The notes under the pieces are model-generated. The model was not told the DNA's origin. It saw only the letters and a program-made list of their open reading frames with translations, and did no database searches. Position numbers and translations under genes: made by a program. From Patulibacter minatonensis DSM 18081 (lineage in GTDB: Bacteria; Actinomycetota; Thermoleophilia; Solirubrobacterales; Solirubrobacteraceae), in the NCBI RefSeq assembly GCF_000519325.1, contig NZ_KI912613.1, positions 1,539,317-1,603,316 of the forward strand: a stretch of DNA of 64,000 nucleotides, written 5' to 3'. Shown here piece by piece: positions 1 through 64,000 of this stretch; within the stretch, counting starts at the first letter, position 1; every line of letters starts with the position of its first letter.

Positions 1-217
1 CGTCCTCGACGACGGCCCGGGCTTCCCCGACGCGTTCCTCGCGCGGGCGTTCGAGCGCTTCGCCCGCGCGGACGAGGCCCGCGGCCGGGGCGGCACCGGC
101 CTGGGGCTGGCGATCGTCCGGTCGACCGCCGAGGCGCACGGCGGCACGGCGGGGGCGGCGAACCGGCCGGAGGGCGGCGCCGACGTCTGGTTCGCCCTGC
201 CGGCGGTCGCGGGCTGA
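1..217 (+). CDS. Sensor histidine kinase, C-terminal end (partial)
   Basis: Only the last 71 codons are in the window; the frame opens at base 2 and stops at 215-217. It shows the end of a HATPase_c domain: a G1-type box (DDGPGFP), an F-box-like stretch (FERFARAD) and a G2 box ([10 protein letters not shown]), followed by the usual final strand. This is the ATP-binding part of a membrane sensor kinase. It lies 50 bp upstream of a response regulator on the same strand and could be its partner. A CTCATC-type operator between the two genes suggests the regulator also has its own promoter. The sensor and dimerisation parts lie outside the window. Confidence 0.85.
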
Positions 218-228
218 GCGGCCGGCCT

Positions 229-245
229 TTCATCCTGGTCTCATC
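229..245 (+). promoter_or_regulatory. 11-bp direct-repeat operator (CTCATC family) and promoter
   Basis: TTCATC (229-234) and CTCATC (240-245) start 11 bp apart, the spacing of sites bound by OmpR-type regulator dimers. A -10-like CAACGT (255-260) follows after 9 bp, and 7 bp later comes the ATG at 268, so the transcript is predicted to be leaderless. The next gene is itself an OmpR-type regulator, which suggests autoregulation. Confidence 0.65.
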
Positions 246-267
246 TTGCGTCGTCAACGTCGCGCCC

Positions 268-954
268 ATGCGCGTACTGGTCGTCGAGGACGACGTGAAG
301 ATGAGCGGTCTCCTGAAGCGCGGGCTGGCCGCGGACGGGCTCGTCGTCGACCTCGCGCGCGACGGGGAGCTCGGGCTGGAGATGGCGCGTTCGAGCGAGT
401 ACGACGCGATCGTCCTCGACGTGATGCTCCCCGGTCGCGACGGCTTCGAGGTGTGCCGGGCCCTCCGCGAGGACGGCGTCTGGGCACCGGTGCTGATGCT
501 GACCGCACGGGACTCCGTCGACGACCGCGTCCGGGGCCTGGACACGGGCGCGGACGACTACCTGACGAAGCCGTTCTCGTTCGTCGAGCTCGGCGCCCGG
601 CTGCGGGCGCTCGCGCGGCGGGGCCCGATCGAGCGGCCCGCGACGATCACGGTCGGGGACCTCCACCTCGACCCCGCGACCCGCGGCGTCCGCCGGGGCG
701 ACGTGGAGATCGAGCTCTCCCCGAAGGAGTTCGCGCTGCTCGAGACGTTCATGCGTCGCCCCGGCCGGGTGCTCGACCGCTACGCCCTGCTCGAGCACGC
801 CTGGGACTACGGGTACGAGCGGCGATCGAACGTCGTCGAGGTGTACGTCCGCTACCTGCGCGAGAAGGTCGACCGCCCGTTCGGCGTCACCTCGATCGAG
901 ACGGTCCGCGGCGCCGGGTACCGCCTGCGCCGCGACGGTGGCGCCGTCGCCTGA
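268..954 (+). CDS. OmpR/PhoB-type response regulator (regulator A1)
   Basis: A 228-residue two-component regulator. The receiver domain (about 1-115) has the acidic pair D8/D9, phospho-acceptor D51 (VLDVMLPG), T79 and K101 (TKPF). The winged-helix DNA-binding domain (about 125-222) ends in the family's usual VRGAGYRL. It sits between a kinase C-terminus and a COG4705-like membrane gene. It is closely similar to the regulator at 9726, sharing the arrangement RSNVV-V-V/I-R-LRE-RPFGVT in the winged helix. Its promoter carries the same direct repeat as the membrane-protein genes, so it is the best candidate for the CTCATC-binding protein. That assignment is inferred. Confidence 0.93.
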   Translation: MRVLVVEDDVKMSGLLKRGLAADGLVVDLARDGELGLEMARSSEYDAIVLDVMLPGRDGFEVCRALREDGVWAPVLMLTARDSVDDRVRGLDTGADDYLTKPFSFVELGARLRALARRGPIERPATITVGDLHLDPATRGVRRGDVEIELSPKEFALLETFMRRPGRVLDRYALLEHAWDYGYERRSNVVEVYVRYLREKVDRPFGVTSIETVRGAGYRLRRDGGAVA

Positions 955-983
955 CCCGCCTCCCCGGGACCGCCGCCGGCGGA

Positions 984-1000
984 CTCATGGAGGACTCATC
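984..1000 (+). promoter_or_regulatory. 11-bp direct-repeat operator (CTCATC family) and promoter
   Basis: CTCATG (984-989) and CTCATC (995-1000) are 11 bp apart. The -10-like CACGGT (1010-1015) follows after 9 bp and the ATG at 1023 after another 7 bp. The geometry is identical to the operator at 229 and again predicts a leaderless mRNA. Confidence 0.65.
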
Positions 1001-1022
1001 TGGGGTCGGCACGGTGGTGCGC

Positions 1023-1850
1023 ATGACGACGACCACCACCCACCCCGGAGCAGCCGCTTCGGCATCGCGCGGACGCGCGATGCTGAACAAGGTCCCCGAG
1101 GTCACCCTCTACTTCTGGATCATCAAGATCCTGGCGACGACGGTCGGCGAGACCGCGGCCGACTACCTGAACGTCAATCTGAACTTCGGGCTGACGAACA
1201 CGACGTACGTGACCGGAGCACTGCTGATCGCGATCCTCGTGGTCCAGTTCCGCCTACGGAAGTACGTCCCGGCCATCTACTGGCTGGCGATCGTGTTCAT
1301 CAGCGTGTTCGGCACGCTGATCACCGACAACCTGACCGACGCGGCGAACGTCCCCCTGCAGACGAGCACCATCGTCTTCGCCGTGATCCTCGCCGGCGTC
1401 TTCGCGACCTGGTTCGCCGTCGAGCGGACGCTGTCGATCCACTCGATCGTCACGAGCAAGCGCGAGGGCTTCTACTGGCTGACGATCCTCTTCACGTTCG
1501 CGCTGGGCACGGCCGCGGGCGACCTCTTCGCGGAGCAGATCGGCCTCGGCTTCTTCGTCTCCGCCCTCATCTTCGCCGGCGTCATCGCGATCATCACGGT
1601 CGCCCACCTGCGGTTCGGGCTGAACGCGGTCCTCGCCTTCTGGCTGGCCTACATCCTGACCCGCCCGCTGGGCGCGTCGATCGGCGACCTCCTGTCGCAG
1701 GCGAAGGCCGACGGCGGCCTCGGGCTCGGCACCACGGGGACGAGCTACATCTTCCTCGCGATCATCCTGGCGCTCGTCGTCTTCCTCACGAAGACGAAGC
1801 GCGACGTGATCGAGGTCCAGCGCGGCGAGCTGGACGCCGAGGCCGTCTGA
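1023..1850 (+). CDS. COG4705-like integral membrane protein, paralogue 1
   Basis: A 275-residue very hydrophobic protein with roughly 7-8 membrane segments, resembling uncharacterised COG4705 membrane-anchored proteins. It contains four copies of the pattern [FY]W-x9-G-x4-D, with W at 32, 87, 152 and 207 and Asp at 47, 102, 167 and 222. The copies are spaced 55, 65 and 55 residues, as if a two-unit block had been duplicated. A conserved RTLSIHSI segment lies before copy three and TRPLGAS is in copy four. Function is unknown; regularly placed acidic residues in the membrane would fit a transporter or channel (inference). The ATG at 1023 is chosen because the frame further upstream runs over the regulator gene and because the operator and -10 box point to it. 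Confidence 0.85.
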   Translation: MTTTTTHPGAAASASRGRAMLNKVPEVTLYFWIIKILATTVGETAADYLNVNLNFGLTNTTYVTGALLIAILVVQFRLRKYVPAIYWLAIVFISVFGTLITDNLTDAANVPLQTSTIVFAVILAGVFATWFAVERTLSIHSIVTSKREGFYWLTILFTFALGTAAGDLFAEQIGLGFFVSALIFAGVIAIITVAHLRFGLNAVLAFWLAYILTRPLGASIGDLLSQAKADGGLGLGTTGTSYIFLAIILALVVFLTKTKRDVIEVQRGELDAEAV

Positions 1851-1924
1851 GCGACGCAGGGCCGGCAGGGCGGACGGCGGGCCGCGAGGCCCGTCGCGCC
1901 AGGTCGGTCCGAGCGCGCGCCGCT

Positions 1925-1956
1925 CTCATCGACGACTCATCTTCGGGTCCTACCGT
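1925..1956 (+). promoter_or_regulatory. CTCATC-family operator with -10 box
   Basis: CTCATC occurs at 1925-1930 and 1936-1941, 11 bp apart. A good -10 hexamer TACCGT (1951-1956) follows after 9 bp. Unlike the two preceding sites, no start codon lies at the expected transcription start (about 1963), so this transcript should have a leader of about 80 nt before the ATG at 2045. Confidence 0.65.
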
Positions 1957-2044
1957 GGTCCGCGCCGTCGCTCGAACCTCCTTGACGAGCGACGGCACCC
2001 GACCCCCGCGAAGCCCTCCCGCACCCGAGCCGCACTGGATCCCG

Positions 2045-2893
2045 ATGCCCCGCACCACCACCACCGACCGCCAGAACTGGCTCGAGCCGCTCGCCGCGAA
2101 GGTCCCGGCCATCGCGGCCACGTTCTGGGTCCTCAAGCTCCTCACCACCGGCATGGGCGAGGCGATCTCCGACTTCATGGGCCAGACGAGCATCCCGCTC
2201 GCGGCGCTGATCGGGGTCGGCGGGTTCGTCCTCGCGATGCGCCTGCAGCTGCGGGCCCGCGAGTACCGCGCGCCGGTCTACTGGTTCGCCGTGATGATGC
2301 TGGCGATCTTCGGCACGATGGTCGCCGACGGGATCAAGGACGGCCTCGGGCTCTCCTACGCGGTGACGACACCGCTCTTCGCGCTCGGCGTCGCCTCGGT
2401 CTTCGCGGTCTGGCACCGCGTCGAGGGGACGCTCTCGATCCACAGCATCACGACCCGCCGCCGCGAGGCCTTCTACTGGACGGCCGTGCTCGCGACGTTC
2501 GCGCTGGGCACCGCCGCCGGCGACATGACCGCGATGACCCTGAAGCTCGGGTACTTCGGCTCGGCGGTCCTCTTCGCCGCGCTGATGGCCGTCCCCGCGC
2601 TGCTCTGGTGGCGTGGCCTCCTGAACCCGATCGCCGCGTTCTGGATCGCCTACGTCATCACCCGGCCGCTGGGCGCCTCGTTCGCCGACGGCTTCAGCAA
2701 GTCCAAGGACGGCGGCCTCGGCCTCGGCGACGGTCCGGTCAGCGCCGTCCTCCTGATCGTCTTCGTCGCGCTCGTCGCCTGGGTGGCGAAGGGGCGTCGC
2801 GACGTCCAGGAGCCGGGAGAGCACGCCGGGCCGACGCGCCGGCACCACCTGAGCGACCTCGAGGTCGGGCGCCCGCAGCACGCACAGGGGTGA
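2045..2893 (+). CDS. COG4705-like integral membrane protein, paralogue 2
   Basis: A 282-residue membrane protein and the most divergent of three paralogues in the window. It keeps all four [FY]W-x9-G-x4-D units, ending in GEAISD, GTMVAD, GTAAGD and GASFAD, as well as the TLSIHSI and TRPLGAS segments. It has its own CTCATC operator and lies in the same direction as paralogue 1, 194 bp downstream. The soluble C-terminal tail is longer and contains several His residues. The ATG at 2045 was chosen because it gives an N-terminus of the same size as its relatives; an in-frame GTG at 1955 lies within the promoter and is unlikely. Confidence 0.83.
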   Translation: MPRTTTTDRQNWLEPLAAKVPAIAATFWVLKLLTTGMGEAISDFMGQTSIPLAALIGVGGFVLAMRLQLRAREYRAPVYWFAVMMLAIFGTMVADGIKDGLGLSYAVTTPLFALGVASVFAVWHRVEGTLSIHSITTRRREAFYWTAVLATFALGTAAGDMTAMTLKLGYFGSAVLFAALMAVPALLWWRGLLNPIAAFWIAYVITRPLGASFADGFSKSKDGGLGLGDGPVSAVLLIVFVALVAWVAKGRRDVQEPGEHAGPTRRHHLSDLEVGRPQHAQG

Positions 2894-2980
2894 CGGGCAC
2901 CGGGCACGCGGACGACGTCCGTTCGGCGCTCCTGGACCTGACGGACGCCCTGCGGGGGACGCTGGGCGCCCTCGAGGGGA

Positions 2981-4339
2981 TCAGGCCCGCGGCAGCACCG
3001 CGACGACCCGCGCGCCGTCCTCGACCGCGACCGACCCGCCGTGCGCCCGCACGATCGCGGCGACGATCGCGAGTCCCAGGCCGCTGCCGCCGGGCGAGCC
3101 GTCGGCCTGGCTGAAGCGGTCGAACGCGCGGCCGGCGAAGTCCGCGGGGAAGCCCGGACCCTCGTCGGCGACCGCGATGCGGATCGTGCCGGCGTCGGGG
3201 CCGTCCCCGGCCGAGAGCTCGATCGCCCCGCGGCCGTGGCGCAGGGCGTTGACGACGAGGTTGTCGAGGACCTGCGCCATGCGGTCCGGATCGCCGAGGA
3301 GCACCGCACCGCCCTCCGGCGGCGCGACGCGGATCGCGCGGTCGTCGGCGGAGGCGGGGGCGGGGCCCCGGTGGCGGGCGGCGGTGCCGTCGAGCAGGTC
3401 CTCCACGTCGATCGGCTCCAGCCGCAGCGGAAGGGCGCCCTGGTCGGCGCGGGCGAGCAGCAGCAGGTCGTCGGCGAGCCGCGTCAGCCGGACGGCGTCC
3501 TGGTGCACGGCCTCGAGGGTGGCGCGCAGGTCCTCGGTGCCGAGCGTGCGGTCGCGCAGCGCGACGTCCACCCGGGTGCGCAGCACGGCGATCGGCGTGC
3601 GCAGCTCGTGGCTCGCGTCGCCGACGATCTGCCGCTCGTGCTCGAGCGCGCCCTGCAGCCGGCCGAGCATGCTGTTCAGGGTCTCCGCGAGCCGGTCGAG
3701 CTCGTCGCCCGTCCCCGGCCGCGGGAGCCGGTCGCCGAGGTCGGTGTCGCTGATCTCGGCGGCCCGGGAGCGGAGCCGCTCGACGGGCGCGAGCGCCGCC
3801 CCGGCCACGACGTAGCCCGCCAGGCTGGAGAGGATCAGCGCGCCGGGCAGGCTCACGAGGAGGAGGGTCGCGAGCTTGTCGAGCTCGCGGTCCCGGTCGT
3901 CCCGCGGCTCGGCGACGACCGCGACCTCGGTCTCGTCGATCGTGAAGGCCCGCAGGCGCACGCCGTCCTGGGCACCCGGGGCCTTCGGGACGGTCTCCAC
4001 CACGGGGGCGCGGCGTGCACGCGCGAGCTGGTCGGCGGACAGCAGACGCGTCCGGCCCGGGCCGCGGCTGGACGCGAGGAGCCGACCCCGTGCGTCGTAG
4101 ATCTGCGCGTACGCCTCGCCGGAGAGCGCGACGATCCGGCGGGGCCGCACCTCCTCGGCGGCGAGCCCGCGGAACGCCACCGAGCGCTCAGCGAGCTCGT
4201 CGTCCGCCCGCTGGTCGATGTAGCCCGAGAACTCGACGTAGATCAGGGCGCCGACGCCCGCGAGCACGATCCCGATCACCGACGCGAAGGCGATGGTCAG
4301 GCGGATCCGCAACGGGACGGACCGGGGCAGCGGGCGCAC
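2981..4339 (-). CDS. Sensor histidine kinase with HAMP domain
   Basis: A 452-residue membrane kinase. A first membrane helix (about 13-37), an extracytoplasmic domain (about 38-155) and a second helix (about 158-182) are followed by a HAMP region and a HisKA domain with the phosphorylated His at about 244 (GDASHELRTP). The HATPase domain has an N-box (LDNLVVNALRHG), a G1 box (DEGPGFP) and a G2 box (GSGLGLAIV). No response regulator adjoins it. Candidate partners are the regulators at 268 and 9726. The start is a GTG at 4339, 53 bp after the upstream gene; the frame stays open further upstream, overlapping the exporter gene, but no better start is seen. Confidence 0.88.
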   Translation of the reverse strand: MRPLPRSVPLRIRLTIAFASVIGIVLAGVGALIYVEFSGYIDQRADDELAERSVAFRGLAAEEVRPRRIVALSGEAYAQIYDARGRLLASSRGPGRTRLLSADQLARARRAPVVETVPKAPGAQDGVRLRAFTIDETEVAVVAEPRDDRDRELDKLATLLLVSLPGALILSSLAGYVVAGAALAPVERLRSRAAEISDTDLGDRLPRPGTGDELDRLAETLNSMLGRLQGALEHERQIVGDASHELRTPIAVLRTRVDVALRDRTLGTEDLRATLEAVHQDAVRLTRLADDLLLLARADQGALPLRLEPIDVEDLLDGTAARHRGPAPASADDRAIRVAPPEGGAVLLGDPDRMAQVLDNLVVNALRHGRGAIELSAGDGPDAGTIRIAVADEGPGFPADFAGRAFDRFSQADGSPGGSGLGLAIVAAIVRAHGGSVAVEDGARVVAVLPRA

Positions 4340-4392
4340 GCCAGGATCATGACCGACCCGGATGAGCGCGGCGGGTGGTCCCGGCGTCCGCG

Positions 4393-5301
4393 TCAGTGCG
4401 GTCCCGTGACGCCGAGCGCGTCGGGCACCCGGACGCTCCCCGCGGCGGGCGCGTCGGCGTGCAGGTCGTTGCCGCGGGCCACCAGGCGCAGCCCCGCCCA
4501 GCCCGCGACGGCGAACGCGACCGCGTGGAGGGTCGCGAGCAGCGGGGTTGCGCCGAGCGGCTCGCCGAACGCGACGATCCCGGTGAGGATCGCGACGGCG
4601 TTGGTCGCGGCGGTCATCGTCACGACCACCGGCACCACGGGGCCGAGCTGCAGGCCGCGCTGGAAGCAGGCGAATCCGCAGCCGCAGATGGCGACGTAGA
4701 CGAGCAGCCACGGGCTGGCGACGACGCCGAGCACGCCGTGGTGCGCGACGACCGCCAGGGCCTTCGTCGCCGCGTCCCCCGCGCCGTAGAGGATCCCGCC
4801 CGCGGTCCCGAGGGCGACGGCGCGGCGCCGGTGGTCGGCGAGGACGACGAGGACCGCGGCGACGAGGGCGGCCGCGGTGAGCGCCACCACGAGCGGTCCG
4901 ACCGGGACGCCACGGGCCGCCGTCGACGTCGCGCCGATCCCGAGGGTCGCGAGCGAGACGACGAGCGCCGCCACCGCCCACGCCTCGCGGCGCCCCAGCC
5001 GCTGTCCGAAGACGCGGGCCGCGACGGGGACGGTGAGCACGAGCCCGCCGGCCGCGAACGCCTGGACGAGCGACAGCGGGGCGCCGTAGAGCGCGGCGGC
5101 GTGGCCGAGCGAGCCGACGACGCCGAGCACCGCACCCGCGAGCCACCAACGGGATCGCAGGAGTCCCGTGAGCGTCGCGACCGGGCGGCGCACGTCCATC
5201 TCCGGAGCGCCGCTCGAACCGGCGTGCTGCATGAGGTACGAGGCGTTCAGCGCGACCGACGCGACGACCGCGAGCAGCAGCCCGGTGAGGAGCGGGCTCA
5301 T
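4393..5301 (-). CDS. DMT-superfamily (EamA/NIPA-like) membrane transporter
   Basis: A 302-residue protein made almost wholly of about ten hydrophobic helices. The segment around WWLAGAVLG through GAPLSLVQAFAAG resembles drug/metabolite-transporter and NIPA-type proteins. The substrate cannot be read from the sequence. Its ATG overlaps the TGA of the preceding MprF-like gene (ATGA), so the two are very likely translated from one mRNA. A transporter coupled to an aminoacyl-lipid synthase could export a cationic compound or move the lipid; that link is inference from position only. Confidence 0.78.
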   Translation of the reverse strand: MSPLLTGLLLAVVASVALNASYLMQHAGSSGAPEMDVRRPVATLTGLLRSRWWLAGAVLGVVGSLGHAAALYGAPLSLVQAFAAGGLVLTVPVAARVFGQRLGRREAWAVAALVVSLATLGIGATSTAARGVPVGPLVVALTAAALVAAVLVVLADHRRRAVALGTAGGILYGAGDAATKALAVVAHHGVLGVVASPWLLVYVAICGCGFACFQRGLQLGPVVPVVVTMTAATNAVAILTGIVAFGEPLGATPLLATLHAVAFAVAGWAGLRLVARGNDLHADAPAAGSVRVPDALGVTGPH

Positions 5302-7061
5302 CCCGCGACCCGTGCCGGCGCGGCGGGCGCCGCGGTCCGTCCGCGGACCAGGGCCGGCCGCGGGAGGTGCCCCTCGATCCACGCGGCGGCCAGGGCGGTG
5401 CGGGGCAGACTCAGCGCGCTCTCGTAGAGGAGGTGGCGGGGGACCCAGCGCGGGGAGAACTTCGCGTTGAACCGGTAGAGGCTCTCGAGCTGGAAGACCC
5501 CGTCGGCGCGGAGCACCGCGCGCCCGAGGAGCCGCTCGACCGGGCCGGTCGGCGCGTGCACCCACCGGGCGAACACCGCGAAGTTCAGCGACAGCTCCTC
5601 GACGCCGCGGTCGCGCAGGAGCTCGATCGCCCGGACGACGAGGAACTCGGTGAGCCCGTTGGGCGTGTCGTGGTCGCGGCGCATGAGGCTGAGCGACATC
5701 GCCGCGCGGCCGTAGGCCGGCACGAAGTGCAGGAACCCGCGGGCCCGGCCCGCGTCGTCCCGGGCGACCACCACGAGCGAGTCCTGGACGTGCGGGCCCC
5801 GGAGCCCGTCCATCGCCATCGAGAACCCACGCTCCCGCGCGTCGCCACGCCACTGCGCGCTGACGTCCTCCAGTTCGCGGATCCGGACCTCGTCGCAGTC
5901 GCCCAGCTGCCGGACCTCGGCCCGGTACCCCGCGCGCTCGACGCGCCCGACGGCCTGCCGGACCTTCTTGATCGGCCGGCCCTCGAGGGTGAACGCGGCG
6001 GTCTGCACGATTGCCTCGTCGCCGAGGTACAGCGACCGCAGGCCGCCGGCGACCGCCAGCTCGGCGAACGCGTCGCTCGCGCCGATCGCGGCGATCCGCA
6101 GGTCGTGCTCGCCCGCGAAGCGCCGGACCTCGGCCACGAGCGCCGGGAGCGCGTCCTCGGGACCGACGGGGTCGCCGGAGATCACGAGGACGCCGCTGTC
6201 GACGCGGTAGGACACGAACGCGCGGCCGTCGGCGGAGACGAGCGTGCGGACGTCGGGGCGCAGCTTGAACGCGCTCAGGGTGTCGTGTCCGTGCGCGCGG
6301 ACCGTCGCGGCGACGAGCTCGCGGGACTCCGGCGTCGGCGCGTCGTCGGGGACCGGGAGGGGCCGGAAGAGCAGCCACCCCGCGACGGCGATGGCGACGG
6401 CGACGAGACCGCCGCTCGCGAGCGGCAGCCACGCGAGGGCGTCGGGCAGGTGCAGCGGTCCGCGCGTCCCCGTCAGGAGCGCGCCCGTCTCCGCCAGGAC
6501 CTGGTCGTTCGTCGCCCCCGGGAAGGACCACGGCACGGCCGCGCGGACCGTGCCGAACACGGCCATCCCGACGGCGGCGGCCACGCCGAGGATCCGGAGG
6601 AGCGCGACGCCGAGCGCGCCGTCCTCGTGCCGGACGACGAACGCGGCGCGGCCGGCCACGAGGCAGGCGGCGACGGCGAGGCTCACGGTCGCCTCGACGA
6701 GGTCGAGCCCGCCGCGCAGCTGCAGCAGGCCGACGGCGACGAGGACGGCGAGCGCGACCCACAGCGCCCGGCGGCGGCGCCGGGCGAGGAACGCGGCGAG
6801 CGTGAGGAGGAGCACGCCGGCGGGAAGCGACAGGGCGTGCACGGCGACCACGAGCTCCCCGGCCGCGAGGCGGTCGACGCTCGCGGCGTGCCCCGACGGC
6901 GGCGGGGCGAGCGCCGAGGTGACGTTGACGACCCCGACGACCGCGGTGGCGGCCGCGGCGAGGAGCGGGAGTCGGCGGTCCGCGCGAGCCCGCACGGACG
7001 GACGCCCGGGGACGACGTCCCGGCGCGGACGGGGGACCTTCATGGTCGGGCTCGGTGCCAT
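5298..7061 (-). CDS. MprF-like phosphatidylglycerol aminoacyltransferase (DUF2156)
   Basis: A 587-residue protein with about 6-7 N-terminal membrane helices (to about residue 235) and a C-terminal soluble domain of the LPG_synthase_C/DUF2156 type with a GNAT-like fold. Visible family features include the early stretch FVSYRVDSGVLVISGDPVG, then GRPIKKVRQAVGR, and a final block with LESLYRFNAKFSPRWVPR. Such enzymes move an amino acid from tRNA to phosphatidylglycerol, lowering surface negative charge and raising resistance to cationic peptides. There is no lysyl-tRNA-synthetase domain of the LysX type. The start is the ATG at 7061, with a possible -10 box (ACAGAT) 7 nt before it; an ATG at 7043 is the alternative. 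CCAAC repeats lie upstream. Confidence 0.85.
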   Translation of the reverse strand: MAPSPTMKVPRPRRDVVPGRPSVRARADRRLPLLAAAATAVVGVVNVTSALAPPPSGHAASVDRLAAGELVVAVHALSLPAGVLLLTLAAFLARRRRRALWVALAVLVAVGLLQLRGGLDLVEATVSLAVAACLVAGRAAFVVRHEDGALGVALLRILGVAAAVGMAVFGTVRAAVPWSFPGATNDQVLAETGALLTGTRGPLHLPDALAWLPLASGGLVAVAIAVAGWLLFRPLPVPDDAPTPESRELVAATVRAHGHDTLSAFKLRPDVRTLVSADGRAFVSYRVDSGVLVISGDPVGPEDALPALVAEVRRFAGEHDLRIAAIGASDAFAELAVAGGLRSLYLGDEAIVQTAAFTLEGRPIKKVRQAVGRVERAGYRAEVRQLGDCDEVRIRELEDVSAQWRGDARERGFSMAMDGLRGPHVQDSLVVVARDDAGRARGFLHFVPAYGRAAMSLSLMRRDHDTPNGLTEFLVVRAIELLRDRGVEELSLNFAVFARWVHAPTGPVERLLGRAVLRADGVFQLESLYRFNAKFSPRWVPRHLLYESALSLPRTALAAAWIEGHLPRPALVRGRTAAPAAPARVAG

Positions 7062-7104
7062 GTCCCCAATCTGTCGCGCGCCCGGCGAAGCCCGGTAGCG
7101 GTGG

Positions 7105-7121
7105 TGTTGGGGTGGTGTTGG
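7105..7121 (-). promoter_or_regulatory. 11-bp direct-repeat operator (CCAAC family)
   Basis: Read on the minus strand, CCAACA occurs at 7121-7116 and 7110-7105, 11 bp apart. A possible -10 box ACAGAT (7074-7069) precedes the ATG at 7061 by 7 nt. The same repeat stands before the genes at 19582, 21482 and 26247. A third half-site seen in those promoters is degenerate here. Confidence 0.5.
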
Positions 7122-7123
7122 GC

Positions 7124-8617
7124 CTACGGCACGGTCACGAGCGTGGCGGCCCCGTCGGCGAGCCACAGGTGCCCGGGGTCGGCGGCGTCGCGGCGCAGCG
7201 GCTCGCCGTTGCCGAGGTCCAGCGCGTCGCGCCGCACGCGCCACCGCAGACGCGACGCGATCAGGCCGGCCAGCCGCGCCTCGGCGCGCTCCGAGAAGCC
7301 GAACTGCTGCGGGCCCACGCCGCACCCGTCCCGGTGGTCGAGATGCACCGTGGCGACCACGACGCCGCCGAGCTCGGGATCGGTGAAGCGGTCGGTGGCC
7401 GTCGGGGCGTAGACGCGGGCGTGCAGGTCGGTGCCCGCCGCGTCGCAGGGGTCCTTCAGCCCGCGGTCGGCGTCGAAGCGCAGGAGGTCGCTGCCGGGGA
7501 GCCGGTAGCCGAGGGAGCGCGACGACCCGCGGCGCACCAGTCCGATGCGGCGGAGGCCGGCCTTGACCGAGGCCACCGACGCGTGGCCCGTGAAGATCAT
7601 CGAGACCGGCCAGTCGCGGCCCGACGACCGCAGGTCGGGGTCGCCGTCCTCGACGAAGAGCCGCGGGCCCCGCTCGGAGAGCGCCTGCAGCCGCGGTGGG
7701 CGGCGGGCCGTGAACGCGGAGGAGGGCGCCTCGTCGGCGGACTCGCCGGCGGGCGGCTCGGTGGCGGGCGACCACCGGGACAGGACCGACCCCGGCCCGG
7801 GCTGGGCGGCGATCAGGCGCCCGGTCCGGAGGTCGACGTCGAGCAGCAGGTCGCGGAGCACCCGGGCCCGCAGCGTCGCCGGGCCCTCGTCGCCGGGCTG
7901 CGGCAGCGTGGCGGCGACCCCGGTCCGCGCCGGGACGACGTCGGCCAGCACGGTGACGACGCCGGACCCGGTGCCGCGCTCGCGGAGCCGCAGCCGGGAG
8001 CGGCCCAGGAGCCGGGCCAGCGGCGCTCGGGACGCGACGGTCCGCACCAGGCGGTCGACGGCCGGCCGCGGCCGCTCCAGCGACAGGACCGGTGCGGTGC
8101 GGGGCCGCGGCTCGATGTCGCCGGTCGCCGCCCGGGCGTCGCCGACGCCGACGGTGATGCGCGCGACGCGGGAGGGCGCCGTCGCCCCGGGCGCGAGCGC
8201 CAGCACCTCGACCCGGTGCGTCCCGGACCCCGCGGCGACCAGCCCCGGCGTCGCGGTCACCACCACACGACGCGGGCAGCGACCGGACGGGCACCCGACG
8301 TCGCGGCGCACCTGCGTCCGCCCGTCGACCCGCACGAGCACGCGGCGGACGCCGGCGGCGTCCTCGGCGCGGACCGTCGCGGTGAGTGCGGCGTCGCACG
8401 TGAGGAATGCGACGTCCGGGGCGCCGTCGTCGCGGTCGCGCAGCGTGCGCGCGGCGTACAGCGGGCCGGAGAGCCGCGCCGCGAACGGCCGGTCGGCCCG
8501 GATCCCGAGCTCGCCGCCGAGCTCCCGGCCCGGGCCCGAGGAGACGAGGGCGACGAGGGCGACGGCGGCGATCGCGGCGAGGGTGGTGGCGAGCAGGAGC
8601 GTGCGGCGTCGGGACAT
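7124..8617 (-). CDS. Secreted or membrane-anchored protein of unknown function
   Basis: A 497-residue protein with one N-terminal hydrophobic segment (about 7-25) after basic residues, so an uncleaved anchor or signal peptide. The middle part looks like an extracellular beta-rich region and includes four Cys in a short stretch (FLTCDAA, then DVGCPSGRCP). The C-terminal third has a compact block (WPVSMIFTGHASVASVK through QFGFSERAEARLAG) with a weak look of LssY C-terminal domains; this could not be checked and no function is assigned. It stops 62 bp before the MprF-like gene on the same strand. The CCAAC operator between the genes suggests they are transcribed separately. Confidence 0.65.
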   Translation of the reverse strand: MSRRRTLLLATTLAAIAAVALVALVSSGPGRELGGELGIRADRPFAARLSGPLYAARTLRDRDDGAPDVAFLTCDAALTATVRAEDAAGVRRVLVRVDGRTQVRRDVGCPSGRCPRRVVVTATPGLVAAGSGTHRVEVLALAPGATAPSRVARITVGVGDARAATGDIEPRPRTAPVLSLERPRPAVDRLVRTVASRAPLARLLGRSRLRLRERGTGSGVVTVLADVVPARTGVAATLPQPGDEGPATLRARVLRDLLLDVDLRTGRLIAAQPGPGSVLSRWSPATEPPAGESADEAPSSAFTARRPPRLQALSERGPRLFVEDGDPDLRSSGRDWPVSMIFTGHASVASVKAGLRRIGLVRRGSSRSLGYRLPGSDLLRFDADRGLKDPCDAAGTDLHARVYAPTATDRFTDPELGGVVVATVHLDHRDGCGVGPQQFGFSERAEARLAGLIASRLRWRVRRDALDLGNGEPLRRDAADPGHLWLADGAATLVTVP

Positions 8618-8651
8618 GGCGGGCGGTGGCGGTCGGGGACGGGAACAACGA

Positions 8652-8695
8652 CGCCGCCCCGGCCTCCCGTCGGGCGACGGAGGGCCGGGGCGGCG
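8652..8695 (-). terminator. Strong hairpin, probable terminator of the 8727-9578 gene
   Basis: A 13-bp perfect outer stem (8652-8664 with 8683-8695) plus an inner CCGTC/GACGG stem around a GGGC loop. On the minus strand it lies just after the stop of the COG4705-like gene and is followed by a short T-containing stretch (TCGTTGTTCC). Confidence 0.6.
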
Positions 8696-8726
8696 CGGGC
8701 CGGCGTGCGGGCGGGCCCGCCGCGGG

Positions 8727-9578
8727 TCAGCCCTGCGGCGCGTCCGGCGTCGTGATCTGGTCGCGGCGGCTCTTCGTGAGGTAGACGACGGTCCCGAGGA
8801 TCGCGGTCAGGAAGATGAGGCTCGTGACGGTGGTGCCGAGGCCCAGGCCGCCCGCGCTCGTCGGCTGCGAGACGAGGTCGCCGACTGAGGCGCCCAGCGG
8901 GCGGGTGAGGATGTACGCGGCCCAGAAGGCGAGGATCGCGTTCAGTCCGAAGCGCAGGTGGGCGACGGTGACGGCGGCGATGACGCCGGCGAAGGCGAGG
9001 GCGGAGAGCGCGAAGCCGAGGTTCAGGTGCTCCGCGACGAGGTCGCCGGCGGCGGTGCCCAGCGCGAACGTGAAGAGGATCGTGAGCCAGTAGAAGACCT
9101 CGCGGCGGCGGGTGTGGATCGAGTGGATCGACAGGGTCCGCTCGCTGGCGAACCAGGCGGCGAAGGTCAGGGCCAGCGCGATCCCGAAGCCGATCGTGCT
9201 CGTCGGCAGCGGCACGTTGAAGTTGTCGGTCAGGTTGTCGGTGATGAGCGTGCCGACGACGCTGATCAGGACCACCGCGGTCCAGTAGACCCCGGGGACG
9301 TACCGGCGGAGCGAGAACTGGGCGGTCAGGACCGCGGCCAGCAGCACGCCCATGATGTACGTGGTGTTCGTGAGCCCGAGGTTCAGGTTCGTGTTCAGGT
9401 AGTCGGCGGCGGTCTCGCCGACCGTCGTCGCGAGGATCTTGATGATCCAGAACCAGAGGGTGACCTCGGGGACCTTGCTGAGCATGCGCCGGGCGCCGGT
9501 GCGCGGCGCGCGGCCGCCGGTCGCGACGGTCGGCGGGGGGCTCTTCGTGGGGCGGTCGAGGACGGCCTGGGTTGCCAT
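8727..9578 (-). CDS. COG4705-like integral membrane protein, paralogue 3
   Basis: A 283-residue membrane protein very similar to paralogue 1, for example identical FWIIKILATTVGETAAD and YWLTILFTFALGTAAGD units. All four [FY]W-x9-G-x4-D copies are present. It is transcribed divergently from the response regulator at 9726, and three CTCATC-type repeats lie between them. The ATG at 9578 has a Shine-Dalgarno GGAG about 8 nt upstream, fitting a predicted leader of about 30 nt. The gene is followed by a strong terminator hairpin. Function unknown. Confidence 0.85.
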   Translation of the reverse strand: MATQAVLDRPTKSPPPTVATGGRAPRTGARRMLSKVPEVTLWFWIIKILATTVGETAADYLNTNLNLGLTNTTYIMGVLLAAVLTAQFSLRRYVPGVYWTAVVLISVVGTLITDNLTDNFNVPLPTSTIGFGIALALTFAAWFASERTLSIHSIHTRRREVFYWLTILFTFALGTAAGDLVAEHLNLGFALSALAFAGVIAAVTVAHLRFGLNAILAFWAAYILTRPLGASVGDLVSQPTSAGGLGLGTTVTSLIFLTAILGTVVYLTKSRRDQITTPDAPQG

Positions 9579-9633
9579 ACGGGTGCTCCGGAGTGATCGG
9601 GAAGGACTGATGCGGGGCATGCTGGAGCCGCCG

Positions 9634-9661
9634 GATGAACGGTCCGTGAAAGACGGATGAG
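9634..9661 (-). promoter_or_regulatory. Triple 11-bp direct-repeat operator (CTCATC family)
   Basis: On the minus strand CTCATC (9661-9656), TTCACG (9650-9645) and TTCATC (9639-9634) are each 11 bp apart. A -10-like CAGCAT (9624-9619) follows after 9 bp, pointing at the COG4705-like gene that starts at 9578. The site lies 64 bp upstream of the divergent response regulator and may affect both genes. Confidence 0.65.
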
Positions 9662-9725
9662 GACGCCGGGGCGCCAGGTCCGCGGCCGGTCGACGGACCC
9701 GGTGCGGGCTGCGATGATCGGCGCG

Positions 9726-10397
9726 ATGCGCGTCTTGGTCGTCGAGGACGAACTCCCCCTCGCGAAACTGATCCGCCAGGGCCTGATCGCCGACGGGCTG
9801 CTGTGCGACGTCGCGATCAAGGGCGAGGACGCGCTGTGGATGGCCGACGCGACGCCCTACGACGTCGTCTGCCTGGACGTCAACCTGCCGGGCATCGACG
9901 GGTTCGAGACCTGCCGGCGCCTCCGGGCCTCGGGCGTCGCCACGCCGATCCTGATGCTGACCGCGCGCGACGCCGTCGAGGACCGGATCTCCGGCCTCGA
10001 CACCGGGGCGGACGACTACCTCGTCAAGCCGTTCGACTTCGGCGAGCTGCTCGCGCGGCTGCGGGCGCTGACCCGCCGGCCCGCGGCGGCCGGCGGCACC
10101 GAGATCGTCGTCGGCGACCTCGTGCTCGACCCCGTCACCCACCGCGTCACGCGGGGCGGCACCGCGATCGAGCTCTCGGTCAAGGAGGTCCAGATCCTCG
10201 AGGTCTTCATGCGCCGCAGGGGCGAGGTCCTCTCGCGCCTGCAGATCCTGGAGGGCGCCTGGGACAACGGGTACGAGAACCGCTCGAACGTCGTCGACGT
10301 CTACATCCGCCTGCTGCGCGAGAAGATCGACCGGCCGTTCGGCGTCACGACGCTGAAGACCGTCCGCGGTGCGGGCTACCGACTCGACGAGGCCTGA
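9726..10397 (+). CDS. OmpR/PhoB-type response regulator (regulator A2, no adjacent kinase)
   Basis: A 223-residue regulator with receiver-domain residues E7/D8/E9, phospho-acceptor D51 (CLDVNLPG) and K101 (VKPF), and a winged-helix C-terminus ending VRGAGYRL. It is a paralogue of the regulator at 268; the winged helices are nearly alike, so both may bind the CTCATC repeats. No kinase adjoins it. The next gene on the right is a convergent permease 16 bp away. The start is ATG 9726, which begins the usual MRVLVVED; an in-frame ATG at 9714 would add four residues. Confidence 0.92.
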   Translation: MRVLVVEDELPLAKLIRQGLIADGLLCDVAIKGEDALWMADATPYDVVCLDVNLPGIDGFETCRRLRASGVATPILMLTARDAVEDRISGLDTGADDYLVKPFDFGELLARLRALTRRPAAAGGTEIVVGDLVLDPVTHRVTRGGTAIELSVKEVQILEVFMRRRGEVLSRLQILEGAWDNGYENRSNVVDVYIRLLREKIDRPFGVTTLKTVRGAGYRLDEA

Positions 10398-10413
10398 GCG
10401 CCGGCCGACGCCC

Positions 10414-13086
10414 CTACAGGTCCCGCAGCTCCTCGATCGCCGGGCGCCGCAGGGCCTGGATCGTCACCACCCCCGCGGCGGTGACGGCCACGACGACGAG
10501 GACGAGCGACGCGCCGAGCGACAGCCACGGGACCGAGAGGTAGTCCGGCGGCGGGTCGAAGACGCCGGTCAGGACCTTGACCAGGAGCCGGGTCAGGCCG
10601 TACGCCATCGCCGCCCCCAGGACGACGCCCGTCGTCGTCACGAACAGGGCCTCGCTCCAGACGAACGCGCCGATCTGGCGGCTGCGGGCCCCGAGCGCCG
10701 CGGCGATCGCGAACGTGCGCCGGCGCTCGCGGAAGCCGAGCCCGAGCGTCAGCCCGGACGCGACGGCGGCGAGGACGAAGGCGAAGCCGAGCTCGATCCG
10801 GGTCAGGCCCTTGAGCTCGACCGCGGTGAGGTTCGAGCCGATGACGGAGCGCTCGTCCACGATGTCCGTGACCGCCGCGCTCGTGCCGAGCTTCGCCTTC
10901 AGTCGCGCGCCGACGGTCGCGGGGTTCGTCCCGTCGGTCTGCACGAGGAAGGTCCCGACGGCGTCGGAGCCGGTGGCCTTCGCGACGTAGTCCGCGTTGG
11001 CGACGAAGAACGAGTCCTTCGGTGCCGTCGGGAACTCCTTCGCGACGCCGACGTAGTGGAACGGCACGGTCCGGAACGCCTTCGTCCGGCCGTCCTGGAG
11101 CCTGAGCCGGATGAGGTCGCCCGGCCGGAGCTGGAAGTCCTTCACGGTCTCGGCCGAGACGAGGATGCTGTCGGGCCTCTGGGCGATCCGGTCCAGCAGC
11201 TGGCTCGCGGTGCCGCCGGCGAACCACCCGTTCTGCAGCGCGCCCGCCTCCTCGATCGTCGCCGCCCGCACGCCGTAGAGGTCCTGCAGGTCGGCGCCGA
11301 CGTAGGCGAAGCGGTGCTGCAGCGGCTCGACGCTCCGCACGCCGCCGACGGCGCTGATCGCCCGGGCCCCGGACGGCCCGACGGACACGCCGGGCGATTC
11401 GGTGACCGTGACGTCGGAGCCGTTGGAGAGCCGGGCGTCGGCCTCCGCCTGCTGGCGGTAGGTCGCGTTGAAGACGGCGGTCGAGCCCGCGAACGCGGCG
11501 GTCAGGGCCAGGAGCGTCGCGGCCCGGGCGAGGAGCGCGCGCTGGCGTCCCATCGTCGCGGTCACCGTCGTCGCCAGCGCGCCGGCGCCGGGGCGCAGCA
11601 GGCGGGCGAGGGGCCGCCGGCCGCGCGCGAGGACGAGGTCGACGAGCCGGTGGACGAGGAGCCCGCCGCCGATCCACGCGAGGACGGGAGCGAGCAGCGC
11701 GTACCAGTTGACCGACACCTGCGGCACCCCTTCGGGGGCGAGCACGAGCTGGTACCCGCCCGTTGACGCCTGCCAGAAGACGAGGCCCGCGCCGATCAGG
11801 CAGAGCACGTCGATCCCGTACCGCTGCCACCACGGCGCGCGGTCGACGCGGCCGAGCTGGCGGCGCTGCCCGACGACCGTGAGACCACGGGCGTCGCGCC
11901 ACGCGGGAACGGCGATCGCGGCGGCCGCGATCAGCATGCCGACGAGCGCGGACCCGGCACCCCAGGCGATCGCGGCGACCGGGCCGGCGCCGAAGCTCGC
12001 GGTGCCGAAGGCCTGGTGGCCGACGATCCGCGCGGCGACCAGGCCGACGGCGATGCCGACCGCGCCGGCCAGTCCGGCCTCGGCGAGCGCCACCCCGACG
12101 AGCTGCCGGGTGGTCGCGCCGCGGGTCCGGAGCAGCGCGGCGTCGCGTCGGCGACGACCGGCACCGACGGAGGAGACCGAGGCGGTCAGCAGGCCGGCGA
12201 GGACCGCGCCCGGCAGCCCGAGGAAGAGGAACAGGAGCTGCGCGTAGAGCGCGTCGCTGCGCGCGCCGTCGAGCGCGACGCTCAGGCTGTCGCCGATCTG
12301 GCCGGTGCCCGCGAGCGTCGTCTCGAGGTTGCGCGCGTGGCCGGAGACCTGGGTGTACGCGGCGCTCGGGCTGCCGGGCAACGCGTGCGAGAGCTTCGCG
12401 TGGACCTGCACGCGGCCGAGGTCCGGGCGCCGGGTGACGAGCGGTCCCTCGAGCGCCTGGTAGGTCCCCGCGGGGAGGAGGACCACGTTGTCGGGCGGAG
12501 CGGTCGCCTGCGCGCCGACGGGGGCGCCGACCTTCTGGAACAGCTGGTCGGCCTGGGGGAGGTCGACGATCGCGTCGACGCGCACCTGCGCGTCCGGGAG
12601 GCCGGCCCGGCCGATGCGCACGGTGTCGCCCGGCTTCGCGTGGAGGTTCGCGGCGGTCTGCTGCGCGAGCAGGACGCCGGTGCCGCCCTGCCGGCCGGCG
12701 AGCGTCCGGATCTGGCCCGGGAACGCCTGCGCGTAGCCCGCGGGGATCCCGAGGACCTTCCCGGGACCGGTGTGCTGGACGGTGCCGCCGGAGCGCGCCT
12801 GGAACCCGGTCGTCTCGGCGAACGCCACCGGGAGCGCCCGCTGCACGCCGGGCTCCCGGCGCACCTGCGAGAGCACGGTCGCGGGGGAGGCGCCGCGGGC
12901 GGCCTCGACCTGCCAGTCGACGGCGACGCGGGCAGCGGCGCGCTCGGTCATCGAGGAGGTGGTCGAGGAGAGGAACGTGCCGATCGACGCGAGCAGCGCG
13001 ACGGCGACCGCGACGCCGAGCGTCGTCGCGACCAGGCGGCCGCGGCGGTGCAGGACGAGCCCGCGCAGCCAGGTCAGGACGAGCAT
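10414..13086 (-). CDS. ABC transporter permease, FtsX/MacB-like, two FtsX domains
   Basis: An 890-residue permease. An N-terminal membrane helix (about 18-40) is followed by a large extracytoplasmic domain, an FtsX core of several helices in the middle (about 280-420), a further helix pair, a second extracytoplasmic domain (about 515-745) and a final FtsX core near residues 760-890. Such permeases usually work as lipoprotein or lipid extractors, or in peptide-antibiotic export and resistance. Its start overlaps the second ATPase gene by 13 bp. It is the last gene of the four-gene operon 15042-10414 (lipoprotein, ATPase, ATPase, permease). The substrate is unknown. Confidence 0.88.
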   Translation of the reverse strand: MLVLTWLRGLVLHRRGRLVATTLGVAVAVALLASIGTFLSSTTSSMTERAAARVAVDWQVEAARGASPATVLSQVRREPGVQRALPVAFAETTGFQARSGGTVQHTGPGKVLGIPAGYAQAFPGQIRTLAGRQGGTGVLLAQQTAANLHAKPGDTVRIGRAGLPDAQVRVDAIVDLPQADQLFQKVGAPVGAQATAPPDNVVLLPAGTYQALEGPLVTRRPDLGRVQVHAKLSHALPGSPSAAYTQVSGHARNLETTLAGTGQIGDSLSVALDGARSDALYAQLLFLFLGLPGAVLAGLLTASVSSVGAGRRRRDAALLRTRGATTRQLVGVALAEAGLAGAVGIAVGLVAARIVGHQAFGTASFGAGPVAAIAWGAGSALVGMLIAAAAIAVPAWRDARGLTVVGQRRQLGRVDRAPWWQRYGIDVLCLIGAGLVFWQASTGGYQLVLAPEGVPQVSVNWYALLAPVLAWIGGGLLVHRLVDLVLARGRRPLARLLRPGAGALATTVTATMGRQRALLARAATLLALTAAFAGSTAVFNATYRQQAEADARLSNGSDVTVTESPGVSVGPSGARAISAVGGVRSVEPLQHRFAYVGADLQDLYGVRAATIEEAGALQNGWFAGGTASQLLDRIAQRPDSILVSAETVKDFQLRPGDLIRLRLQDGRTKAFRTVPFHYVGVAKEFPTAPKDSFFVANADYVAKATGSDAVGTFLVQTDGTNPATVGARLKAKLGTSAAVTDIVDERSVIGSNLTAVELKGLTRIELGFAFVLAAVASGLTLGLGFRERRRTFAIAAALGARSRQIGAFVWSEALFVTTTGVVLGAAMAYGLTRLLVKVLTGVFDPPPDYLSVPWLSLGASLVLVVVAVTAAGVVTIQALRRPAIEELRDL

Positions 13087-13754
13087 CGGGCGACCTCCGT
13101 GGAGAGCAGGCCGTCGCGCATGCGCCAGCAGGCGTCGAAGCGGTCGGCGACCGTCTCGTCGTGCGTGGCGACGACGAGCGCCGCGCCGGTGCGCTCGGCG
13201 GCGTGCAGGAGCGCGTCGACGACGAGGGTGCCGTGGAAGCGGTCGAGCTGGCCGGTCGGCTCGTCGGCGAGGATCAGGACGGGTGCGCCGATCAGGGCGC
13301 GCGCGACGGCGACGCGCTGGGCCTGTCCGCCCGAGAGCTCGTCGGGGAGCTTGTCCGCCAGCGCGGTCAGGCCGAGCTGCTCCAGGGCGGCGAGCGCCCG
13401 GTCGCGGGCCTCGGCGGGGCCGACGTCGACGAGCGCCAGCGGCAGCGCGACGTTCTCGGCGACGGTCAGCGGGGGCAGCAGGCTGGGGCCCTGGAAGACG
13501 GTCGCGACGGGGCCGGGCCTGAGCGCGGCGCGCGTCCCGATCGCCGGCCACTCGACGGTCCCGCGCGTCGGGTCGTCGAGCCCGCCCATGAGGTGGAGGA
13601 GCGTGGACTTGCCCGATCCGGACGGGCCCATCAGCGCGGTGCGGGCCCCCGGCAACACTGCGCAGTCGGTCGGCTGCAGCGCCACGGTGGCCGTCGCCCC
13701 GGACCCGTAGGTGCGCGCGGCGCCGGCGCAGCGGACGAGCGGCACGGTGCTCAT
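13074..13754 (-). CDS. ABC transporter ATP-binding protein (MacB/LolD-type) 1
   Basis: A 226-residue ATPase with Walker A GPSGSGKST (about residues 43-51), signature LSGGQAQR, Walker B ILADEP and the H-loop ATHDE. LolD-type ATPases pair with FtsX-like permeases. The start codon overlaps the stop of the preceding ATPase gene (ATGA), and its end overlaps the permease gene. It probably energises the large permease together with the neighbouring ATPase. Confidence 0.9.
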   Translation of the reverse strand: MSTVPLVRCAGAARTYGSGATATVALQPTDCAVLPGARTALMGPSGSGKSTLLHLMGGLDDPTRGTVEWPAIGTRAALRPGPVATVFQGPSLLPPLTVAENVALPLALVDVGPAEARDRALAALEQLGLTALADKLPDELSGGQAQRVAVARALIGAPVLILADEPTGQLDRFHGTLVVDALLHAAERTGAALVVATHDETVADRFDACWRMRDGLLSTEVARCSS

Positions 13755-14416
13755 GCCGCCACCCGCCCGTCGAGCAGGCCGAACTCGCGGTCCGCCGCCG
13801 CCGCGACCGCGGGGTCGTGCGTGACGACGAGGACCGCGGTGCCGCCGTCGGCCTCCCGGCGCAGCAGCCCGAGGATCCGCTCGGCGGTCGTCCCGTCCAG
13901 CTCGCCCGTCGGCTCGTCCGCGAGCAGCACCGCCGGCGCGTTGGCCAGCGCGACGGCCAGCCCGGCGCGGGCGAGCTCGCCGCCCGACAGCTGCGACGGG
14001 CGCGCGTGGGTGCGGCGCTCCAGGCCGCAGTGCTCGAGGAGCGCGGCGCGTCGTCCTCCGTCGCGGGACCCACCGGCGAGGCGCTGGGCGAGGACGACGT
14101 TGTCCTCGACGCTCAGGTGCCCGACGAGGTTCGTCGCCTGGAAGACCATGCCGATCCGCCGTGCGCGGACGGCGGCGCGCTCGTGTTCGGGACGGCGGGA
14201 GAGCGGCTCGCCGTCGATGCGGACCATCCCGCCATCGGGCTCGTCGAGGCCGGCCAGGCACGCCAGGAGCGTCGACTTCCCGGAGCCGGACGGGCCGGTG
14301 ATCGCGACGACCTCGCCGCCGTCGACCCCGACCGAGACGCCGCGCAGCGCGAGCGTCTCCTCGTCGCCGGCGTGGAAGAAGCGGTAGAGGTCGGTGGCCT
14401 CCAGGCGGGCGGTCAT
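13751..14416 (-). CDS. ABC transporter ATP-binding protein (MacB/LolD-type) 2
   Basis: A 221-residue ATPase with Walker A GPSGSGKST, signature LSGGELAR, Walker B LLADEPTGELDG and H-loop VTHDP. It overlaps both neighbours by ATGA. Two different ATPase genes feeding one permease gene with two FtsX cores suggest an asymmetric transporter with one ATPase per half; this is inference from the operon. Confidence 0.9.
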   Translation of the reverse strand: MTARLEATDLYRFFHAGDEETLALRGVSVGVDGGEVVAITGPSGSGKSTLLACLAGLDEPDGGMVRIDGEPLSRRPEHERAAVRARRIGMVFQATNLVGHLSVEDNVVLAQRLAGGSRDGGRRAALLEHCGLERRTHARPSQLSGGELARAGLAVALANAPAVLLADEPTGELDGTTAERILGLLRREADGGTAVLVVTHDPAVAAAADREFGLLDGRVAA

Positions 14417-15042
14417 CGCGTCCACCGGAACGCGTCGGTGACGATCTTCCACGGGTCGACGTTGTCGGCGCCCTTCGGGCCGCTGAGGATCAGCGTCGCC
14501 CGCCGCGTGCCCTTCGAGAACACGTAGCGCTCGACGGCGTCGGTGCCGCGCTTGCCGGTGACGGGGTCCGCCGGCGCGGTCGCCAGGTACGTGATCCGCA
14601 CGGCGCTGCCGGCCGTGCGCCGCACCGTCGAGACCTTCGCGGACGCGAAGCCCGGGGTCGCCGCCTCCAGGCGCGGCACCTCGGTCGCCTTCGCGGCCGC
14701 GGCCGTCAGCGCCCCGCCGGTCGACGGCTGCAGCTCGATCGCGTTGAGCTTGTCCGTGAACCGGGTCCCGCCCTTCGTGGACGACCGCGCCCAGCCCTCC
14801 GGCACCTTCACCGAGAAGCCGCCGGACGTCATCGCGTAGCGCACGTAGGCCTGGTCGTCCGGGATGTCCCCGGCGGGGCTGACCTCGGCGGCGTTGGGGT
14901 CGACGGTCTTCGTCGGCGTGGCGCCGGCGCCGCCGCCGGATGCGCCCGATCCGGAGGACGACGAGCCGCAGGCGGACAGGGAGAGCGCGAGGACGGCGAC
15001 GCCGGCGGCGGCGACGGCGCGGGAGGGCGGGAGGACGGTCAT
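14413..15042 (-). CDS. Putative lipoprotein, first gene of an ABC export operon
   Basis: A 209-residue protein with a signal peptide and a lipobox ending in Cys-25 (LSAC), followed by a Ser/Gly-rich linker and a small globular domain (about 60-209). The domain resembles general photosystem-II-PsbP/LpqN-like folds only in length and pattern, so no family is assigned. It is the first gene of the overlapping operon with two ATPases and an FtsX-like permease. It could be the cargo-binding or sensing part. A -10-like TACGGT (15055-15050) precedes the ATG by exactly 7 nt, predicting a leaderless message. Confidence 0.75.
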   Translation of the reverse strand: MTVLPPSRAVAAAGVAVLALSLSACGSSSSGSGASGGGAGATPTKTVDPNAAEVSPAGDIPDDQAYVRYAMTSGGFSVKVPEGWARSSTKGGTRFTDKLNAIELQPSTGGALTAAAAKATEVPRLEAATPGFASAKVSTVRRTAGSAVRITYLATAPADPVTGKRGTDAVERYVFSKGTRRATLILSGPKGADNVDPWKIVTDAFRWTR

Positions 15043-15086
15043 GGCGGCGACCGTAGGCCCGCCGCGGCGACGTCCGGCCAGCGTCA

Positions 15087-15103
15087 GGTCAACGCCCGGT
15101 CAA
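15087..15103. promoter_or_regulatory. 11-bp direct-repeat operator (GGTCAA family)
   Basis: GGTCAA at 15087-15092 and 15098-15103 start 11 bp apart, with a poor third copy (GGCCAG) at 15076. The site lies between the divergent lipoprotein/ABC operon and the response-regulator/kinase pair. On the right a -10-like TACCGT (15153-15158) precedes the GTG at 15165 by 6 nt. It is probably the operator of the regulator encoded at 15165, controlling both directions. Confidence 0.5.
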
Positions 15104-15164
15104 ACCTGGCCGGATCGCGCTCCGGCTGCCCGGAGCACGGCCCGGCAGGCGGTACCGTCGGGGC

Positions 15165-15839
15165 GTGCAGCGACCGCGGATCCTCCTCGTAGAGGACGAC
15201 GAGGCGATCGCCGCGGGCCTCGTCCGGGTGCTCGACGGCCAGGGCTACGCGGTCTCCCACCTGGCCCTCGGCGCCCCCGCCCTGCGCGTCCGCCCCGACA
15301 AGGTGGACCTCGTCCTCCTCGACCTCGGCCTGCCCGACGTCGACGGCGTGGACGTCTGCCGCGCGCTGCGGGCGCGCTCCCGCGACCTGCCGATCGTGAT
15401 CCTCACGGCCCGCGACGAGGAGGTCGACGTCGTCTCCGGCCTCGACTCCGGAGCGGACGACTACCTCGTCAAGCCGTTCCGGCTCTCCGAGCTGCTCGCG
15501 CGGGTCCGCGCGCACCTGCGCCGCACGGCCGACGCCCGCGCCGGCGACGCCGCGGTGCTCGAGGTCGGCGACCTCCGCGTCGACCGCGCGGCCCGCCGCG
15601 CCTGGCGGGGCGACGACGAGCTCGCGCTCCGCCCGAAGGAGTTCGATCTCCTTGCGCTCCTGGCCGCGGAGGCCGGCCGGGCGGTCGGGCGCGAGCGGAT
15701 CATGTGGGAGGTCTGGGACACCGAGTGGCTCGGGTCGACGAAGACGCTGGACACCCACGTGCTGTCGCTGCGCGGCAAGGTCGGCGCCGACGCGATCACG
15801 ACGCTGCGCGGCTTCGGCTACCGGCTGGAGACCGGGTGA
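15165..15839 (+). CDS. OmpR/PhoB-type response regulator (regulator B)
   Basis: A 224-residue regulator. The receiver domain has D11/D12, phospho-acceptor D53 (LLDLGLPD), T81 and K103 (VKPF); the winged-helix domain ends LRGFGYRLE. The GTG start at 15165 lies 6 nt after a -10-like TACCGT, so leaderless translation is expected. The TGA overlaps the GTG of the kinase gene. It is divergent from the lipoprotein/ABC export operon, with GGTCAA repeats in between. This resembles modules in which a two-component system controls a neighbouring antibiotic-peptide exporter, but the ligand is unknown. Confidence 0.92.
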   Translation: MQRPRILLVEDDEAIAAGLVRVLDGQGYAVSHLALGAPALRVRPDKVDLVLLDLGLPDVDGVDVCRALRARSRDLPIVILTARDEEVDVVSGLDSGADDYLVKPFRLSELLARVRAHLRRTADARAGDAAVLEVGDLRVDRAARRAWRGDDELALRPKEFDLLALLAAEAGRAVGRERIMWEVWDTEWLGSTKTLDTHVLSLRGKVGADAITTLRGFGYRLETG

Positions 15840-17116
15840 GGCGCCGCCTCGTCGCCGCGATCGCCGCCGTCGCCGCGGTGGCGGTGCTCGCGTTCGCGAT
15901 CCCGCTGGGGATCGTCGTCGGGCGCACGTACGACGACCGTGCGCTGCTCCGGCTGCAGCGCGACACGGTCGCCGCGACGCGGGGGATCGACGTGACGGCC
16001 GGCGGCCGCGACCCGATCGAGCTGCCGGACACGCCCGACCGCCTGGGCGCGTACGACCGGCGCGGCCGTCTCGTCGCGGGCACCGCACCCGAGGGCGACG
16101 CGACCGGGCTGGTGCGGGACGCGCTCCGCGACCGGCGCCCCGTGGCGCGGGCCGAGACCGGCCGGCTCCTGGCGGCGGTCCCGCTGCAGCAGGACGAGCG
16201 GGTCACGGGCGTCGTGCTCGCCGTCCGCGACCGCGCCCCGACGGCGCGGACGATCCGGCGCGCGCGGCTCGCGCTGACCGGGCTGGCGCTCGCGATCATC
16301 GCGGTCGCGGTCGCGGCGGCGCTCGTCCTCGGACGGCGGCTCGCCCGGCCGCTCGAGCGGCTCGTCGGGGCGGCCGAGCGCCTCGGCGACGGCGACTTCG
16401 CCGCCCGCGCCCCGCGATCGGCGGTCCGCGAGGTCGACGCCGTCGCGGGCGCCCTGGACGTGACGGCGGAGCGGCTGGAGGCCCTCGTGGAGCGCGAGCG
16501 CACGTTCAGCGCCGGCGCCTCGCACCAGCTGCGCACCCCGCTCGCCGCGCTGCGCCTGGAGCTCGAAGCCTCGGCGCTTCCCGGCGCCGCCGCGCTCGAC
16601 GTCGACGCCGCGACGCGGCAGATCGATCGCCTGGAGGCCACGATCGCGACGTTGCTCGCCGCGTCGCGCGGGCGGGCGGGGAGCGCCGGTCCGGTCGCGG
16701 TCGGCCCGCTCGTCGAGCAGGCCGAGGACCGGTGGCGGGGAACCCTCGCCGCGGACGGCAGACCGCTGCGGAGCGTCGTCCCGTCGGGGGGCGCGGTCGT
16801 GGTGCGCTTCCCCGGAGGCGTGCTGTCCGAGGTCCTGGACGTCCTCCTCTCGAATGCGCACCGACACGGCGACGGCGCGGTCACCGTGGAGGTCCGCAGG
16901 ACCGGCGACTGGGTGGCGATCGACGTCCGGGACCGCGGGCCGGGGTTCCCCGACGCGGCGGACGCCCTCCCCGACGGCCCGACGGGCGACGGTCACGGGC
17001 TGGGGCTGCGCCTCGCGCGCTCGCTCGTCGAGGCCGAGGGGGGCCGCCTGACCGTCGCGACCGAGGACGGCGCGCTGGTGACGGTGCTGGTGGCCGGCTC
17101 GGGCGACGGGGGCTGA
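15836..17116 (+). CDS. Sensor histidine kinase, partner of regulator B
   Basis: A 426-residue kinase with two membrane helices (about 4-28 and 144-166), a short extracytoplasmic loop, a HAMP region and a HisKA domain with the phosphorylated His at about 230 (GASHQLRTPL). The N-box is shortened (LLSNAHRHG); G1 is DRGPGFP and G2 is GHGLGLRLA. The GTG start overlaps the regulator's TGA by 4 bp (GTGA), so the pair is translationally coupled. Confidence 0.92.
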   Translation: MRRRLVAAIAAVAAVAVLAFAIPLGIVVGRTYDDRALLRLQRDTVAATRGIDVTAGGRDPIELPDTPDRLGAYDRRGRLVAGTAPEGDATGLVRDALRDRRPVARAETGRLLAAVPLQQDERVTGVVLAVRDRAPTARTIRRARLALTGLALAIIAVAVAAALVLGRRLARPLERLVGAAERLGDGDFAARAPRSAVREVDAVAGALDVTAERLEALVERERTFSAGASHQLRTPLAALRLELEASALPGAAALDVDAATRQIDRLEATIATLLAASRGRAGSAGPVAVGPLVEQAEDRWRGTLAADGRPLRSVVPSGGAVVVRFPGGVLSEVLDVLLSNAHRHGDGAVTVEVRRTGDWVAIDVRDRGPGFPDAADALPDGPTGDGHGLGLRLARSLVEAEGGRLTVATEDGALVTVLVAGSGDGG

Positions 17117-17159
17117 GGGCCGGGGCGGCGCGGCGCGGCGACGGCGGTGCCCGCGCGCC

Positions 17160-17501
17160 TCACCCCCGCAGCGGCGGGCGCTCCCCGAGGGCGAGCCAGA
17201 CGAGCAGCCGCAGCGACGAGACGAGGCCGAGGACGCTCACGAGATCCCGCCACGCGCCGTGCTCCGCGTCACCGCACAGCTGGGCTCCCGCGAGGAGCGC
17301 CACCGAGAACACGAGCAGGACGAGCGTGCGCGTCCCGTTGCTGCGGCGGGAGGGGACCTGCAACGGCGTCATCGCAGCGACGGTGAGCCCGCGGGCACCC
17401 GGCCGCCGCCGCGGGTCCGGGCGCCGCGGACGTCGTCCCGGGCGCTGGGCGGCGAACCAGTCGCGGCTGGAGGTCGGCATCTGCATCACGCCGGACACCA
17501 T
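17160..17501 (-). CDS. Small hypothetical membrane protein
   Basis: A 113-residue reading frame with an Arg/Pro-rich N-terminal half and two hydrophobic segments (about 60-78 and 87-105), so possibly a two-helix membrane protein. Nothing recognisable is present. It lies downstream of the ABC-2 exporter on the same strand, behind a hairpin at 17503-17533. ATGs at 17501 and 17486 are both possible starts. It may not be a real gene; support is length, hydrophobic pattern and lack of a competing frame. Confidence 0.4.
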   Translation of the reverse strand: MVSGVMQMPTSSRDWFAAQRPGRRPRRPDPRRRPGARGLTVAAMTPLQVPSRRSNGTRTLVLLVFSVALLAGAQLCGDAEHGAWRDLVSVLGLVSSLRLLVWLALGERPPLRG

Positions 17502-17502
17502 G

Positions 17503-17533
17503 CCGTCCGCACCTCAACGCGAGGTGAGGACGG
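17503..17533 (-). terminator. Hairpin after the ABC-2 exporter operon
   Basis: CCGTCC-G-CACCTC (17503-17515) pairs with GAGGTG-A-GGACGG (17521-17533) around a 5-base loop, 12 of 13 bp. It lies 32 bp beyond the stop of the permease gene and right before the ATG of the small frame at 17501. Termination is likelier than an operator, but no T-tract is seen. Confidence 0.4.
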
Positions 17534-17564
17534 CACGGACGTTGCAAGGCGGATCACTACGGCC

Positions 17565-18391
17565 TCAGGCGTCCCGCCGCACCAGCCGCACCGACGCCAC
17601 CACGATCACGATCAGCGTGTAGGCGCAGAAGACCGCGAAGCCCCCGAACGTCGACAGGTGGTGGGAGTCCTCGAAGGTGCTCGTCGTGATCGTGAAGCCC
17701 GCGTTCAGCGGCAGGTACGGGTTCACGGCGTCCGCGGTCGAGTGCGGCAGCAGGGCGGTGATCCCGGGCAGGACGAAGAGCAGTCCGACGAACGCGGCGA
17801 TGCCGCCGGCGGTGTTGCGGACGAGCGCGCCGAGCCCGAGGCCGAGCGCCCCGAGGACGGTCAGGAACAGCGCGGTGCCGACGACCGCGCGCAGGGCGTG
17901 CGGGTCGCCGATGCCGTGCTGGACGTGGTGGCCGGCGACGATCGCCTGGGTGGCGAAGAACGCGACGAACGTCGCGACGAGCATCAGCGCGAAGACGACG
18001 GAGCAGTAGACCGCGAGCTTCGCCCAGAGCACGGGCAGCCGCTTGGGGACGGCCATGAAGCTCGACCGGATCATGCCGGTGGCGTACTCGCCGGAGATCG
18101 CGAGGACGCCGAGCACCCCGATCGCGAGCTGGGCCAGGTGGTAGCCCCCGACGCCCACGTCGATGGAGTCGTAGACGGCCTTGTCCTGCGCGCTCGTGCT
18201 CGCCCACCGACTCATCTGGACGGCGGAGATGCCGACCGCCAGACCGATCATCGCAACGACGGCGACGGCCAGCGACCAGCGGGTCGAGCGCAGCGACCAG
18301 AGCTTCGTCCACTCCGACCGGACGACGTTGGCCTGCGTGACGCGTCCTCCGGTGCGGGCGACGACCGCCGGGGCGGTGGGGGCGGCGGTGC

Positions 18392-18395
<4 letters not shown>
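17565..18395 (-). CDS. ABC-2 type transporter permease
   Basis: A 276-residue membrane protein with about six helices, beginning with a cytoplasmic segment ending VVRSEWTKLWSLRS, typical of actinobacterial ABC-2 permeases next to drug-export ATPases. The stretch GEYATGMIRSSFMAVPKRLPVLWAK is split by no frameshift and matches the same group in layout. Its start overlaps the ATPase gene by ATGA. Together they form a two-gene exporter; the substrate is unknown, with drugs, peptides or lipids possible. Confidence 0.88.
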
Positions 18396-19345
<950 letters not shown>

Positions 19346-19411
19346 GCGTGTCCTTCGGGGGCGGCGCGGGCGACGCCGGGGGTGGCCGGACACCCGATGG
19401 TGGCCCTCGCA

Positions 19412-19428
19412 GGTGAGTCCTCCGTGAG
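19412..19428 (-). promoter_or_regulatory. 11-bp direct-repeat operator (CTCATC family, CTCAC variant)
   Basis: On the minus strand CTCACG (19428-19423) and CTCACC (19417-19412) are 11 bp apart. A -10-like CACCAT (19402-19397) follows after 9 bp. It precedes the ABC-2 exporter genes, with a leader of about 45 nt. Confidence 0.55.
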
Positions 19429-19519
19429 AGCGGCGGGGCGCCACGGCCCCGACGGACGGCTCGGCGCATCGCGCCCCCGGGACGGACGGCCCGACCGGCG
19501 GACCCGGACCCGGCGTGTC

Positions 19520-19557
19520 CCAACAGGACGCCAACCTGCGCTCCACGGCCACCAACC
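19520..19557 (+). promoter_or_regulatory. CCAAC-family repeats, spacing 0/11/32
   Basis: CCAACA (19520), CCAACC (19531) and CCAACC (19552) occur before the lipoprotein gene at 19582. The 0/11/32 spacing is the same as upstream of 26247. A -10-like GTAGAT (19567-19572) follows 9 bp after the last copy. Confidence 0.6.
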
Positions 19558-19581
19558 GGGGCGTCGGTAGATCTCCGGGGC

Positions 19582-20301
19582 ATGACCACGAGACCCGTCC
19601 CGCCCGCCGCCACGACCCTCGCCCTGCCGGTCGCCGCAGCCCTCGCGCTCGGCGTCACCGGGTGCGGGTCCGGGGCCACCGCGTCGCCCGCCGGGTCGTC
19701 GCCGCCCGCCACGAACGCGGCCGCCAGGTCGACGGCCGCGGCCCCCGCGAGCCGGACCCAGAGCGCCGACGCGGTCGCGCGGATCGTCGCCGGCCACTAC
19801 GACGCGGAGACGAACGGGCACGCGGTGCACAAGCAGCTCCGGAACGTCATCCACGACCCCGGGCTTGTGGCGGCGCTGGCCGCGGACGACCTCCCCGCCG
19901 CCCGCGCGGCCGCTGCGCGCCTCACCGTCGGAAAGGCGCACATCAGCCGGCTCCAGGTCCGCCGTGGCGGAAGGAAGGTCGTCGACGTCGGCGTGCCGTT
20001 CTGCGTCGCCGGCCCGTCGGCGACGATCCGCGCCGCCGACGGGCGGTCGCTCGGCGTGGCGACGGTCTCGATCCAGGACGAGATCGGTGTCGTGCGGCTG
20101 CTGCACCGCCACAACCCCGCGCACGTCTTCATCAAGGGCGCGTCGGGCACCGCACGGACCTCCCTGCAGCCCGCCCGCCACGTGCGGCTCCCGACGCGCG
20201 GCACGGTCGCGATCCAGGGTCGGCGCTACGCCGTGACGTCGTTCCGGCGTTGGGCGCTCGACCACGAGCGCGTGCGGATCTTCATCCTCGCGCAGCGCTG
20301 A
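19582..20301 (+). CDS. Putative lipoprotein with sensor-like extracytoplasmic domain
   Basis: A 239-residue protein with a signal peptide ending in a lipobox (VTGC, Cys at about 28) and an Ala/Ser/Thr-rich linker (about 29-62). The globular domain (about 63-239) includes FCVAGPSATIRAADGRSLG followed by VATVSIQDEIGVVRLLHR, a layout that recalls single Cache sensor domains; this likeness is unverified. It is divergent from the ABC-2 exporter and has the CCAAC repeats also found before the GT39-type genes. It may sense or bind something at the cell surface. Confidence 0.65.
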   Translation: MTTRPVPPAATTLALPVAAALALGVTGCGSGATASPAGSSPPATNAAARSTAAAPASRTQSADAVARIVAGHYDAETNGHAVHKQLRNVIHDPGLVAALAADDLPAARAAAARLTVGKAHISRLQVRRGGRKVVDVGVPFCVAGPSATIRAADGRSLGVATVSIQDEIGVVRLLHRHNPAHVFIKGASGTARTSLQPARHVRLPTRGTVAIQGRRYAVTSFRRWALDHERVRIFILAQR

Positions 20302-20456
20302 CGGGCGGCCGCCCGGACCGCGCCCGCTCCCGGCCCGCCGGTGCAGGCCCCGACCGCGGTCGACCCGGCCGTCCAGCGCCACCGTGCCGGAGGCGTCGTC
20401 GTGGCGCGCCCGGACCACCCGGATCCGTCCCGCACGGGACGGCCTACCCTCCAGCG

Positions 20457-21395
20457 ATGTCGCGCGCCACGTCACGGGTCCGGTCGCCACCGGTCGTCGC
20501 CGCGGCGTTGCTCGTCGTCGTCGCCGCGGCGGTGGCCCTCGTCGCCGCGGTCGTCCCCCGCGCGTCCGCCGGCGCGGACCCGACGTCGTGCGCGGCCGCG
20601 ACACCGGCGGGCGGCGCGACCTATGGTCTCGAGGTCCCCGCCGGCCCGCTCCCGATGCGCGTGCTCGTGCACGTCCCGCGCCGACCGGCCGGGCGACGGC
20701 TCCCACTCGTCCTGGCGTTCCACGGCGCCGGGGCCGACGGCGCGCAGTTCCGCCGGTACTCGGGGCTCGCCGCGCTCGCGGACCGCGCCGGCTTCGCGGT
20801 CGCGTTCCCGACCGCCCCGGCCCCCACGCGCTCGTGGCAGCTGTTCGACCAGCCCGGATCGGGTCGCGACGACGTCGCGGCCGTCGGCCGGGCGCTCGAC
20901 GCGGTCCTGGGTCGCAGCTGCGTCGACCCGGGCCGCGTGTTCGCGACCGGCGTCTCCAACGGCGGCGGCTTCACCGCCCGGCTCGGCTGCGCCCTGCCGG
21001 AGCGCATCGCGGGCATCGCACCCGTCGCCGGGGGCTACCGCGCCGTCGCCCGGTGCCCCGCGGGCCGGCCGGTCTCGGTCCTCGAGATCCACGGCACCGA
21101 GGACCACGTCGTGCCGTACCGCGGTGGCGAGGAGACCGACTTCCGTGGCGCCGTGCTCCCGTACCTGCGCGTCTGGGCCGCCCGCGACGGGTGCGGTCCC
21201 CACGGGATCGTCACGCGCCGGCCCGGCGTCCTCGTCCGCTGGCGGTGGGCCGGCTGCGCACCCGGGATCCGGGTCCGTCACGTCGCGATCGTCGGCGGCC
21301 GGCACAGCTGGTCGGGAGGGACGCCCCGGGACGCCGGACCCAACCCGCTCTCCGCCGCCGAGGAGGTCTGGCGCTTCTTCCGGAGCCCCGGGTGA
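20457..21395 (+). CDS. Secreted alpha/beta-hydrolase esterase, PHB-depolymerase/LpqC-like
   Basis: A 312-residue exported esterase. A long hydrophobic N-terminus (about 12-38) acts as signal peptide or anchor. The core shows the oxyanion-hole region (LAFHGAG), nucleophile Ser-167 in GVSNGG, acid Asp-216 (GTEDHVVPY) and His-283 (GGRHSW), the order expected for the poly(3-hydroxybutyrate) depolymerase/feruloyl-esterase group that includes LpqC. Several Cys could form disulfides. The substrate is unknown. A -10-like TACCCT (20445-20450) ends 6 nt before the ATG at 20457, so the gene probably has its own leaderless promoter. Confidence 0.82.
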   Translation: MSRATSRVRSPPVVAAALLVVVAAAVALVAAVVPRASAGADPTSCAAATPAGGATYGLEVPAGPLPMRVLVHVPRRPAGRRLPLVLAFHGAGADGAQFRRYSGLAALADRAGFAVAFPTAPAPTRSWQLFDQPGSGRDDVAAVGRALDAVLGRSCVDPGRVFATGVSNGGGFTARLGCALPERIAGIAPVAGGYRAVARCPAGRPVSVLEIHGTEDHVVPYRGGEETDFRGAVLPYLRVWAARDGCGPHGIVTRRPGVLVRWRWAGCAPGIRVRHVAIVGGRHSWSGGTPRDAGPNPLSAAEEVWRFFRSPG

Positions 21396-21420
21396 CGCGA
21401 CGCACGCACCGCGGAGCGTC

Positions 21421-21448
21421 CTAACCGGACGCCAACAGTCGGCCAACC
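21421..21448 (+). promoter_or_regulatory. CCAAC-family triple direct repeat
   Basis: CTAACC (21421), CCAACA (21432) and CCAACC (21443) are each exactly 11 bp apart, in front of the GT2 gene. A weak -10-like GGGCAT (21458-21463) follows 9 bp after the last repeat. Confidence 0.6.
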
Positions 21449-21481
21449 GCGGCGAACGGGCATCGGCGGAAGGTGGCGGTC

Positions 21482-22309
21482 ATGGCCACCACCGCACACC
21501 ACCCCGCCGGCGCCGACCCGCAGCCGATCGTCCCGCTCGACCCGGCGGTGGGCGTCCGCGCCCGGCGCCTGGTGCGGCCGGCCGACGCGCACGCCCCGCT
21601 CCTGCGCAGCGTGACGATCGTCCTCCCGTGCTTCGACGAGGCCGAGAACGTCGCGGCGGCGATCGCGGCGGCGAAGCGCGCCGGCGCGATGTCGGCGGTC
21701 GACTACGAGGTCGTCGTCGTGGACGACGGCAGCACGGACGCGACGTGCGCGATCGCGGGGGCGATCGTCTCCGACGACCCGCACGTCCGGCTCATCGTCC
21801 ACACCCGCAACCGCGGGTACGGCGACGCGGTTCGGTCGGGCATCGAGGCCGCCCGGATGGACTGGGTCCTCCTGACGGACGCGGACCTCCAGTTCGACCT
21901 CGACGAGCTCCGCGACCTCGTGCCGCTGACCGCCGACGGCGACGTCGTGTGGGGGTGGCGGATCGACCGCCGGGACTCCGCGCGGCGCCGGGCGGCCGCG
22001 GCGGTCTGGAACGGCGTCGTCCGGACCCTCTTCGCCCTCCCGGTCCGGGACGTCGACTGCGCCTTCAAGCTCATCCGCCGCGATCTCCTGCGCGACGTCC
22101 ACCTGGTCTCCAGCGGCGCGATGATCAGCACCGAGCTGCTCGTCCGCTGCCGGGCCGCGGGCGCCCGCGTCGTCGAGGCCGGCGTCCACCACCATCCGCG
22201 GGTCGCGGGCGAGGAGTCGGGTGGCGACCCGAGGGTCATCCTCCGCGCGCTGCGCGAGCTCGCGTCGACGTACCCCGCGCTGCGCGCGCTCCGGGTCCGG
22301 TCGGTCTGA
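21482..22309 (+). CDS. Family 2 glycosyltransferase (polyprenyl-phosphate sugar synthase-like)
   Basis: A 275-residue glycosyltransferase. The GT-A fold is marked by VVVVDDGSTDAT, NRGYGDAVRSGIEAA and the metal-binding TDADLQ. No membrane helix is seen, as in the dolichol-phosphate-mannose synthase DPM1 type. Such enzymes load a sugar from a nucleotide donor onto polyprenyl phosphate for a GT39/ArnT-type enzyme that acts outside the membrane. Exactly that kind of gene follows 4 bp downstream. The ATG at 21482 is preferred because AAGGTGG precedes it; a GTG at 21473 is in frame. Confidence 0.88.
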   Translation: MATTAHHPAGADPQPIVPLDPAVGVRARRLVRPADAHAPLLRSVTIVLPCFDEAENVAAAIAAAKRAGAMSAVDYEVVVVDDGSTDATCAIAGAIVSDDPHVRLIVHTRNRGYGDAVRSGIEAARMDWVLLTDADLQFDLDELRDLVPLTADGDVVWGWRIDRRDSARRRAAAAVWNGVVRTLFALPVRDVDCAFKLIRRDLLRDVHLVSSGAMISTELLVRCRAAGARVVEAGVHHHPRVAGEESGGDPRVILRALRELASTYPALRALRVRSV

Positions 22310-22313
22310 GGCG

Positions 22314-24104
22314 ATGGGCACGACGCTCGCACCGGAGCGGCCGGTCGCCCCCCGGGGCGGCGCCGCCCCACCGACCGCGGAGCCCGGGGCGTCCGAGGCG
22401 ACGCCGACGGTCGACCGGCGAGCCGCCCTCGCGGGGCTCGCCGTCGTCTGCGTCCTCGCCGCCGTGCTGCGGTTCTGGGCGTTCGGGCGCGTCGACGGCA
22501 CGCCGTTCTACGACGCGGCCGTCCGCTCGATGGGGAGCTCCTGGCACGACTTCTTCTACGGCGCGATCGAGCCGGGGGGCCGGGTCGCGATCGACAAGAC
22601 CCCGGTCGACCTCTGGCTCCAGGTGGCGAGCACCAAGGTCCTCGGCTTCTCGAGCGTCAGCCTCCGCCTGCCCCAGGCGGTCTGCGGGGTGCTCGCCGTC
22701 CCGCTGCTCTTCGACGTCGTCCGCCGCGGCTTCGGCGACCGGGTCGGCCTGGCCGCCGCGCTCGCGCTCGCGGTCCTGCCGGTCGCGGTCCTCACGAGCC
22801 GGTCGGACACGATGGACACGGTGATGGGCACGCTCCTGCTCCTCGCCGTCTGGGTCGTCGTGCGCGCCCGGCCGGAGCGTCGCGCCCGCGCCGTCGTGCT
22901 CGCCGGCGCGATCGCCGGCCTCGCGTTCGAGGTCAAGCTCTTCCAGGCGGTCGTCGGCCTCCCGGCGATCGCGCTCCTCGGCCTGCTCGCGGTCCCGGGC
23001 ACGCTCCGTCGCCGACTCGGGGTCACCGCGCTCGCCGGCCTCGCGTTCCTCGTCGTCGCCGCGGCCTGGCCCGTCGTCGCCACCGTGCTGCCGGGCGGCC
23101 ACCCGGTGCCGCTCGGCTCGAAGGACGGCTCGATCGCGAGCGTCCTCCTGGGCTACAACGGCCTGGACCGCCTCGGCGCACCGACCAGCGGCAACGGGTC
23201 GGCGAACCTCACGAGCCTCCTCCGGGACGGGAGCGGATCGCCGCTCGCCCCGCTGGTCGGGATCGAGCTGGCGGCCGCCCTCGTCGTCGGGACGCTCGCC
23301 GCCCTGGTGACCGGGATCCGCGGGGGGCGGGCGCTGCCGGCCGTCGTCCGCGGCCTCGCGCGGGGCGACGTCGCCGGCGCGCTGCCCGAGGATCCCGCGG
23401 CGCTCCGCCGCGTCCTGGTCGGCACCGCGCTGGCCGTCTGGTTCCTCACCGGTCTCCTCGTCTTCTCGGCGATGGGCCAGCTGCGCCCGCGGTACCTCGA
23501 GGCGTTCACGCCCGCGCTCGCCGGAGTGCTCGGCGTCGGGCTCGTCGTGCTCGCGGACCGGGCCCTCGGGGCGCGGCGTCGCGTCGCGGCCGTCGTCGTC
23601 GCCGTCGTGCTCGCCGCGGTCCTCGCCGCACCGGTCGCCGAGAGCGCACGCCTGGTCCGCACCGGTGCCGGGGACTCGGGGACGGCCGGACGACTGCCCG
23701 CGCCGGTCGTCGCACGGCTGAGCGCGTACCTCCGCGCCCACCAGGGCGCCGGCGTCCGCTTCCAGGTCGCGAGCTCCGGCATCACGACGGTCGCCCCGCT
23801 GATCGTCCGCGACGGCCGGCCCGTGCTCGTCCTGGGCGGGATCGGGGCCCGGCCGCTGGTCACGCTGCCGGCGCTGCGCTCCGCGATCGCCGCCGGGCAG
23901 GTCCGGTTCGTGCTGGCGGGCGCCGGCCCCGCGCGTCTCGGGACGATCCGCTGGGTCCAGCGGCACGGGACCGACGTCAGCGCCGCGGCCGGACTCCCGC
24001 GGCGGGTCCGCCTCTACCGGGTCGACGGGCCCGGCGTGGCCGGGCGATCGGGGACCACCGCGGCCCCGGGAGCGGCACGCGCCGTCGTCCCGGGCCGCCG
24101 GTAG
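22314..24104 (+). CDS. GT39/ArnT-like polyprenyl-phosphate-sugar transferase, copy 1
   Basis: A 596-residue multi-spanning transferase of the PMT_2/ArnT type. Early conserved parts are FYDAAVRSM, DKTPVDLWLQ and SLRLPQA, followed by TSRSDTMDTVMG, then AFEVKLFQA and the later RYLEAFTP. About 11-12 helices lie before a C-terminal extracytoplasmic domain (about 465-596). It would move a sugar from polyprenyl phosphate to a surface acceptor. It forms an operon with the GT2 gene just upstream. Acceptor and sugar are unknown. The stop codon TAG is part of the -10-like box of the next gene. Confidence 0.87.
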   Translation: MGTTLAPERPVAPRGGAAPPTAEPGASEATPTVDRRAALAGLAVVCVLAAVLRFWAFGRVDGTPFYDAAVRSMGSSWHDFFYGAIEPGGRVAIDKTPVDLWLQVASTKVLGFSSVSLRLPQAVCGVLAVPLLFDVVRRGFGDRVGLAAALALAVLPVAVLTSRSDTMDTVMGTLLLLAVWVVVRARPERRARAVVLAGAIAGLAFEVKLFQAVVGLPAIALLGLLAVPGTLRRRLGVTALAGLAFLVVAAAWPVVATVLPGGHPVPLGSKDGSIASVLLGYNGLDRLGAPTSGNGSANLTSLLRDGSGSPLAPLVGIELAAALVVGTLAALVTGIRGGRALPAVVRGLARGDVAGALPEDPAALRRVLVGTALAVWFLTGLLVFSAMGQLRPRYLEAFTPALAGVLGVGLVVLADRALGARRRVAAVVVAVVLAAVLAAPVAESARLVRTGAGDSGTAGRLPAPVVARLSAYLRAHQGAGVRFQVASSGITTVAPLIVRDGRPVLVLGGIGARPLVTLPALRSAIAAGQVRFVLAGAGPARLGTIRWVQRHGTDVSAAAGLPRRVRLYRVDGPGVAGRSGTTAAPGAARAVVPGRR

Positions 24105-24107
24105 CGT
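24102..24107 (+). promoter_or_regulatory. -10 box of an internal leaderless promoter
   Basis: TAGCGT at 24102-24107 (overlapping the stop codon of the GT39 gene) is followed after 7 nt by the ATG of the response regulator at 24115. The same arrangement (TAGCGT-N7-ATG) occurs at 48231-48244. Confidence 0.45.
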
Positions 24108-24114
24108 GCGGCCG

Positions 24115-24813
24115 ATGGCGACCGAGACGCTCGACATCCTCGTCGTCGACGACGAGTCCGAGCTGCGGGAGCAGATCCGCCGCCTGTTCGAGCGGGACGG
24201 CCATCGCGTGATGGCCGTCAGCGACGGGCGCTCCGCGATCGACCACGCCAGCACCACGGCGTTCGACATCGTCCTGCTCGACGTCGCCCTGGGCGCGGGC
24301 CCGGACGGCTACGAGGTCTGCCGGACGCTGCGCGAGCGGCACAACATCGTGCCCGTGATCATGCTGACCGCCCTGGACTCCGAGGCCGACGCGGTGCTCG
24401 GCCTCGAGTCCGGCGCCGACGACTACGTCACGAAGCCGTTCGGTCCCGCCGAGCTGCGCAGCCGGATCAAGGCCGTGCTCCGCCGCGCCGGCAGCCGCGC
24501 GATCGGCGAGGACGTCCTGCGCGTCGGCCCCCTGGTGCTCGACCGCACCAGGCGCTCCGTGACCGTTCGCGACGCGCCGGTCGAGCTGACGTTCTCGGAG
24601 TTCGAGCTCCTCGAGGTCCTGATGACGAACCCCGGCGTGCTCCACAACCGCCAGGAGCTGCTGCGGGCGATCTGGGGCGACAACGCGTACCGCGACCCGC
24701 GCGGGATCGACGTCCACGTCCGCCACCTGCGCCAGAAGCTCGAGGTCGTGCCCGAGCGCCCCGAGCTCGTGCTGACCGTGCGCGGGGTCGGCTACCGGCT
24801 GCAGGGTCCGTGA
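24115..24813 (+). CDS. OmpR/PhoB-type response regulator (regulator C)
   Basis: A 232-residue regulator. The receiver has D12/D13, phospho-acceptor D56 (LLDVALG) and K107 (TKPF); an unusual GAGPDG stretch follows the phosphorylated Asp. The winged-helix domain ends VRGVGYRLQ. It is flanked by glycosyltransferase genes that carry CCAAC repeats, so it is the likely CCAAC-binding regulator (inference). It overlaps the kinase gene by 4 bp (GTGA). An in-frame GTG at 24106 would add three residues. Confidence 0.92.
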   Translation: MATETLDILVVDDESELREQIRRLFERDGHRVMAVSDGRSAIDHASTTAFDIVLLDVALGAGPDGYEVCRTLRERHNIVPVIMLTALDSEADAVLGLESGADDYVTKPFGPAELRSRIKAVLRRAGSRAIGEDVLRVGPLVLDRTRRSVTVRDAPVELTFSEFELLEVLMTNPGVLHNRQELLRAIWGDNAYRDPRGIDVHVRHLRQKLEVVPERPELVLTVRGVGYRLQGP

Positions 24814-26195
24814 GGCGCCTCCGCGGCCTCCGCGGCCGCTTCGCCCTGGCGCTGATGGGCGTCAGCGCGCTGACGCTGGCGATCACGGCCGCGCTGCTCC
24901 TGATCCCGCTCGACCGGGCGCTCCGGGACGACGCCGTCCGGACCCTCGCCGAGTCCGCGCGCGCCTCGCGGTCGACGGTGCGCGAGCTCCCGCCGTCCGC
25001 CTACCGCGCCGACTCGCGACGCCTGCGCCGCGTGCTGATCACGATCCGCCGGCAGACCGCCGCGGACGCCGCGGTGTACGACGCCCGGGCCGCGCTCGTG
25101 GTGTCGACCGACGTCGACGACCTCGCCCGCAGCCCGGTCGCCGGCCGTGCGATCGCGGCGGGCTCGACCGTGCGGTTCGAGCGCGCGCCGGGGGACGACG
25201 CCGACGAGGCGGCGGTCGCCACGCCGTTCACGGTGGAGGACCGGCGCTACGTGCTCGTCATGCACCGGTCGCTGAACGACCTGCCGGCCGTCCAGCACGT
25301 GGTCCGCCAGGCCCTCCTGGTCGCGGCCGGGATCGCGCTCCTGATCGCGCTCGTCGTCGGGCTCGTCCTCGCATCGCGGCTCGTCGCCCGGGTCACGGCG
25401 CTCCGGGACACCGCGCTGCGCGTCTCCGACGCCGGCATGGTCGTCGAGGTCCGCCCCGACGACGCACGCGACGAGATCGGCGACCTCACCCGCGCGTTCG
25501 CGGCGATGCAGCAGCAGCTCCGCGACCAGGAGGACGCGCGCCGCACGTTCGTGGCGACCGCGTCCCACGAGCTGCGCACCCCGCTCGCGTCCCTGCTCCT
25601 GATGCTCCACGCGACCTCGGAGGACCTCGCGGACGATCCGCCGGACCTCGACGAGGCCCGGCGGCAGGTGGGTCGCGCGCTCGGGCAGACCGAGCGCCTG
25701 ACGCGGCTCTCGGCGACGCTCCTGGACCTCAGCCGCCTCGACGCCCGGCTGCCGCTGCGCGCGGAGCCGGTCGAGCTCGGCGAGCTCGCGCGGTCGATCG
25801 TCGCCGAGTTCCCGGTCGAGCTCGGCGTCCGCCTCCACGCCGAGGACGACCTGTGGTGCACCGCGGATCCCGGCAGCGTCGCGCAGGTGGTGCGGGTGCT
25901 CGTGGACAACGCCGCGCTGCACGGCGCGGCGCCGATCGTCGTCACCGCCGGCGCCGGGCCCGGGCGCGCGGTGCTCACCGTCGAGGACGGGGGGCCCGGC
26001 GTCCGCGCCGACGAGGCCGTCAGGATCTTCGGCCGGTTCGAGCGCGGGAACGAGGCGGGGGACTCCGGGTCCGGTCTCGGCCTCGCGATCGGACGGGAGC
26101 TCGCGGTGCGGATGGGCGGCGACCTCCGTCTGGAGCCCGGCGGGAACGGCGCGCGGTTCGTCCTGGAGCTCCCCTCCACCGACGTCCCAACCTGA
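24810..26195 (+). CDS. Sensor histidine kinase, partner of regulator C
   Basis: A 461-residue kinase: first helix about 10-33, extracytoplasmic sensor region about 34-165, second helix about 168-190, HAMP, then HisKA with the phosphorylated His at about 253 (TASHELRTPLA). The HATPase part shows an altered N-box (VLVDNAALHG), G1 (DGGPGV) and G2 (GSGLGLAIG). The GTG start overlaps the regulator's TGA. Its last codons already contain the first CCAAC repeat of the next promoter. Confidence 0.92.
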   Translation: MRRLRGLRGRFALALMGVSALTLAITAALLLIPLDRALRDDAVRTLAESARASRSTVRELPPSAYRADSRRLRRVLITIRRQTAADAAVYDARAALVVSTDVDDLARSPVAGRAIAAGSTVRFERAPGDDADEAAVATPFTVEDRRYVLVMHRSLNDLPAVQHVVRQALLVAAGIALLIALVVGLVLASRLVARVTALRDTALRVSDAGMVVEVRPDDARDEIGDLTRAFAAMQQQLRDQEDARRTFVATASHELRTPLASLLLMLHATSEDLADDPPDLDEARRQVGRALGQTERLTRLSATLLDLSRLDARLPLRAEPVELGELARSIVAEFPVELGVRLHAEDDLWCTADPGSVAQVVRVLVDNAALHGAAPIVVTAGAGPGRAVLTVEDGGPGVRADEAVRIFGRFERGNEAGDSGSGLGLAIGRELAVRMGGDLRLEPGGNGARFVLELPSTDVPT

Positions 26196-26224
26196 CGCCA
26201 ACACCAGCACAAGGTCCGCCAACC
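26187..26224 (+). promoter_or_regulatory. CCAAC-family repeats, spacing 0/11/32
   Basis: CCAACC (26187, inside the kinase's last codons), CCAACA (26198) and CCAACC (26219) precede the second GT39-type gene. A -10-like GAGACT (26235-26240) lies 10 bp after the last copy and 6 nt before the GTG at 26247, predicting a leaderless message. Confidence 0.6.
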
Positions 26225-26246
26225 GGGGGCGTCCGAGACTGGGTCG

Positions 26247-27914
26247 GTGACCGACACCGTGTCCTCCCGCCCGACGTCCCGGTCGGTCTCGATCGCGCTG
26301 CCCTGGGCGACCCTGGCGGTCGTGGCGGTGTGCGTCTTCGGCGTCGTGCTCCGGGCGTGGGACTTCTCGCGCACACCGCCCAACCCGTTCTACGACGCCG
26401 CCGTGCGCTCGATGGGCCTCTCGTGGCACAACTTCTTCTACGGCGCGTTCGAGCCCGGCGGGTCGGTCTCGGTCGACAAGGCCCCGATCGACCTCTGGCT
26501 GCAGGTGGCCAGCACGAAGCTCCTGGGGTTCTCGTCGGTCACGCTCCGCCTGCCGCAGGTGATCGCGGGCAGTCTCGCGATCCCGCTCCTCTACGACCTC
26601 GTGCGCCGGGGGTTCGGGCGACGTGCCGGGCTCGTCGCCGCGTCCGCGCTGGCCGTGCTCCCGATCGCGGTCCTGACCAGCCGCTCCGACACGATGGACA
26701 CGCTGATGGGGACGGTGCTCCTCGCGGCGCTGTGGACGATCGCGGCGGCGCCCCCGGAGCGGCGCCGGCGGGCGGTGGTCGGTGCGGGGGCACTGGCCGG
26801 GCTCGCGTTCGAGATCAAGCTCTTCCAGGCGATGGTCGCGATCCCGGCGATCGCCGCGATGGCGTGGTGGGCGCTCGACGACCTCCCGAGCCGCCGGATC
26901 CGGACGCTGCAGCACGCCGCGATCGCCTTCGTGGTCGTCGCCGCCGCATGGCCGGTCGCGGCCTCCCTCGCTCCCGGGCACCACCCGTTCCCGCTGGGGG
27001 CGACCGACGGGACGATCGCGAACGTGATCCTGATCTACAACGGCCTGGACCGCCTGGGCTACCCCGCGGCCGGCGCGCTGAACGTCGTCCCCCCGGGGCC
27101 CTTCCGGCTGCTGACGACCACGCACCCCGACTACCTGGGGATGATCGGCACCGTCCTCGTACCCGCGCTGCTCCTCGGCGGGCTCGCGATCCGCTCCGCC
27201 GCCGTCGCGCGGAAGCGCACGCGCACGCCCCGCGCGCTCGACCCGGCGGCCCGGACCCGCGTGGCCGTCGGCGTCGGCATCGGCGTCTGGCTGCTCTGCG
27301 GCTTCCTCCTGTTCAGCGTCCAGGGCCGGGTGCGGATGCGGTACCTGGAGGCGTTCACGCCGTCGGTGGCCGCGACCTTCGGCATCGGGCTGAGCGCCTG
27401 GATCGGCGCGCTGGCGCGACGCCACGACTGGCGGCCCCACGTGAGCACGTACGTCGTCGCGCTGCTGACCGCCGGGCTGCTGGCGGCTCCGCTCCTCACG
27501 TCGATGCGGCTCGTGCGCACCGGCGCGGAGGACTCGCAGACGCTCGGCGCGATCCCCGCGGCGCAGGTCGAGTCCGTGAGCCGCTACCTCCACGCCCACC
27601 AGCCCGGCGCGCGGTACGAGTTCGCCAGCTCGGGGAGCATCGTTGCCGGCCCGCTGATCGCCCGCGACGGCGAGCCGGTCCTGATGCTCACGGGCTGGTG
27701 GGGACGACAGCAGACGACCCCCGCGCAGCTCGAGGCGAAGGTCCGCACCGGCGAGGTCCGCCACCTGCTCCTCGACGAGACGGGCTGCCGGTCCCCGCAC
27801 GACGCCTCGTGCTCCCCGGTGATGCGCTGGGCGCTCGCCCACGCGACCGACGTCAGCGCGCAGGCGGGTCTGGCCGCGAACCCGTTCCGCCGTCTCGTGC
27901 GCCTGCACGTCTGA
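26247..27914 (+). CDS. GT39/ArnT-like polyprenyl-phosphate-sugar transferase, copy 2
   Basis: A 555-residue paralogue of the enzyme at 22314. Shared blocks include FYDAAVRSM, WLQVASTK, LRLPQ, TSRSDTMDT and RYLEAFTP. The central loop and the C-terminal extracytoplasmic domain (about 420-555) differ, so acceptor specificity may differ. A DETGCRSPHDASC segment near the end has two Cys that could form a disulfide. It probably draws on the same polyprenyl-phosphate sugar pool made by the GT2 enzyme. It starts with GTG and has its own CCAAC-regulated promoter. Confidence 0.86.
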   Translation: MTDTVSSRPTSRSVSIALPWATLAVVAVCVFGVVLRAWDFSRTPPNPFYDAAVRSMGLSWHNFFYGAFEPGGSVSVDKAPIDLWLQVASTKLLGFSSVTLRLPQVIAGSLAIPLLYDLVRRGFGRRAGLVAASALAVLPIAVLTSRSDTMDTLMGTVLLAALWTIAAAPPERRRRAVVGAGALAGLAFEIKLFQAMVAIPAIAAMAWWALDDLPSRRIRTLQHAAIAFVVVAAAWPVAASLAPGHHPFPLGATDGTIANVILIYNGLDRLGYPAAGALNVVPPGPFRLLTTTHPDYLGMIGTVLVPALLLGGLAIRSAAVARKRTRTPRALDPAARTRVAVGVGIGVWLLCGFLLFSVQGRVRMRYLEAFTPSVAATFGIGLSAWIGALARRHDWRPHVSTYVVALLTAGLLAAPLLTSMRLVRTGAEDSQTLGAIPAAQVESVSRYLHAHQPGARYEFASSGSIVAGPLIARDGEPVLMLTGWWGRQQTTPAQLEAKVRTGEVRHLLLDETGCRSPHDASCSPVMRWALAHATDVSAQAGLAANPFRRLVRLHV

Positions 27915-27938
27915 CGGCCACCGGCGGGCGCACGAGCG

Positions 27939-28598
27939 TCACGTCGCCCGACGTCCCCGCAGCAGCAGCGCGACGACGAGCAGCGCGCACGCCGCCCCGA
28001 GCGCCCAGCCGGCGAGCACGTCGGTCGGGGAGTGCACGCCGAGGACGACCCGCGACACCCCGACGAGCAGCACGACCACCGCTCCGGCGGCCAGGACGAT
28101 CCGGCGCGACGGGCCGCTCGCGCCCCGCCGGGCGTACGCGAGCACGAGCGCCAGCGCGAGCCAGCCGGCCGCCGACTGCGTGCTGTGCCCGGAGGGGAAG
28201 CCGCTGCTGGTGGCCGCGACCTCGTGGAGCGCCAGCGGCGGACGCGGTCGACCGACGATCGCCTTCCCGACGCCGGACGCCAGTGCACCGAGCCACAGCG
28301 CGAGCAGCGGCGCCGCGGCCGCCACGGGCCCGAGGACGCGCGTGGCCGCGAGGAGCACCCCGACGACCGCGAGCACCACCCCGACGACGTAGCCGTTGCC
28401 GAGGTCGGTGACGACCTTCGCGACGTCGACGATCCCCGACGTCCGCCGGTCGGCGATCCACCGGACGACGTCCGTGTCCCACCGCGTGACGCCGGTCCCC
28501 GGCGAGGTCACGAGCAGCCCGAGCCCGACGATCAGCGCGAGCGCGAGCGCGACGAGCGGGAGGGGGCGGAGGACGATCCGCGGGACGGGGGAGGCCAT
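27939..28598 (-). CDS. PAP2-family membrane phosphatase
   Basis: A 219-residue membrane protein with the complete type 2 phosphatidic-acid-phosphatase signature: K112 with R-P-R-P ending at 120, PSGH at 135-138, and S182-R183 with H189 and D193 (SRVVLGVHSPTD). About six helices. Members hydrolyse undecaprenyl pyrophosphate, phosphatidylglycerophosphate or phosphatidate. It starts 9 bp after the stop of uppP on the same strand, so it is probably co-transcribed and may help recycle the undecaprenyl carrier. Confidence 0.9.
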   Translation of the reverse strand: MASPVPRIVLRPLPLVALALALIVGLGLLVTSPGTGVTRWDTDVVRWIADRRTSGIVDVAKVVTDLGNGYVVGVVLAVVGVLLAATRVLGPVAAAAPLLALWLGALASGVGKAIVGRPRPPLALHEVAATSSGFPSGHSTQSAAGWLALALVLAYARRGASGPSRRIVLAAGAVVVLLVGVSRVVLGVHSPTDVLAGWALGAACALLVVALLLRGRRAT

Positions 28599-28607
28599 CG
28601 CGTCCGA

Positions 28608-29456
28608 TCAGGTGGGGGAGAGGGCGCCCGCGCCGACGAGGACGAGGACGATCGTGCCGAGGGCGATGCGGTAGGTGATGAACACGCCGAGGCCGTGGCG
28701 GGCGATGAAGCCGAGGAGCCAGGCGACCGCGGCGTAGCCGACGACGAAGGACACGGCGGTGGCGAGGATCGTGGGGCCCCAGCCGATGCCGCCGGAGATG
28801 TTCGACGCCTCGCTCGCGACCTGCAGCAGCGTCGCGCCGACGAGGGCCGGCATCGCGAGGAAGAACGAGAGGCGGGTCACGGCGACGCGGTCGATGCCGC
28901 GCAGCAGGCCGGCGGACATCGTGGCGCCGGACCGCGAGACGCCGGGGATGAGGGCGAGGCACTGCGCGACGCCGATCGCGAGGGTGTCGCGCCACGTGAC
29001 GTCGTCCTCGCCCCGCCGTTGCGTGCCGACGCGGTCCGCGAACCACATCACCCCGGAGAACAGGATGAGCGCCGAGCCGACGAACCACAGGGACCGCAGC
29101 GTCGTCTCGATCTGATCCTTGAACGCGACGCCGATGATGCCGATCGGGATCGACCCGATCAGGATCGCGAGCGCGAACCGGAAGTCCCGGGTCCGGCGCT
29201 CCGACGGCGTCCGGAGGCCCCGGAGGAACGACCCGACGAGCCGGAGCACGTCGTCGCGGAGGTAGAGCACCGTCGCCAGCACGGCACCGACCTGGATGAT
29301 CGCCGTGAACGCCGTCACGTCCGGGTCGTCGAGCTTGAACCCCATGATCTTCTCGGCGATCGTGAGGTGCCCGGTCGACGAGATCGGGAGGAACTCGGTG
29401 AGACCCTCGAGGCCGCCGAGGATCACGGCCTCCCACAGGTGCATCGAGGCGCTCAC
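28608..29456 (-). CDS. uppP: Undecaprenyl-diphosphatase UppP (BacA)
   Basis: A 282-residue polytopic membrane enzyme with both UppP signature blocks: EFLPISSTGHL near the N-terminus and the central IPGVSRSGAT. It removes a phosphate from undecaprenyl diphosphate to regenerate the lipid carrier for cell-wall and surface polymers; extra copies give bacitracin resistance. The GTG at 29456 is chosen because it overlaps the stop of a short leader frame (GTGA); an ATG at 29444 is the alternative. The CTCATC operator upstream places it with the envelope regulon. A PAP2 gene follows directly. Confidence 0.93.
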   Translation of the reverse strand: MSASMHLWEAVILGGLEGLTEFLPISSTGHLTIAEKIMGFKLDDPDVTAFTAIIQVGAVLATVLYLRDDVLRLVGSFLRGLRTPSERRTRDFRFALAILIGSIPIGIIGVAFKDQIETTLRSLWFVGSALILFSGVMWFADRVGTQRRGEDDVTWRDTLAIGVAQCLALIPGVSRSGATMSAGLLRGIDRVAVTRLSFFLAMPALVGATLLQVASEASNISGGIGWGPTILATAVSFVVGYAAVAWLLGFIARHGLGVFITYRIALGTIVLVLVGAGALSPT

Positions 29457-29524
29457 GAGCTCGAGCCCCCGGCAGGACGGTGGGCAGGACGGACGGGCGC
29501 CGGTGTTCGGCGGGCGGTGCGCAT
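29453..29524 (-). CDS. Predicted leaderless leader peptide coupled to uppP
   Basis: A 23-codon frame starts with ATG at 29524, exactly where transcription should begin (6 nt after the -10-like CACAGT at 29536-29531). It ends with TGA overlapping the uppP GTG by 4 bp. The product would be Arg/Pro-rich at the start and end in Gly-Ser-Ser-Ser. Its likely job is to deliver ribosomes to uppP, which has no obvious Shine-Dalgarno sequence. Evidence is positional only. Confidence 0.4.
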   Translation of the reverse strand: MRTARRTPAPVRPAHRPAGGSSS

Positions 29525-29545
29525 GGGACCACTGTGGGGACACCA

Positions 29546-29562
29546 GATGAGCCCAACATGAG
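29546..29562 (-). promoter_or_regulatory. 11-bp direct-repeat operator (CTCATC family)
   Basis: On the minus strand CTCATG (29562-29557) and CTCATC (29551-29546) are 11 bp apart, followed after 9 bp by the -10-like CACAGT (29536-29531). It controls uppP and the PAP2 gene. A second operator of the same family, facing the other way, lies 84 bp to the right. Confidence 0.62.
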
Positions 29563-29645
29563 AGGACCGCGGGCGGGTCGCCGCGCGGGCGGGTGCCCGC
29601 GCGACAGTGCGGTGCTCCGTGCGCGCACCACGTCCGCCCGCCGCT

Positions 29646-29662
29646 CTCATCGACCGTTCATC
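29646..29662 (+). promoter_or_regulatory. 11-bp direct-repeat operator (CTCATC family)
   Basis: CTCATC (29646-29651) and TTCATC (29657-29662) are 11 bp apart. The -10-like CATCCT (29672-29677) follows after 9 bp and the GTG of the DedA gene after 6 nt more, giving a predicted leaderless mRNA. Confidence 0.62.
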
Positions 29663-29683
29663 GGGCCGGGGCATCCTCGGGAC

Positions 29684-30274
29684 GTGCTGATCCCGATCCC
29701 GTCGTCCCTCGGCTATCCGGCGCTCGCCGGGCTGATCCTCGGCGAGTCCGCAGGCCTGCCGCTGCCGGGCGAGACCGCCCTCCTGACCGCGGGTGGCCTC
29801 GTCGCCGGCGGTCACCTGTCGCTGCCGCTCGTGATCCTCGTGGCCGCGGTCGCGGCGACCCTCGGCGACACGCTCGGCTACATGCTCGGCCGGCGGGGCG
29901 GACGGGCGTTCCTCCTGCGCGACGGACGGTTCTCGGGCCACCGGCGCGCGGCCGTCGCGAAGGCCGACGCGTTCTTCGCGCGCCACGGCGTCGTCGCCGT
30001 CTTCCTCGGCCGGTGGGTCCCCGGGGTCCGGATCGTCGCGGCGCTGACGGCCGGCGCGGCCCGGATGCCGTGGCCGCGGTTCGCGATCGCCAACGCCACC
30101 GGTGCCCTGGCGTGGGCCGCCTCGGTCGCAGCGCTGGCGATGCTCGCCGGACCGCAGTGGTCGTTCGCGCTCGTGGTCGGCGGGCTCGCGCTCGCGCCCG
30201 TCACGGCGGCGATCGCCTGGTGGCGCGTGCGTCGTGCGCGCCGCACGGCCGAGATCGCGTCGGTCGCCGGCTGA
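29684..30274 (+). CDS. DedA-family membrane protein
   Basis: A 196-residue membrane protein. DedA hallmarks are the early LGESAGLPLPGETAL block, GDTLGYMLGRRGG and FLGRWVPGVR followed by NATGALAW. DedA proteins help keep membrane potential, resist cationic peptides and, in some members, flip undecaprenyl phosphate or phospholipids. Standing divergent from uppP under the same operator type fits a role in lipid-carrier recycling. The GTG at 29684 is chosen from the promoter geometry; the frame is open much further upstream but has no conserved features there. Confidence 0.87.
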   Translation: MLIPIPSSLGYPALAGLILGESAGLPLPGETALLTAGGLVAGGHLSLPLVILVAAVAATLGDTLGYMLGRRGGRAFLLRDGRFSGHRRAAVAKADAFFARHGVVAVFLGRWVPGVRIVAALTAGAARMPWPRFAIANATGALAWAASVAALAMLAGPQWSFALVVGGLALAPVTAAIAWWRVRRARRTAEIASVAG

Positions 30275-30337
30275 GGACCCCGGGGAGCGGCGACCGGCCC
30301 CGCCCGCTCGGTGTGTGGCACCCCGCCGCTCCCAGTG

Positions 30338-30393
30338 TAAGGTAATCCTAAGAATTAGGAAACCCTTCTTCGGGCGGGGTTAGGGTCACCTGG
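30338..30393 (+). promoter_or_regulatory. Three iron-box-like sites (TTAGG-N4-CCTAA type)
   Basis: TAAGG-TAAT-CCTAA (30338-30351), TTAGG-AAAC-CCTTC (30355-30368) and TTAGG-GTCA-CCTGG (30380-30393). The DtxR/IdeR consensus contains TTAGG-N4-CCTAA; the copies match 9, 8 and 8 of 10 fixed bases. The stretch is markedly AT-rich for this genome and lies 39 bp before the beta-propeller gene. Confidence 0.6.
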
Positions 30394-30431
30394 CAATTCT
30401 GGGTCCCTCCGGGCCCATGACGAGGAGACTC

Positions 30432-33410
30432 ATGAGTTCCACCAACGTGGCGATCCACCGCGGCCTGACGGCCGCGGTGTCGGTCGCATCAGCGCTGGGG
30501 GTGGCCGCCGTGGCCGCCGGTCCAGCGCACGCCTCCGACGCCGTCTTCCAGCTCGGCGGCACGCCGAGCCTGACGGCCCAGACCAGCGACTACGCCTTCA
30601 CCGGCAGCAGCATCCACCTCGAGGGCACGGGCTGGACCGGCCCGAGCGCGAGCGTCGGCCAGTGCGTCGCGATCAAGCTGGGGACCGGAAGCGGCGCCTC
30701 GGGCGTCGCGGCCGCGACGGCGACGAAGCAGGCCACGCCCCCGACCCCGACCGGGTCCTGCACCGGGCAGTCCGCCGCGTCGCTCGACGCCTGGGCCCTC
30801 GTGCCCGCCGCCGCCGACGGCACGATCTCGGCCGACGTCCCGTTCCCCACCGCGGCCAACAGCACGGGCCCGGCCGTCGCCGACGCCGACTGGGCCGCGG
30901 GGACCACCCACCACCTCCGGATCCTCGGCGGCGCCGTCAACGGCGGCGACCCGCGCTCCGGCTACCTGAACTTCACCGTCGCGGCCCCGGCCACCACGCC
31001 GACCATCCAGCCGTCGACCCCGTCGGTGAACGCCTCGACCGGCGTCGTCACGACGACCCTCGCCGGGTCCGGCTTCCCGGGTGGCGAGAAGCTGACGGCC
31101 AAGCTCGGCAGCACCGCGCTGACCTTCACCGCGACCCGCGGCGCGACCCCCGGCCCGACGTACACCGTGCCGGCGAGCGGCACGTTCTCCGGCGTCACCC
31201 TGACCCTGCCGACGGGCACGCGTGCCGGGCAGTACACGGTCGACATCACGCGCGACACCGCCGGCGCCGCGCCCTACGCGCTGCCGATCACGGTGAACCC
31301 CACGGTCACGTGGAGCGGCGGCGTCAAGGCGGGCGCCACCGGCACCCTGACCCTCGCCAACCTGGCGAACGGCGCGACGGTCTCGTCGGTGAAGCTCGGC
31401 GACACGACCGTCGCGAGCGGTCTGACGGCCGACGGCGCCGGCGTGGCGACCGCGAGCTACAGCATCCCGGCGGGCACCACCCCCGGCCAGGTCGCGCTGA
31501 CGATCGCCCAGACCGCCCCGGCGGCGACGACGTACTCGATCAGCACCACGGTCTACCCGGACGAGACGCCGTTCGGTGCCGCCCGCTTCACGCTGAAGTC
31601 CGACACGAACAGCCCGGCGCTCTACCAGGGCCTCTACCAGACGTCCTACAGCGACACCGAGCACGCCCTCTTCGCCACCGCGGCCAGCGGCACCGGCACC
31701 TCGGAGGACGGCTACCTCTACAAGCTCGACCCCGTCACGTTGGACAAGCTCGCGAGCGTCCACCCGAAGGACGTGACCGACCTCGACGGCGTCGCCGGCC
31801 GGGCCCCGTACGGCGTCGGCGTCGACGACGTCAACGGCACCGTCTGGGTCACGAACACCCGCACCACGGGCGTCGCCGTCTACCGGGCGAGCGACCTCAA
31901 GCTGCTGAAGCAGTACCCGGCGTCGACGATCACGCACCCGCGTGACGCCGTCTACGACCCCAAGACCAACCGGGTCTACGTCAGCTCCGCCAGCGAGGGC
32001 GCAACCGGCAACGGCTACGTCTCGGTCTTCGAGGGCGGGGACAACGACGGGAACGGCAAGCCGTACGAGAAGATCAAGGACGTCCAGACCGGGCCGCGCA
32101 GCGACTTCAACCCGGTCTCCCTCGCGCTCGACAACGGCACGCTCGTGTCGCCCAGCCTGTCGAGCAACAAGGTCGCCGTCATCGACACCGCGAAGTCCGT
32201 GACGTCCCCCGCGGCCACCGCCGGAACCCTCGACGATGCCGTGAAGCTCGTCGAGATCGGCGCGCACTCGACGGCGGGCAACGGGCGCGGCGCCTCCGGC
32301 ATCGCCTACGACGACCAGGACCACCGGATCTTCGTCGCCAGCCAGAACGACAACGCGGTGTTCGTCGCGGACTCCCGCACCGGCGAGCTCCTGAAGACGG
32401 TGCCGACCGGGCAGCAGACCCTGAACGTCGCCTACGACAGCGTCCACAAGCTCGCCTACGTCACGAACTTCGGCGGCACGTCGGTGACGGTCCTCGACAA
32501 GGACGGCAACAAGGTCGCCGCGCTGCCGATCACGCGGTCCAACCACGTGGCCGTGAACCACGCGGGCGAGGCGTTCGTGGTCGACAAGAACGCCACCGGC
32601 ACGACGAACAAGGTCTGGCGGATCACGCCGCGCCTCGAGACCGTCGGCGGCGTCGACGTGCTCGACCCGCGCGGGACGAGCGTGACGGGCAGCGCCGACA
32701 CCACGCCGCTGGCCATCACGGTGAAGGCCGGTGCCTCCGCGATCCACGTCGAGGGGACGAACTTCCGGACGGCGGACGGGACGAGCGGCTCGAAGATCGC
32801 GGTCAAGGCCGGGAGCGCCTCGAGCTCGCCGATCGTCGCCACGGTCGACGCGTCCGACGACGGCACCTGGTCCGCCGACGTGCCGTTGCCCGACGGGTGG
32901 GCCGCCGGGGACACCGGGCGTCATCTCCGACTCCTGACCGGTGCCCTGAAGACGGGGGACACCGCCCGCTCGATCGCGATCAAGGTCACGCTCGAGGCCG
33001 CGGCGCCGCCGGCCGACACCGGTGGCGGCTCCCCGGACACGGGCGGATCCGGCGGCGACGCCGCCCCGGTGCCGCCCGCGACGACCACCACGACGACGCC
33101 GCCCGCGGCGGTCCCGGCCCCCGCACAGGACCTCGCGGCGAAGATCGCCAAGGCGGCGAAGCAGGTGACTGCGACGACGAAGAAGGTCGCGACCTACCGG
33201 GCGGCGGTCAAGGCGGCCCAGAAGCAGGTCGCGACGGCGAAGAAGGCGACGAAGAAGGGCTCGAAGAAGCAGCGGGCCGCCGCGAAGAAGCGGGTGACGG
33301 CCCTGCAGAAGCGGGTGACGGCCGCGAAGAAGAAGGTCGCGACCGCGACGAAGCAGCTCGCGAAGGACAAGCGCGCGCTGGCGGGCCTGAAGGCCAAGGC
33401 CAAGGGCTGA
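30432..33410 (+). CDS. Secreted beta-propeller protein with Lys-rich C-terminal tail
   Basis: A 992-residue exported protein. A signal peptide (cleavage likely after AHA, about residue 34) is followed by a domain (about 35-190) ending in HHLRILGGAVNGGD, Ig-like repeats (about 195-385), a YVTN/YncE-like beta-propeller (about 390-750; for example NRVYVSSAS, HRIFVAS, KLAYVTNFGG), a second copy of the first domain (about 765-860, RHLRLLTGALKTGD), a Pro/Thr linker and a Lys/Ala-rich helical tail of about 95 residues. Function is unknown. The iron boxes suggest expression under iron shortage. The ATG at 30432 has an AGGAG at the right distance; an ATG at 30417 is in frame. Confidence 0.82.
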   Translation: MSSTNVAIHRGLTAAVSVASALGVAAVAAGPAHASDAVFQLGGTPSLTAQTSDYAFTGSSIHLEGTGWTGPSASVGQCVAIKLGTGSGASGVAAATATKQATPPTPTGSCTGQSAASLDAWALVPAAADGTISADVPFPTAANSTGPAVADADWAAGTTHHLRILGGAVNGGDPRSGYLNFTVAAPATTPTIQPSTPSVNASTGVVTTTLAGSGFPGGEKLTAKLGSTALTFTATRGATPGPTYTVPASGTFSGVTLTLPTGTRAGQYTVDITRDTAGAAPYALPITVNPTVTWSGGVKAGATGTLTLANLANGATVSSVKLGDTTVASGLTADGAGVATASYSIPAGTTPGQVALTIAQTAPAATTYSISTTVYPDETPFGAARFTLKSDTNSPALYQGLYQTSYSDTEHALFATAASGTGTSEDGYLYKLDPVTLDKLASVHPKDVTDLDGVAGRAPYGVGVDDVNGTVWVTNTRTTGVAVYRASDLKLLKQYPASTITHPRDAVYDPKTNRVYVSSASEGATGNGYVSVFEGGDNDGNGKPYEKIKDVQTGPRSDFNPVSLALDNGTLVSPSLSSNKVAVIDTAKSVTSPAATAGTLDDAVKLVEIGAHSTAGNGRGASGIAYDDQDHRIFVASQNDNAVFVADSRTGELLKTVPTGQQTLNVAYDSVHKLAYVTNFGGTSVTVLDKDGNKVAALPITRSNHVAVNHAGEAFVVDKNATGTTNKVWRITPRLETVGGVDVLDPRGTSVTGSADTTPLAITVKAGASAIHVEGTNFRTADGTSGSKIAVKAGSASSSPIVATVDASDDGTWSADVPLPDGWAAGDTGRHLRLLTGALKTGDTARSIAIKVTLEAAAPPADTGGGSPDTGGSGGDAAPVPPATTTTTTPPAAVPAPAQDLAAKIAKAAKQVTATTKKVATYRAAVKAAQKQVATAKKATKKGSKKQRAAAKKRVTALQKRVTAAKKKVATATKQLAKDKRALAGLKAKAKG

Positions 33411-33414
33411 GTCA

Positions 33415-33450
33415 CCGGCGGCGTGGGCCCCTCGGGTCCAGCGCCGCCGG
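33415..33450 (+). terminator. GC-rich terminator hairpin
   Basis: CCGGCGGCG (33415-33423) pairs with CGCCGCCGG (33442-33450), and an inner TGGGCCC/GGGTCCA stem (one G-T pair) surrounds a CTC loop, giving a 16-bp stem with one bulged base. It lies 5 bp after the stop of the beta-propeller gene. There is no T-tract. Confidence 0.6.
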
Positions 33451-33530
33451 GGCGCGCCGAGCGTTCGCCGGGTCAATCGGTCCCCGATCGACCGACCCCG
33501 TGCGGACGCCACGTGTCGCCCTGCCACTCC

Positions 33531-33576
33531 TTAGGTGACCCGACATGTTCTTGACAGGACGGATAGGGTCCCCTAA
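33531..33576 (+). promoter_or_regulatory. dhb operon promoter with two iron-box-like sites
   Basis: TTAGG-TGAC-CCGAC (33531-33544) and ATAGG-GTCC-CCTAA (33563-33576) match 8 and 9 of 10 fixed bases of TTAGG-N4-CCTAA. A -35-like TTGACA (33551-33556) lies between them, with the second box covering the -10 position 17 bp later. A DtxR/IdeR-type repressor bound there would block the promoter when iron is plentiful. Confidence 0.62.
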
Positions 33577-33648
33577 GCGACGAGTGCGGTCGCCGGCCGA
33601 TCCCGCGGCCTCCAGGACACCGCCGATCCACCCTTCCCGGGAGCTCCC

Positions 33649-34410
33649 ATCACCGCACCGACCAACACGGTCGCCCTGGTCACCGGGGCGGCCCAGGGCA
33701 TAGGCGCCGCCGTCGCCCGAGGCCTCGCCGCGGACGCCCTGCGCGTGGTCGCGACCGATTGCGACGGGGCCGCAGCGCGCGCCGTCACCGCGTCGATCCG
33801 ATCAGCCGTCGGACTGGAGCTCGACGTCACCGACCGCCCGGCGGTCCTCGCCGCCGTCGAGCACGTCGAGGCGGAGGTCGGGCCGATCGGGATCCTCGTC
33901 AACGTCGCCGGCGTGCTCGTCCCGGGCGCGGTCGTCGACACCGAGGACGACGCGTGGGACCGGATGTTCGCCGTGAACACGACGGGCGTCTTCCTCGTCT
34001 CCCGCGCCGTGGCGCGCCGCATGGTGCCGCGCGGCGCCGGGTCGATCGTCACGGTGGCGTCGAACGCGGCCGGCGTCCCGCGCGTCGGCATGGCCGCGTA
34101 CGGCGCGTCGAAGGCCGCGTCGGCGTCGTTCACCCGCAGCCTCGGCCTCGAGCTCGCGCCCCACGGGATCCGCTGCAACGTCGTCGCCCCCGGCTCGACC
34201 GACACGCCGATGCTCCGCGAGCTCGGCCCCGACGCCGAGGACCGCGTGATCGCCGGCGACCCCGCGACCTTCAAGACCGGCATCCCCCTCGGCCGGATCG
34301 CCGCCCCGGACGACGTCGCCGACGCCGTCCGCTTCCTGGTCTCCGACCGGGCGCGGCACATCACCATGCACGACCTCTACGTGGACGGCGGGGCGACGCT
34401 CCGTGGGTGA
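33649..34410 (+). CDS. dhbA: 2,3-dihydro-2,3-dihydroxybenzoate dehydrogenase
   Basis: A 253-residue short-chain dehydrogenase with TGAAQGIG (NAD-binding, about 12-19), NVAGV, catalytic Ser-138 and Y151-x3-K155 (YGASK). It oxidises 2,3-dihydro-2,3-dihydroxybenzoate to 2,3-dihydroxybenzoate, as shown by its three dhb/ent neighbours. The full-length protein needs codons upstream of the first in-frame ATG/GTG/TTG, because the nucleotide-binding motif lies there. An in-frame TAA at 33574 limits the frame. The best start is ATC at 33649, with GGGAG 5 nt upstream, giving ITAPTN before the first strand. A rare AUC start or a sequencing error (ATG to ATC) explains this. Confidence 0.85.
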
Positions 34411-34444
34411 CACCGCCGCCACCGCGCCCGACACCGGAGCACGC

Positions 34445-35638
34445 ATGAGCACGACGATCGCCGTCCAGACCGCCGAGCAGCTGCTGGCGGAGCACCTCCC
34501 GGGCCGCTCGTACTTCGGGTCCCGGCGCGGGGCGCTCCTCGCCGAGGGCGAGCGCGCCGTCCTGGGACCAGGCCGACCCGAGGACCTGGTCGCCGACGCC
34601 GAGCGCCTGCTCGCCGACGCGGCGGACGGCGATCCCGCCGCGATCCTGCTCGGCGCGCTGCCGTTCTCCCCGGGCGGGACCGCCCGCGTGTTCGTGCCCG
34701 AGCACGTCCGCCACGGCGCCGCCCTGCCGATCCCCGACGCGATCGCGGCCGCCGTCGCCCCGCGCCCGACCCCCGCCGTCGACGAGCCCTCGCGGGGATG
34801 GCACGTCCGCCCGCTGCCGTCCCCGGCCACCTACGCCGCCGCCGTCGACGAGGCCGTCCGCCGGCTCGCGGGCCCCGGTCCGCTCGAGAAGGTCGTCCTC
34901 GCTCGGGCCCTCGAGCTCACGGCCCCGGGCCCGATCGACGTCCGCGCGCTGCTGCGCCGCCTGGCCCTGCGCGATCCGCACGCCTACGCGTTCGCCCTCG
35001 ACCTCGGCGCCGGCGCGACGCTGGTGGGCGCGAGCCCGGAGCTCCTCGTCTCCCGCCACGGCGACGTCGTGGTCGCCCGGCCGCTCGCGGGCTCGACGCC
35101 CCGGCGGCCCGATCCCGGCGACGACCACGCGGCCGCCGCGGCGCTGTTCCGCTCGGCGAAGGACCGCGCCGAGCACGCGCTCGTGGTCGACGACGTCGCC
35201 GCGACGCTCCGGCCGCTCTGCGCCGACCTCGACGTCCCGCGGGAGCCGTCCCTCGTGCGCACCAACGCGATGTGGCACCTCGCGACCACCGTCGTCGGCC
35301 GCCTGGGCGACCCGGGGATCACCTCGCTGGCGCTCGCCGAGGCGATGCACCCCACGCCCGCCGTCTGCGGCACGCCGGAGCCCGAGGCCGCGGCGCTGAT
35401 CGCCGAGGTCGAGCCGTTCGACCGCGGCCCGTACGCCGGGACGGTCGGCTGGCAGGACGCGTCGGGCGACGGCGAGTGGGTCGTGACGATCCGCTGCGGC
35501 GTCGCGCAGGACGACCGGCTCCGCGTCTTCGCGGGAGCGGGCGTCGTGGCGGCGTCCCGCGGAACGGACGAGCTCGCCGAGACCCAGGCGAAGTTCCGGA
35601 CGTTCCTGTCGGCGCTCGGCGTGGAGGAGGGGCGATGA
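34445..35638 (+). CDS. dhbC: Isochorismate synthase
   Basis: A 397-residue chorismate-utilising enzyme. Conserved parts of the family are seen in order: [23 protein letters not shown] with [31 protein letters not shown], and the C-terminal [14 protein letters not shown] and [17 protein letters not shown]. It converts chorismate to isochorismate, the first step of 2,3-dihydroxybenzoate synthesis. The ATG at 34445 has GGAG 5 nt upstream; an in-frame GTG at 34403 is possible. The stop overlaps the dhbE start (ATGA). Confidence 0.92.
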
Positions 35639-37320
35639 GCCCGGAGCAGGACGCGGGCCGGGTCCTCGACGGCGTCGTCCCGTGGCCGCCCGCGCTGGCC
35701 GAGCGCTGGCGCGCCCTCGGCTACTGGCGCGGCGAGACCTTCGGCGGCATGCTCCGCGATCGCGCGATCGACCACCCCGACCGCCTCGCGCTGGTCGCGG
35801 GCGAGGACCGCTGGACCTACGGCGAGCTCGACGCCCGGGCCGACCGGCTCGCCGTCGGGTTCCGGTCGATCGGCGTCGCGCCCGGCGACCGCGTGGTCGT
35901 GCAGCTCGGCAACGTCGCCGCGTTCGTCGAGATCGTCTTCGGGCTCTTCCGCATCGGCGCCCTGCCCGTGTTCGCGCTGCCGCCCCACCGGCGCACCGAG
36001 ATCGTCTCGTTCTGCGAGCAGGCCGAGGCCGTCGCGTACGTGATCGGCGCGCGCGACGGGGCCTTCGATCCGCGGACCCTCGCCGCCGAGGTCCAGCGCG
36101 ACGTCCCCGGGCTCGCGCACGTCGTGGTCGCCGGCGACGCGAGTACGCCGCCACACGCGCTGCGCCCGTTCGTGTCGCTCGAGTCGGTGCGGGCGCCGGC
36201 GGGCGCAACGCCGGCTGCCGAGGACGCGCCGCAGCCGTCCGACGTCGCGTTCCTCCAGCTGTCGGGCGGCAGCACCGGCGTGCCCAAGCTCATCCCGCGC
36301 ACGCACGACGAGTACCTCTACACGCTGCGCCGCAGCGCCGAGGTCTGCGGCCTCGACGGCGAGGGCGTCTACATGGCGACGCTGCCGGCGGCCCACAACT
36401 TCCCGCTCAGCTCGCCGGGGATCATGGGCGCCTTCCACGCCGGCTCCCGCGTGGTGCTGGCGCCGTCGCCCGATCCCGACACCGCGCTCGGACTGATCGC
36501 GGCGGAGGGCGTGACGATCACCGGCATCGTGCCGCCGCTGGCGCTCGTCTGGCTCGACGCGGTCGAGGCCGGGACGTCGACCCACGACCTCTCGTCGCTC
36601 CGGGTCCTGCAGGTCGGCGGCGCGAAGTTCAGCGCCGAGGCCGCCCGCCGCGTGCGGCCGGTGCTCGGCTGCACGCTGCAGCAGGTCTTCGGGATGGCGG
36701 AGGGCCTCGTCTGTTACACCGGCCTGGACGACGACGAGGAGACGATCGTCACCACCCAGGGTCGGCCGATGGCCGAGCACGACGAGATCCTCGCCGTCGA
36801 CGACGACGACGAGCCCGTCGCGGACGGCGACGTCGGGTCGCTCCTGACCCGCGGGCCGTACACGATCCAGGGCTACTACCGGGCCGACGAGCACAACGCC
36901 CGCGCGTTCACCCCGGACGGCTGGTACCGGACGGGCGACCTCGTCCGCATCCGCCGCGACGGCCGGGTCGTCGTCGAGGGCCGCGACAAGGACCAGATCA
37001 ACCGCGGCGGCGAGAAGATCGCGGCCGAGGAGGTCGAGAACCACCTGCTCGCGCACCCCGCCGTGCACGACGCGGCCGTCGTCGCGATGCCCGACCCGTA
37101 CCTCGGCGAGCGCACCTGCGCCTTCGTCGTGCTGCGGGAAGGCGCGTCGGCGCGGGCGCCCGAGCTCCGCCGCTTCGTCCGCGAACGCGGGCTCGCGGAG
37201 TTCAAGGTCCCCGACCGCGTCGAGCTCGTCGACGCCTTCCCCCGCACGAACGTCGGGAAGGTCAGCAAGAAGGACCTCCGCGCCGACATCGCCCGCCGGC
37301 TCGAGCCGGCCGACACCTGA
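35635..37320 (+). CDS. dhbE: 2,3-dihydroxybenzoate-AMP ligase
   Basis: A 561-residue adenylating enzyme of the EntE/DhbE type. The phosphate-binding loop [10 protein letters not shown] (about 208-217), the substrate-pocket [11 protein letters not shown] typical of dihydroxybenzoate ligases, GWYRTGDL and the C-terminal hinge/lysine part [14 protein letters not shown] with NVGKVSKK are all seen. It activates 2,3-dihydroxybenzoate with ATP and would load it on an aryl carrier protein. No such carrier or NRPS is in the window. Confidence 0.95.
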
Positions 37321-37396
37321 CCGGCGCCGACGCGCCGCCACCGACCCTCGCAGCACCCGCCCGATCCCCGACCCACCCGAACGACGAGACCGCACC

Positions 37397-38053
37397 ATGG
37401 CCATGGCCAAGATCGCCCCCTACGCGCTGCCGGACGCCTCCGAGCTCCCGCAGAACCGCGTCGCATGGCGCGTCGACCCCGCACGCGCCGTCCTGCTCGT
37501 CCACGACATGCAGAACTACTTCGTCGACGCCTACACGGCGGGCGCGGGTCCGCTCGACGTCGTGATCCCGCGGATCGACGGCCTGCGTCGCGCAGCAGCG
37601 GCGGAGGGCGTCCCCGTCGTCTTCTCGGCCCAGCCGCCGCACCAGCACCCCGACGACCGGGGGCTCCTCACCGACTTCTGGGGCGCGGGCCTCGGCGCCG
37701 GGGAGGACGACCACCGGATCGTCGACGCGCTGCAGCCGCACGAGGGCGATCAGGTGCTCACGAAGTGGCGGTACAGCGCGTTCCAGCGGACCGACCTGCG
37801 CGAGCGGATGCGGGCCGCCGGCCGCGACCAGCTGATCATCACCGGCATCTACGCGCACATCGGCTGCCTGATGACCGCCTGCGAGGCCTTCATGCAGGAC
37901 GTGCAGGCGTTCTTCGTCGCGGACGCCGTCGCCGACTTCACGCTCGAGGACCACCGGATGGCACTGCGGTGGGCGGCGGAGCGGTGCGCGGTGACGACCA
38001 CGGCGGGGGCCGTGACCGAGCAGCTGGGGAGCCGGGCGCAGGTCCGCGCGTAG
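37397..38053 (+). CDS. dhbB: Isochorismatase, single domain (no aryl carrier domain)
   Basis: A 218-residue isochorismatase. Catalytic Asp-37 (LVHDMQNYF) and Lys-123 (TKWRYSAF) are present, and the segment [12 protein letters not shown] has Gly where Cys is the nucleophile in amidase relatives, as in EntB. It hydrolyses isochorismate to 2,3-dihydro-2,3-dihydroxybenzoate and pyruvate. EntB (285 aa) and DhbB (about 310 aa) carry a C-terminal aryl carrier domain; this protein stops after the hydrolase domain, so the carrier must be encoded elsewhere. It lies 76 bp after dhbE, the last gene of the cassette. Confidence 0.92.
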
Positions 38054-38187
38054 GGGCACGCCCGCGGGCGTCGTGGTGGTCCACGTGGCGCGTGGGTCCC
38101 GGTTCGAGAGCTCGTGTGCCCGGAACGTGGCGCGCAGGACCACGCGATGAACACCTGTACGCCAACTTGCAGGCCCGGACGCCATGA

Positions 38188-38233
38188 TTAGGCACTCCTA
38201 CTCTTAGGGGACTCTTCTGTTAGGTTCCCCGCA
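38188..38233 (+). promoter_or_regulatory. Iron-box-like sites with 16-bp phasing
   Basis: TTAGG-CACT-CCTAC (38188-38201, 9 of 10) and TTAGG-TTCC-CCGCA (38220-38233, 8 of 10), with a weaker TTAGG-GGAC-TCTTC at 38204-38217. The three TTAGG starts are 16 bp apart. They precede the delta-60 repeat gene. Confidence 0.58.
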
Positions 38234-38276
38234 CTCTCGATCGCACTGGGCGATCGCGACGACGATGGAGCAGCAG

Positions 38277-40199
38277 ATGTCCCGACGTATCGCCGCAGCG
38301 GCGACCGGTGCCCTGGTGGCCGGTCTCGCCCTCACGGCCGTTCCTTCAGCAGGCGCGGTCGGCCTCGACACCGCCTTCGGTTCGGGTGGGTTCACCCAGA
38401 TCCCCGTCTCGGTCGGTGCCGCCGACCAGCTGTGGACGACGACCGCCGCCCCCGGTGGAGGGACGTACAGCGCCGGCTACGCGACGGTCTCCGGCACGAA
38501 CCGCGCGTTCTCGGTCGTCAAGGTCGACGACAAGGGCAAGCTCGACCCGTCCTTCGGCGACAACGGCATCGCCCTCATCGACGTCGCGCCCGGCCCGTTC
38601 GTCACGGGCGTCGTGAACACCGGCGTCGCTCCGGCCGGCGGCGCACCCACCGGCGGTGCGGAGACCGCGCGAGGCATCACCGTCCAGCCCGACGGCAAGA
38701 TCCTCGTGCTCGGCGAGGCCGAGACGGTGCAGCTGGCCACCCGCAAGGACACGCGCGACACGGACGTCTACGTCGTCCGGCTGAACAAGAACGGCACGCG
38801 CGACACCACGTTCGGCACCGGGGGCATCTCCCGGATCGACTTCAGCGACGGGTCGACCGCCGCGGGCGGCATCACCGGTGACGCGGCGGCCTACAGCGGC
38901 ATCTTCGTCCGCCCGAACGGCAAGATCGTCTTCGGCGCCTCCAGGGGCGTCGACAGCACCGAGGTCCCGGTGCCGCCGGCCACGGCGCGCACCGACCGCG
39001 ACACCGCCGCCGGCCAGCTCCTTCCGACCGGCGTCGTCGACCCGGACTTCGGGACCGCCGGCAAGGTCTCCACACGGAACGAGGGCATCAACGAGAACCT
39101 CCGCGGAGCCGGGCTCGACCCCGAGAACGGCCGCCTGCTCGTCGCCTCGTACGCGAACACCGGCGGCGCGAACCGCCCGTACATCTTTGCGTTCACCGAG
39201 GCGGGGACGACCGACTCCACCTTCGGCGGCGCCAACGCCACGATCCCGACCGGCGTGACGGCGACGGTCCCGCCCGGCGTCACGACCGGCTTCCCGGCCG
39301 GCATCCCGGGCAGCGGCGGCGGTGCCGAGGCCTACGGTGTGAGCGTCCACGACGGCAAGTACCTCGTGACGGCGTACGGCACCCGCTCGACGACGCCGGA
39401 CTTCCTGGTCGACTCCCTCGCGTTCCGATTCAACAAGAACGGCTCGCTCGACACCGCGTTCGGCACGGACAGCCTGTCGTCGTACAACCGCCCGAACCCG
39501 GCCGGCGGTCACTTCGCCGACCGCTCGCGCAACCACGTCGTGCTGCCCGACCAGCGCTTCGTCACCGTCGGACAGTCCGGCCCGTCCGTCCTGCTGACGG
39601 TCCGCAAGAAGGACGGCTCGCTCGACACGTCCGTCGGCGACGGCGGCGCGTTCGTCGTCGACCTGGGCGGCACCGCCGACGTCACGTGGGGCGTGACCAC
39701 GCTCGGCGACGGCTACAAGGTCGTCGCCGTCGGTACCCGCGGCACTTCGACGGCCTCGGAGAACAACTCCGCGCTCGTCTCGCTCGACCTCTCCGCACCG
39801 GTCCCGGCGCCGATCGTGACGACGCCGACCCCGACGACGCCGGCGCCCACGCCGACGACGCCCGCCCCGACGCCGACCGTCCCGGCGCCCACGCCGACGA
39901 CGCCCGTGAAGAAGGCGACGACGGCCGGGAAGGTCTCGCTCACCTGCAAGCGGACCGGCAAGCAGACGTTCACGATCCGCTGCACGATCTCGCAGCAGAA
40001 CGTCGGCGCCGGCAACGCGACGGTCTCGCTGAAGCTGAAGGGCCGCAAGGCCGTCACCGGCAAGGGCAAGGTCAGCTCCAAGGGCAAGAGCAGCGTGACG
40101 GTGAAGACGACCCGCAAGGGCACGTACGTCGCCACGATCAAGCTGCCGACGCCCTCCGGCAAGACCGTGACGATCAAGCGCACGGTCAAGGTCAAGTGA
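38277..40199 (+). CDS. Secreted delta-60 repeat protein with basic C-terminal domain
   Basis: A 640-residue exported protein. A signal peptide (to about residue 28, SAGA) is followed by seven or so delta-60-type repeats marked LDxxFGxxG (for example LDPSFGDNGIALIDV, RDTTFGTGGISRIDF, VDPDFGTAGKV, LDTAFGTDS), which normally build a beta-propeller-like domain. A Pro/Thr-rich linker (about 515-548) and a C-terminal Lys-rich beta domain with two Cys follow. The role is unknown; the iron boxes suggest it is made with the catechol pathway. GGAG lies 6 nt before the ATG at 38277; an ATG at 38265 is the alternative. Confidence 0.82.
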   Translation: MSRRIAAAATGALVAGLALTAVPSAGAVGLDTAFGSGGFTQIPVSVGAADQLWTTTAAPGGGTYSAGYATVSGTNRAFSVVKVDDKGKLDPSFGDNGIALIDVAPGPFVTGVVNTGVAPAGGAPTGGAETARGITVQPDGKILVLGEAETVQLATRKDTRDTDVYVVRLNKNGTRDTTFGTGGISRIDFSDGSTAAGGITGDAAAYSGIFVRPNGKIVFGASRGVDSTEVPVPPATARTDRDTAAGQLLPTGVVDPDFGTAGKVSTRNEGINENLRGAGLDPENGRLLVASYANTGGANRPYIFAFTEAGTTDSTFGGANATIPTGVTATVPPGVTTGFPAGIPGSGGGAEAYGVSVHDGKYLVTAYGTRSTTPDFLVDSLAFRFNKNGSLDTAFGTDSLSSYNRPNPAGGHFADRSRNHVVLPDQRFVTVGQSGPSVLLTVRKKDGSLDTSVGDGGAFVVDLGGTADVTWGVTTLGDGYKVVAVGTRGTSTASENNSALVSLDLSAPVPAPIVTTPTPTTPAPTPTTPAPTPTVPAPTPTTPVKKATTAGKVSLTCKRTGKQTFTIRCTISQQNVGAGNATVSLKLKGRKAVTGKGKVSSKGKSSVTVKTTRKGTYVATIKLPTPSGKTVTIKRTVKVK

Positions 40200-40204
40200 T
40201 CGCC

Positions 40205-40239
40205 GCTCCCGCCGGCGCTCGGTGAGCGCCGGCGGGAGC
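40205..40239 (+). terminator. Perfect 16-bp terminator hairpin
   Basis: The arms 40205-40220 and 40224-40239 are perfectly complementary (GCTCCCGCC through GGCGGGAGC) with a GGT loop, 5 bp after the stop of the delta-60 gene. No T-tract follows. Confidence 0.65.
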
Positions 40240-40331
40240 ACCCCGCTCGCCCGACGGCGAGCAGCACCGGCCCGGATCGCGTCGCACGGCCCTCACCGCG
40301 CGGCGACCGGGCTCCACCGCAGGAGGACCCG

Positions 40332-42296
40332 ATGTACCGCCCCAGCACCCGTCTCCGTCGCCCCCGATCATCGATCGTCGGCGCCGCGCTGCTCATCTCG
40401 CTGCTGGGGGCCTCGCCCGCGGTCGCCGAGCCGCTGACGATCACGAACCCGAACGGCCCGTCGAAGGTGACGATCGACCGGCGCGAGGCCGCGCCCGGTG
40501 AGCGGATCCGCATCACCGGCGAGGGCTTCCCGGTGACCGTCAACGTCACCGGGCCGGGGAACCCGGTCGTCGCGGTCCGCCCCTACAGCTTCGACAGCGG
40601 GCCGGCGTGGGCCGGCAGCGGCGCGGACTACCTGCCCGCGTGCGGCGCGGGACCGGTCACACCGGCGTGCGCCCCGGCGATCCTCACCGACGAGGCCGCC
40701 CACTGGTTCCAGACGAAGGCCGACAGCCCCGCGGACCCCGACGTCGTGGGCTTCACCGGGTTCATGCAGGTGCCGCAGACCGCGACGATCGACGGTCCCA
40801 CGCCGGCGCTCAAGGGCCAGCACTGGTTCCAGATCCTCTCCGGCGCCCCGTTCACGTCGACGGGCGGCGACAGCGCCGGCCGCAAGGTGCAGGAGCTCGT
40901 CTACTCGTACCAGGTGCCCTTCAAGATCGTGGCGAACCTGACGCTGGGGCTCCAGCAGGGGGCCTTCCACGAAGGCACGACGTTCCGGCCCGGGGCGCTC
41001 GTCACCGTCAAGGGCCGCGGCTTCGCACCGAGCACCGCGGTCACGGCGACCGTGACGACCCCGTCGGGGACCGCACCGGTCGCGGTGACCACCACGGTCG
41101 ACTCGACCCCCACGGCGACGACGACCGACACGGACGGGGCGTTCCCGGACGCGACCCGGTTCACCCTGCCCGCCGGCACGCCGACCGGGCCCGCCACGCT
41201 GCGGTTCACGACCGGGTCCGTCTCGTACGAGGCGTCGATCACCGTGACGCCCGCTCCCACCGCGACGCTGCGCACCCCCGTGATCCGTCCCGGTGGCCTG
41301 CTCGCCTTCGATGCCGAGAACTTCATCGGCGTCAAGGGGACCGGCCAGAAGATCGCGATCGTCGTGAAGGTGCCCGCCACCGGCGGCGGCGCACCGGTCG
41401 AGAAGGTCATCGGCTGCTTCTCCGCCGACGCGCAGGGCCGCGCGAGCGGTGCTGTGACCGCCCCGGCCGACGTCGTGACGACGCCACCGGGCGACGTCGT
41501 GCCGACCGAGGGCGTCCGGTTCAACGCGGGGCTCTCGTGCGTGCTGCCCGCCGGCGGCCCGCCCGTCGTCAACGACGCCCCGGGTGCGAGCGTCGGTCCG
41601 AAGGCGCTGACGGTCAGCGCCACCGCCCCCGCCGTGACCGCACCGGCGACGGGGACCGCCGGGTCCACCCTGGCGCTCTCGGGCGAGGGCTTCGGTCCGT
41701 CGGCCCCAGTGTCGGTGACCTACCGCGGCGTCGCGGTCCCGATCACGGCCTCGACCGACGCGCAGGGTGCGTTCTCCGGCACGATCGCCGTGCCCGAGGC
41801 CACCGGTGACGGCGTCCTGCTCGTCACGGCCGGCACGCGGTCCGCCGCGTCGTTCGTGACCGTCACGGCGCGTCCCGCCGATCCGGTGCCGACGGTGCCG
41901 GACACGCCGACGCTCACCATCGTCCAGCCCGATCCCACCGGACCGCCCACGACCCCCACGACCCCGACCAAGCCGACCGTCGTCGCCGGCAGGGCCCACT
42001 CCTTGAAGTCGCGTCCCGGGAACCGCAAGGTCCGGCTCGTGGTGAAGGGCGGCACCGCGGGGTCGACGGCCGTGACGATCCGGTCGAAGGCGAAGGTCCG
42101 CCTGGGCAGCAAGAAGAAGGCGACCATCGTCGTGCTCGCGAAGCGCACGCTGACGAAGGCCGGGACCTACGACCTGACGCTCACCAAGGACGGCCGGGCG
42201 CTGCTCAAGCGCTCGAAGCGCGTGAAGGTCGTCGTCACGATCGCCCCGAAGGGCGGCAAGGCCGTCACGCGGACGCTGACGCTGAAGCGCGCCTGA
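40332..42296 (+). CDS. Secreted multi-domain surface protein with Ig-like repeats
   Basis: A 654-residue exported protein. A signal peptide (cleavage near AVA-E, about residue 35) is followed by a domain (about 36-200) including an ITGEGF motif and QHWFQILSGAPF, which recalls the HHLRILGGA domain of the protein at 30432. Then come Ig-like repeats (about 205-520), a Pro/Thr-rich linker and a basic beta-rich C-terminal domain (about 545-654). AGGAGG precedes the ATG at a good distance. No iron box of its own was seen; it is separated from the delta-60 gene by a terminator. Function unknown; a surface or adhesive role is plausible. Confidence 0.78.
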   Translation: MYRPSTRLRRPRSSIVGAALLISLLGASPAVAEPLTITNPNGPSKVTIDRREAAPGERIRITGEGFPVTVNVTGPGNPVVAVRPYSFDSGPAWAGSGADYLPACGAGPVTPACAPAILTDEAAHWFQTKADSPADPDVVGFTGFMQVPQTATIDGPTPALKGQHWFQILSGAPFTSTGGDSAGRKVQELVYSYQVPFKIVANLTLGLQQGAFHEGTTFRPGALVTVKGRGFAPSTAVTATVTTPSGTAPVAVTTTVDSTPTATTTDTDGAFPDATRFTLPAGTPTGPATLRFTTGSVSYEASITVTPAPTATLRTPVIRPGGLLAFDAENFIGVKGTGQKIAIVVKVPATGGGAPVEKVIGCFSADAQGRASGAVTAPADVVTTPPGDVVPTEGVRFNAGLSCVLPAGGPPVVNDAPGASVGPKALTVSATAPAVTAPATGTAGSTLALSGEGFGPSAPVSVTYRGVAVPITASTDAQGAFSGTIAVPEATGDGVLLVTAGTRSAASFVTVTARPADPVPTVPDTPTLTIVQPDPTGPPTTPTTPTKPTVVAGRAHSLKSRPGNRKVRLVVKGGTAGSTAVTIRSKAKVRLGSKKKATIVVLAKRTLTKAGTYDLTLTKDGRALLKRSKRVKVVVTIAPKGGKAVTRTLTLKRA

Positions 42297-42311
42297 CGGA
42301 CGGGGTGGGGA

Positions 42312-42337
42312 CGTCGGGCGGGGTGTCCCGCCCGACG
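42312..42337. terminator. Hairpin between convergent genes
   Basis: CGTCGGGCGGG (42312-42322) pairs perfectly with CCCGCCCGACG (42327-42337) around a GTGT loop. It lies between the stops of two convergent secreted-protein genes and could serve both. Confidence 0.65.
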
Positions 42338-42339
42338 GC

Positions 42340-44520
42340 TCAGCGGCCGACGCGGACCGTCGTGCCCTTCGTGATCACCCGGGCGGGGCCGCCGGCGTCC
42401 TCCCGGACACGGACGCGGTAGGAGCCCGGCTTGAGGTGCGGGACCTTCGCCACCACGGCACCGGCCTGCTGCGGCTGCAGCCGGATCACGCGGCCGGGCA
42501 GGAGGCCCGTCACGGTGCGCCCGTGTGCCCGGCCCGTGACCTGGCGCTGCACCGTGACGAGGAGGTGCGCGGCGCCCGAGGCACGGACCGACAGGCGGCG
42601 GCCGGCCAGCCGGACGTCGGAGATGGACACCCCGCGGGAGACCCGGGCGCCGGCCTTCACCGGCGTCGAGGTCGCGGTGCCGACGCGGACGGTCGACGAC
42701 GTCGCGGTGGGGTTGCCGTGCTCGTCGCTCACCGTCGCCGAGACGACGTAGGTCCCGGCCTTCGCGAAGCGGTGGGTCACCGACGGGCCCGTGCCCGTCG
42801 TGCCGTCGCCGAAGTCCCACGTCGTGGTGCCGAGGGCGGAGAACGCGTCGGTCGCCTGGACCCTGAACGTGCCGGTCGCCTTGACCTTCAGCGTCGCGGG
42901 GGTCTTCAGCGACGTGACGTCCGGGCCGCTGGCGTCGTCGACGATCGGGCCCTTGAGGCCGTTGAAGTAGAGGTGGCGGGGCGAGCCGCCGATGAAGACG
43001 GAGGGGTTCGCCGGGACCGGGCTGCGGGAGTCGTCGAAGATCGTGTCGCCGCGCGCGTCGATCTGCATCGTGCTGAACTCGCGCCCGCCCGGGACGTCGT
43101 AGCGCTGCGAGAGGGAGCCGTCCCACGGGTACCAGTCGCGGGCGCGGAGCGCCACGTCCTTCAGGTAGGACGGCGAATAGAGCAGCGCGCCGTCGGTGTA
43201 GCCGATCGTGATCACGCCCTGGGCCCGGTTGACCGCGAGGGACCCCGCGTCGTTGGAGTAGTTCGCGCCGGTGTTCACCACCTGACGCGTCCACGTCTCG
43301 CCGTCGGTCGTGCCGAAGGCGACGAGGCGCGTCGGGTAGCGGCCGTAGTCGTCGACCGGCGCGCCCTCGTCCTTCGCGGACCAGAGACCTGTGACCAGGG
43401 TCTGCCCGTCGCCGATCGACGCGGTCGAGAGCTGGGACTGGGAGAGGCCGCCCGTCCGGGCGGAGTCGGAGGTCAGCAGGGGCAGGTCGTGCGCCGGCTG
43501 GAACGCCGAGGCGTCCTTCGGGAGCCGCGCGACCGTGGTCCCGTCGTAGCTGTAGAAGCGGACGGTCGCGCCACCGGCGTCGTCGGTCACGACCGTGAAG
43601 TCCCCGACGGGGCGCGGCGTGGCCCGCACGGTGAGCGGCCCGCTCCACGAGCCGTCGGGACTGCGCCGGGCGACGGTCATCGCGGAGCCCCGCAGCCGGC
43701 GGTAGTCGTTCTGGAGCGCCGGGTCCTTCCCGACCTCGGGGTCGGTGGCCCGGTCGCCCCACGCGACGACCACGGTGCCGTCCGCGGAGGTCGACATGCG
43801 GGTCCCGAGCTCGTCCGGGGCGAGGGTGATGCCGTCCACCGTTCCGAGCTTCAGGTCGCCGAGGTCGATCGAGCCGACCTGGCGGGGAGCGGTCCACGAG
43901 CCGCCCTTCGGTCGGGTCGCGACGAAGATCGGGATGCCGGTGCCGACCTGCTCGGCGCCGCGCCACGACGCGACGAGCGCGCCGTCGCGGTCGATCACGA
44001 GCTGCGTGCGGTCGCTGTCCGCTGGAGCGCCCGGGATCGGCGAGAACGCGGTCCACGCGCCCTTCGCCGTCCGCGTCGCGACGGCCGGGGCGCCGTGGCC
44101 GTTGTAGTCGTACTCCTGGCGCAGCAGAGCGGCCTCGCCGTGGATGCCGTAGACGGGCGTCAGCGAGGAGGCGTCGGCGCGGGCGGTCGGGGTCGCGTCC
44201 CACGCGCCCCCGGCGCGACGGCCGTAGAAGCCGACGTTGCCACCGGAGGTGAAGCTCGTCGAGGTCCACCCGATCTCGCCCGCCGGGGAGAACGTCAGGG
44301 CTCGACGCTCGATCCAGTCCGGCGAGAAGGTCCTGGGCGGGGTCTCCGCGGTCTGCTGGGCCGCGGCGGCCGGGGCGTCCGGTACCTCCTGCCAGGCGGC
44401 GGAGGCGGTCGCCGGCACGACGGCCAGCGCGGACGCTGCGAGCGCCGCGGCGACCGGGGCGGTGCGGGGACGGGTCCGCCGGGACGGCGGGACGGCGGGG
44501 ATGTTCGAAGGACGGTTCAC
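42340..44520 (-). CDS. Secreted protein with PKD domain and sialidase-like N-terminal region
   Basis: A 726-residue exported protein. A signal peptide ends near ASA (about residue 43). The long N-terminal part (about 45-500) has repeated W/G/D-containing strands (for example GSWTAPRQVG, GSWSGPLTV, TAFSPIP) like BNR/sialidase-type propellers. A PKD domain (about 510-600) is marked by TWDFGDGTTGTG and HRFAKAGTYVVSATVSD. A basic C-terminal beta domain ends KPGSYRVRVRED. The GTG at 44520 is preceded by GGAG; an ATG at 44535 is in frame. It is convergent with the Ig-like protein gene. Function unknown. Confidence 0.78.
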   Translation of the reverse strand: MNRPSNIPAVPPSRRTRPRTAPVAAALAASALAVVPATASAAWQEVPDAPAAAAQQTAETPPRTFSPDWIERRALTFSPAGEIGWTSTSFTSGGNVGFYGRRAGGAWDATPTARADASSLTPVYGIHGEAALLRQEYDYNGHGAPAVATRTAKGAWTAFSPIPGAPADSDRTQLVIDRDGALVASWRGAEQVGTGIPIFVATRPKGGSWTAPRQVGSIDLGDLKLGTVDGITLAPDELGTRMSTSADGTVVVAWGDRATDPEVGKDPALQNDYRRLRGSAMTVARRSPDGSWSGPLTVRATPRPVGDFTVVTDDAGGATVRFYSYDGTTVARLPKDASAFQPAHDLPLLTSDSARTGGLSQSQLSTASIGDGQTLVTGLWSAKDEGAPVDDYGRYPTRLVAFGTTDGETWTRQVVNTGANYSNDAGSLAVNRAQGVITIGYTDGALLYSPSYLKDVALRARDWYPWDGSLSQRYDVPGGREFSTMQIDARGDTIFDDSRSPVPANPSVFIGGSPRHLYFNGLKGPIVDDASGPDVTSLKTPATLKVKATGTFRVQATDAFSALGTTTWDFGDGTTGTGPSVTHRFAKAGTYVVSATVSDEHGNPTATSSTVRVGTATSTPVKAGARVSRGVSISDVRLAGRRLSVRASGAAHLLVTVQRQVTGRAHGRTVTGLLPGRVIRLQPQQAGAVVAKVPHLKPGSYRVRVREDAGGPARVITKGTTVRVGR

Positions 44521-44706
44521 GGCTGCTCCACGCACGACACGGCACGGGTCCCGGAGGACGATGTCGACCCGAGGACGTGATGGTGGGCGTCCGCCGTCGC
44601 CGATCCCTGTCCCGGAGGTCTCAGGGTGGTATCGGCATCGTGGTCGGCGCGGCGGCGGTGCGTCGGTCCGCGTCCGCCCGCCCGCCGTCCCGGCCCCGCC
44701 CAGGAT

Positions 44707-45285
44707 TCAGGCCTTCCGCGCCGCCTTCAGCGCCTCCGCCCACCACACGAGGTCCGCCGCGAGGGTGTCGAGGCGCCGGTCCAACGAGGCGAGCATCTCG
44801 ACGTCGAAGGTGTCGGTCTTGAGCGCCGGGACCATCACGTCGGGGAGGATCGGGACGGAGGAGCGGATCGCGGCCATGTCCTGCTCCGCGGCGATCTGGC
44901 GCAGCTGCGTGATCGCCCGCGCGGCCCCGGTGCCGCCGTAGCCGACGTAGGCGATCGGCTTGCGACGGAGCTCGATCGAGAGGTGGTCCAGCGCGTTCTT
45001 CAGCACCGCCGGGACGCCGTGGTTGTACTCCGGGGTGACGACGACGTAGCCGTCGGCCCGGTCGATCGTGCCCGCCCATGCGGCGGTCACCTCGTCGGGG
45101 TAGGTCCGCCCCGCGTGCGCGGGGGGCGTCGCGAGGTCGTAGAACGGGAGCGGGTGGTCCCGCAGGTCCACGAGCTCGGCGTCGAGGTCCGTGCGCGCAC
45201 CGAGGCGGTCCATCACCCAGGCGGCGGGCCGCTCCCCGAAGCGCTTCGAGCGGGTGCTGGCGAGGACGACCTGGATCAGCGGCAT
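44707..45285 (-). CDS. NADPH-dependent FMN reductase family protein
   Basis: A 192-residue flavodoxin-fold enzyme with an STRSKRFGE phosphate-binding loop and the family block TPEYNHGVPAVLKNALD. Such enzymes reduce FMN or quinones with NAD(P)H. An iron-box-like site lies 25 bp before the ATG and a -10-like TACGAT (45298-45293) 7 nt before it, so it is likely expressed under iron shortage, where reduced flavin can free iron from ferric siderophores. The leaderless arrangement is inferred. Confidence 0.88.
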   Translation of the reverse strand: MPLIQVVLASTRSKRFGERPAAWVMDRLGARTDLDAELVDLRDHPLPFYDLATPPAHAGRTYPDEVTAAWAGTIDRADGYVVVTPEYNHGVPAVLKNALDHLSIELRRKPIAYVGYGGTGAARAITQLRQIAAEQDMAAIRSSVPILPDVMVPALKTDTFDVEMLASLDRRLDTLAADLVWWAEALKAARKA

Positions 45286-45292
45286 GGCCGGG

Positions 45293-45323
45293 ATCGTAGC
45301 CCGATGCCGTTAGGGTCGCCTAC
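45293..45323 (-). promoter_or_regulatory. Iron-box-like site and -10 box of the FMN reductase gene
   Basis: TTAGG-GTCG-CCTAC (45310-45323, plus-strand reading) matches 9 of 10 fixed bases of TTAGG-N4-CCTAA. The -10-like TACGAT (45298-45293, minus strand) is 7 nt upstream of the ATG at 45285. The box covers the -35 area. Confidence 0.58.
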
Positions 45324-45352
45324 GCGTCGGGTCCAGCCGGGGGCCCGCCGGG

Positions 45353-45808
45353 TCAGACGTGTCCGGCCGGCACGCGCTCCCAGCCCGAGCGCAGGTCGTC
45401 GAACTCGTCCCACGGCAGGTCCGGGGTCGCGGGACCCGGGGGATCCTCCGGGGGCGGGGGCGGGGTGGGTCGCCGCTGCCCGCCTCCGCCGCCACCCTCG
45501 TCGGTGCGGCGGGTCTCGGACGGGAGGGGCGGGTCCTTCCTCCCCGTCGTCAGGACGTAGAGCACCGCGAAGATCGCGACGACCGCGAGCAGGAGGAACG
45601 GCATCTGCGCGGGATGGGACTCCAGCAGGGTGCCCATCAGCAGGAACAGGCCGACGATCGCGCCGACCGCACCCACGGTCAGCAGGGTCACGAGGCCGGC
45701 CTTGCGCGCCCGGCCGAGCGCCCCGTCGGGCTTCAGCGATCCGGCGCCGTAGAGGAGGACGCCGCCGGCGACGATGGGTGCGAGCGGCTGCAGAGCGGCG
45801 AGCTGCAT
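45353..45808 (-). CDS. Small membrane protein with Gly/Pro-rich tail
   Basis: A 151-residue protein with three hydrophobic segments (about 8-22, 38-60, 68-86), then a cytoplasmic tail with a glycine run, a proline run and an acidic end (PWDEFDDL). No family is recognised. The -10-like TATGGT (45820-45815) stands 6 nt before the ATG at 45808. It lies between the reductase and the ECF41 gene on the same strand, apparently as its own unit. Confidence 0.62.
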   Translation of the reverse strand: MQLAALQPLAPIVAGGVLLYGAGSLKPDGALGRARKAGLVTLLTVGAVGAIVGLFLLMGTLLESHPAQMPFLLLAVVAIFAVLYVLTTGRKDPPLPSETRRTDEGGGGGGQRRPTPPPPPEDPPGPATPDLPWDEFDDLRSGWERVPAGHV

Positions 45809-45950
45809 CGCACGACCATAGGGGCTCCGGCCGGCGGTCGTGCGGATTCTTCCCCGACCGGACCACGACCGTGTGCGGCACAACCGCGCTCCTGCAGGGA
45901 CTTCCCGGGCGGGCACCGCGAATCGGGATGCGGTGGCACGACCCGCCCGC

Positions 45951-46817
45951 TCACCGCGCCAGGTGCGCGAGCTTCTCCGGGTTGCGCACGCTGCGCAGCG
46001 CCGCGATCCGCCCGTCGACCACGTCGATCGCGGTCACCGTCGTGACGGTCCCGTCGGCCCGCCGCAGCAGCAGCCCCGGCTGGCCGTTGACAGGGACCCG
46101 CTCGACGGCGACGACGTCCTCGCGCCCGCGCAGGCGCGCGGTGTGGACGAGGAACCGCGCCACGTCGGCGGGACCGCGGACGGGACGCAGCGCCGCCCGG
46201 ACGACCCCACCGCCGTCGCCCCACAGGACGACGTCCTCGGCCAGGAGCGCCTCGAGGCCCCGGAGGTCCCCCTCGTCGACCGCGGCGACGAAGCGGTCCA
46301 GCAGCCGCTCGCGGGCCGCGTCGTCGGCGTCGAACCGCGGTCGGCCGGCGGCGACGTGCTTCTTCGCCCGCGTCACCAGCTGCCTCGTGTTGGCCTCCTC
46401 GCGGTCGACGATCTCGGCGATCCGCGCGTAGTCGTAGTCGAAGACCTCCCGCAGCAGGAACGCCGCCCGCTCCACCGGCGTCAGACGCTCGAGCGCGACG
46501 AGCAACGCCTGCGACAGGGTGTCGGCCAGCTCGCTCTGCGCGGCCGGTCCTGGTCCGGGATCGACGAGCAGCGGCTCCGGCAGCCACGGTCCCACGTACG
46601 CCTCGCGTCGCACGCGGGCGGAGCGCAGGACGTCGATCGACAGCCGCGTCGCCACGGTCGTCACCCAGGCGTCCGGGTTCTCGACGTCGCCCGGCTCCCG
46701 GTCCAGTCGGACGACCGCCTCCTGCGCGACGTCCTCCGCCTCGGCGACTGAGCCGAGCATCCGGTAGGCGACCTGGAAGGCGGTGCGTCGGGCGTTCTGG
46801 AGCGGTGCGGGCGGCAT
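45951..46817 (-). CDS. ECF41-type RNA polymerase sigma factor with SnoaL-like C-terminal domain
   Basis: A 288-residue sigma factor. Sigma region 2 (about 8-72) and region 4 (about 98-155) are joined by a linker carrying WLPEPL (78-83), diagnostic of ECF41. A C-terminal SnoaL-like domain (about 165-288) has the DGGG motif (about 201) and NPEKL (about 280), the parts known to tune ECF41 activity in place of an anti-sigma factor. The promoter TGTCACA-N16-CGTC is the published ECF41 target, so the gene should be autoregulated. The same promoter stands before the carboxymuconolactone-decarboxylase-like gene at 49468, its usual type of partner. Confidence 0.93.
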   Translation of the reverse strand: MPPAPLQNARRTAFQVAYRMLGSVAEAEDVAQEAVVRLDREPGDVENPDAWVTTVATRLSIDVLRSARVRREAYVGPWLPEPLLVDPGPGPAAQSELADTLSQALLVALERLTPVERAAFLLREVFDYDYARIAEIVDREEANTRQLVTRAKKHVAAGRPRFDADDAARERLLDRFVAAVDEGDLRGLEALLAEDVVLWGDGGGVVRAALRPVRGPADVARFLVHTARLRGREDVVAVERVPVNGQPGLLLRRADGTVTTVTAIDVVDGRIAALRSVRNPEKLAHLAR

Positions 46818-46827
46818 CTGCAGGTCC

Positions 46828-46854
46828 GACGGTCCGGGGACCCGTCCTGTGACA
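46828..46854 (-). promoter_or_regulatory. ECF41 promoter (autoregulation)
   Basis: On the minus strand TGTCACA (46854-46848), a 16-bp spacer, then CGTC (46831-46828), an exact match to the ECF41 consensus. It lies 10 bp before the ATG of the sigma factor. Confidence 0.85.
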
Positions 46855-46955
46855 GCCGATCACGTCCGGGGTCCGGACGCCACCCCGGGAGCCACCCGAC
46901 CGCCGTTCGGCCCGATGCCCCGACACCCGGTGCGGACGGCGTCTACGGTGGGCCC

Positions 46956-48173
46956 ATGGACGGTCCGGGCACCAGCGACGTCATCGGCGATCCGCACGCG
47001 GTGGGGGCGATGGCGGCGCTGGCGCGTCCCCACGTCGTCTCCTGGGACGAGCACGGGACGTCCGCGACCGCGCCGCTCGACGAGCTCGTCCCGTGGTGGC
47101 GGTCCGTCGCCGCGGCGGCCGGCGGGACGGTCGACGGCGGGGCCGCCGGCGGCGCCGTGCGTGTCGGCCGGGACCGCGACGGCCGCGCGCGGATCGTCGA
47201 GGCCGCCGTGGGCGGCGCGCTGCTCGCGGCGGCGAGCCGGGAGGACGCGGAGGGGCTCGACGACGCCCTCGTGCCGGGCGGCGGGCTCTGGTCGATCGCC
47301 GTCGCCGGGCCGAGCGGGGAGCAGCGCGAGTTCCACGTCGTCCTGCTGCTCGGCGACGAGCCCCGGGTCTGGGGCAGCACGACCGCCACCGGCTCGACGA
47401 TGGCGCTCGTCCTCGACGCGACGGACGCCGACCCGGGGACGACGGTCGCGGTGGCCGTCGACGACGGGGAGGCCGCGAGCGACCGTCCGGTCGACGCGGT
47501 GCTCCGGGTCACCGGAGGCGTGGCCGTCCCCGTTCGACGGCACGTCACGTCCGCGGACCTCGAGCGCCGGACGGAGGAGCTGATGCGGGAGCTGCTGGCC
47601 GGCGTCGATGCCGACGTGCTCGCCGGCGGCGCCGCGGAGTGGCTCGCGTCCTTCGAGACCGCACACCGGCACGCGACGAACGACCTCACGGCGCGCGGGA
47701 CCGCCGTCGCCGCCGCGTGGGGGGCCGACCTGGCCCCGCCCTCGGTGGTGGTCGTGCGGCTGTCACCGGTCGGCGCGGCCCCCGACTGGTCGGGCCACCC
47801 GGGCACCCGGTTCGAGGACGTCGTCCGGCGGCGGCTGTTCCGCCCGACCGTCGTCGACGTCCGTGGTCGCGTCCCGGTCGCCCCCGTCACCGCCTGGACG
47901 CGGTCCGATCGCGGCGACGAGCCGTGGCGGACCCTCCGTGGCCTGCGCGAGCTGCCGCCGCTGGACGACGACGCCCAGGGCCGGGTCGCGCAGGCCCTGG
48001 TGCGGCTCGAGGAGCTCGAGCTCGACGTGGTCGGCGCGATCAACCGCGCGACGGCGGCCGCGGGGCGGGACACCGTCGCGATCGTCGTCGCGCCGGACGG
48101 CCGTCCGGCGCCCCGCATCGACCGGTGGTGGCCGGCGGACGTCCGCCCGGACGACCGGCGTCGCCTGACCTGA
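46956..48173 (+). CDS. Hypothetical protein, tandem paralogue 1
   Basis: A 405-residue acidic soluble protein with no signal peptide or membrane helix. The N-terminal part (about 5-215) is shared with the next gene: SD-IGDP-AV, PLDELVPWWRSVA, RVGRD-GRARIVE and a later VT-ADLE/T-GEIE segment. The C-terminal half (about 215-405) is unique to this copy and has a helical region followed by FEDVVRRRLFRPTVVDVRG. No known family was recognised. A -10-like TACGGT (46944-46949) ends 6 nt before the ATG. It is divergent from the ECF41 gene. Confidence 0.72.
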   Translation: MDGPGTSDVIGDPHAVGAMAALARPHVVSWDEHGTSATAPLDELVPWWRSVAAAAGGTVDGGAAGGAVRVGRDRDGRARIVEAAVGGALLAAASREDAEGLDDALVPGGGLWSIAVAGPSGEQREFHVVLLLGDEPRVWGSTTATGSTMALVLDATDADPGTTVAVAVDDGEAASDRPVDAVLRVTGGVAVPVRRHVTSADLERRTEELMRELLAGVDADVLAGGAAEWLASFETAHRHATNDLTARGTAVAAAWGADLAPPSVVVVRLSPVGAAPDWSGHPGTRFEDVVRRRLFRPTVVDVRGRVPVAPVTAWTRSDRGDEPWRTLRGLRELPPLDDDAQGRVAQALVRLEELELDVVGAINRATAAAGRDTVAIVVAPDGRPAPRIDRWWPADVRPDDRRRLT

Positions 48174-48243
48174 TCGGCGGGCGGGCGCGGACGCGGTCGG
48201 CGTCGTGCGCCGCTCGCGGTCCCGGCCGACTAGCGTAGGCACC

Positions 48244-48981
48244 ATGGGCGCCGGCTCCAGTGACGCGATCGGGGACCCGGACGCCGTGCGGTCGCTGACC
48301 GACGACGCCCGGCGCTCGGTCGTCGCCTGGGAGGACGGCGTCGCGTCGCCCACCGTCCCGCTCGACGAGCTCGTGCCCTGGTGGCGCAGCGTGGCGGACG
48401 GGCTGTCCGGCGGCGATGAACGACCGTCGGCCGAGCTCCGGGTCGGCCGGGACGCCGAGGGCCGTGCGCGGATCGTCGAGCCTGCGGGGGGCGGTCCGGC
48501 ACTGGCGGTCGCCGGTCCGGAAGACGTCGGCGACCTCGAGGACGTCCTCGTGGCCACGAGCGCCTACTGGTCGGTCGCGCTGACGGGACCCGACGGGACG
48601 CCGCCCGAGATGCACTCGGCGATCCTCGTCGGCGGCGCCGTCCGGACGTGGACGTGGGACGGCCCCGCCGGGACGACGACCGCGGTGGTGCTCGGCCCCG
48701 GACGGGGCGCGGCCGACCCGTCGCAGGACGGCACCGCCGCCGCGCGGCCGGGGGACGACCCGGTCGACGGGGCGACGACCGTGGCCGCCGTGCGGACCGT
48801 GGACCCGGACGACGAGCCGGACCCGGACCGGCCCGCGGACCTCGTGCTGCGGATCACGCCGGACGCCGTGGTCCGGGTCGGGGTCGAGGTGACGGCGGGC
48901 GAGATCGAGTGGGCCTACGAGACGCTCATGCAGGACCTCGTCGGCGGGGCGCTCGCCGACTGGGGCGAGCCCGGCGCCTGA
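48244..48981 (+). CDS. Hypothetical protein, tandem paralogue 2
   Basis: A 245-residue soluble acidic protein. It matches the N-terminal region of the preceding protein over its length (PLDELVPWWRSVA, RVGRDAEGRARIVE, YWSVA-TGPDG) with an extra acidic Asp/Pro-rich insert (about 160-200), and lacks the other's C-terminal half. It ends in an Asp-Trp-Gly-Glu stretch. A -10-like TAGCGT (48231-48236) stands 7 nt before the ATG. The pair arose by tandem duplication, followed by loss or gain of the C-terminal part. Function unknown. Confidence 0.72.
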   Translation: MGAGSSDAIGDPDAVRSLTDDARRSVVAWEDGVASPTVPLDELVPWWRSVADGLSGGDERPSAELRVGRDAEGRARIVEPAGGGPALAVAGPEDVGDLEDVLVATSAYWSVALTGPDGTPPEMHSAILVGGAVRTWTWDGPAGTTTAVVLGPGRGAADPSQDGTAAARPGDDPVDGATTVAAVRTVDPDDEPDPDRPADLVLRITPDAVVRVGVEVTAGEIEWAYETLMQDLVGGALADWGEPGA

Positions 48982-48988
48982 GACCCGC

Positions 48989-49468
48989 CTACGCGGCGTC
49001 CCAGCTCGCCGGCACCATCCGCGTCGCGACGGCCACGCGGTTCCACGCGTTGATCGCGGCGATCTGGAACAGCACGTGCGAGAGCTCGGCGTCGTCGAGA
49101 TGCCGGGCGGCCTCGCCCCAGACGTCGTCGGGGACCTGCGTCTCCGCGACGAGCGTCACCGCGTCGGTCAGCGCGAGGACCGCCTTCTCGCGGGCGTCGA
49201 AGTACGGGCTCTCCGCGTGGGCGGGCAGCTGGGCGAGCCGGACGTCGCTCTCGCCCTGGGCCTTCGCGTCGGTCCAGTGCATGTCGAGGCAGAACGCGCA
49301 GCCGTTGATCTGCGACGCCCGGAGCTTGATCAGCTCCTTGAGGACGGGGTCCAGGTCGATGCGCTGCTCGACCCGGCCGAGGGCGGCGGCGACGGCTCCG
49401 GCGTGCTGCATGGCGTCCAGGCGCGGGCCGTGGGTGGTCGTGGTGGTGGGGGTCTCGGTGGTGGTCAT
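48989..49468 (-). CDS. Carboxymuconolactone decarboxylase/AhpD-like protein (ECF41 partner)
   Basis: A 159-residue protein of the CMD/AhpD fold with the redox motif CAFCLDMH (CxxC plus His). Such proteins act as peroxidase-like or decarboxylase enzymes. CMD-type genes are among the standard target genes of ECF41 sigma factors, and the promoter here is an exact TGTCACA-N16-CGTC. The ATG at 49468 follows the CGTC by 8 nt; the frame extends upstream to 49504 but that would lie inside the promoter. It is convergent with the tandem paralogues. Confidence 0.9.
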   Translation of the reverse strand: MTTTETPTTTTTHGPRLDAMQHAGAVAAALGRVEQRIDLDPVLKELIKLRASQINGCAFCLDMHWTDAKAQGESDVRLAQLPAHAESPYFDAREKAVLALTDAVTLVAETQVPDDVWGEAARHLDDAELSHVLFQIAAINAWNRVAVATRMVPASWDAA

Positions 49469-49476
49469 GTCCCTTC

Positions 49477-49503
49477 GACGGGACGGGGTGTCCGCGTGTG
49501 ACA
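49477..49503 (-). promoter_or_regulatory. ECF41 promoter of the CMD gene
   Basis: On the minus strand TGTCACA (49503-49497), 16-bp spacer, CGTC (49480-49477). Motif and spacing are identical to the sigma factor's own promoter 2.6 kb away. Confidence 0.85.
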
Positions 49504-49516
49504 TGCCGCCGTCGGA

Positions 49517-50401
49517 TCAGGCGGTCGTCGGCCCCGTGAGGAACGCGACCGTCCGGTCGAACACCTCGTCGGTGTCGAGCATCGGCCAGTGGCCGCCGTC
49601 GACGAGCGCGGTCTCCACCGGACCACCGAGCGCCCGGGCGAGGACGTCCATCTCGCCGCTGCCGACGTACGGGTCGTCGGCGCCCCAGATCACGAGCGCG
49701 GGTGCGGTGACGTCCGCGAGACGGTCGCCGTAGCGGCCGAGGACCTCCGGGCCGGCGGACCGGTACAGCGCGAGGATCGCGCGCTTCATCGCCGGGTCGA
49801 GATCGCGCCGGATGCGATCCAGCAGGTCGGCGTCGAGCGGACGGAGCCCCGGGCGCTGCAGGCGCGTCAGCAGCTTGATCGTGAACCGGTTGAACACCGT
49901 CATGCCGACCTCGCCGACGACCCGCGGGCGCCACAGGTACGTGGCCAGCCAGTGCCAGCGGTAGTCCGCCGACAGCGGCACGACGTCGATCGCCACCAGC
50001 CGCCGGATCCGCCCGGGACGTCGCGCCGCGGCGGCGAGCGCGAGGCTGCCCCAGTCGTGGACGACGAGGTCGAAGCGCGGGACGTCGAGCGCGTCCACGA
50101 AGGCGTCGAACCACGCGACGTAGGCGTCGAGCGACGCGTCGAACCGCGCGGGGTCCGGGCGCCCGGAGCGACCGAAGCCTGGGAGGTCCGGCGCCACGAC
50201 CCGCCCGAGCTCCGCGGAGCGCCGGAGGAGCGGGAGCCACGCGTCGGCCGAGTCCGGGTTGCCGTGCACGCAGATCGTCGGCACGTCGCCGGTGCCGGCG
50301 TCGTGGAGGAACGTGTCGATCCCGCCGGCGTCGAGGCGTCTGGAGGGGACGGCGTCGGGTGTCGCGCCGCTGCTGGAGGACGGGGTCTCGAAGACGGACA
50401 T
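49517..50401 (-). CDS. Alpha/beta-hydrolase, haloalkane dehalogenase/epoxide hydrolase-like
   Basis: A 294-residue hydrolase with oxyanion-hole HGNPDSADAW, nucleophile Asp-116 in VVHDWGS (an Asp, as in haloalkane dehalogenases and epoxide hydrolases, rather than Ser), acid Asp at about 242-243 (WGADDPYV) and catalytic His-271 (GGHWPMLD). The substrate is unknown. It is divergent from an HxlR regulator, with a short palindrome in the shared promoter region. The ATG at 50401 is chosen; an upstream in-frame ATG at 50464 would run through the regulator's promoter. Confidence 0.87.
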   Translation of the reverse strand: MSVFETPSSSSGATPDAVPSRRLDAGGIDTFLHDAGTGDVPTICVHGNPDSADAWLPLLRRSAELGRVVAPDLPGFGRSGRPDPARFDASLDAYVAWFDAFVDALDVPRFDLVVHDWGSLALAAAARRPGRIRRLVAIDVVPLSADYRWHWLATYLWRPRVVGEVGMTVFNRFTIKLLTRLQRPGLRPLDADLLDRIRRDLDPAMKRAILALYRSAGPEVLGRYGDRLADVTAPALVIWGADDPYVGSGEMDVLARALGGPVETALVDGGHWPMLDTDEVFDRTVAFLTGPTTA

Positions 50402-50424
50402 GGGCTGCTCGGTGGTGGCGGGTG

Positions 50425-50439
50425 GTCCAGATTGTGGAC
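50425..50439. promoter_or_regulatory. Inverted repeat, probable HxlR operator
   Basis: GTCCA-GATTG-TGGAC is a perfect 5-bp inverted repeat with a 5-bp centre, midway between the divergent hydrolase and HxlR genes. A -10-like TACCGT (50451-50456) is 6 nt before the ATG of the HxlR gene. Confidence 0.45.
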
Positions 50440-50462
50440 TGACTGCGCGGTACCGTACCGGC

Positions 50463-50927
50463 ATGGGTCCGGAAGCGCTACCGAGTCCGCGGACGTGCTC
50501 GATGACCGACGCCGTGGCGGTGCTCGGGGACAGTCACACGCTGCCGCTGCTGCGCGAGATCCTCTACGGCTACCGTCGGTTCTCCGAGCTCGCGACGCTG
50601 ACCGGGGCGCCCCGGTCGCTCCTGACCTCCCGGCTGCGCCGGCTCGAGGCCGCGGGCGTCGTCACCCGTCGTCGCTACTCCGAGCGACCGCCGCGGGACG
50701 AGTACGTGCTGACGGAGGCCGGCGTCGACCTCGTCCCGGTCCTCCTCGCACTGAAGGTCTGGGGGGACCGCCACACCGGCGGGGACGCCACGCCGACGGC
50801 GATCTTCCGCCACCGCTGCGGCGCGGAGCTCCACCCGGTCTCGGTCTGTGGTGCCTGCGGCGAGGAGATCCGCGCCGGCGAGTTCGACGTCGCGGGCGGG
50901 ACGCACCCGCCGGTCCTCAGGCCGTGA
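50463..50927 (+). CDS. HxlR-family transcriptional regulator
   Basis: A 154-residue winged-helix regulator. The HxlR core is seen in CSMTDAVAVLGDSHTLPLLREI, split here by normal helix turns, then RFSELATLTGAPRSLLTSRLRRLEAAG and the wing ending DEYVLTEAG. A C-terminal extension (about 105-154) has four Cys and two His (HRCGAEL, CGACGEE), a possible metal- or redox-binding zinc-ribbon-like part. It probably controls itself and the divergent hydrolase. Confidence 0.9.
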   Translation: MGPEALPSPRTCSMTDAVAVLGDSHTLPLLREILYGYRRFSELATLTGAPRSLLTSRLRRLEAAGVVTRRRYSERPPRDEYVLTEAGVDLVPVLLALKVWGDRHTGGDATPTAIFRHRCGAELHPVSVCGACGEEIRAGEFDVAGGTHPPVLRP

Positions 50928-51166
50928 CGGACCGGCGGTCGCGCGGTCGTCGCGTGCAACAAAAGGTCCAGGCGATCGGGTGACGTGTCAGATCGGACGC
51001 CCGACTCGACGACCACTTCTGGACTCGCGCGCCCAGGGTTCCGCGCGACGACGTCCGGTTCGCAGGCCGTCGGATGCCGTAGGTTCCGGCCCGACAGCGC
51101 ACGGCCGTGCCGTCCTTCCCACGTCCCAGCCCGACGCGTCGTCGGCTCGCCAACACCAGAGGTCTC
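50928..51166. other. Intergenic stretch before the secreted protein gene
   Basis: No gene was found. A -10-like TAGGTT lies at 51080-51085, which would give a leader of about 75 nt before the ATG at 51167. No operator or terminator was recognised. Confidence 0.4.
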
Positions 51167-52777
51167 ATGTCACGTCGTCTCTCGCTCGGATCAGCAGCGT
51201 TGCTCGCTGTAGCCGCCGTCCCATCGTCGGCGTCCGCCGCCGAACTCGGTGCACCGATCGCGCAGCTCCCGGTCAGCTGTGCATCAGGGAAAAACGCCAC
51301 CACGTCGCTCGCACCATTCGGCATCGATCGCCCCAACCTCGTCGGTCGCGTCACTCACACCGCGGGCACCGGCTTCCCGACCCTCGTCGTCAGTGGCGGC
51401 GACGCCGATTCGTCTACGAGCCTCGGCGCTGACGCCGACGATCGATTCGTCGTGACGTACAGCTCGACATGGTTCTCCAGGTTCGGAGCGAACGCGTCAC
51501 CGACCGCGACCCTCTACTGCGGAGCAGGCGCCCGATCGGCGACCGTGGCCTTCTACGCGACACCGACCCCACCAGTCGCGTACCCGGCTTCGAAGCTGTC
51601 GACCGGCACGGATTCGTTGCCGTTCCTGGTGCCTTCGCGCGCCACGTTCGTGGCCGACGTCAGCGTGACCCAGGGCGCCGTCAGGGTGTACGGCACGAGC
51701 AATCAGACGGTTACGGGCGCCGCGACCGTCCCGCTGGGCCAGCTCTACGCATCCCCGACCCCGCAGAGCGTCGGGATCGAGAAGCTCGACGGACCTCAGG
51801 CCCGGTATCAGGTTTCCGTTCGACCGCTGCCCGTCGCGATCTCCGGTGCCAGCGCTCCCGCGGTCGCGCAGGCAGCGAGCGCCTCGACCGTGAGGTACTC
51901 GCTCGACGGCGACACGACGGTCTCGTTCGCGATCCTCGACGCCACCGGGGCGGTCCGTCGGGCGTACGCGCCGTTCGCGGTGACGTCGGGCGCCCGGAGC
52001 TTCACGTACGACGGGCTCGACGGAGCAGGTCTGCCGTTGCCCGACGGGGCGTACACGCTGCAGATCCGCTCCGCCGATCCCTACGGCGGATCGAACACGC
52101 AGAACGTCCCGGTCGCCTTCGACAGCAGCGCACCGCAGATCGCTCTCACCCAGCCGTCGAGCAGCACGGCGCCGAGCGCCGTGGTCATCACCGATCCTGC
52201 GGGTCTTGCGTACGACACCGATGTCGTCGCCGGCGAAGCGTCGGCGAGGGTCCGCGAGGACTCGAACGGCACGTCCACCCAGAGCCGCTACACGATCACC
52301 CCGCCCTCGAGCGGGTGGACCAGCGCGTCGGCGGTGACCGTCCGTGCCGTCGACAAGCTCGGGAACAGCACGTCGCAGACCCTGAAGATCGCCGTTCCGT
52401 CGAAGGCGCCGACCGGTGGCGGGTCGGCCGGCGGGTCCGGTCCCGTCGGGACGGGGTCGGGGATCCTGCGGGGGACGGCGACGATGAGGATCAGCGCGGC
52501 CCGTTCGACAGGCGCCCTCGTCCGCGGGACGGGGTCGAAAATCGGCGCCCGGGTCACGGTCCGACTGCGGATCGCGAAGGCCCTCGCACGGAAGTACCGC
52601 CTGCCGGTCGACATCGGAAAGGCATCGACCTCCATCGGTGGGGATCGCACCTTCGCGGTGAAGGTCCGCATCTCGAAGACGGCGGCCAAACGCCTGCGCA
52701 AGCGGTCCTCGACGAAGCTGTCGATCGTCGTCGCCGGCGGCAAGGCGCTGCGGAGCAGCGTGCAATTGCGCCGGTAG
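51167..52777 (+). CDS. Secreted protein with FlgD-like Ig segment and basic C-terminal domain
   Basis: A 536-residue exported protein. A signal peptide ends at ASA (about residue 25). The middle part includes FTYDGLDGAGLPLPDGAYTL, a pattern like FlgD-type Ig modules, and a further Ig-like region. A Gly/Ser-rich linker (about 430-446) and a basic beta domain (about 447-536) follow, similar in character to the tails of the proteins at 38277 and 40332. AGAGG lies just before the ATG; an in-frame GTG at 51107 is less likely. It ends 6 bp from the convergent hsdR gene, which marks the left edge of the restriction locus. Confidence 0.75.
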   Translation: MSRRLSLGSAALLAVAAVPSSASAAELGAPIAQLPVSCASGKNATTSLAPFGIDRPNLVGRVTHTAGTGFPTLVVSGGDADSSTSLGADADDRFVVTYSSTWFSRFGANASPTATLYCGAGARSATVAFYATPTPPVAYPASKLSTGTDSLPFLVPSRATFVADVSVTQGAVRVYGTSNQTVTGAATVPLGQLYASPTPQSVGIEKLDGPQARYQVSVRPLPVAISGASAPAVAQAASASTVRYSLDGDTTVSFAILDATGAVRRAYAPFAVTSGARSFTYDGLDGAGLPLPDGAYTLQIRSADPYGGSNTQNVPVAFDSSAPQIALTQPSSSTAPSAVVITDPAGLAYDTDVVAGEASARVREDSNGTSTQSRYTITPPSSGWTSASAVTVRAVDKLGNSTSQTLKIAVPSKAPTGGGSAGGSGPVGTGSGILRGTATMRISAARSTGALVRGTGSKIGARVTVRLRIAKALARKYRLPVDIGKASTSIGGDRTFAVKVRISKTAAKRLRKRSSTKLSIVVAGGKALRSSVQLRR

Positions 52778-52783
52778 CCCGCT

Positions 52784-55700
52784 TCAGCCCCGCAGCTCCT
52801 CCGCGAACCGCGGGGCCATCGCCTCCATCTGCTCGAGCACCCGGACGATCGCCTCGCGCTGCTGGTCGGGTGGGTAGCCGTGCTTGCGCAGCAGCCGCTT
52901 GATGCTGGCGCGGAGCTTCGCCTTGACGTCCTCCCGCACCGTCCAGTCGGTGCGGGTGTCGCGGCGCATCGTCTCGACGAGGTCGCGGGCGATGAGGGCG
53001 AGGACGTCGTCGCCCATCTCCTCGACCGCGGACGGGTTCTGGGCGACGACGTCGTAGAACGCCAGCTCGTCGGCGTGCAGCGGCGGGTCGAAGCGCTTGC
53101 CGCGCTCGGCCTCGGCGACGACCTCCTTTGCCATCTCGACGAGCTCGGCGATCACCTGGGCGGCCGTGAGCTGCTGGTTGGTGTACCGGCTCATGAGCTC
53201 CTGGACCCGCTCGGAGAACAGCTTCCGGCGGACCTCGTTGCCCTGGGTGGCGGCCGCCGACTCCTCGAGGATGCTCGCCTTCAGCGCCTCGATCGCCAGC
53301 TGCGCGCGACTCGGCGTGTCGGTCGCCTCCTCCTGCCACGCCGGCGTCAGCGCGTCGAGCCGCGGGCGGGCCAGGCCGGCCTCGCGGTAGATGTCGATCA
53401 CGCCCTCGGAGCGCGTGGAGGTGACGATGATGTCGCCGAGCAGGCGGCGGATGTCGTCGGGGATCGGCTCGCCCTGCGCGATCCGCTCCTGCGCATCGAG
53501 CTTCGCCATCCAGACGCGGACCTCCTCGTGGAACCGCACGTCGGGACGGACGGTCTCCAGCTCGGTGACCCCGGCCGCGAGTGCCCACGCGCGGGAGAGC
53601 TTCGACGCGTGCCCACGGTAGGCGTCGGCCACCGGCCGTGCGTCCGGGTCCTCGGGGTCGGTGTTGCCCGGGGTGAGCGGCGAGCGCAGGGTTGTCGTCA
53701 CGCCGGCGACGGCGTTCACCCAGCCCTTCTTCGCGTCGGCATTGAAGGTCGTCTTCCAGTCCTCACCGACCAGGTCCTTCAGCGCGTCGAGCAGGTCGTG
53801 GACGATCGCGGCCGCCTCCTCGGCGGTCCGGCCGACGACCCGCTCGCCGACCTGCGAGGACTCGCGCGTGAACTCGGACAGCGCCTTCTGCAGGTTCTCC
53901 GCCAACGGGGCGTAGGCGACGAGCAGCCCGTCCTGCTTGCCGCGGTACGTGCGGTTGACGCGGGCGAGCGTCTGCATCAAGAGCGCGCCCTTCAGCGGCC
54001 GGTCGAGGTACAGCGTGTGCAGCGGCGGCGCGTCGAAGCCGGTGAGCATCATGTCCTTGACGATCACGAGCTCGAGCGGATCGTCCGCGTTCTTGATCCG
54101 CGCCTTGACGGCGGCCGTCGCACTCGGGCGACGCATGTGCTTCTTGATCGGCGCCGGGTCGGACGGGCTCGCGGTGTAGACGACCTTGATCTGGCCCTTG
54201 TCGTCGGCGTCGTCGTGCCAGTCGGGCTTCAGCGCGACGATCTCCTCGTAGAGCCGGGCCGCGATCGACCGCGTGGCGCAGACGATCATCGCCTTGCCGG
54301 CGCCACCCATGAAGGGCGTCATGAGCCCGCGGCGGGTCTCCCAGTGCTCGACGATGTCGGCCGCGAGGACCTTCAGCCGCTCGGGCGCGCCGTAGACGGT
54401 GTCGAGCACCGCGACGCTGCGCTGCAGGCGGTCGCGGTCGGTCTCGTCGAGCTTGCCGGTGGCCTCCTCGGCGGCGTCGTCGAGCGCGTCGGCGTCGACC
54501 CCGTCGGCGAGGGCGAGCTTGATCAGCCGCGGCTCGAACGAGACCGGCACGGTCGCGCCGTCGGCGACGGCGCGGTGCAGGTCGTAGACGTCGATGTCGT
54601 CGCCGAAGACACGGCGCGTGTCCCGCTCGCCCTCGGCGATCGGGGTGCCGGTGAACGCGATCAGCGTGGCACGGGGCAGCGCGCGACGTAGGTGGGCGGC
54701 GTAGCCGTCGATCGAGTCGTAGTGGCTGCGGTGCGCCTCGTCGGCCATCACGACGATGTTGCGGCGGTCCGACAACAGGGGGTGCTCCGCGCCGGCGTCG
54801 CGCTCGTCGGACGACAATCCGAACTTCTGCAGGGTGGTGAAGTAGATGCCGCCGGATCGGCGGGCGGCGAGCTCGGTCCGGAGGTCCTCGCGGCTGCCGA
54901 CGGTCTGCGGGGACTCGGGCAGCAGGGTGCTGACGCGGAACCCGTCGTAGAGCTGGGTGTCGAGCTCGGTGCGGTCGGTGATGACGACGATGGTGGGGTT
55001 CGCCAGGCGCGGGTGGCGGAGCACCTTGGCGGCGTAGAGCTCCATCTCCATCGACTTGCCCGAGCCCTGGGTGTGCCAGACGACGCCGGCGCGTCCGTCC
55101 TCGTCGACGGCGCGCACGGTGCTCGCGACCGCCTTGGTGACGGCGAAGTACTGGTGGGGCTTGGCGATCCGCTTGCTCAGGCCGGCGTCGTCCTGGTCGA
55201 ACGCGACGAAGTCGCGCAGGAGCTGTCCGAACCGCTCGACGTTGAAGAGCCCGTCGAGCGTCAGGCCCAGTTCGGTCACGGGCTCGCCGTCGCTGGTGAG
55301 CTCGCCGGGTCCGACCAGCCGGCCGGAGTCGTCGACGTTCCACGGCGCGAAGTGGTGCCACGGCGTGAAGGGCGTGCCGTAGCGCGCGGTGACCCCGTCG
55401 CTGGCGACGACGACCGCGGCGAACCGGAACGCCATCGGGAACTCGTCGACGTAGGTCTGCAGCTGGTTGTAGGCGCCCTCGGCGCTCGTGCTCGCCGCTC
55501 CGGCCTTCTTCAACTCGATGATCGCGAGCGGCAGGCCGTTGACGTAGAGCACGAGGTCGAAGCGCCGCTCGTGCTCACGCCTGCGGATCGTGACCTGGTT
55601 GACCGCGAGGAACCTGTTCTTGGACGGGTCGGCCGACAGCACGCGGACGGTGGGGTTGACCTCCTGCCCGCTGTCATCGACGTAGGTGACGCCGCGGTAC

Positions 55701-55981
55701 CCCTCGGTGAGCACCTGGTGCAGCCGGAAGTTCTCGGCGATGGCGTCCTGCGACTGGGGCGTGAGGATCTCGACCGCCGCCTGGCGCAGGTACCGATCGG
55801 GGACCTGCGGATTGAGGTTCCGCAGCGCCGTGTCGAGGTGCCCCCGCAGGACGATGTCGCCCCAGGTCTCCCGCTGGTCGGATCCGGGAGCAATGGTCTT
55901 TCCCTCGATCGGCTCCCACTCGAGCTCGGCGAGCTCCTCCTGCGCCCAGAGCTCGAGCGCCGCCTCGTCCATGCTGGCCAT
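52784..55981 (-). CDS. hsdR: Type I restriction enzyme, R subunit
   Basis: A 1065-residue restriction subunit. The N-terminal nuclease domain shows FDLVLYVNG with Asp-142 and IIELKK (E156, K158), the D-ExK centre. The translocase motor has Walker A TQGSGKS (about 304-310), DEAH (414-417) and FTGTPI, and a later [12 protein letters not shown]. The C-terminal helical part (about 830-1065) contacts the methylase. It cuts DNA lacking the host methylation after ATP-driven translocation. Last gene of the operon, 1 bp after hsdS (TGAGATG). ATG 55981 is chosen; ATGs at 56002 and 55972 are in frame. Confidence 0.95.
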
Positions 55982-55982
55982 C

Positions 55983-57188
55983 TCAGGTCTCGTCCTCGAC
56001 ACGCCGCTCGGCGTCCTTGACGGTGATGCGGCCGCTCATGAGGAGGGGGAGAAGCTCGTCCCGGGTGGCGGCGAGGGCTTCGTTCTCGCGTTCGGCGGCG
56101 AGTGCCCGGTCCCAGAGCGTTTCGCCAGCCTTGCGCTCGACGTCACTCAAGTTTGGCCACGACACGGGTTCATCGAGGTGATGGCGCTGGATGTGACCCA
56201 TCGTCGTGGCCTTCGTCGCCGCGATCGCCACGAAGGCGTCGATCTTCGAGTCGACGGCGCAGGCGACGGCCCAAAGCGGGTTCCCGGGCTGCGGGACGAC
56301 CTTGAAGATGTGCTGGTTGACAATTGCTTCGTCTCGGTGCCACCGGGCACTCATCAGCGACCCAGACCACGCCATCAGCAGGTCTCCGGGCCGGGCGATG
56401 TGGTCGTCTTCTACGCGAATGTCGTTGTAGACCGTCGATGCGCCGGGACCCGATCGCAGATCTGCGATCCGAATGACCATCCGCCCGGCTCCACTTGCAT
56501 TCTTCGTGAATGCCTTCCCGTTGACGAAGCGCGCGACGGAAGACAACGCAACGGACGGAGAGCTTTGAGCGGCCTGCCGCCATTGGGCTCTTCTCAAGTC
56601 ATCGGCGCGTCGCACGACCTTGCGGTTAGCCGCGATCTTGTCGTCGAGCGCAGAAAGGACACGCACACGAGCGCCCTGCTCCGGAACGCTTGGCAACGCA
56701 AACTCGAACGACAAGAAGTTCTCTTGGGAGAGATCTAGATTGGTTGTCCCGGTGCCGTGGGCTCGGCAGTACGCCCGGTATCGCGGCGTCCTCAGCTGCC
56801 AGTAGAGGAATTCGGGGTTCACCCGGTTGGGGGCGATCAGATCGAGAGCGATGGTGTCCTGCGTGAGCCTCGCGACGGCTATCTCGGGAGGGACTCGCGC
56901 GACAGCACCGAGCAGTGCTGCCTCGTGAGTCATGTCCTTCAGCGATACGAACAGGTCTCCGGTTCGCACGAGCATCCGTTCCGGCGCCTCTCCACAGTAG
57001 AAGCGCACGTTGCTTCCCTTGAACCCGCCGTGACGCTCGAGGGTTCCCAATCCGAGCAGGGCAACTCCATCCGGGCCAAGCAGCGCGCTCTTGTAAGAGG
57101 CGCCGCGCCGAAGGCGAACTAGCTCGGAAAGTGCGACTGGGTCGTCTCCGGCCGCATCACGTCGTCGATTCGTACTGCGCGGGCTCAT
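55983..57188 (-). CDS. hsdS: Type I restriction-modification specificity subunit
   Basis: A 401-residue S subunit with two target-recognition domains (about 20-175 and 215-375), each followed by a helix that acts as spacer. Repeated features are the paired RTGDLFVSLKD / RPGDLLMAWSG blocks and the helices starting LDDKIAANRKVV and ERENEALAATRDELLPLLMSGRI, split at their natural break. It sets the bipartite DNA sequence recognised by the complex. Parts of the gene are visibly AT-richer than the neighbours, as is usual for exchanged recognition domains. Its ATG overlaps the rhuM stop (ATGA). Confidence 0.92.
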   Translation of the reverse strand: MSPRSTNRRRDAAGDDPVALSELVRLRRGASYKSALLGPDGVALLGLGTLERHGGFKGSNVRFYCGEAPERMLVRTGDLFVSLKDMTHEAALLGAVARVPPEIAVARLTQDTIALDLIAPNRVNPEFLYWQLRTPRYRAYCRAHGTGTTNLDLSQENFLSFEFALPSVPEQGARVRVLSALDDKIAANRKVVRRADDLRRAQWRQAAQSSPSVALSSVARFVNGKAFTKNASGAGRMVIRIADLRSGPGASTVYNDIRVEDDHIARPGDLLMAWSGSLMSARWHRDEAIVNQHIFKVVPQPGNPLWAVACAVDSKIDAFVAIAATKATTMGHIQRHHLDEPVSWPNLSDVERKAGETLWDRALAAERENEALAATRDELLPLLMSGRITVKDAERRVEDET

Positions 57189-58219
57189 TTCCGATCCTCC
57201 CGGGTCGACCGCTCAACTCGTTCCTCTGCGTGCTTCAGACGTGTCGCGTACTCCCGCTCCACCGGCGTCGGCTCGTCCGCAGTTCGCTTGCGGTACTCGT
57301 CAAATTCCGCCTCGGCCCGCGCCAGCGCCGCCTTCTGGCTGACCGACCCTGCGTTCGGCAGCACGCCCTCGCCGTAGCGGTCCGCGAAGTCGTCGATCTC
57401 CCGGATCCAGTCCTGCATGTACATCGGCTTGCGGCGCGTCGCCTGCAGCTCGGCCAGCTCGAAGAAGGCCGAGACCATGCGGTTCAACGTGGTCAGCTCG
57501 TCCTGGGTCAGGTAGTTCTTCGCCACCCGGACGTCGCTGCGGCGCGGCTGCTCGCCGGCGAACGACATCAGGCCCATATTCGGCTTCGATGCGTCGGCGC
57601 GCTCGACGATCACCTCGGCCGCGGTGTGCCCGTGTGCCGCGTAGTGCAGCTTGTTCTGAACGACCTTGAAGAACGTCCGGGACTCCGGTGCCCGCGGGTC
57701 GTAGTCCGCGCTCGTGCCGTAGAGGTCGAGGACCTGGCGATACAGCACCTTCTCGCTCGAGCGGATGTCGCGGATCCGTTCGAGGAGCTCCCGCCAGTAG
57801 TCCCCGCCGCCGACGCCCTTCAGGCGGTCGTCGTCCATCGCGAAGCCCTTGACGAGGTACTCGCGCAGGACGTCGAGCGCCCACCGCCGGAACTGCGTAC
57901 CGCGCAGGGACTTCACGCGGTAGCCGACCGAGATGATCACGTCGAGGTCGTAGTGCTTGACCCGGTAGGTCTTGCCGTCCGCGGCAGTTGTCCGGAAATC
58001 CCGGACAACTGCGAACTCCTCCAGCTCGCCCTCCGCGAACACGTTCCGGATGTGCTCGCTGACGTTCGACTTGCTCGACTGGAACAGGTCGACCATCTGC
58101 GCCTGCGAGAGCCAGACGGTCTCGTCCACCATCCGCACCTGCAGCTTCGTGCTGCCGTCGTCGGCCTGGTAGAGCACGACGTCCGCCGCACCCCCGCCGG
58201 TGTCGTCCGGGCCCCTCAC
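57185..58219 (-). CDS. rhuM: RhuM-family protein inside the restriction operon
   Basis: A 344-residue protein of the RhuM (virulence protein) family. Typical parts are VWLSQAQMVDLFQSSKSNVSEHI, shown here in pieces, then KHYDLDVIISVGYRV, RRWALDVLREYLVKGF and a later KVVQNKLHYAAHG. The N-terminal part looks like a DNA-binding domain. Its role is not settled; it often lies between hsdM and hsdS. The GTG start at 58219 overlaps the hsdM TGA by 4 bp, and its end overlaps hsdS, so it belongs fully to the operon. Confidence 0.88.
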   Translation of the reverse strand: MRGPDDTGGGAADVVLYQADDGSTKLQVRMVDETVWLSQAQMVDLFQSSKSNVSEHIRNVFAEGELEEFAVVRDFRTTAADGKTYRVKHYDLDVIISVGYRVKSLRGTQFRRWALDVLREYLVKGFAMDDDRLKGVGGGDYWRELLERIRDIRSSEKVLYRQVLDLYGTSADYDPRAPESRTFFKVVQNKLHYAAHGHTAAEVIVERADASKPNMGLMSFAGEQPRRSDVRVAKNYLTQDELTTLNRMVSAFFELAELQATRRKPMYMQDWIREIDDFADRYGEGVLPNAGSVSQKAALARAEAEFDEYRKRTADEPTPVEREYATRLKHAEERVERSTREDRK

Positions 58220-59826
58220 GCCAACCGCCCCAGCTGCTCGCGGACCACGGCGTCCAGGCGAGCCGACTCGTCCAGGGCCTCGGTCAGGTCGCGCGTCAGC
58301 CGCGCAATCTTCTCGTCGATCGGCTCGGCGTCCTCCGGGGCCTTCGGGGCTCCGACGTAGCGGCCTGGCGTCAATGCCCAACCGGCCTCCTCGATCTCCT
58401 CCAGCCCCGCGCTCCTGCAGAACCCGGCCACGTCCTCGTAGTCGCCGACGGCGGACTCCCGCCCCCTCCAGGAGCGGAACGTGCCGGCAATCCGGTCGAT
58501 GTCCTCGTCGGAGAACGTGCGCTCCACGCGATCGACCATGTGGCCGAGCTCGCGCGCGTCGACGAACAGCACCTGACCGCGTCGATCGACGCCGCCCTTC
58601 GTGCCGACACCCTTGTCCATCGCGAAGAACCAGACGCACACCGGGATCGCCACGGAGCGGAAGAGGTTCGTCGGCATCGCGATCACGCAGGAGACGGCGT
58701 CGTCCTCGAGCATCGCCCGGCGGATGTCGCCCTCGCCGCCGGTGTTCGAGGCCATGGTGCCGTTGGCCATCACCACCGCGGCCTCGCCTTGCACCGACAG
58801 CTTGCTGAGGATGTGCTGCATCCACGCGTAGTTCGCGTTGCGGACCGGCGGGACGCCGTAGCGCCACCGCGGGTCGTCCTCGCGCCGGATCCAGTCCTTG
58901 ATGTTGAACGGCGGGTTCGCCAGGACGAAGTCGGCCTGCGTGTCGGCGTGGAGGTCGCGAGCGAACGTGTCCTGCCAGCTCGGCCCCAGGCCGGTCGAGT
59001 CGATCCCGTGGATCGCGAGGTTCATCTTCGCCAGCCGCCAGGTGCGCTCGTTCGACTCCTGGCCGTAGATCGCGAGGTTCGTCGGATCCTCGTCGTGGCG
59101 CTCGAGGAACTTCTCGGCCTGCACGAACATGCCGCCCGAGCCGCAGCACGGGTCGTAGACCCGCCCCTGGTGCGGCTCGAGGATCTCGACGAGCGTCCGG
59201 ACGAGCACCGGGGGCGTGTAGAACTCCCCGCCGCGCTTGCCCTCGGCCTTGGCGAACTTGTCGAGGAAGTACTCGTAGACCTCACCCAGCAGATCCCGGG
59301 CCTTCGTGGCGCCCTGCCCGGTGAAGCGCGCGGAGTTGAAGAGGTCGACCAGCTCGCCGAGCCGGCGCTGGTCGATGTTGTCGCGGCCGTACGTCGTCGG
59401 CAGTGTGCTCTTCAGCGACTCGTTGTCGCGCATCAGCGCCTGCATCGCCGCGTCGATCAGATCGCCGACGTTCTGCGCGTCGTCGGTGGCCGACGCCGGG
59501 GTGCCCTTGGCGCGCTCGGCGATCCAGCTCCACCGGGCCTTCGGCGCCACCCAGAACACGCCGCTGCCGACGTACTCATCTGCGTCCTCGAGGGTCTCCT
59601 GGACGTACGCCTCTTCCTCACCCTCGAGCTCGGAGGCGATCGCCTCCCGCCGCTCCTGGAACGCGTCGGAGACGTACTTCAGGAACACCAGGCCGAGGAC
59701 GACGTCCTTGTACTGGCTGGCGTCGAGCGACCCGCGCAGCTTGTCGGCCGCCTTCCAGAGCGTGTCCTGCAGCTCCTTCGCGGTCGAGGGCGCGAGATCG
59801 TTCTTCTTCGGCTTCTTCGTGGTCAT
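58216..59826 (-). CDS. hsdM: Type I DNA N6-adenine methyltransferase, M subunit
   Basis: A 536-residue methylase with an N-terminal helical HsdM domain (about 10-165), S-adenosylmethionine motif YDPCCGSGG (about 224-232) and catalytic NPPF (304-307). It methylates adenine in the site chosen by HsdS and, with HsdR, forms the restriction complex. The ATG overlaps the stop of the upstream HTH protein gene (ATGA), and the end overlaps rhuM (GTGA). Confidence 0.96.
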   Translation of the reverse strand: MTTKKPKKNDLAPSTAKELQDTLWKAADKLRGSLDASQYKDVVLGLVFLKYVSDAFQERREAIASELEGEEEAYVQETLEDADEYVGSGVFWVAPKARWSWIAERAKGTPASATDDAQNVGDLIDAAMQALMRDNESLKSTLPTTYGRDNIDQRRLGELVDLFNSARFTGQGATKARDLLGEVYEYFLDKFAKAEGKRGGEFYTPPVLVRTLVEILEPHQGRVYDPCCGSGGMFVQAEKFLERHDEDPTNLAIYGQESNERTWRLAKMNLAIHGIDSTGLGPSWQDTFARDLHADTQADFVLANPPFNIKDWIRREDDPRWRYGVPPVRNANYAWMQHILSKLSVQGEAAVVMANGTMASNTGGEGDIRRAMLEDDAVSCVIAMPTNLFRSVAIPVCVWFFAMDKGVGTKGGVDRRGQVLFVDARELGHMVDRVERTFSDEDIDRIAGTFRSWRGRESAVGDYEDVAGFCRSAGLEEIEEAGWALTPGRYVGAPKAPEDAEPIDEKIARLTRDLTEALDESARLDAVVREQLGRLA

Positions 59827-61859
59827 CGCGCGGCTTTCGGGGTCGGGGACTGGGACGGGACGGAAGGAGTGAGCGAGACGTGGAGCGCGCCGTCGACGAC
59901 GCCGTCGACGAGCTGGCGCTCCACGTCATCGAGGGTGCGCAGGGCGCGCACCAGCTGTCGGCGGCGCTCGGCGCTCCGGGCGAGCACGGCGGTCAGGTCG
60001 TCGGCACGCTCAGCGGGAGCGGTTCGCAGCTGCCACGCGAGGCGATCGCCGCCGGTCTGGGCGGCGACGTCGACGGCGACGACTGCCGGGAGCAGGCGAC
60101 GGCCTCCGGAGCCCTCGCTGCAGCGCAGGATCCGGGCGGGGGCGAGGACCACGTGCCCGCCATCCTCGTCGACGAACGCTGCGGGAACGCCGGTCGGGAC
60201 GTACACGACGTCGCCCGGCTCGGTGGGGCGGGCTCGCGGCGCGACGCGCTCGAGGACCAGGCGATCGATCCCCCGCCGGCCGACGGATGCGGGATCGCGG
60301 ATCTCTGCCGGGCCGACGACGCCCGCAGCGCCCGCTGCGAGCGGTCCCAGGTGCTCGTCCGCGATCCGCACACCGGCGATGTCGGCCGCGAGTCCGGGAA
60401 CGGCGTCAGCGAGCGCGACGGTCTGCGGGGACGGGGCTTCGGTCGCGATCAGGTCCACGCCCGCGAGCGGATCGGTCGGGTGGGCATCGGGCAAGGCGTC
60501 GCGGAGCGCCCACAGGCGAGCGACGCGCTCGCCGCCGAGCACGGCCGGGGTCACTCGCGCGGCGGGAGCGGTCAGCGCGGCCTGGCGGACGAACCGGAGC
60601 GTCTCACGCACCGAGCTGGTCCGGAACGCGTGGGCCGCGACGTCGCGGGCGGGCGAGACCGAGACAATGACGTCGGCGGTGATCGCGGAACGGACTGCGG
60701 CGTCGAGGCGGGCGTCGCCGTGAGCCCCGACGACGGTCCAGTGTGACTCGGGACGCCCGAACACCCAGAGCGCGAGCCGTCGACGGCCACCGAAGCGGCT
60801 GAGCCCCTTCGGCAGGCGTGCCGCGTACCGCAGCGGTGCCGCGTAGTCCGGGGCCGGGGCGAGGAGGGGAGAGCGGACGTGGCGGCCGTCCCGTTCCGTC
60901 AGTACCTGAGCGGGGCCGACGACCAGCAGCAGGTCGTCGCTCCCGAGCTCCACGAGCAGGCGCTCGACATCGTCGGTCAGGTCCTTCGGTCGACGGACGT
61001 CCTGGCGGAGCAGCAGGTGCAGCTTCCCGCCGCCGGTCTCGGAGGACGCAACGTCGGGTGCCGCGATCGGGAACTCGTGCGCGGCGAGCCGGCGCCAGCC
61101 CGCCCGGTCCGCGTCCGTCGCGAGCGTGGAGGTCTGCAGGTGAAGGGTCGGGCGCTCGCACTCGTCGAGGTGGTCCACGAGCGAGCCCGCGAGGAGGAGT
61201 CCTCCGGGTCCCTCGGGCACGACGACCCTCGGGTGGGCCCGGTGCAGTTCGGCGACGACGCCGCCCAGGAGCTCGCGGGCAGCGTCGGTCAGCGCCTCAG
61301 TCGCCCAAGGTCCGTCGCGGTCGGTGAAGGTCTCGACGAGGCGATCGAGCGCGCCGGCACCGGAGTACGCAGCCTCGGCGAGCTCGTCGACGGTCTTGCG
61401 GAGGTCGTGGTCTCGAAAGGCGGCGCTTAGTGCGACCTCGTCGAGCACCGACTCGTCGACGATCGAGGGGCCGTACGCCTGTCCGGGCCGGAGAGCGCCG
61501 AGCCGCTGGGTCGCCTCGTCCGGGTCGAGGTCGGCGGTCGGCTCGCCGAGGAGGTGGTGGGCGAGCAGCAGCGCGGACGCGGCGCCGGGAGCGGCGGTGA
61601 CCCGCCGGAAGGTGTCGGCGTGGAGCGCGGTCTCCAGCGGTGCCTCAGGGTTGTTCCCGAGCCCGGTGGTCGACAGCCACGCCGCGACGGCGGAAGCCTC
61701 GAACCGCACCGGATCCGTGCTGATCGGATCGGGGAACGGTCGGGCGCTCGTCGCCGGGTATCGGGATCGCCACATCGTCACCGCGGCCCGCTCGACCTGG
61801 GCGAGGTTCGCGATCTCCTGCATCGACAACTGCTGTGTAGCGACCCCCTCTCCGAGCAT
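59823..61859 (-). CDS. HTH protein with degenerate methyltransferase-like core, first gene of the RM operon
   Basis: A 678-residue protein. A helix-turn-helix (about 13-35, IANLAQVERAAVTMWRSRYP) is followed by a region laid out like actinobacterial HTH-N6-methylases. Where motif I (DPxxGxGG) would be, the sequence reads VVVPEGPGGLLLAG (about 212-225); no NPPF/NPPY is found. RYAARLPKGL through RRLALWVFGR (about 344-369) fits the later part of such methylases. The C-terminus (about 540-678) resembles one target-recognition half plus its helix (EPGDVVYVPTG). It may therefore be a catalytically dead, DNA-binding partner or regulator. The ATG at 61859 lies 6 nt after a -10-like TACGGT (61871-61866); a TTG at 61925 is the longest start. 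Confidence 0.7.
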   Translation of the reverse strand: MLGEGVATQQLSMQEIANLAQVERAAVTMWRSRYPATSARPFPDPISTDPVRFEASAVAAWLSTTGLGNNPEAPLETALHADTFRRVTAAPGAASALLLAHHLLGEPTADLDPDEATQRLGALRPGQAYGPSIVDESVLDEVALSAAFRDHDLRKTVDELAEAAYSGAGALDRLVETFTDRDGPWATEALTDAARELLGGVVAELHRAHPRVVVPEGPGGLLLAGSLVDHLDECERPTLHLQTSTLATDADRAGWRRLAAHEFPIAAPDVASSETGGGKLHLLLRQDVRRPKDLTDDVERLLVELGSDDLLLVVGPAQVLTERDGRHVRSPLLAPAPDYAAPLRYAARLPKGLSRFGGRRRLALWVFGRPESHWTVVGAHGDARLDAAVRSAITADVIVSVSPARDVAAHAFRTSSVRETLRFVRQAALTAPAARVTPAVLGGERVARLWALRDALPDAHPTDPLAGVDLIATEAPSPQTVALADAVPGLAADIAGVRIADEHLGPLAAGAAGVVGPAEIRDPASVGRRGIDRLVLERVAPRARPTEPGDVVYVPTGVPAAFVDEDGGHVVLAPARILRCSEGSGGRRLLPAVVAVDVAAQTGGDRLAWQLRTAPAERADDLTAVLARSAERRRQLVRALRTLDDVERQLVDGVVDGALHVSLTPSVPSQSPTPKAAR

Positions 61860-61903
61860 GGTGAGACCGTACCGCGAGGACATCTTGATGTATTGGTCAT
61901 CAT

Positions 61904-61921
61904 TGATAAGGGGACTTATCA
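61904..61921. promoter_or_regulatory. Inverted repeat upstream of the restriction operon
   Basis: TGATAAG-GGGA-CTTATCA is a perfect 7-bp inverted repeat, AT-rich against its surroundings, 32 bp upstream of the -10-like TACGGT. It could be the binding site of the HTH protein encoded by the first gene, giving autoregulation of the operon. Confidence 0.5.
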
Positions 61922-61986
61922 GCAAAATTGGCCAGAAGCTTCATAGTCGGGGGTGGCAGTCGGTCGAGTGCGTCGGGCCGCCGATG

Positions 61987-62166
61987 GCGCAGGAATGAAC
62001 GCCGCCAGGCTGCCCGCCGGTGGGCTGGCGCGCGTTGCTGCGCTCGTGGCGCAGGAATGAATGCCGGCGAGCGGGCCGGCCCAGGCTGGCGCGCGTTCCT
62101 GCGCCGACGCCGCAGGAACGAACGCCGGCCGTCCTGGAAGGGCCGGGGTGGCGTGCATTCCTGCGC
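61987..62166. repeat. Array of three related hairpin repeats
   Basis: Three units of about 57 bp each have a left arm like GCGCAGGAATGAACGCC (61987-62003, 62049-62065, 62109-62126) and a right arm like GGCGCGCGTTCCTGCGC (62027-62043, 62088-62104, 62150-62166) that pairs imperfectly with it. The units follow each other with only 4-5 bp between them. The remaining gene-free stretch (61922-61986 and 62167-62398) shows nothing else recognisable. Confidence 0.7.
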
Positions 62167-62398
62167 CCGCACCTGTCCGCGGAGCGGCGAGGACCGTGCG
62201 CCGACGCCGCCGCGTCAAGGGCCGGTGCCGACGATCGCGGGTCGTGGCGGTCGCGCGTCCGGTCGCCGGCGGTGCCGTCTCGATTTCGTGTCCGGCCTTC
62301 GCAGTGCTGTTGTTGTCGCACCACGGAGCGGCGCGGGGGCGTGGTCGCAGGCACGCCCCCGCACCGTCCCGCGGCGCGGTCGGCATCCGGGTCCGTCG

Positions 62399-62433
62399 CC
62401 GGGCCGGGACGCCGGTGCGGAGCCCCGGCCCGG
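62399..62433 (-). terminator. Hairpin after the metal-permease gene
   Basis: CCGGGCCGGG (62399-62408) pairs perfectly with 62424-62433; the loop is 15 nt. It lies 21 bp beyond the stop of the permease on the minus strand. Confidence 0.45.
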
Positions 62434-62453
62434 TGAGGGCCGGAGCGCCGGGA

Positions 62454-63320
62454 TCAGGCCGGCACGGCCGCCGAGGCCGCGCGGGCCCGGCGCCGGCCGG
62501 CCAGGACGCCCTTGGGCGCCACGAGGTAGGCCGCCACGAACTGGAGGGTCAGGACGCAGACGATCGAGCCGCCCGTCGACCAGTCCAGGTGGTAGCTCAG
62601 GTAGGTGCCCAGGAGGCACGCCGAGACGCTGCCGGCCGCGGCCCACGCGAGCATGCGGGAGAAGCGGTCGGTGATCAGGTACGCGGTCGCGCCCGGGGTG
62701 ATGAGCATCGCGACGACGAGGACGATGCCGACGGCCTGCAGCGCGACGATCACCGTCAGCGCGAGGGCGCCGAGCAGCAGCGCCTCGAGCTTCTTCGGCG
62801 AGATCCCGACGGCGTGCGCATGCGTCGGGTCGAACGCGTAGAGCACGAGGTCGCGGCGCTTGAGCAGCAGCACGGCGGTGACGAGCGTGCCGATGAGCAC
62901 GACCTGCAGGATGTCGCCGTCGGAGACGCCCAGGACGTTGCCGAAGAGGATGTGGAAGAGGTCGATCTGCGACGGGATCGCGCTGACCAGCACGAGGCCG
63001 AGGGCGAAGAGGCCGGTGAAGACGATGCCGATCGCGGCGTCCTCCTTCACGCGCGAGGTCCGGTTCAGCCCGCCGACGAGGAAGACCGCCGCGGAGCCGA
63101 AGAGGAACGCGCCGATCGCGAACGGCGCCCCGATCACGTAGGAGAGGACGACGCCCGGGAGGACGGCGTGCGACACGGCGTCGCCCATCAGCGACCAGCC
63201 CAGCAGCGTCAGCCAGCAGGAGAGGACGGCGCAGACGACGCCGCAGACCACCGCGACGAGCAGGGCCCGGCGCATGAAGTCGTACGCCAGGGGATCGGTG
63301 AACCACTCGACGACGGTCAT
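62454..63320 (-). CDS. ABC-3 metal transporter permease (SitC/MntB/ZnuB-like)
   Basis: A 288-residue permease with about eight helices. Family features are SLMGDAVSHAVLPGVVLSY near the N-terminus, DLFHILFGNVLG, YAFDPTHAHAVGIS (a His-containing segment common in Mn/Fe/Zn permeases) and AVGIVLVVAMLITPGATAYL, read here in overlapping parts. It imports Mn, Zn or Fe with its ATPase. Start and stop overlap the ATPase gene by ATGA. No metal-responsive box is visible, as the promoter is outside the window. Confidence 0.92.
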   Translation of the reverse strand: MTVVEWFTDPLAYDFMRRALLVAVVCGVVCAVLSCWLTLLGWSLMGDAVSHAVLPGVVLSYVIGAPFAIGAFLFGSAAVFLVGGLNRTSRVKEDAAIGIVFTGLFALGLVLVSAIPSQIDLFHILFGNVLGVSDGDILQVVLIGTLVTAVLLLKRRDLVLYAFDPTHAHAVGISPKKLEALLLGALALTVIVALQAVGIVLVVAMLITPGATAYLITDRFSRMLAWAAAGSVSACLLGTYLSYHLDWSTGGSIVCVLTLQFVAAYLVAPKGVLAGRRRARAASAAVPA

Positions 63321-64000
63321 GCCGCGACCTCCCGCCGGAGCGCCTCGACGGGGACGAAGCCGCCGAACGCCTCGCCGAGCGGCTCGGGCCGCAGGGTCTC
63401 GTCCGGGGTGCCCTGGGCGACGATCCGGCGGTTGATCAGCGCGAGCTCGTCGCAGAGCGCGGGCACGGCGACGAGGTCGTGGGTGGAGACGAGGATCGTC
63501 CGGCCCTCCGCGGCGAGGCTCCGCAGCAGCGCGGTGATCGTGGCCTCGGAGCGCTTGTCGACGCCGGCGAACGGCTCGTCGAGGAGCAGGAGCTCCGCGC
63601 CCTGGGCCAGGCCACGGGCGACGAACGCGCGCTTGCGCTGGCCGCCGGACAGCGCGCCGATCTGCCGGTCGGCGAGGTCGGTCAGCTCGCAGCGCTCCAG
63701 CGCGGCCTCGACGGCCTCGCGGTCCTCGGGCCGCAGGCGACGCAGCGGCCCGAGTCGGCCGTAGCGGCCCATGGCGACGACCTCGCGCACGGACACGGGG
63801 AACGCGTCGTCGACGTCCTCGTCCTGCGGGGCGTAGGCGACGCGGCCGTGGCGACGGGCGTCGCGCGGGTCCGCGCCGAAGAGCGCGACGGACCCCGACG
63901 TCGGCTTCACGAGCCCCATCAGCGCCTTGAAGAGCGTCGACTTGCCCGATCCGTTCATGCCGATCAGGCCGTGCACGAGGCCCGGCGCGATCTCGAGGTC
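63317..64000 (-). CDS. Metal ABC transporter ATP-binding protein (partial, N-terminus cut)
   Basis: The last 227 codons of an ATPase that begins beyond the right edge. Walker A GMNGSGKST, the Q-loop YAPQDEDVD, signature LSGGQRKR, Walker B LLLLDEPFAGVD and H-loop STHDL are present. The Q-loop type and the pairing with an ABC-3 permease mark it as SitB/MntA/ZnuC-like. The binding protein gene is probably further right, outside the window. Confidence 0.92.
   Translation of the reverse strand, partial: DLEIAPGLVHGLIGMNGSGKSTLFKALMGLVKPTSGSVALFGADPRDARRHGRVAYAPQDEDVDDAFPVSVREVVAMGRYGRLGPLRRLRPEDREAVEAALERCELTDLADRQIGALSGGQRKRAFVARGLAQGAELLLLDEPFAGVDKRSEATITALLRSLAAEGRTILVSTHDLVAVPALCDELALINRRIVAQGTPDETLRPEPLGEAFGGFVPVEALRREVAA

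What the first reader, a model, noticed from the sequence alone, without database searches (positions are those of the whole stretch)
19582..27914. A self-regulated surface-glycosylation island
The region has a lipoprotein, a secreted esterase, GT2, GT39, a two-component system and a second GT39, with CCAAC operators at three points. The two GT39 enzymes are paralogues with different extracytoplasmic ends, so one polyprenyl-phosphate sugar pool may serve two acceptors. ArnC/ArnT-like modification under PhoP control is known in Gram-negatives; a comparable circuit in an actinobacterial-type genome would be new, but the sugar and acceptor are unknown.
Basis: partly seen in the sequence, partly recalled or inferred. 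Interest (0 to 1): 0.5.

Follow-up and report, generated by a model that had tools for sequence, protein, structure and literature searches.

The report
Autoregulated envelope sugar-transfer gene island
A bacterium from a little-studied actinobacterial order carries a compact set of genes that probably attach a sugar to its outer surface and that appear to be switched by their own sensor-regulator pair through a short repeated DNA signal; related bacteria carry parts of the same set, in two cases next to a gene that changes membrane charge.

Summary
Lipoprotein, PHB-type esterase, GT2, GT39, OmpR-type regulator, kinase and a second GT39 lie at 19582-27914, and the operator CCYAACNNGACGCCAAC occurs three times in the 5.52 Mb genome, all here. 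A looser site at 7106 precedes an MprF/LysX-type gene. Relatives in Solirubrobacterales repeat parts of the gene set and the operator: upstream of GT2, 17 hits at up to one mismatch in 2,940 strand-bases against 53 in 662,090 elsewhere (reversed pattern 3 and 37). Half-sites recur at 11 and 21-22 bases. One relative whose regulator differs in the helix region has a different 11-base-spaced operator. The GT39 model is nearest ArnT, tied with AglB; the lipoprotein model is a Cache-type sensor domain. Best reading: an autoregulated two-component circuit for polyprenyl-phosphate sugar transfer to the envelope, in some relatives beside lipid-charge and DedA genes. Sugar, acceptor and signal are unknown. 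The kind is known: Bacillus YclJ is reported to activate ykcBC and yngABC (PMC7961091). New variant of a known kind.

The parts
19519..19556 (+). Operator 1, half-sites CCAAC at 19520, 19531, 19552, upstream of the lipoprotein
19582..20301 (+). Lipoprotein with a free-standing Cache/PAS-type sensor domain (residues about 55-239)
   Evidence: AlphaFold2 model, mean pLDDT 74.6, 8 sequences; VIA-align: DctB 3e4o Z 11.3, CitA 1p0z Z 10.7, LuxQ, KinD; Foldseek best E 7.4e-5 with low TM-scores; no Pfam or NCBIfam match
20457..21395 (+). PHB-depolymerase-type esterase, probably exported
   Evidence: Esterase_PHB 45.7 bits, cut-off 23; NF050058 147.5 bits, cut-off 150
21420..21447 (+). Operator 2, half-sites at 21421 (CTAAC), 21432, 21443, upstream of GT2-GT39-RR-HK
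21473..22309 (+). GT2, ArnC/Dpm1-type glycosyltransferase (start GTG 21473 or ATG 21482)
   Evidence: Pfam 99.5 bits; nearest NCBIfam and PDB entries ArnC
22314..24104 (+). GT39-1, ArnT-like GT-C glycosyltransferase, lacks the C-terminal cysteine pair
24106..24813 (+). OmpR/PhoB-type response regulator, presumed to bind the operators
24810..26195 (+). Sensor histidine kinase
26186..26223 (+). Operator 3, half-sites at 26187, 26198, 26219, upstream of GT39-2
26247..27914 (+). GT39-2, paralogue of GT39-1 with the C-terminal cysteine pair
7106..7121 (-). Candidate operator 4, CCAACACCACCCCAAC, the genome's only other exact CYAACN6CYAAC site
   Evidence: weaker than sites 1-3, no third AAC half-site
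5298..7064 (-). MprF/LysX-type gene; homologue (51%) lies between GT39 and RR in Paraconexibacter antarcticus
   Evidence: LPG_synthase_C 231.1 bits, cut-off 27.5
17565..19348 (-). ABC exporter pair (permease 17565-18395, ATPase 18392-19348); homologues (66%, 74%) lie inside the Solirubrobacter soli cassette
   Evidence: among NCBIfam models the lantibiotic-protection ATPase ranks first, below cut-off
29480..30274 (+). DedA/VTT membrane protein, nearest NCBIfam family UptA (below cut-off); homologue (66%) inside the S. soli cassette; no operator seen here
28608..29543 (-). UppP/BacA-type phosphatase, adjacent; no homologue in the 44 named loci, so not shown to belong
   Evidence: BacA 277.7 bits

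Best explanation
The island is an autoregulated two-component circuit for adding a sugar to the outside of the cell. Shown by sequence: the gene content, the operator array, its confinement to this island in this genome, its recurrence near the same genes in other genera, and the family and fold assignments. Inferred: the regulator, once phosphorylated by the kinase, binds arrays of CYAAC half-sites spaced 11 and 21-22 bases and activates the lipoprotein unit, the GT2-GT39-RR-HK unit (and so itself) and GT39-2. GT2 loads a sugar onto polyprenyl phosphate inside; a GtrA-type protein encoded elsewhere (1240147 or 347271) flips it; the two ArnT-like GT39 enzymes pass the sugar to extracytoplasmic acceptors. 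The Cache lipoprotein probably serves as an accessory sensor of the kinase or a feedback reader of the modified surface. LPG synthase is a likely further target, so the output would be a change in surface chemistry or charge.
For: Three exact 17-base operators in 5.52 Mb, all in this island, one before each presumed transcription unit. The pattern CYAACN6CYAAC was taken from the window and applied to relatives. Upstream of 14 GT2 genes in 20 loci: 17 hits at up to 1 mismatch in 2,940 strand-bases against 53 in 662,090 elsewhere; exact 7 against 8; reversed pattern 3 and 37. 11 of the 14 GT2 genes and 13 of the 20 loci have at least one such hit (my count). By gene: 11 of 53 GT2, GT39, lipoprotein, esterase and RR genes against 5 of 181 others, Fisher 6e-5 (GT2, GT39 and lipoprotein alone 11 of 34, 8e-7); reversed 2 and 3. 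Genome-wide in nine genomes: 14 of 46 exact hits lie in the window or in stretches fetched earlier for their GT39, against 0 of 41 reversed; without the own genome 9 of 41 against 0 of 38 (my count). Third half-site: of 34 AAC words downstream of 35 hand-picked sites 11 are at +11, 7 at +21, 7 at +22; without the window's four sites 21 of 30. Thirteen regulators share RDPR(A/G/S)(I/V)DVH in the region recalled to be the recognition helix; that of L024 differs, and its cassette has CTCAYCN5CTCAYC instead (3 of 6 hits of that genome, reversed 0). Sugar-transfer families.
Against: No expression or binding data. A first look for the exact pattern in 20 loci found one hit (L021); one mismatch was allowed after that. 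The nine genomes were chosen after searches had shown sites in several of them, so the genome-wide count is not independent; total exact hits (46) are close to the reversed control (41). Seven of 20 loci with a regulator at 47% or more (L023, L026, L078, L079, L087, L088, L096) show no hit before GT2, GT39, RR or lipoprotein, and L093's lies at a contig edge. L026 has the shared helix region and no such hit. Esterase, RR and HK genes show none of their own; GT87 genes have 5 of 8 but the reversed pattern also 3 of 8. The gene set is seldom complete: of 44 named loci, many on short contigs, 7 have the lipoprotein, 10 the esterase, 2 the LPG synthase. GtrA carries no exact operator in this genome and none was seen before DedA. 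ArnT (Z 26.1) and AglB (25.8) are tied, Pmt4 (24.8) close. The second operator type rests on one genome.
Confidence: 0.7

Rival explanations
1. The GT39 enzymes are protein O-mannosyltransferases of the actinobacterial Pmt kind, and the circuit tunes glycosylation of secreted proteins such as the lipoprotein.
For: Same GT-C superfamily; Pmt4 9i5k Z 24.8, near ArnT 26.1; a lipoprotein is encoded in the island.
Against: ArnT aligns over residues 34-571, including the C-terminal part, Pmt4 over 31-451 only; YkcB_C is above cut-off in both enzymes and PMT (PF02366) below; GT2 is nearer ArnC than Dpm synthase (E 2.5e-18 against 3.5e-12).
Confidence: 0.25
2. The operators belong to another OmpR-type regulator, for example one that may lie beside the kinase-like gene ending at 17116, and not to the island's own.
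For: A kinase-like open frame ends 2.4 kb from operator 1 (read by eye, no family search); OmpR-family sites look alike (recalled).
Against: A regulator at 47% or more lies in the same stretch as GT39 in 20 of 60 loci, 18 genomes; operator and helix region differ together in L024.
Confidence: 0.12
3. The CCAAC repeats are core-promoter or chance sequence and the genes are a housekeeping cluster.
For: CCAAC alone is not enriched in the window; the looser pattern is near background over whole genomes.
Against: The spaced pattern has 0.02 expected and 3 seen, the 17-mer is exclusive to the island, and the repeat recurs before GT2 in relatives with helical spacing.
Confidence: 0.05

Closest known systems
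Bacillus subtilis YclJK regulon: ykcBC (GT39 and GT2) and yngABC (GtcA-like, UDP-glucose enzyme, DedA)
   Same: Two-component control of a GT2 plus YkcB-type GT39, with GtcA/GtrA-like and DedA genes in the regulon (PMC7961091, passages). PMC10128005 (passage) also lists YkcB and YkcC in the YrkP regulon.
   Different: Here the regulator lies in the operon it seems to control, with a Cache lipoprotein, an esterase, two GT39s and an LPG synthase link; no UDP-glucose enzyme behind an exact site. Operators were not compared.
ArnC/ArnT L-Ara4N transfer under PhoPQ/PmrAB in Gram-negatives (recalled)
   Same: GT2 nearest ArnC, GT39 model nearest ArnT; two-component control
   Different: ArnC model far below cut-off (76 against 529 bits); the other arn genes were not sought; no lipid A acceptor expected in this lineage (recalled)
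Clostridioides difficile HexRK/hexSDF
   Same: Two-component system beside an envelope glycolipid operon with an MprF-like gene (PMC10128005, abstract and passages)
   Different: As described there: a glycolipid synthase, a deacetylase and an MprF-like flippase, no GT39
MprF/LysX aminoacyl-phosphatidylglycerol synthases
   Same: LPG_synthase_C at 231 bits; LysX first among NCBIfam models
   Different: 588 residues aligned to the first 579 of the 1102-position LysX model, so no lysyl-tRNA ligase part; LysX and MprF models both below cut-off

Membership tests
GT39 / YkcB-type | PMT_2 and YkcB_C domains above curated cut-off | tested here: met
   97.1 and 91 against 26.1; 42.6 and 43.1 against 27
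ArnT | GT-C fold with ArnT-like C-terminal domain | tested here: met
   5F15 Z 26.1, 440 residues, rmsd 4.5, model residues 34-571; AglB tied at 25.8, so the fold is not specific
ArnT | L-Ara4N donor and lipid A acceptor | not testable with these tools
   needs biochemistry
ArnC equivalog | NF007986 score above cut-off | tested here: not met
   76 bits, cut-off 529
OmpR/PhoB response regulator | Receiver and winged-helix domains above cut-off, conserved acceptor residues | tested here: met
   99.4 and 86.7 bits; D16, D59, T88, K110 invariant in 14 sequences
OmpR/PhoB response regulator | Binds direct repeats spaced about 11 bases | tested here: inconclusive
   sites have that form, binding not measured
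YclJK-YkcBC type circuit | Two-component system controlling GT2 plus YkcB-type GT39 | tested here: inconclusive
   operator 2 and gene order fit; control itself not measured
YclJK-YkcBC type circuit | GtrA-type flippase gene with the same operator | tested here: not met
   GtrA genes at 347271 and 1240147 have no exact site; a relative, L079, has an exact site 63 bases before a GtrA gene
Cache sensor domain | Cache/PAS-type extracytoplasmic fold | tested here: met
   Z 11.3 to DctB, rmsd 4.7 over 172 residues; sensor domains fill the list
Cache sensor domain | Match to a sequence family | tested here: not met
   no Pfam model at E 1, no NCBIfam model at 1e-5
MprF/LysX | LPG_synthase_C domain above cut-off | tested here: met
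   231.1 against 27.5
MprF (bifunctional, NF033480) | Score above curated cut-off | tested here: not met
   242.5 bits, cut-off 600

The most novel reading that the evidence does not exclude
In Solirubrobacterales this regulator governs a compact envelope-charge programme that joins ArnC/ArnT-like sugar transfer with LysX/MprF-like lipid aminoacylation, GtrA and DedA carrier functions, and a membrane-anchored Cache lipoprotein that acts as a detachable sensor for the kinase: a counterpart of the PhoPQ/PmrAB circuit in an actinobacterial lineage, with an operator readable from sequence.
Probability: 0.3. Interest if true: 0.7.

Novelty: new variant of a known kind. Interest (0 to 1): 0.52.

Why it matters
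It gives a testable, sequence-readable operator for an envelope-modification regulon in an order for which the paper searches here listed nothing on this subject, and it may link sugar transfer, lipid charge and carrier recycling under one regulator. It also suggests a sensor domain carried on a separate lipoprotein.

Tried and rejected
Chance CCAAC: rejected for the spaced form, though the bare pentamer is at background. The 17-mer at 1-2 mismatches: not usable, 24 against 19 reversed. UppP and PAP2 as conserved members: no homologue in the 44 named loci. DedA under the operator here: no repeat seen upstream, although S. soli has a one-mismatch site before its DedA gene. GT39 phylum-wide: 2 of 296 sampled genomes at E 1e-40, the own genome included. 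The first named-genome scan found nothing; the second, with an alignment, gave 44 loci. Further exact sites looked at that did not precede a clear envelope gene: L153, L154, L155, L157, L158. Papers: Solirubrobacter with glycosyltransferase and two-component (4 papers); GtrA, DedA, MprF, response regulator, actinobacteria, any four (0); Solirubrobacterales with cell envelope and glycosylation (0); ArnT in Gram-positives (4); polyprenyl phosphate mannose synthase (0); LysX (2); Cache lipoprotein (3); YclJ (9). In these I saw listings only, and no title there describes this circuit; the library lacks most subscription journals. Gene calls in relatives are crude (GC3-based), related genomes are not independent, and two of the 21 loci (L151, L152) were fetched because of a site, so the Fisher values are approximate. 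Wrong frames of mine: esterase, GT39-1; put right. The 35 sites were picked by hand for lying before cassette or envelope genes; other hits (such as L074 3254, L079 8506, L083 2914, L098 14939) were left out. Of the genes behind sites in relatives only seven were put to Pfam; the other GT87 and GT-C labels are by eye.
Full report
WHAT IS THERE. The window lies in a 5.52 Mb single-contig genome. Named records that share contig lengths with its family members, Paraconexibacter antarcticus, Solirubrobacter soli and many bins titled Solirubrobacterales, place it in that order (inference). GT2, GT39-1, RR and HK follow each other with gaps of a few bases or an overlap. The two GT39s are 53% identical and both carry PMT_2 and YkcB_C. 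GT39-2 keeps a C-terminal cysteine pair present in 16 of 20 aligned GT39s; GT39-1 lacks it (my count).

THE OPERATOR. CCYAACNNGACGCCAAC stands at 19519, 21420 and 26186, once before each presumed transcription unit. It has three exact matches in the genome, all here; with two mismatches allowed the pattern is near background, 24 against 19 reversed. The looser CYAACN6CYAAC has five exact hits in the genome (two of them overlap at operator 2), all in the window; the one outside the island is at 7106, minus strand, before an LPG synthase gene. A third half-site follows at 11 or 21 bases, 28-30 bases before the starts I chose (GTG for GT2). The form suits an OmpR/PhoB-type activator (recalled); leaderless promoters at operators 1 and 3 are my inference.

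RELATIVES. GT39-1 has matches at E 1e-50 in 43 of 232 genomes of the order, the own included, and in none of the seven other genomes of its genus. Of 60 loci inspected, 58 fetched around GT39 matches, 20 (18 genomes, ten genera by the handles) hold a regulator at 47% or more, and 14 hold the esterase. Of 44 named loci, many on short contigs, 7 have the lipoprotein, 10 the esterase, 2 the LPG synthase, 1 the DedA protein and the ABC pair at high identity. In P. antarcticus (L107) the order is GT39, LPG synthase, RR, HK, lipoprotein, all on one strand; in S. soli (L111), on both strands, HK, RR, GT2, DedA, GT39, ABC, GT39, lipoprotein, GT2 and a short LPG-synthase match at the contig end.

TEST OF THE OPERATOR IN RELATIVES. 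A first look for the exact pattern in 20 loci found one hit (L021). With one mismatch allowed, 20 loci gave 17 hits in 2,940 strand-bases upstream of 14 GT2 genes and 53 in 662,090 elsewhere, some of these before other cassette genes; exact 7 and 8; reversed pattern 3 and 37. Eleven of the 14 GT2 genes and 13 of the 20 loci have a hit; seven loci have none. By gene, 11 of 53 GT2, GT39, lipoprotein, esterase and RR genes against 5 of 181 others; reversed 2 and 3. GT87 genes have 5 of 8 but also 3 of 8 reversed, so they are not settled; methyltransferase 3 of 4 and LPG synthase 1 of 2, reversed 0. In nine genomes the exact pattern has 46 hits and the reversed one 41; 14 and 0 lie in the window or in stretches fetched earlier for GT39 (own window 5, G188 4, G089 2, G102, G107, G093 1 each, G088 and G198 0, G015 no hit). 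Without the own genome this is 9 of 41 against 0 of 38. The genomes were chosen after sites had been seen in several of them, so this is support and no independent test. Genes behind sites in relatives that Pfam confirms: GT87 (two above cut-off, one below), methyltransferase (two), LPG synthase, GtrA, DedA; the LPG synthase site of P. antarcticus has one mismatch. Of 34 AAC words downstream of 35 hand-picked sites, 25 lie at +11, +21 or +22 (21 of 30 without the window's sites); the +11 class is partly selected, the others are not.

HELIX AND OPERATOR. Thirteen regulators share RDPR(A/G/S)(I/V)DVH, in the region recalled to be the recognition helix; one of them, L026, has no site at one mismatch. 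The L024 regulator (40% identical) differs there, and its cassette carries CTCAYCN5CTCAYC before the lipoprotein and GT2. That pattern has six exact hits in its genome, reversed none, three of them in the cassette; the third, not used to define it, lies 247 bases before the kinase's first start. One genome only, but it ties operator to regulator.

PROTEINS. The GT39-1 model (mean pLDDT 87.9) is nearest ArnT with undecaprenyl phosphate, Z 26.1, tied with AglB 25.8, with Pmt4 24.8 close behind; fold does not fix the substrate. GT2 is nearest ArnC. The lipoprotein model (mean pLDDT 74.6) has a Cache/PAS-type fold, nearest DctB, CitA, LuxQ and KinD sensor domains: a sensor domain without a kinase. 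The LPG synthase has the MprF/LysX catalytic domain.

READING AND NOVELTY. Together these support an autoregulated two-component circuit for polyprenyl-phosphate sugar transfer to the envelope. The nearest described case is B. subtilis YclJ, reported to activate ykcBC and yngABC (PMC7961091, passages); C. difficile HexRK is a looser parallel (PMC10128005, abstract and passages). So the kind is known; the self-contained layout, the Cache lipoprotein, the operator array and the LPG synthase link are the new points. Sugar, acceptor, signal and any role in defence remain open.

Noticed in passing
Genome G000:C1:about 331-348 kb (L034, L035): A second GT39/two-component cassette, with a regulator that differs in the helix region and is like those of same-genus genomes; CCCAG at 11-base spacing in 6 of 16 upstream regions (my count of regions, no control).
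   Followed up: partly
window 14864-17116: A kinase-like open frame, perhaps with a regulator, beside the ABC exporter; read by eye.
   Followed up: no
window 30417-33410: Large, probably secreted protein with repeats that look propeller-like and a lysine-rich C-terminal end; read by eye.
   Followed up: no
window 5298-7121: LPG synthase gene with the genome's only exact CYAACN6CYAAC site outside the island before it.
   Followed up: yes
L107, L128, L144: In these relatives the Cache lipoprotein homologue is longer (307-412 residues) and may hold two sensor domains.
   Followed up: no
L156 4140-5128: An exact CCAACN6CCAAC site before a gene that looks like a polysaccharide deacetylase in genome G107 (by eye, no family search).
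   Followed up: no
Genus of the window genome (G001-G007): None of seven same-genus genomes has GT39-1 at E 1e-50: the island is patchy, lost or acquired.
   Followed up: no
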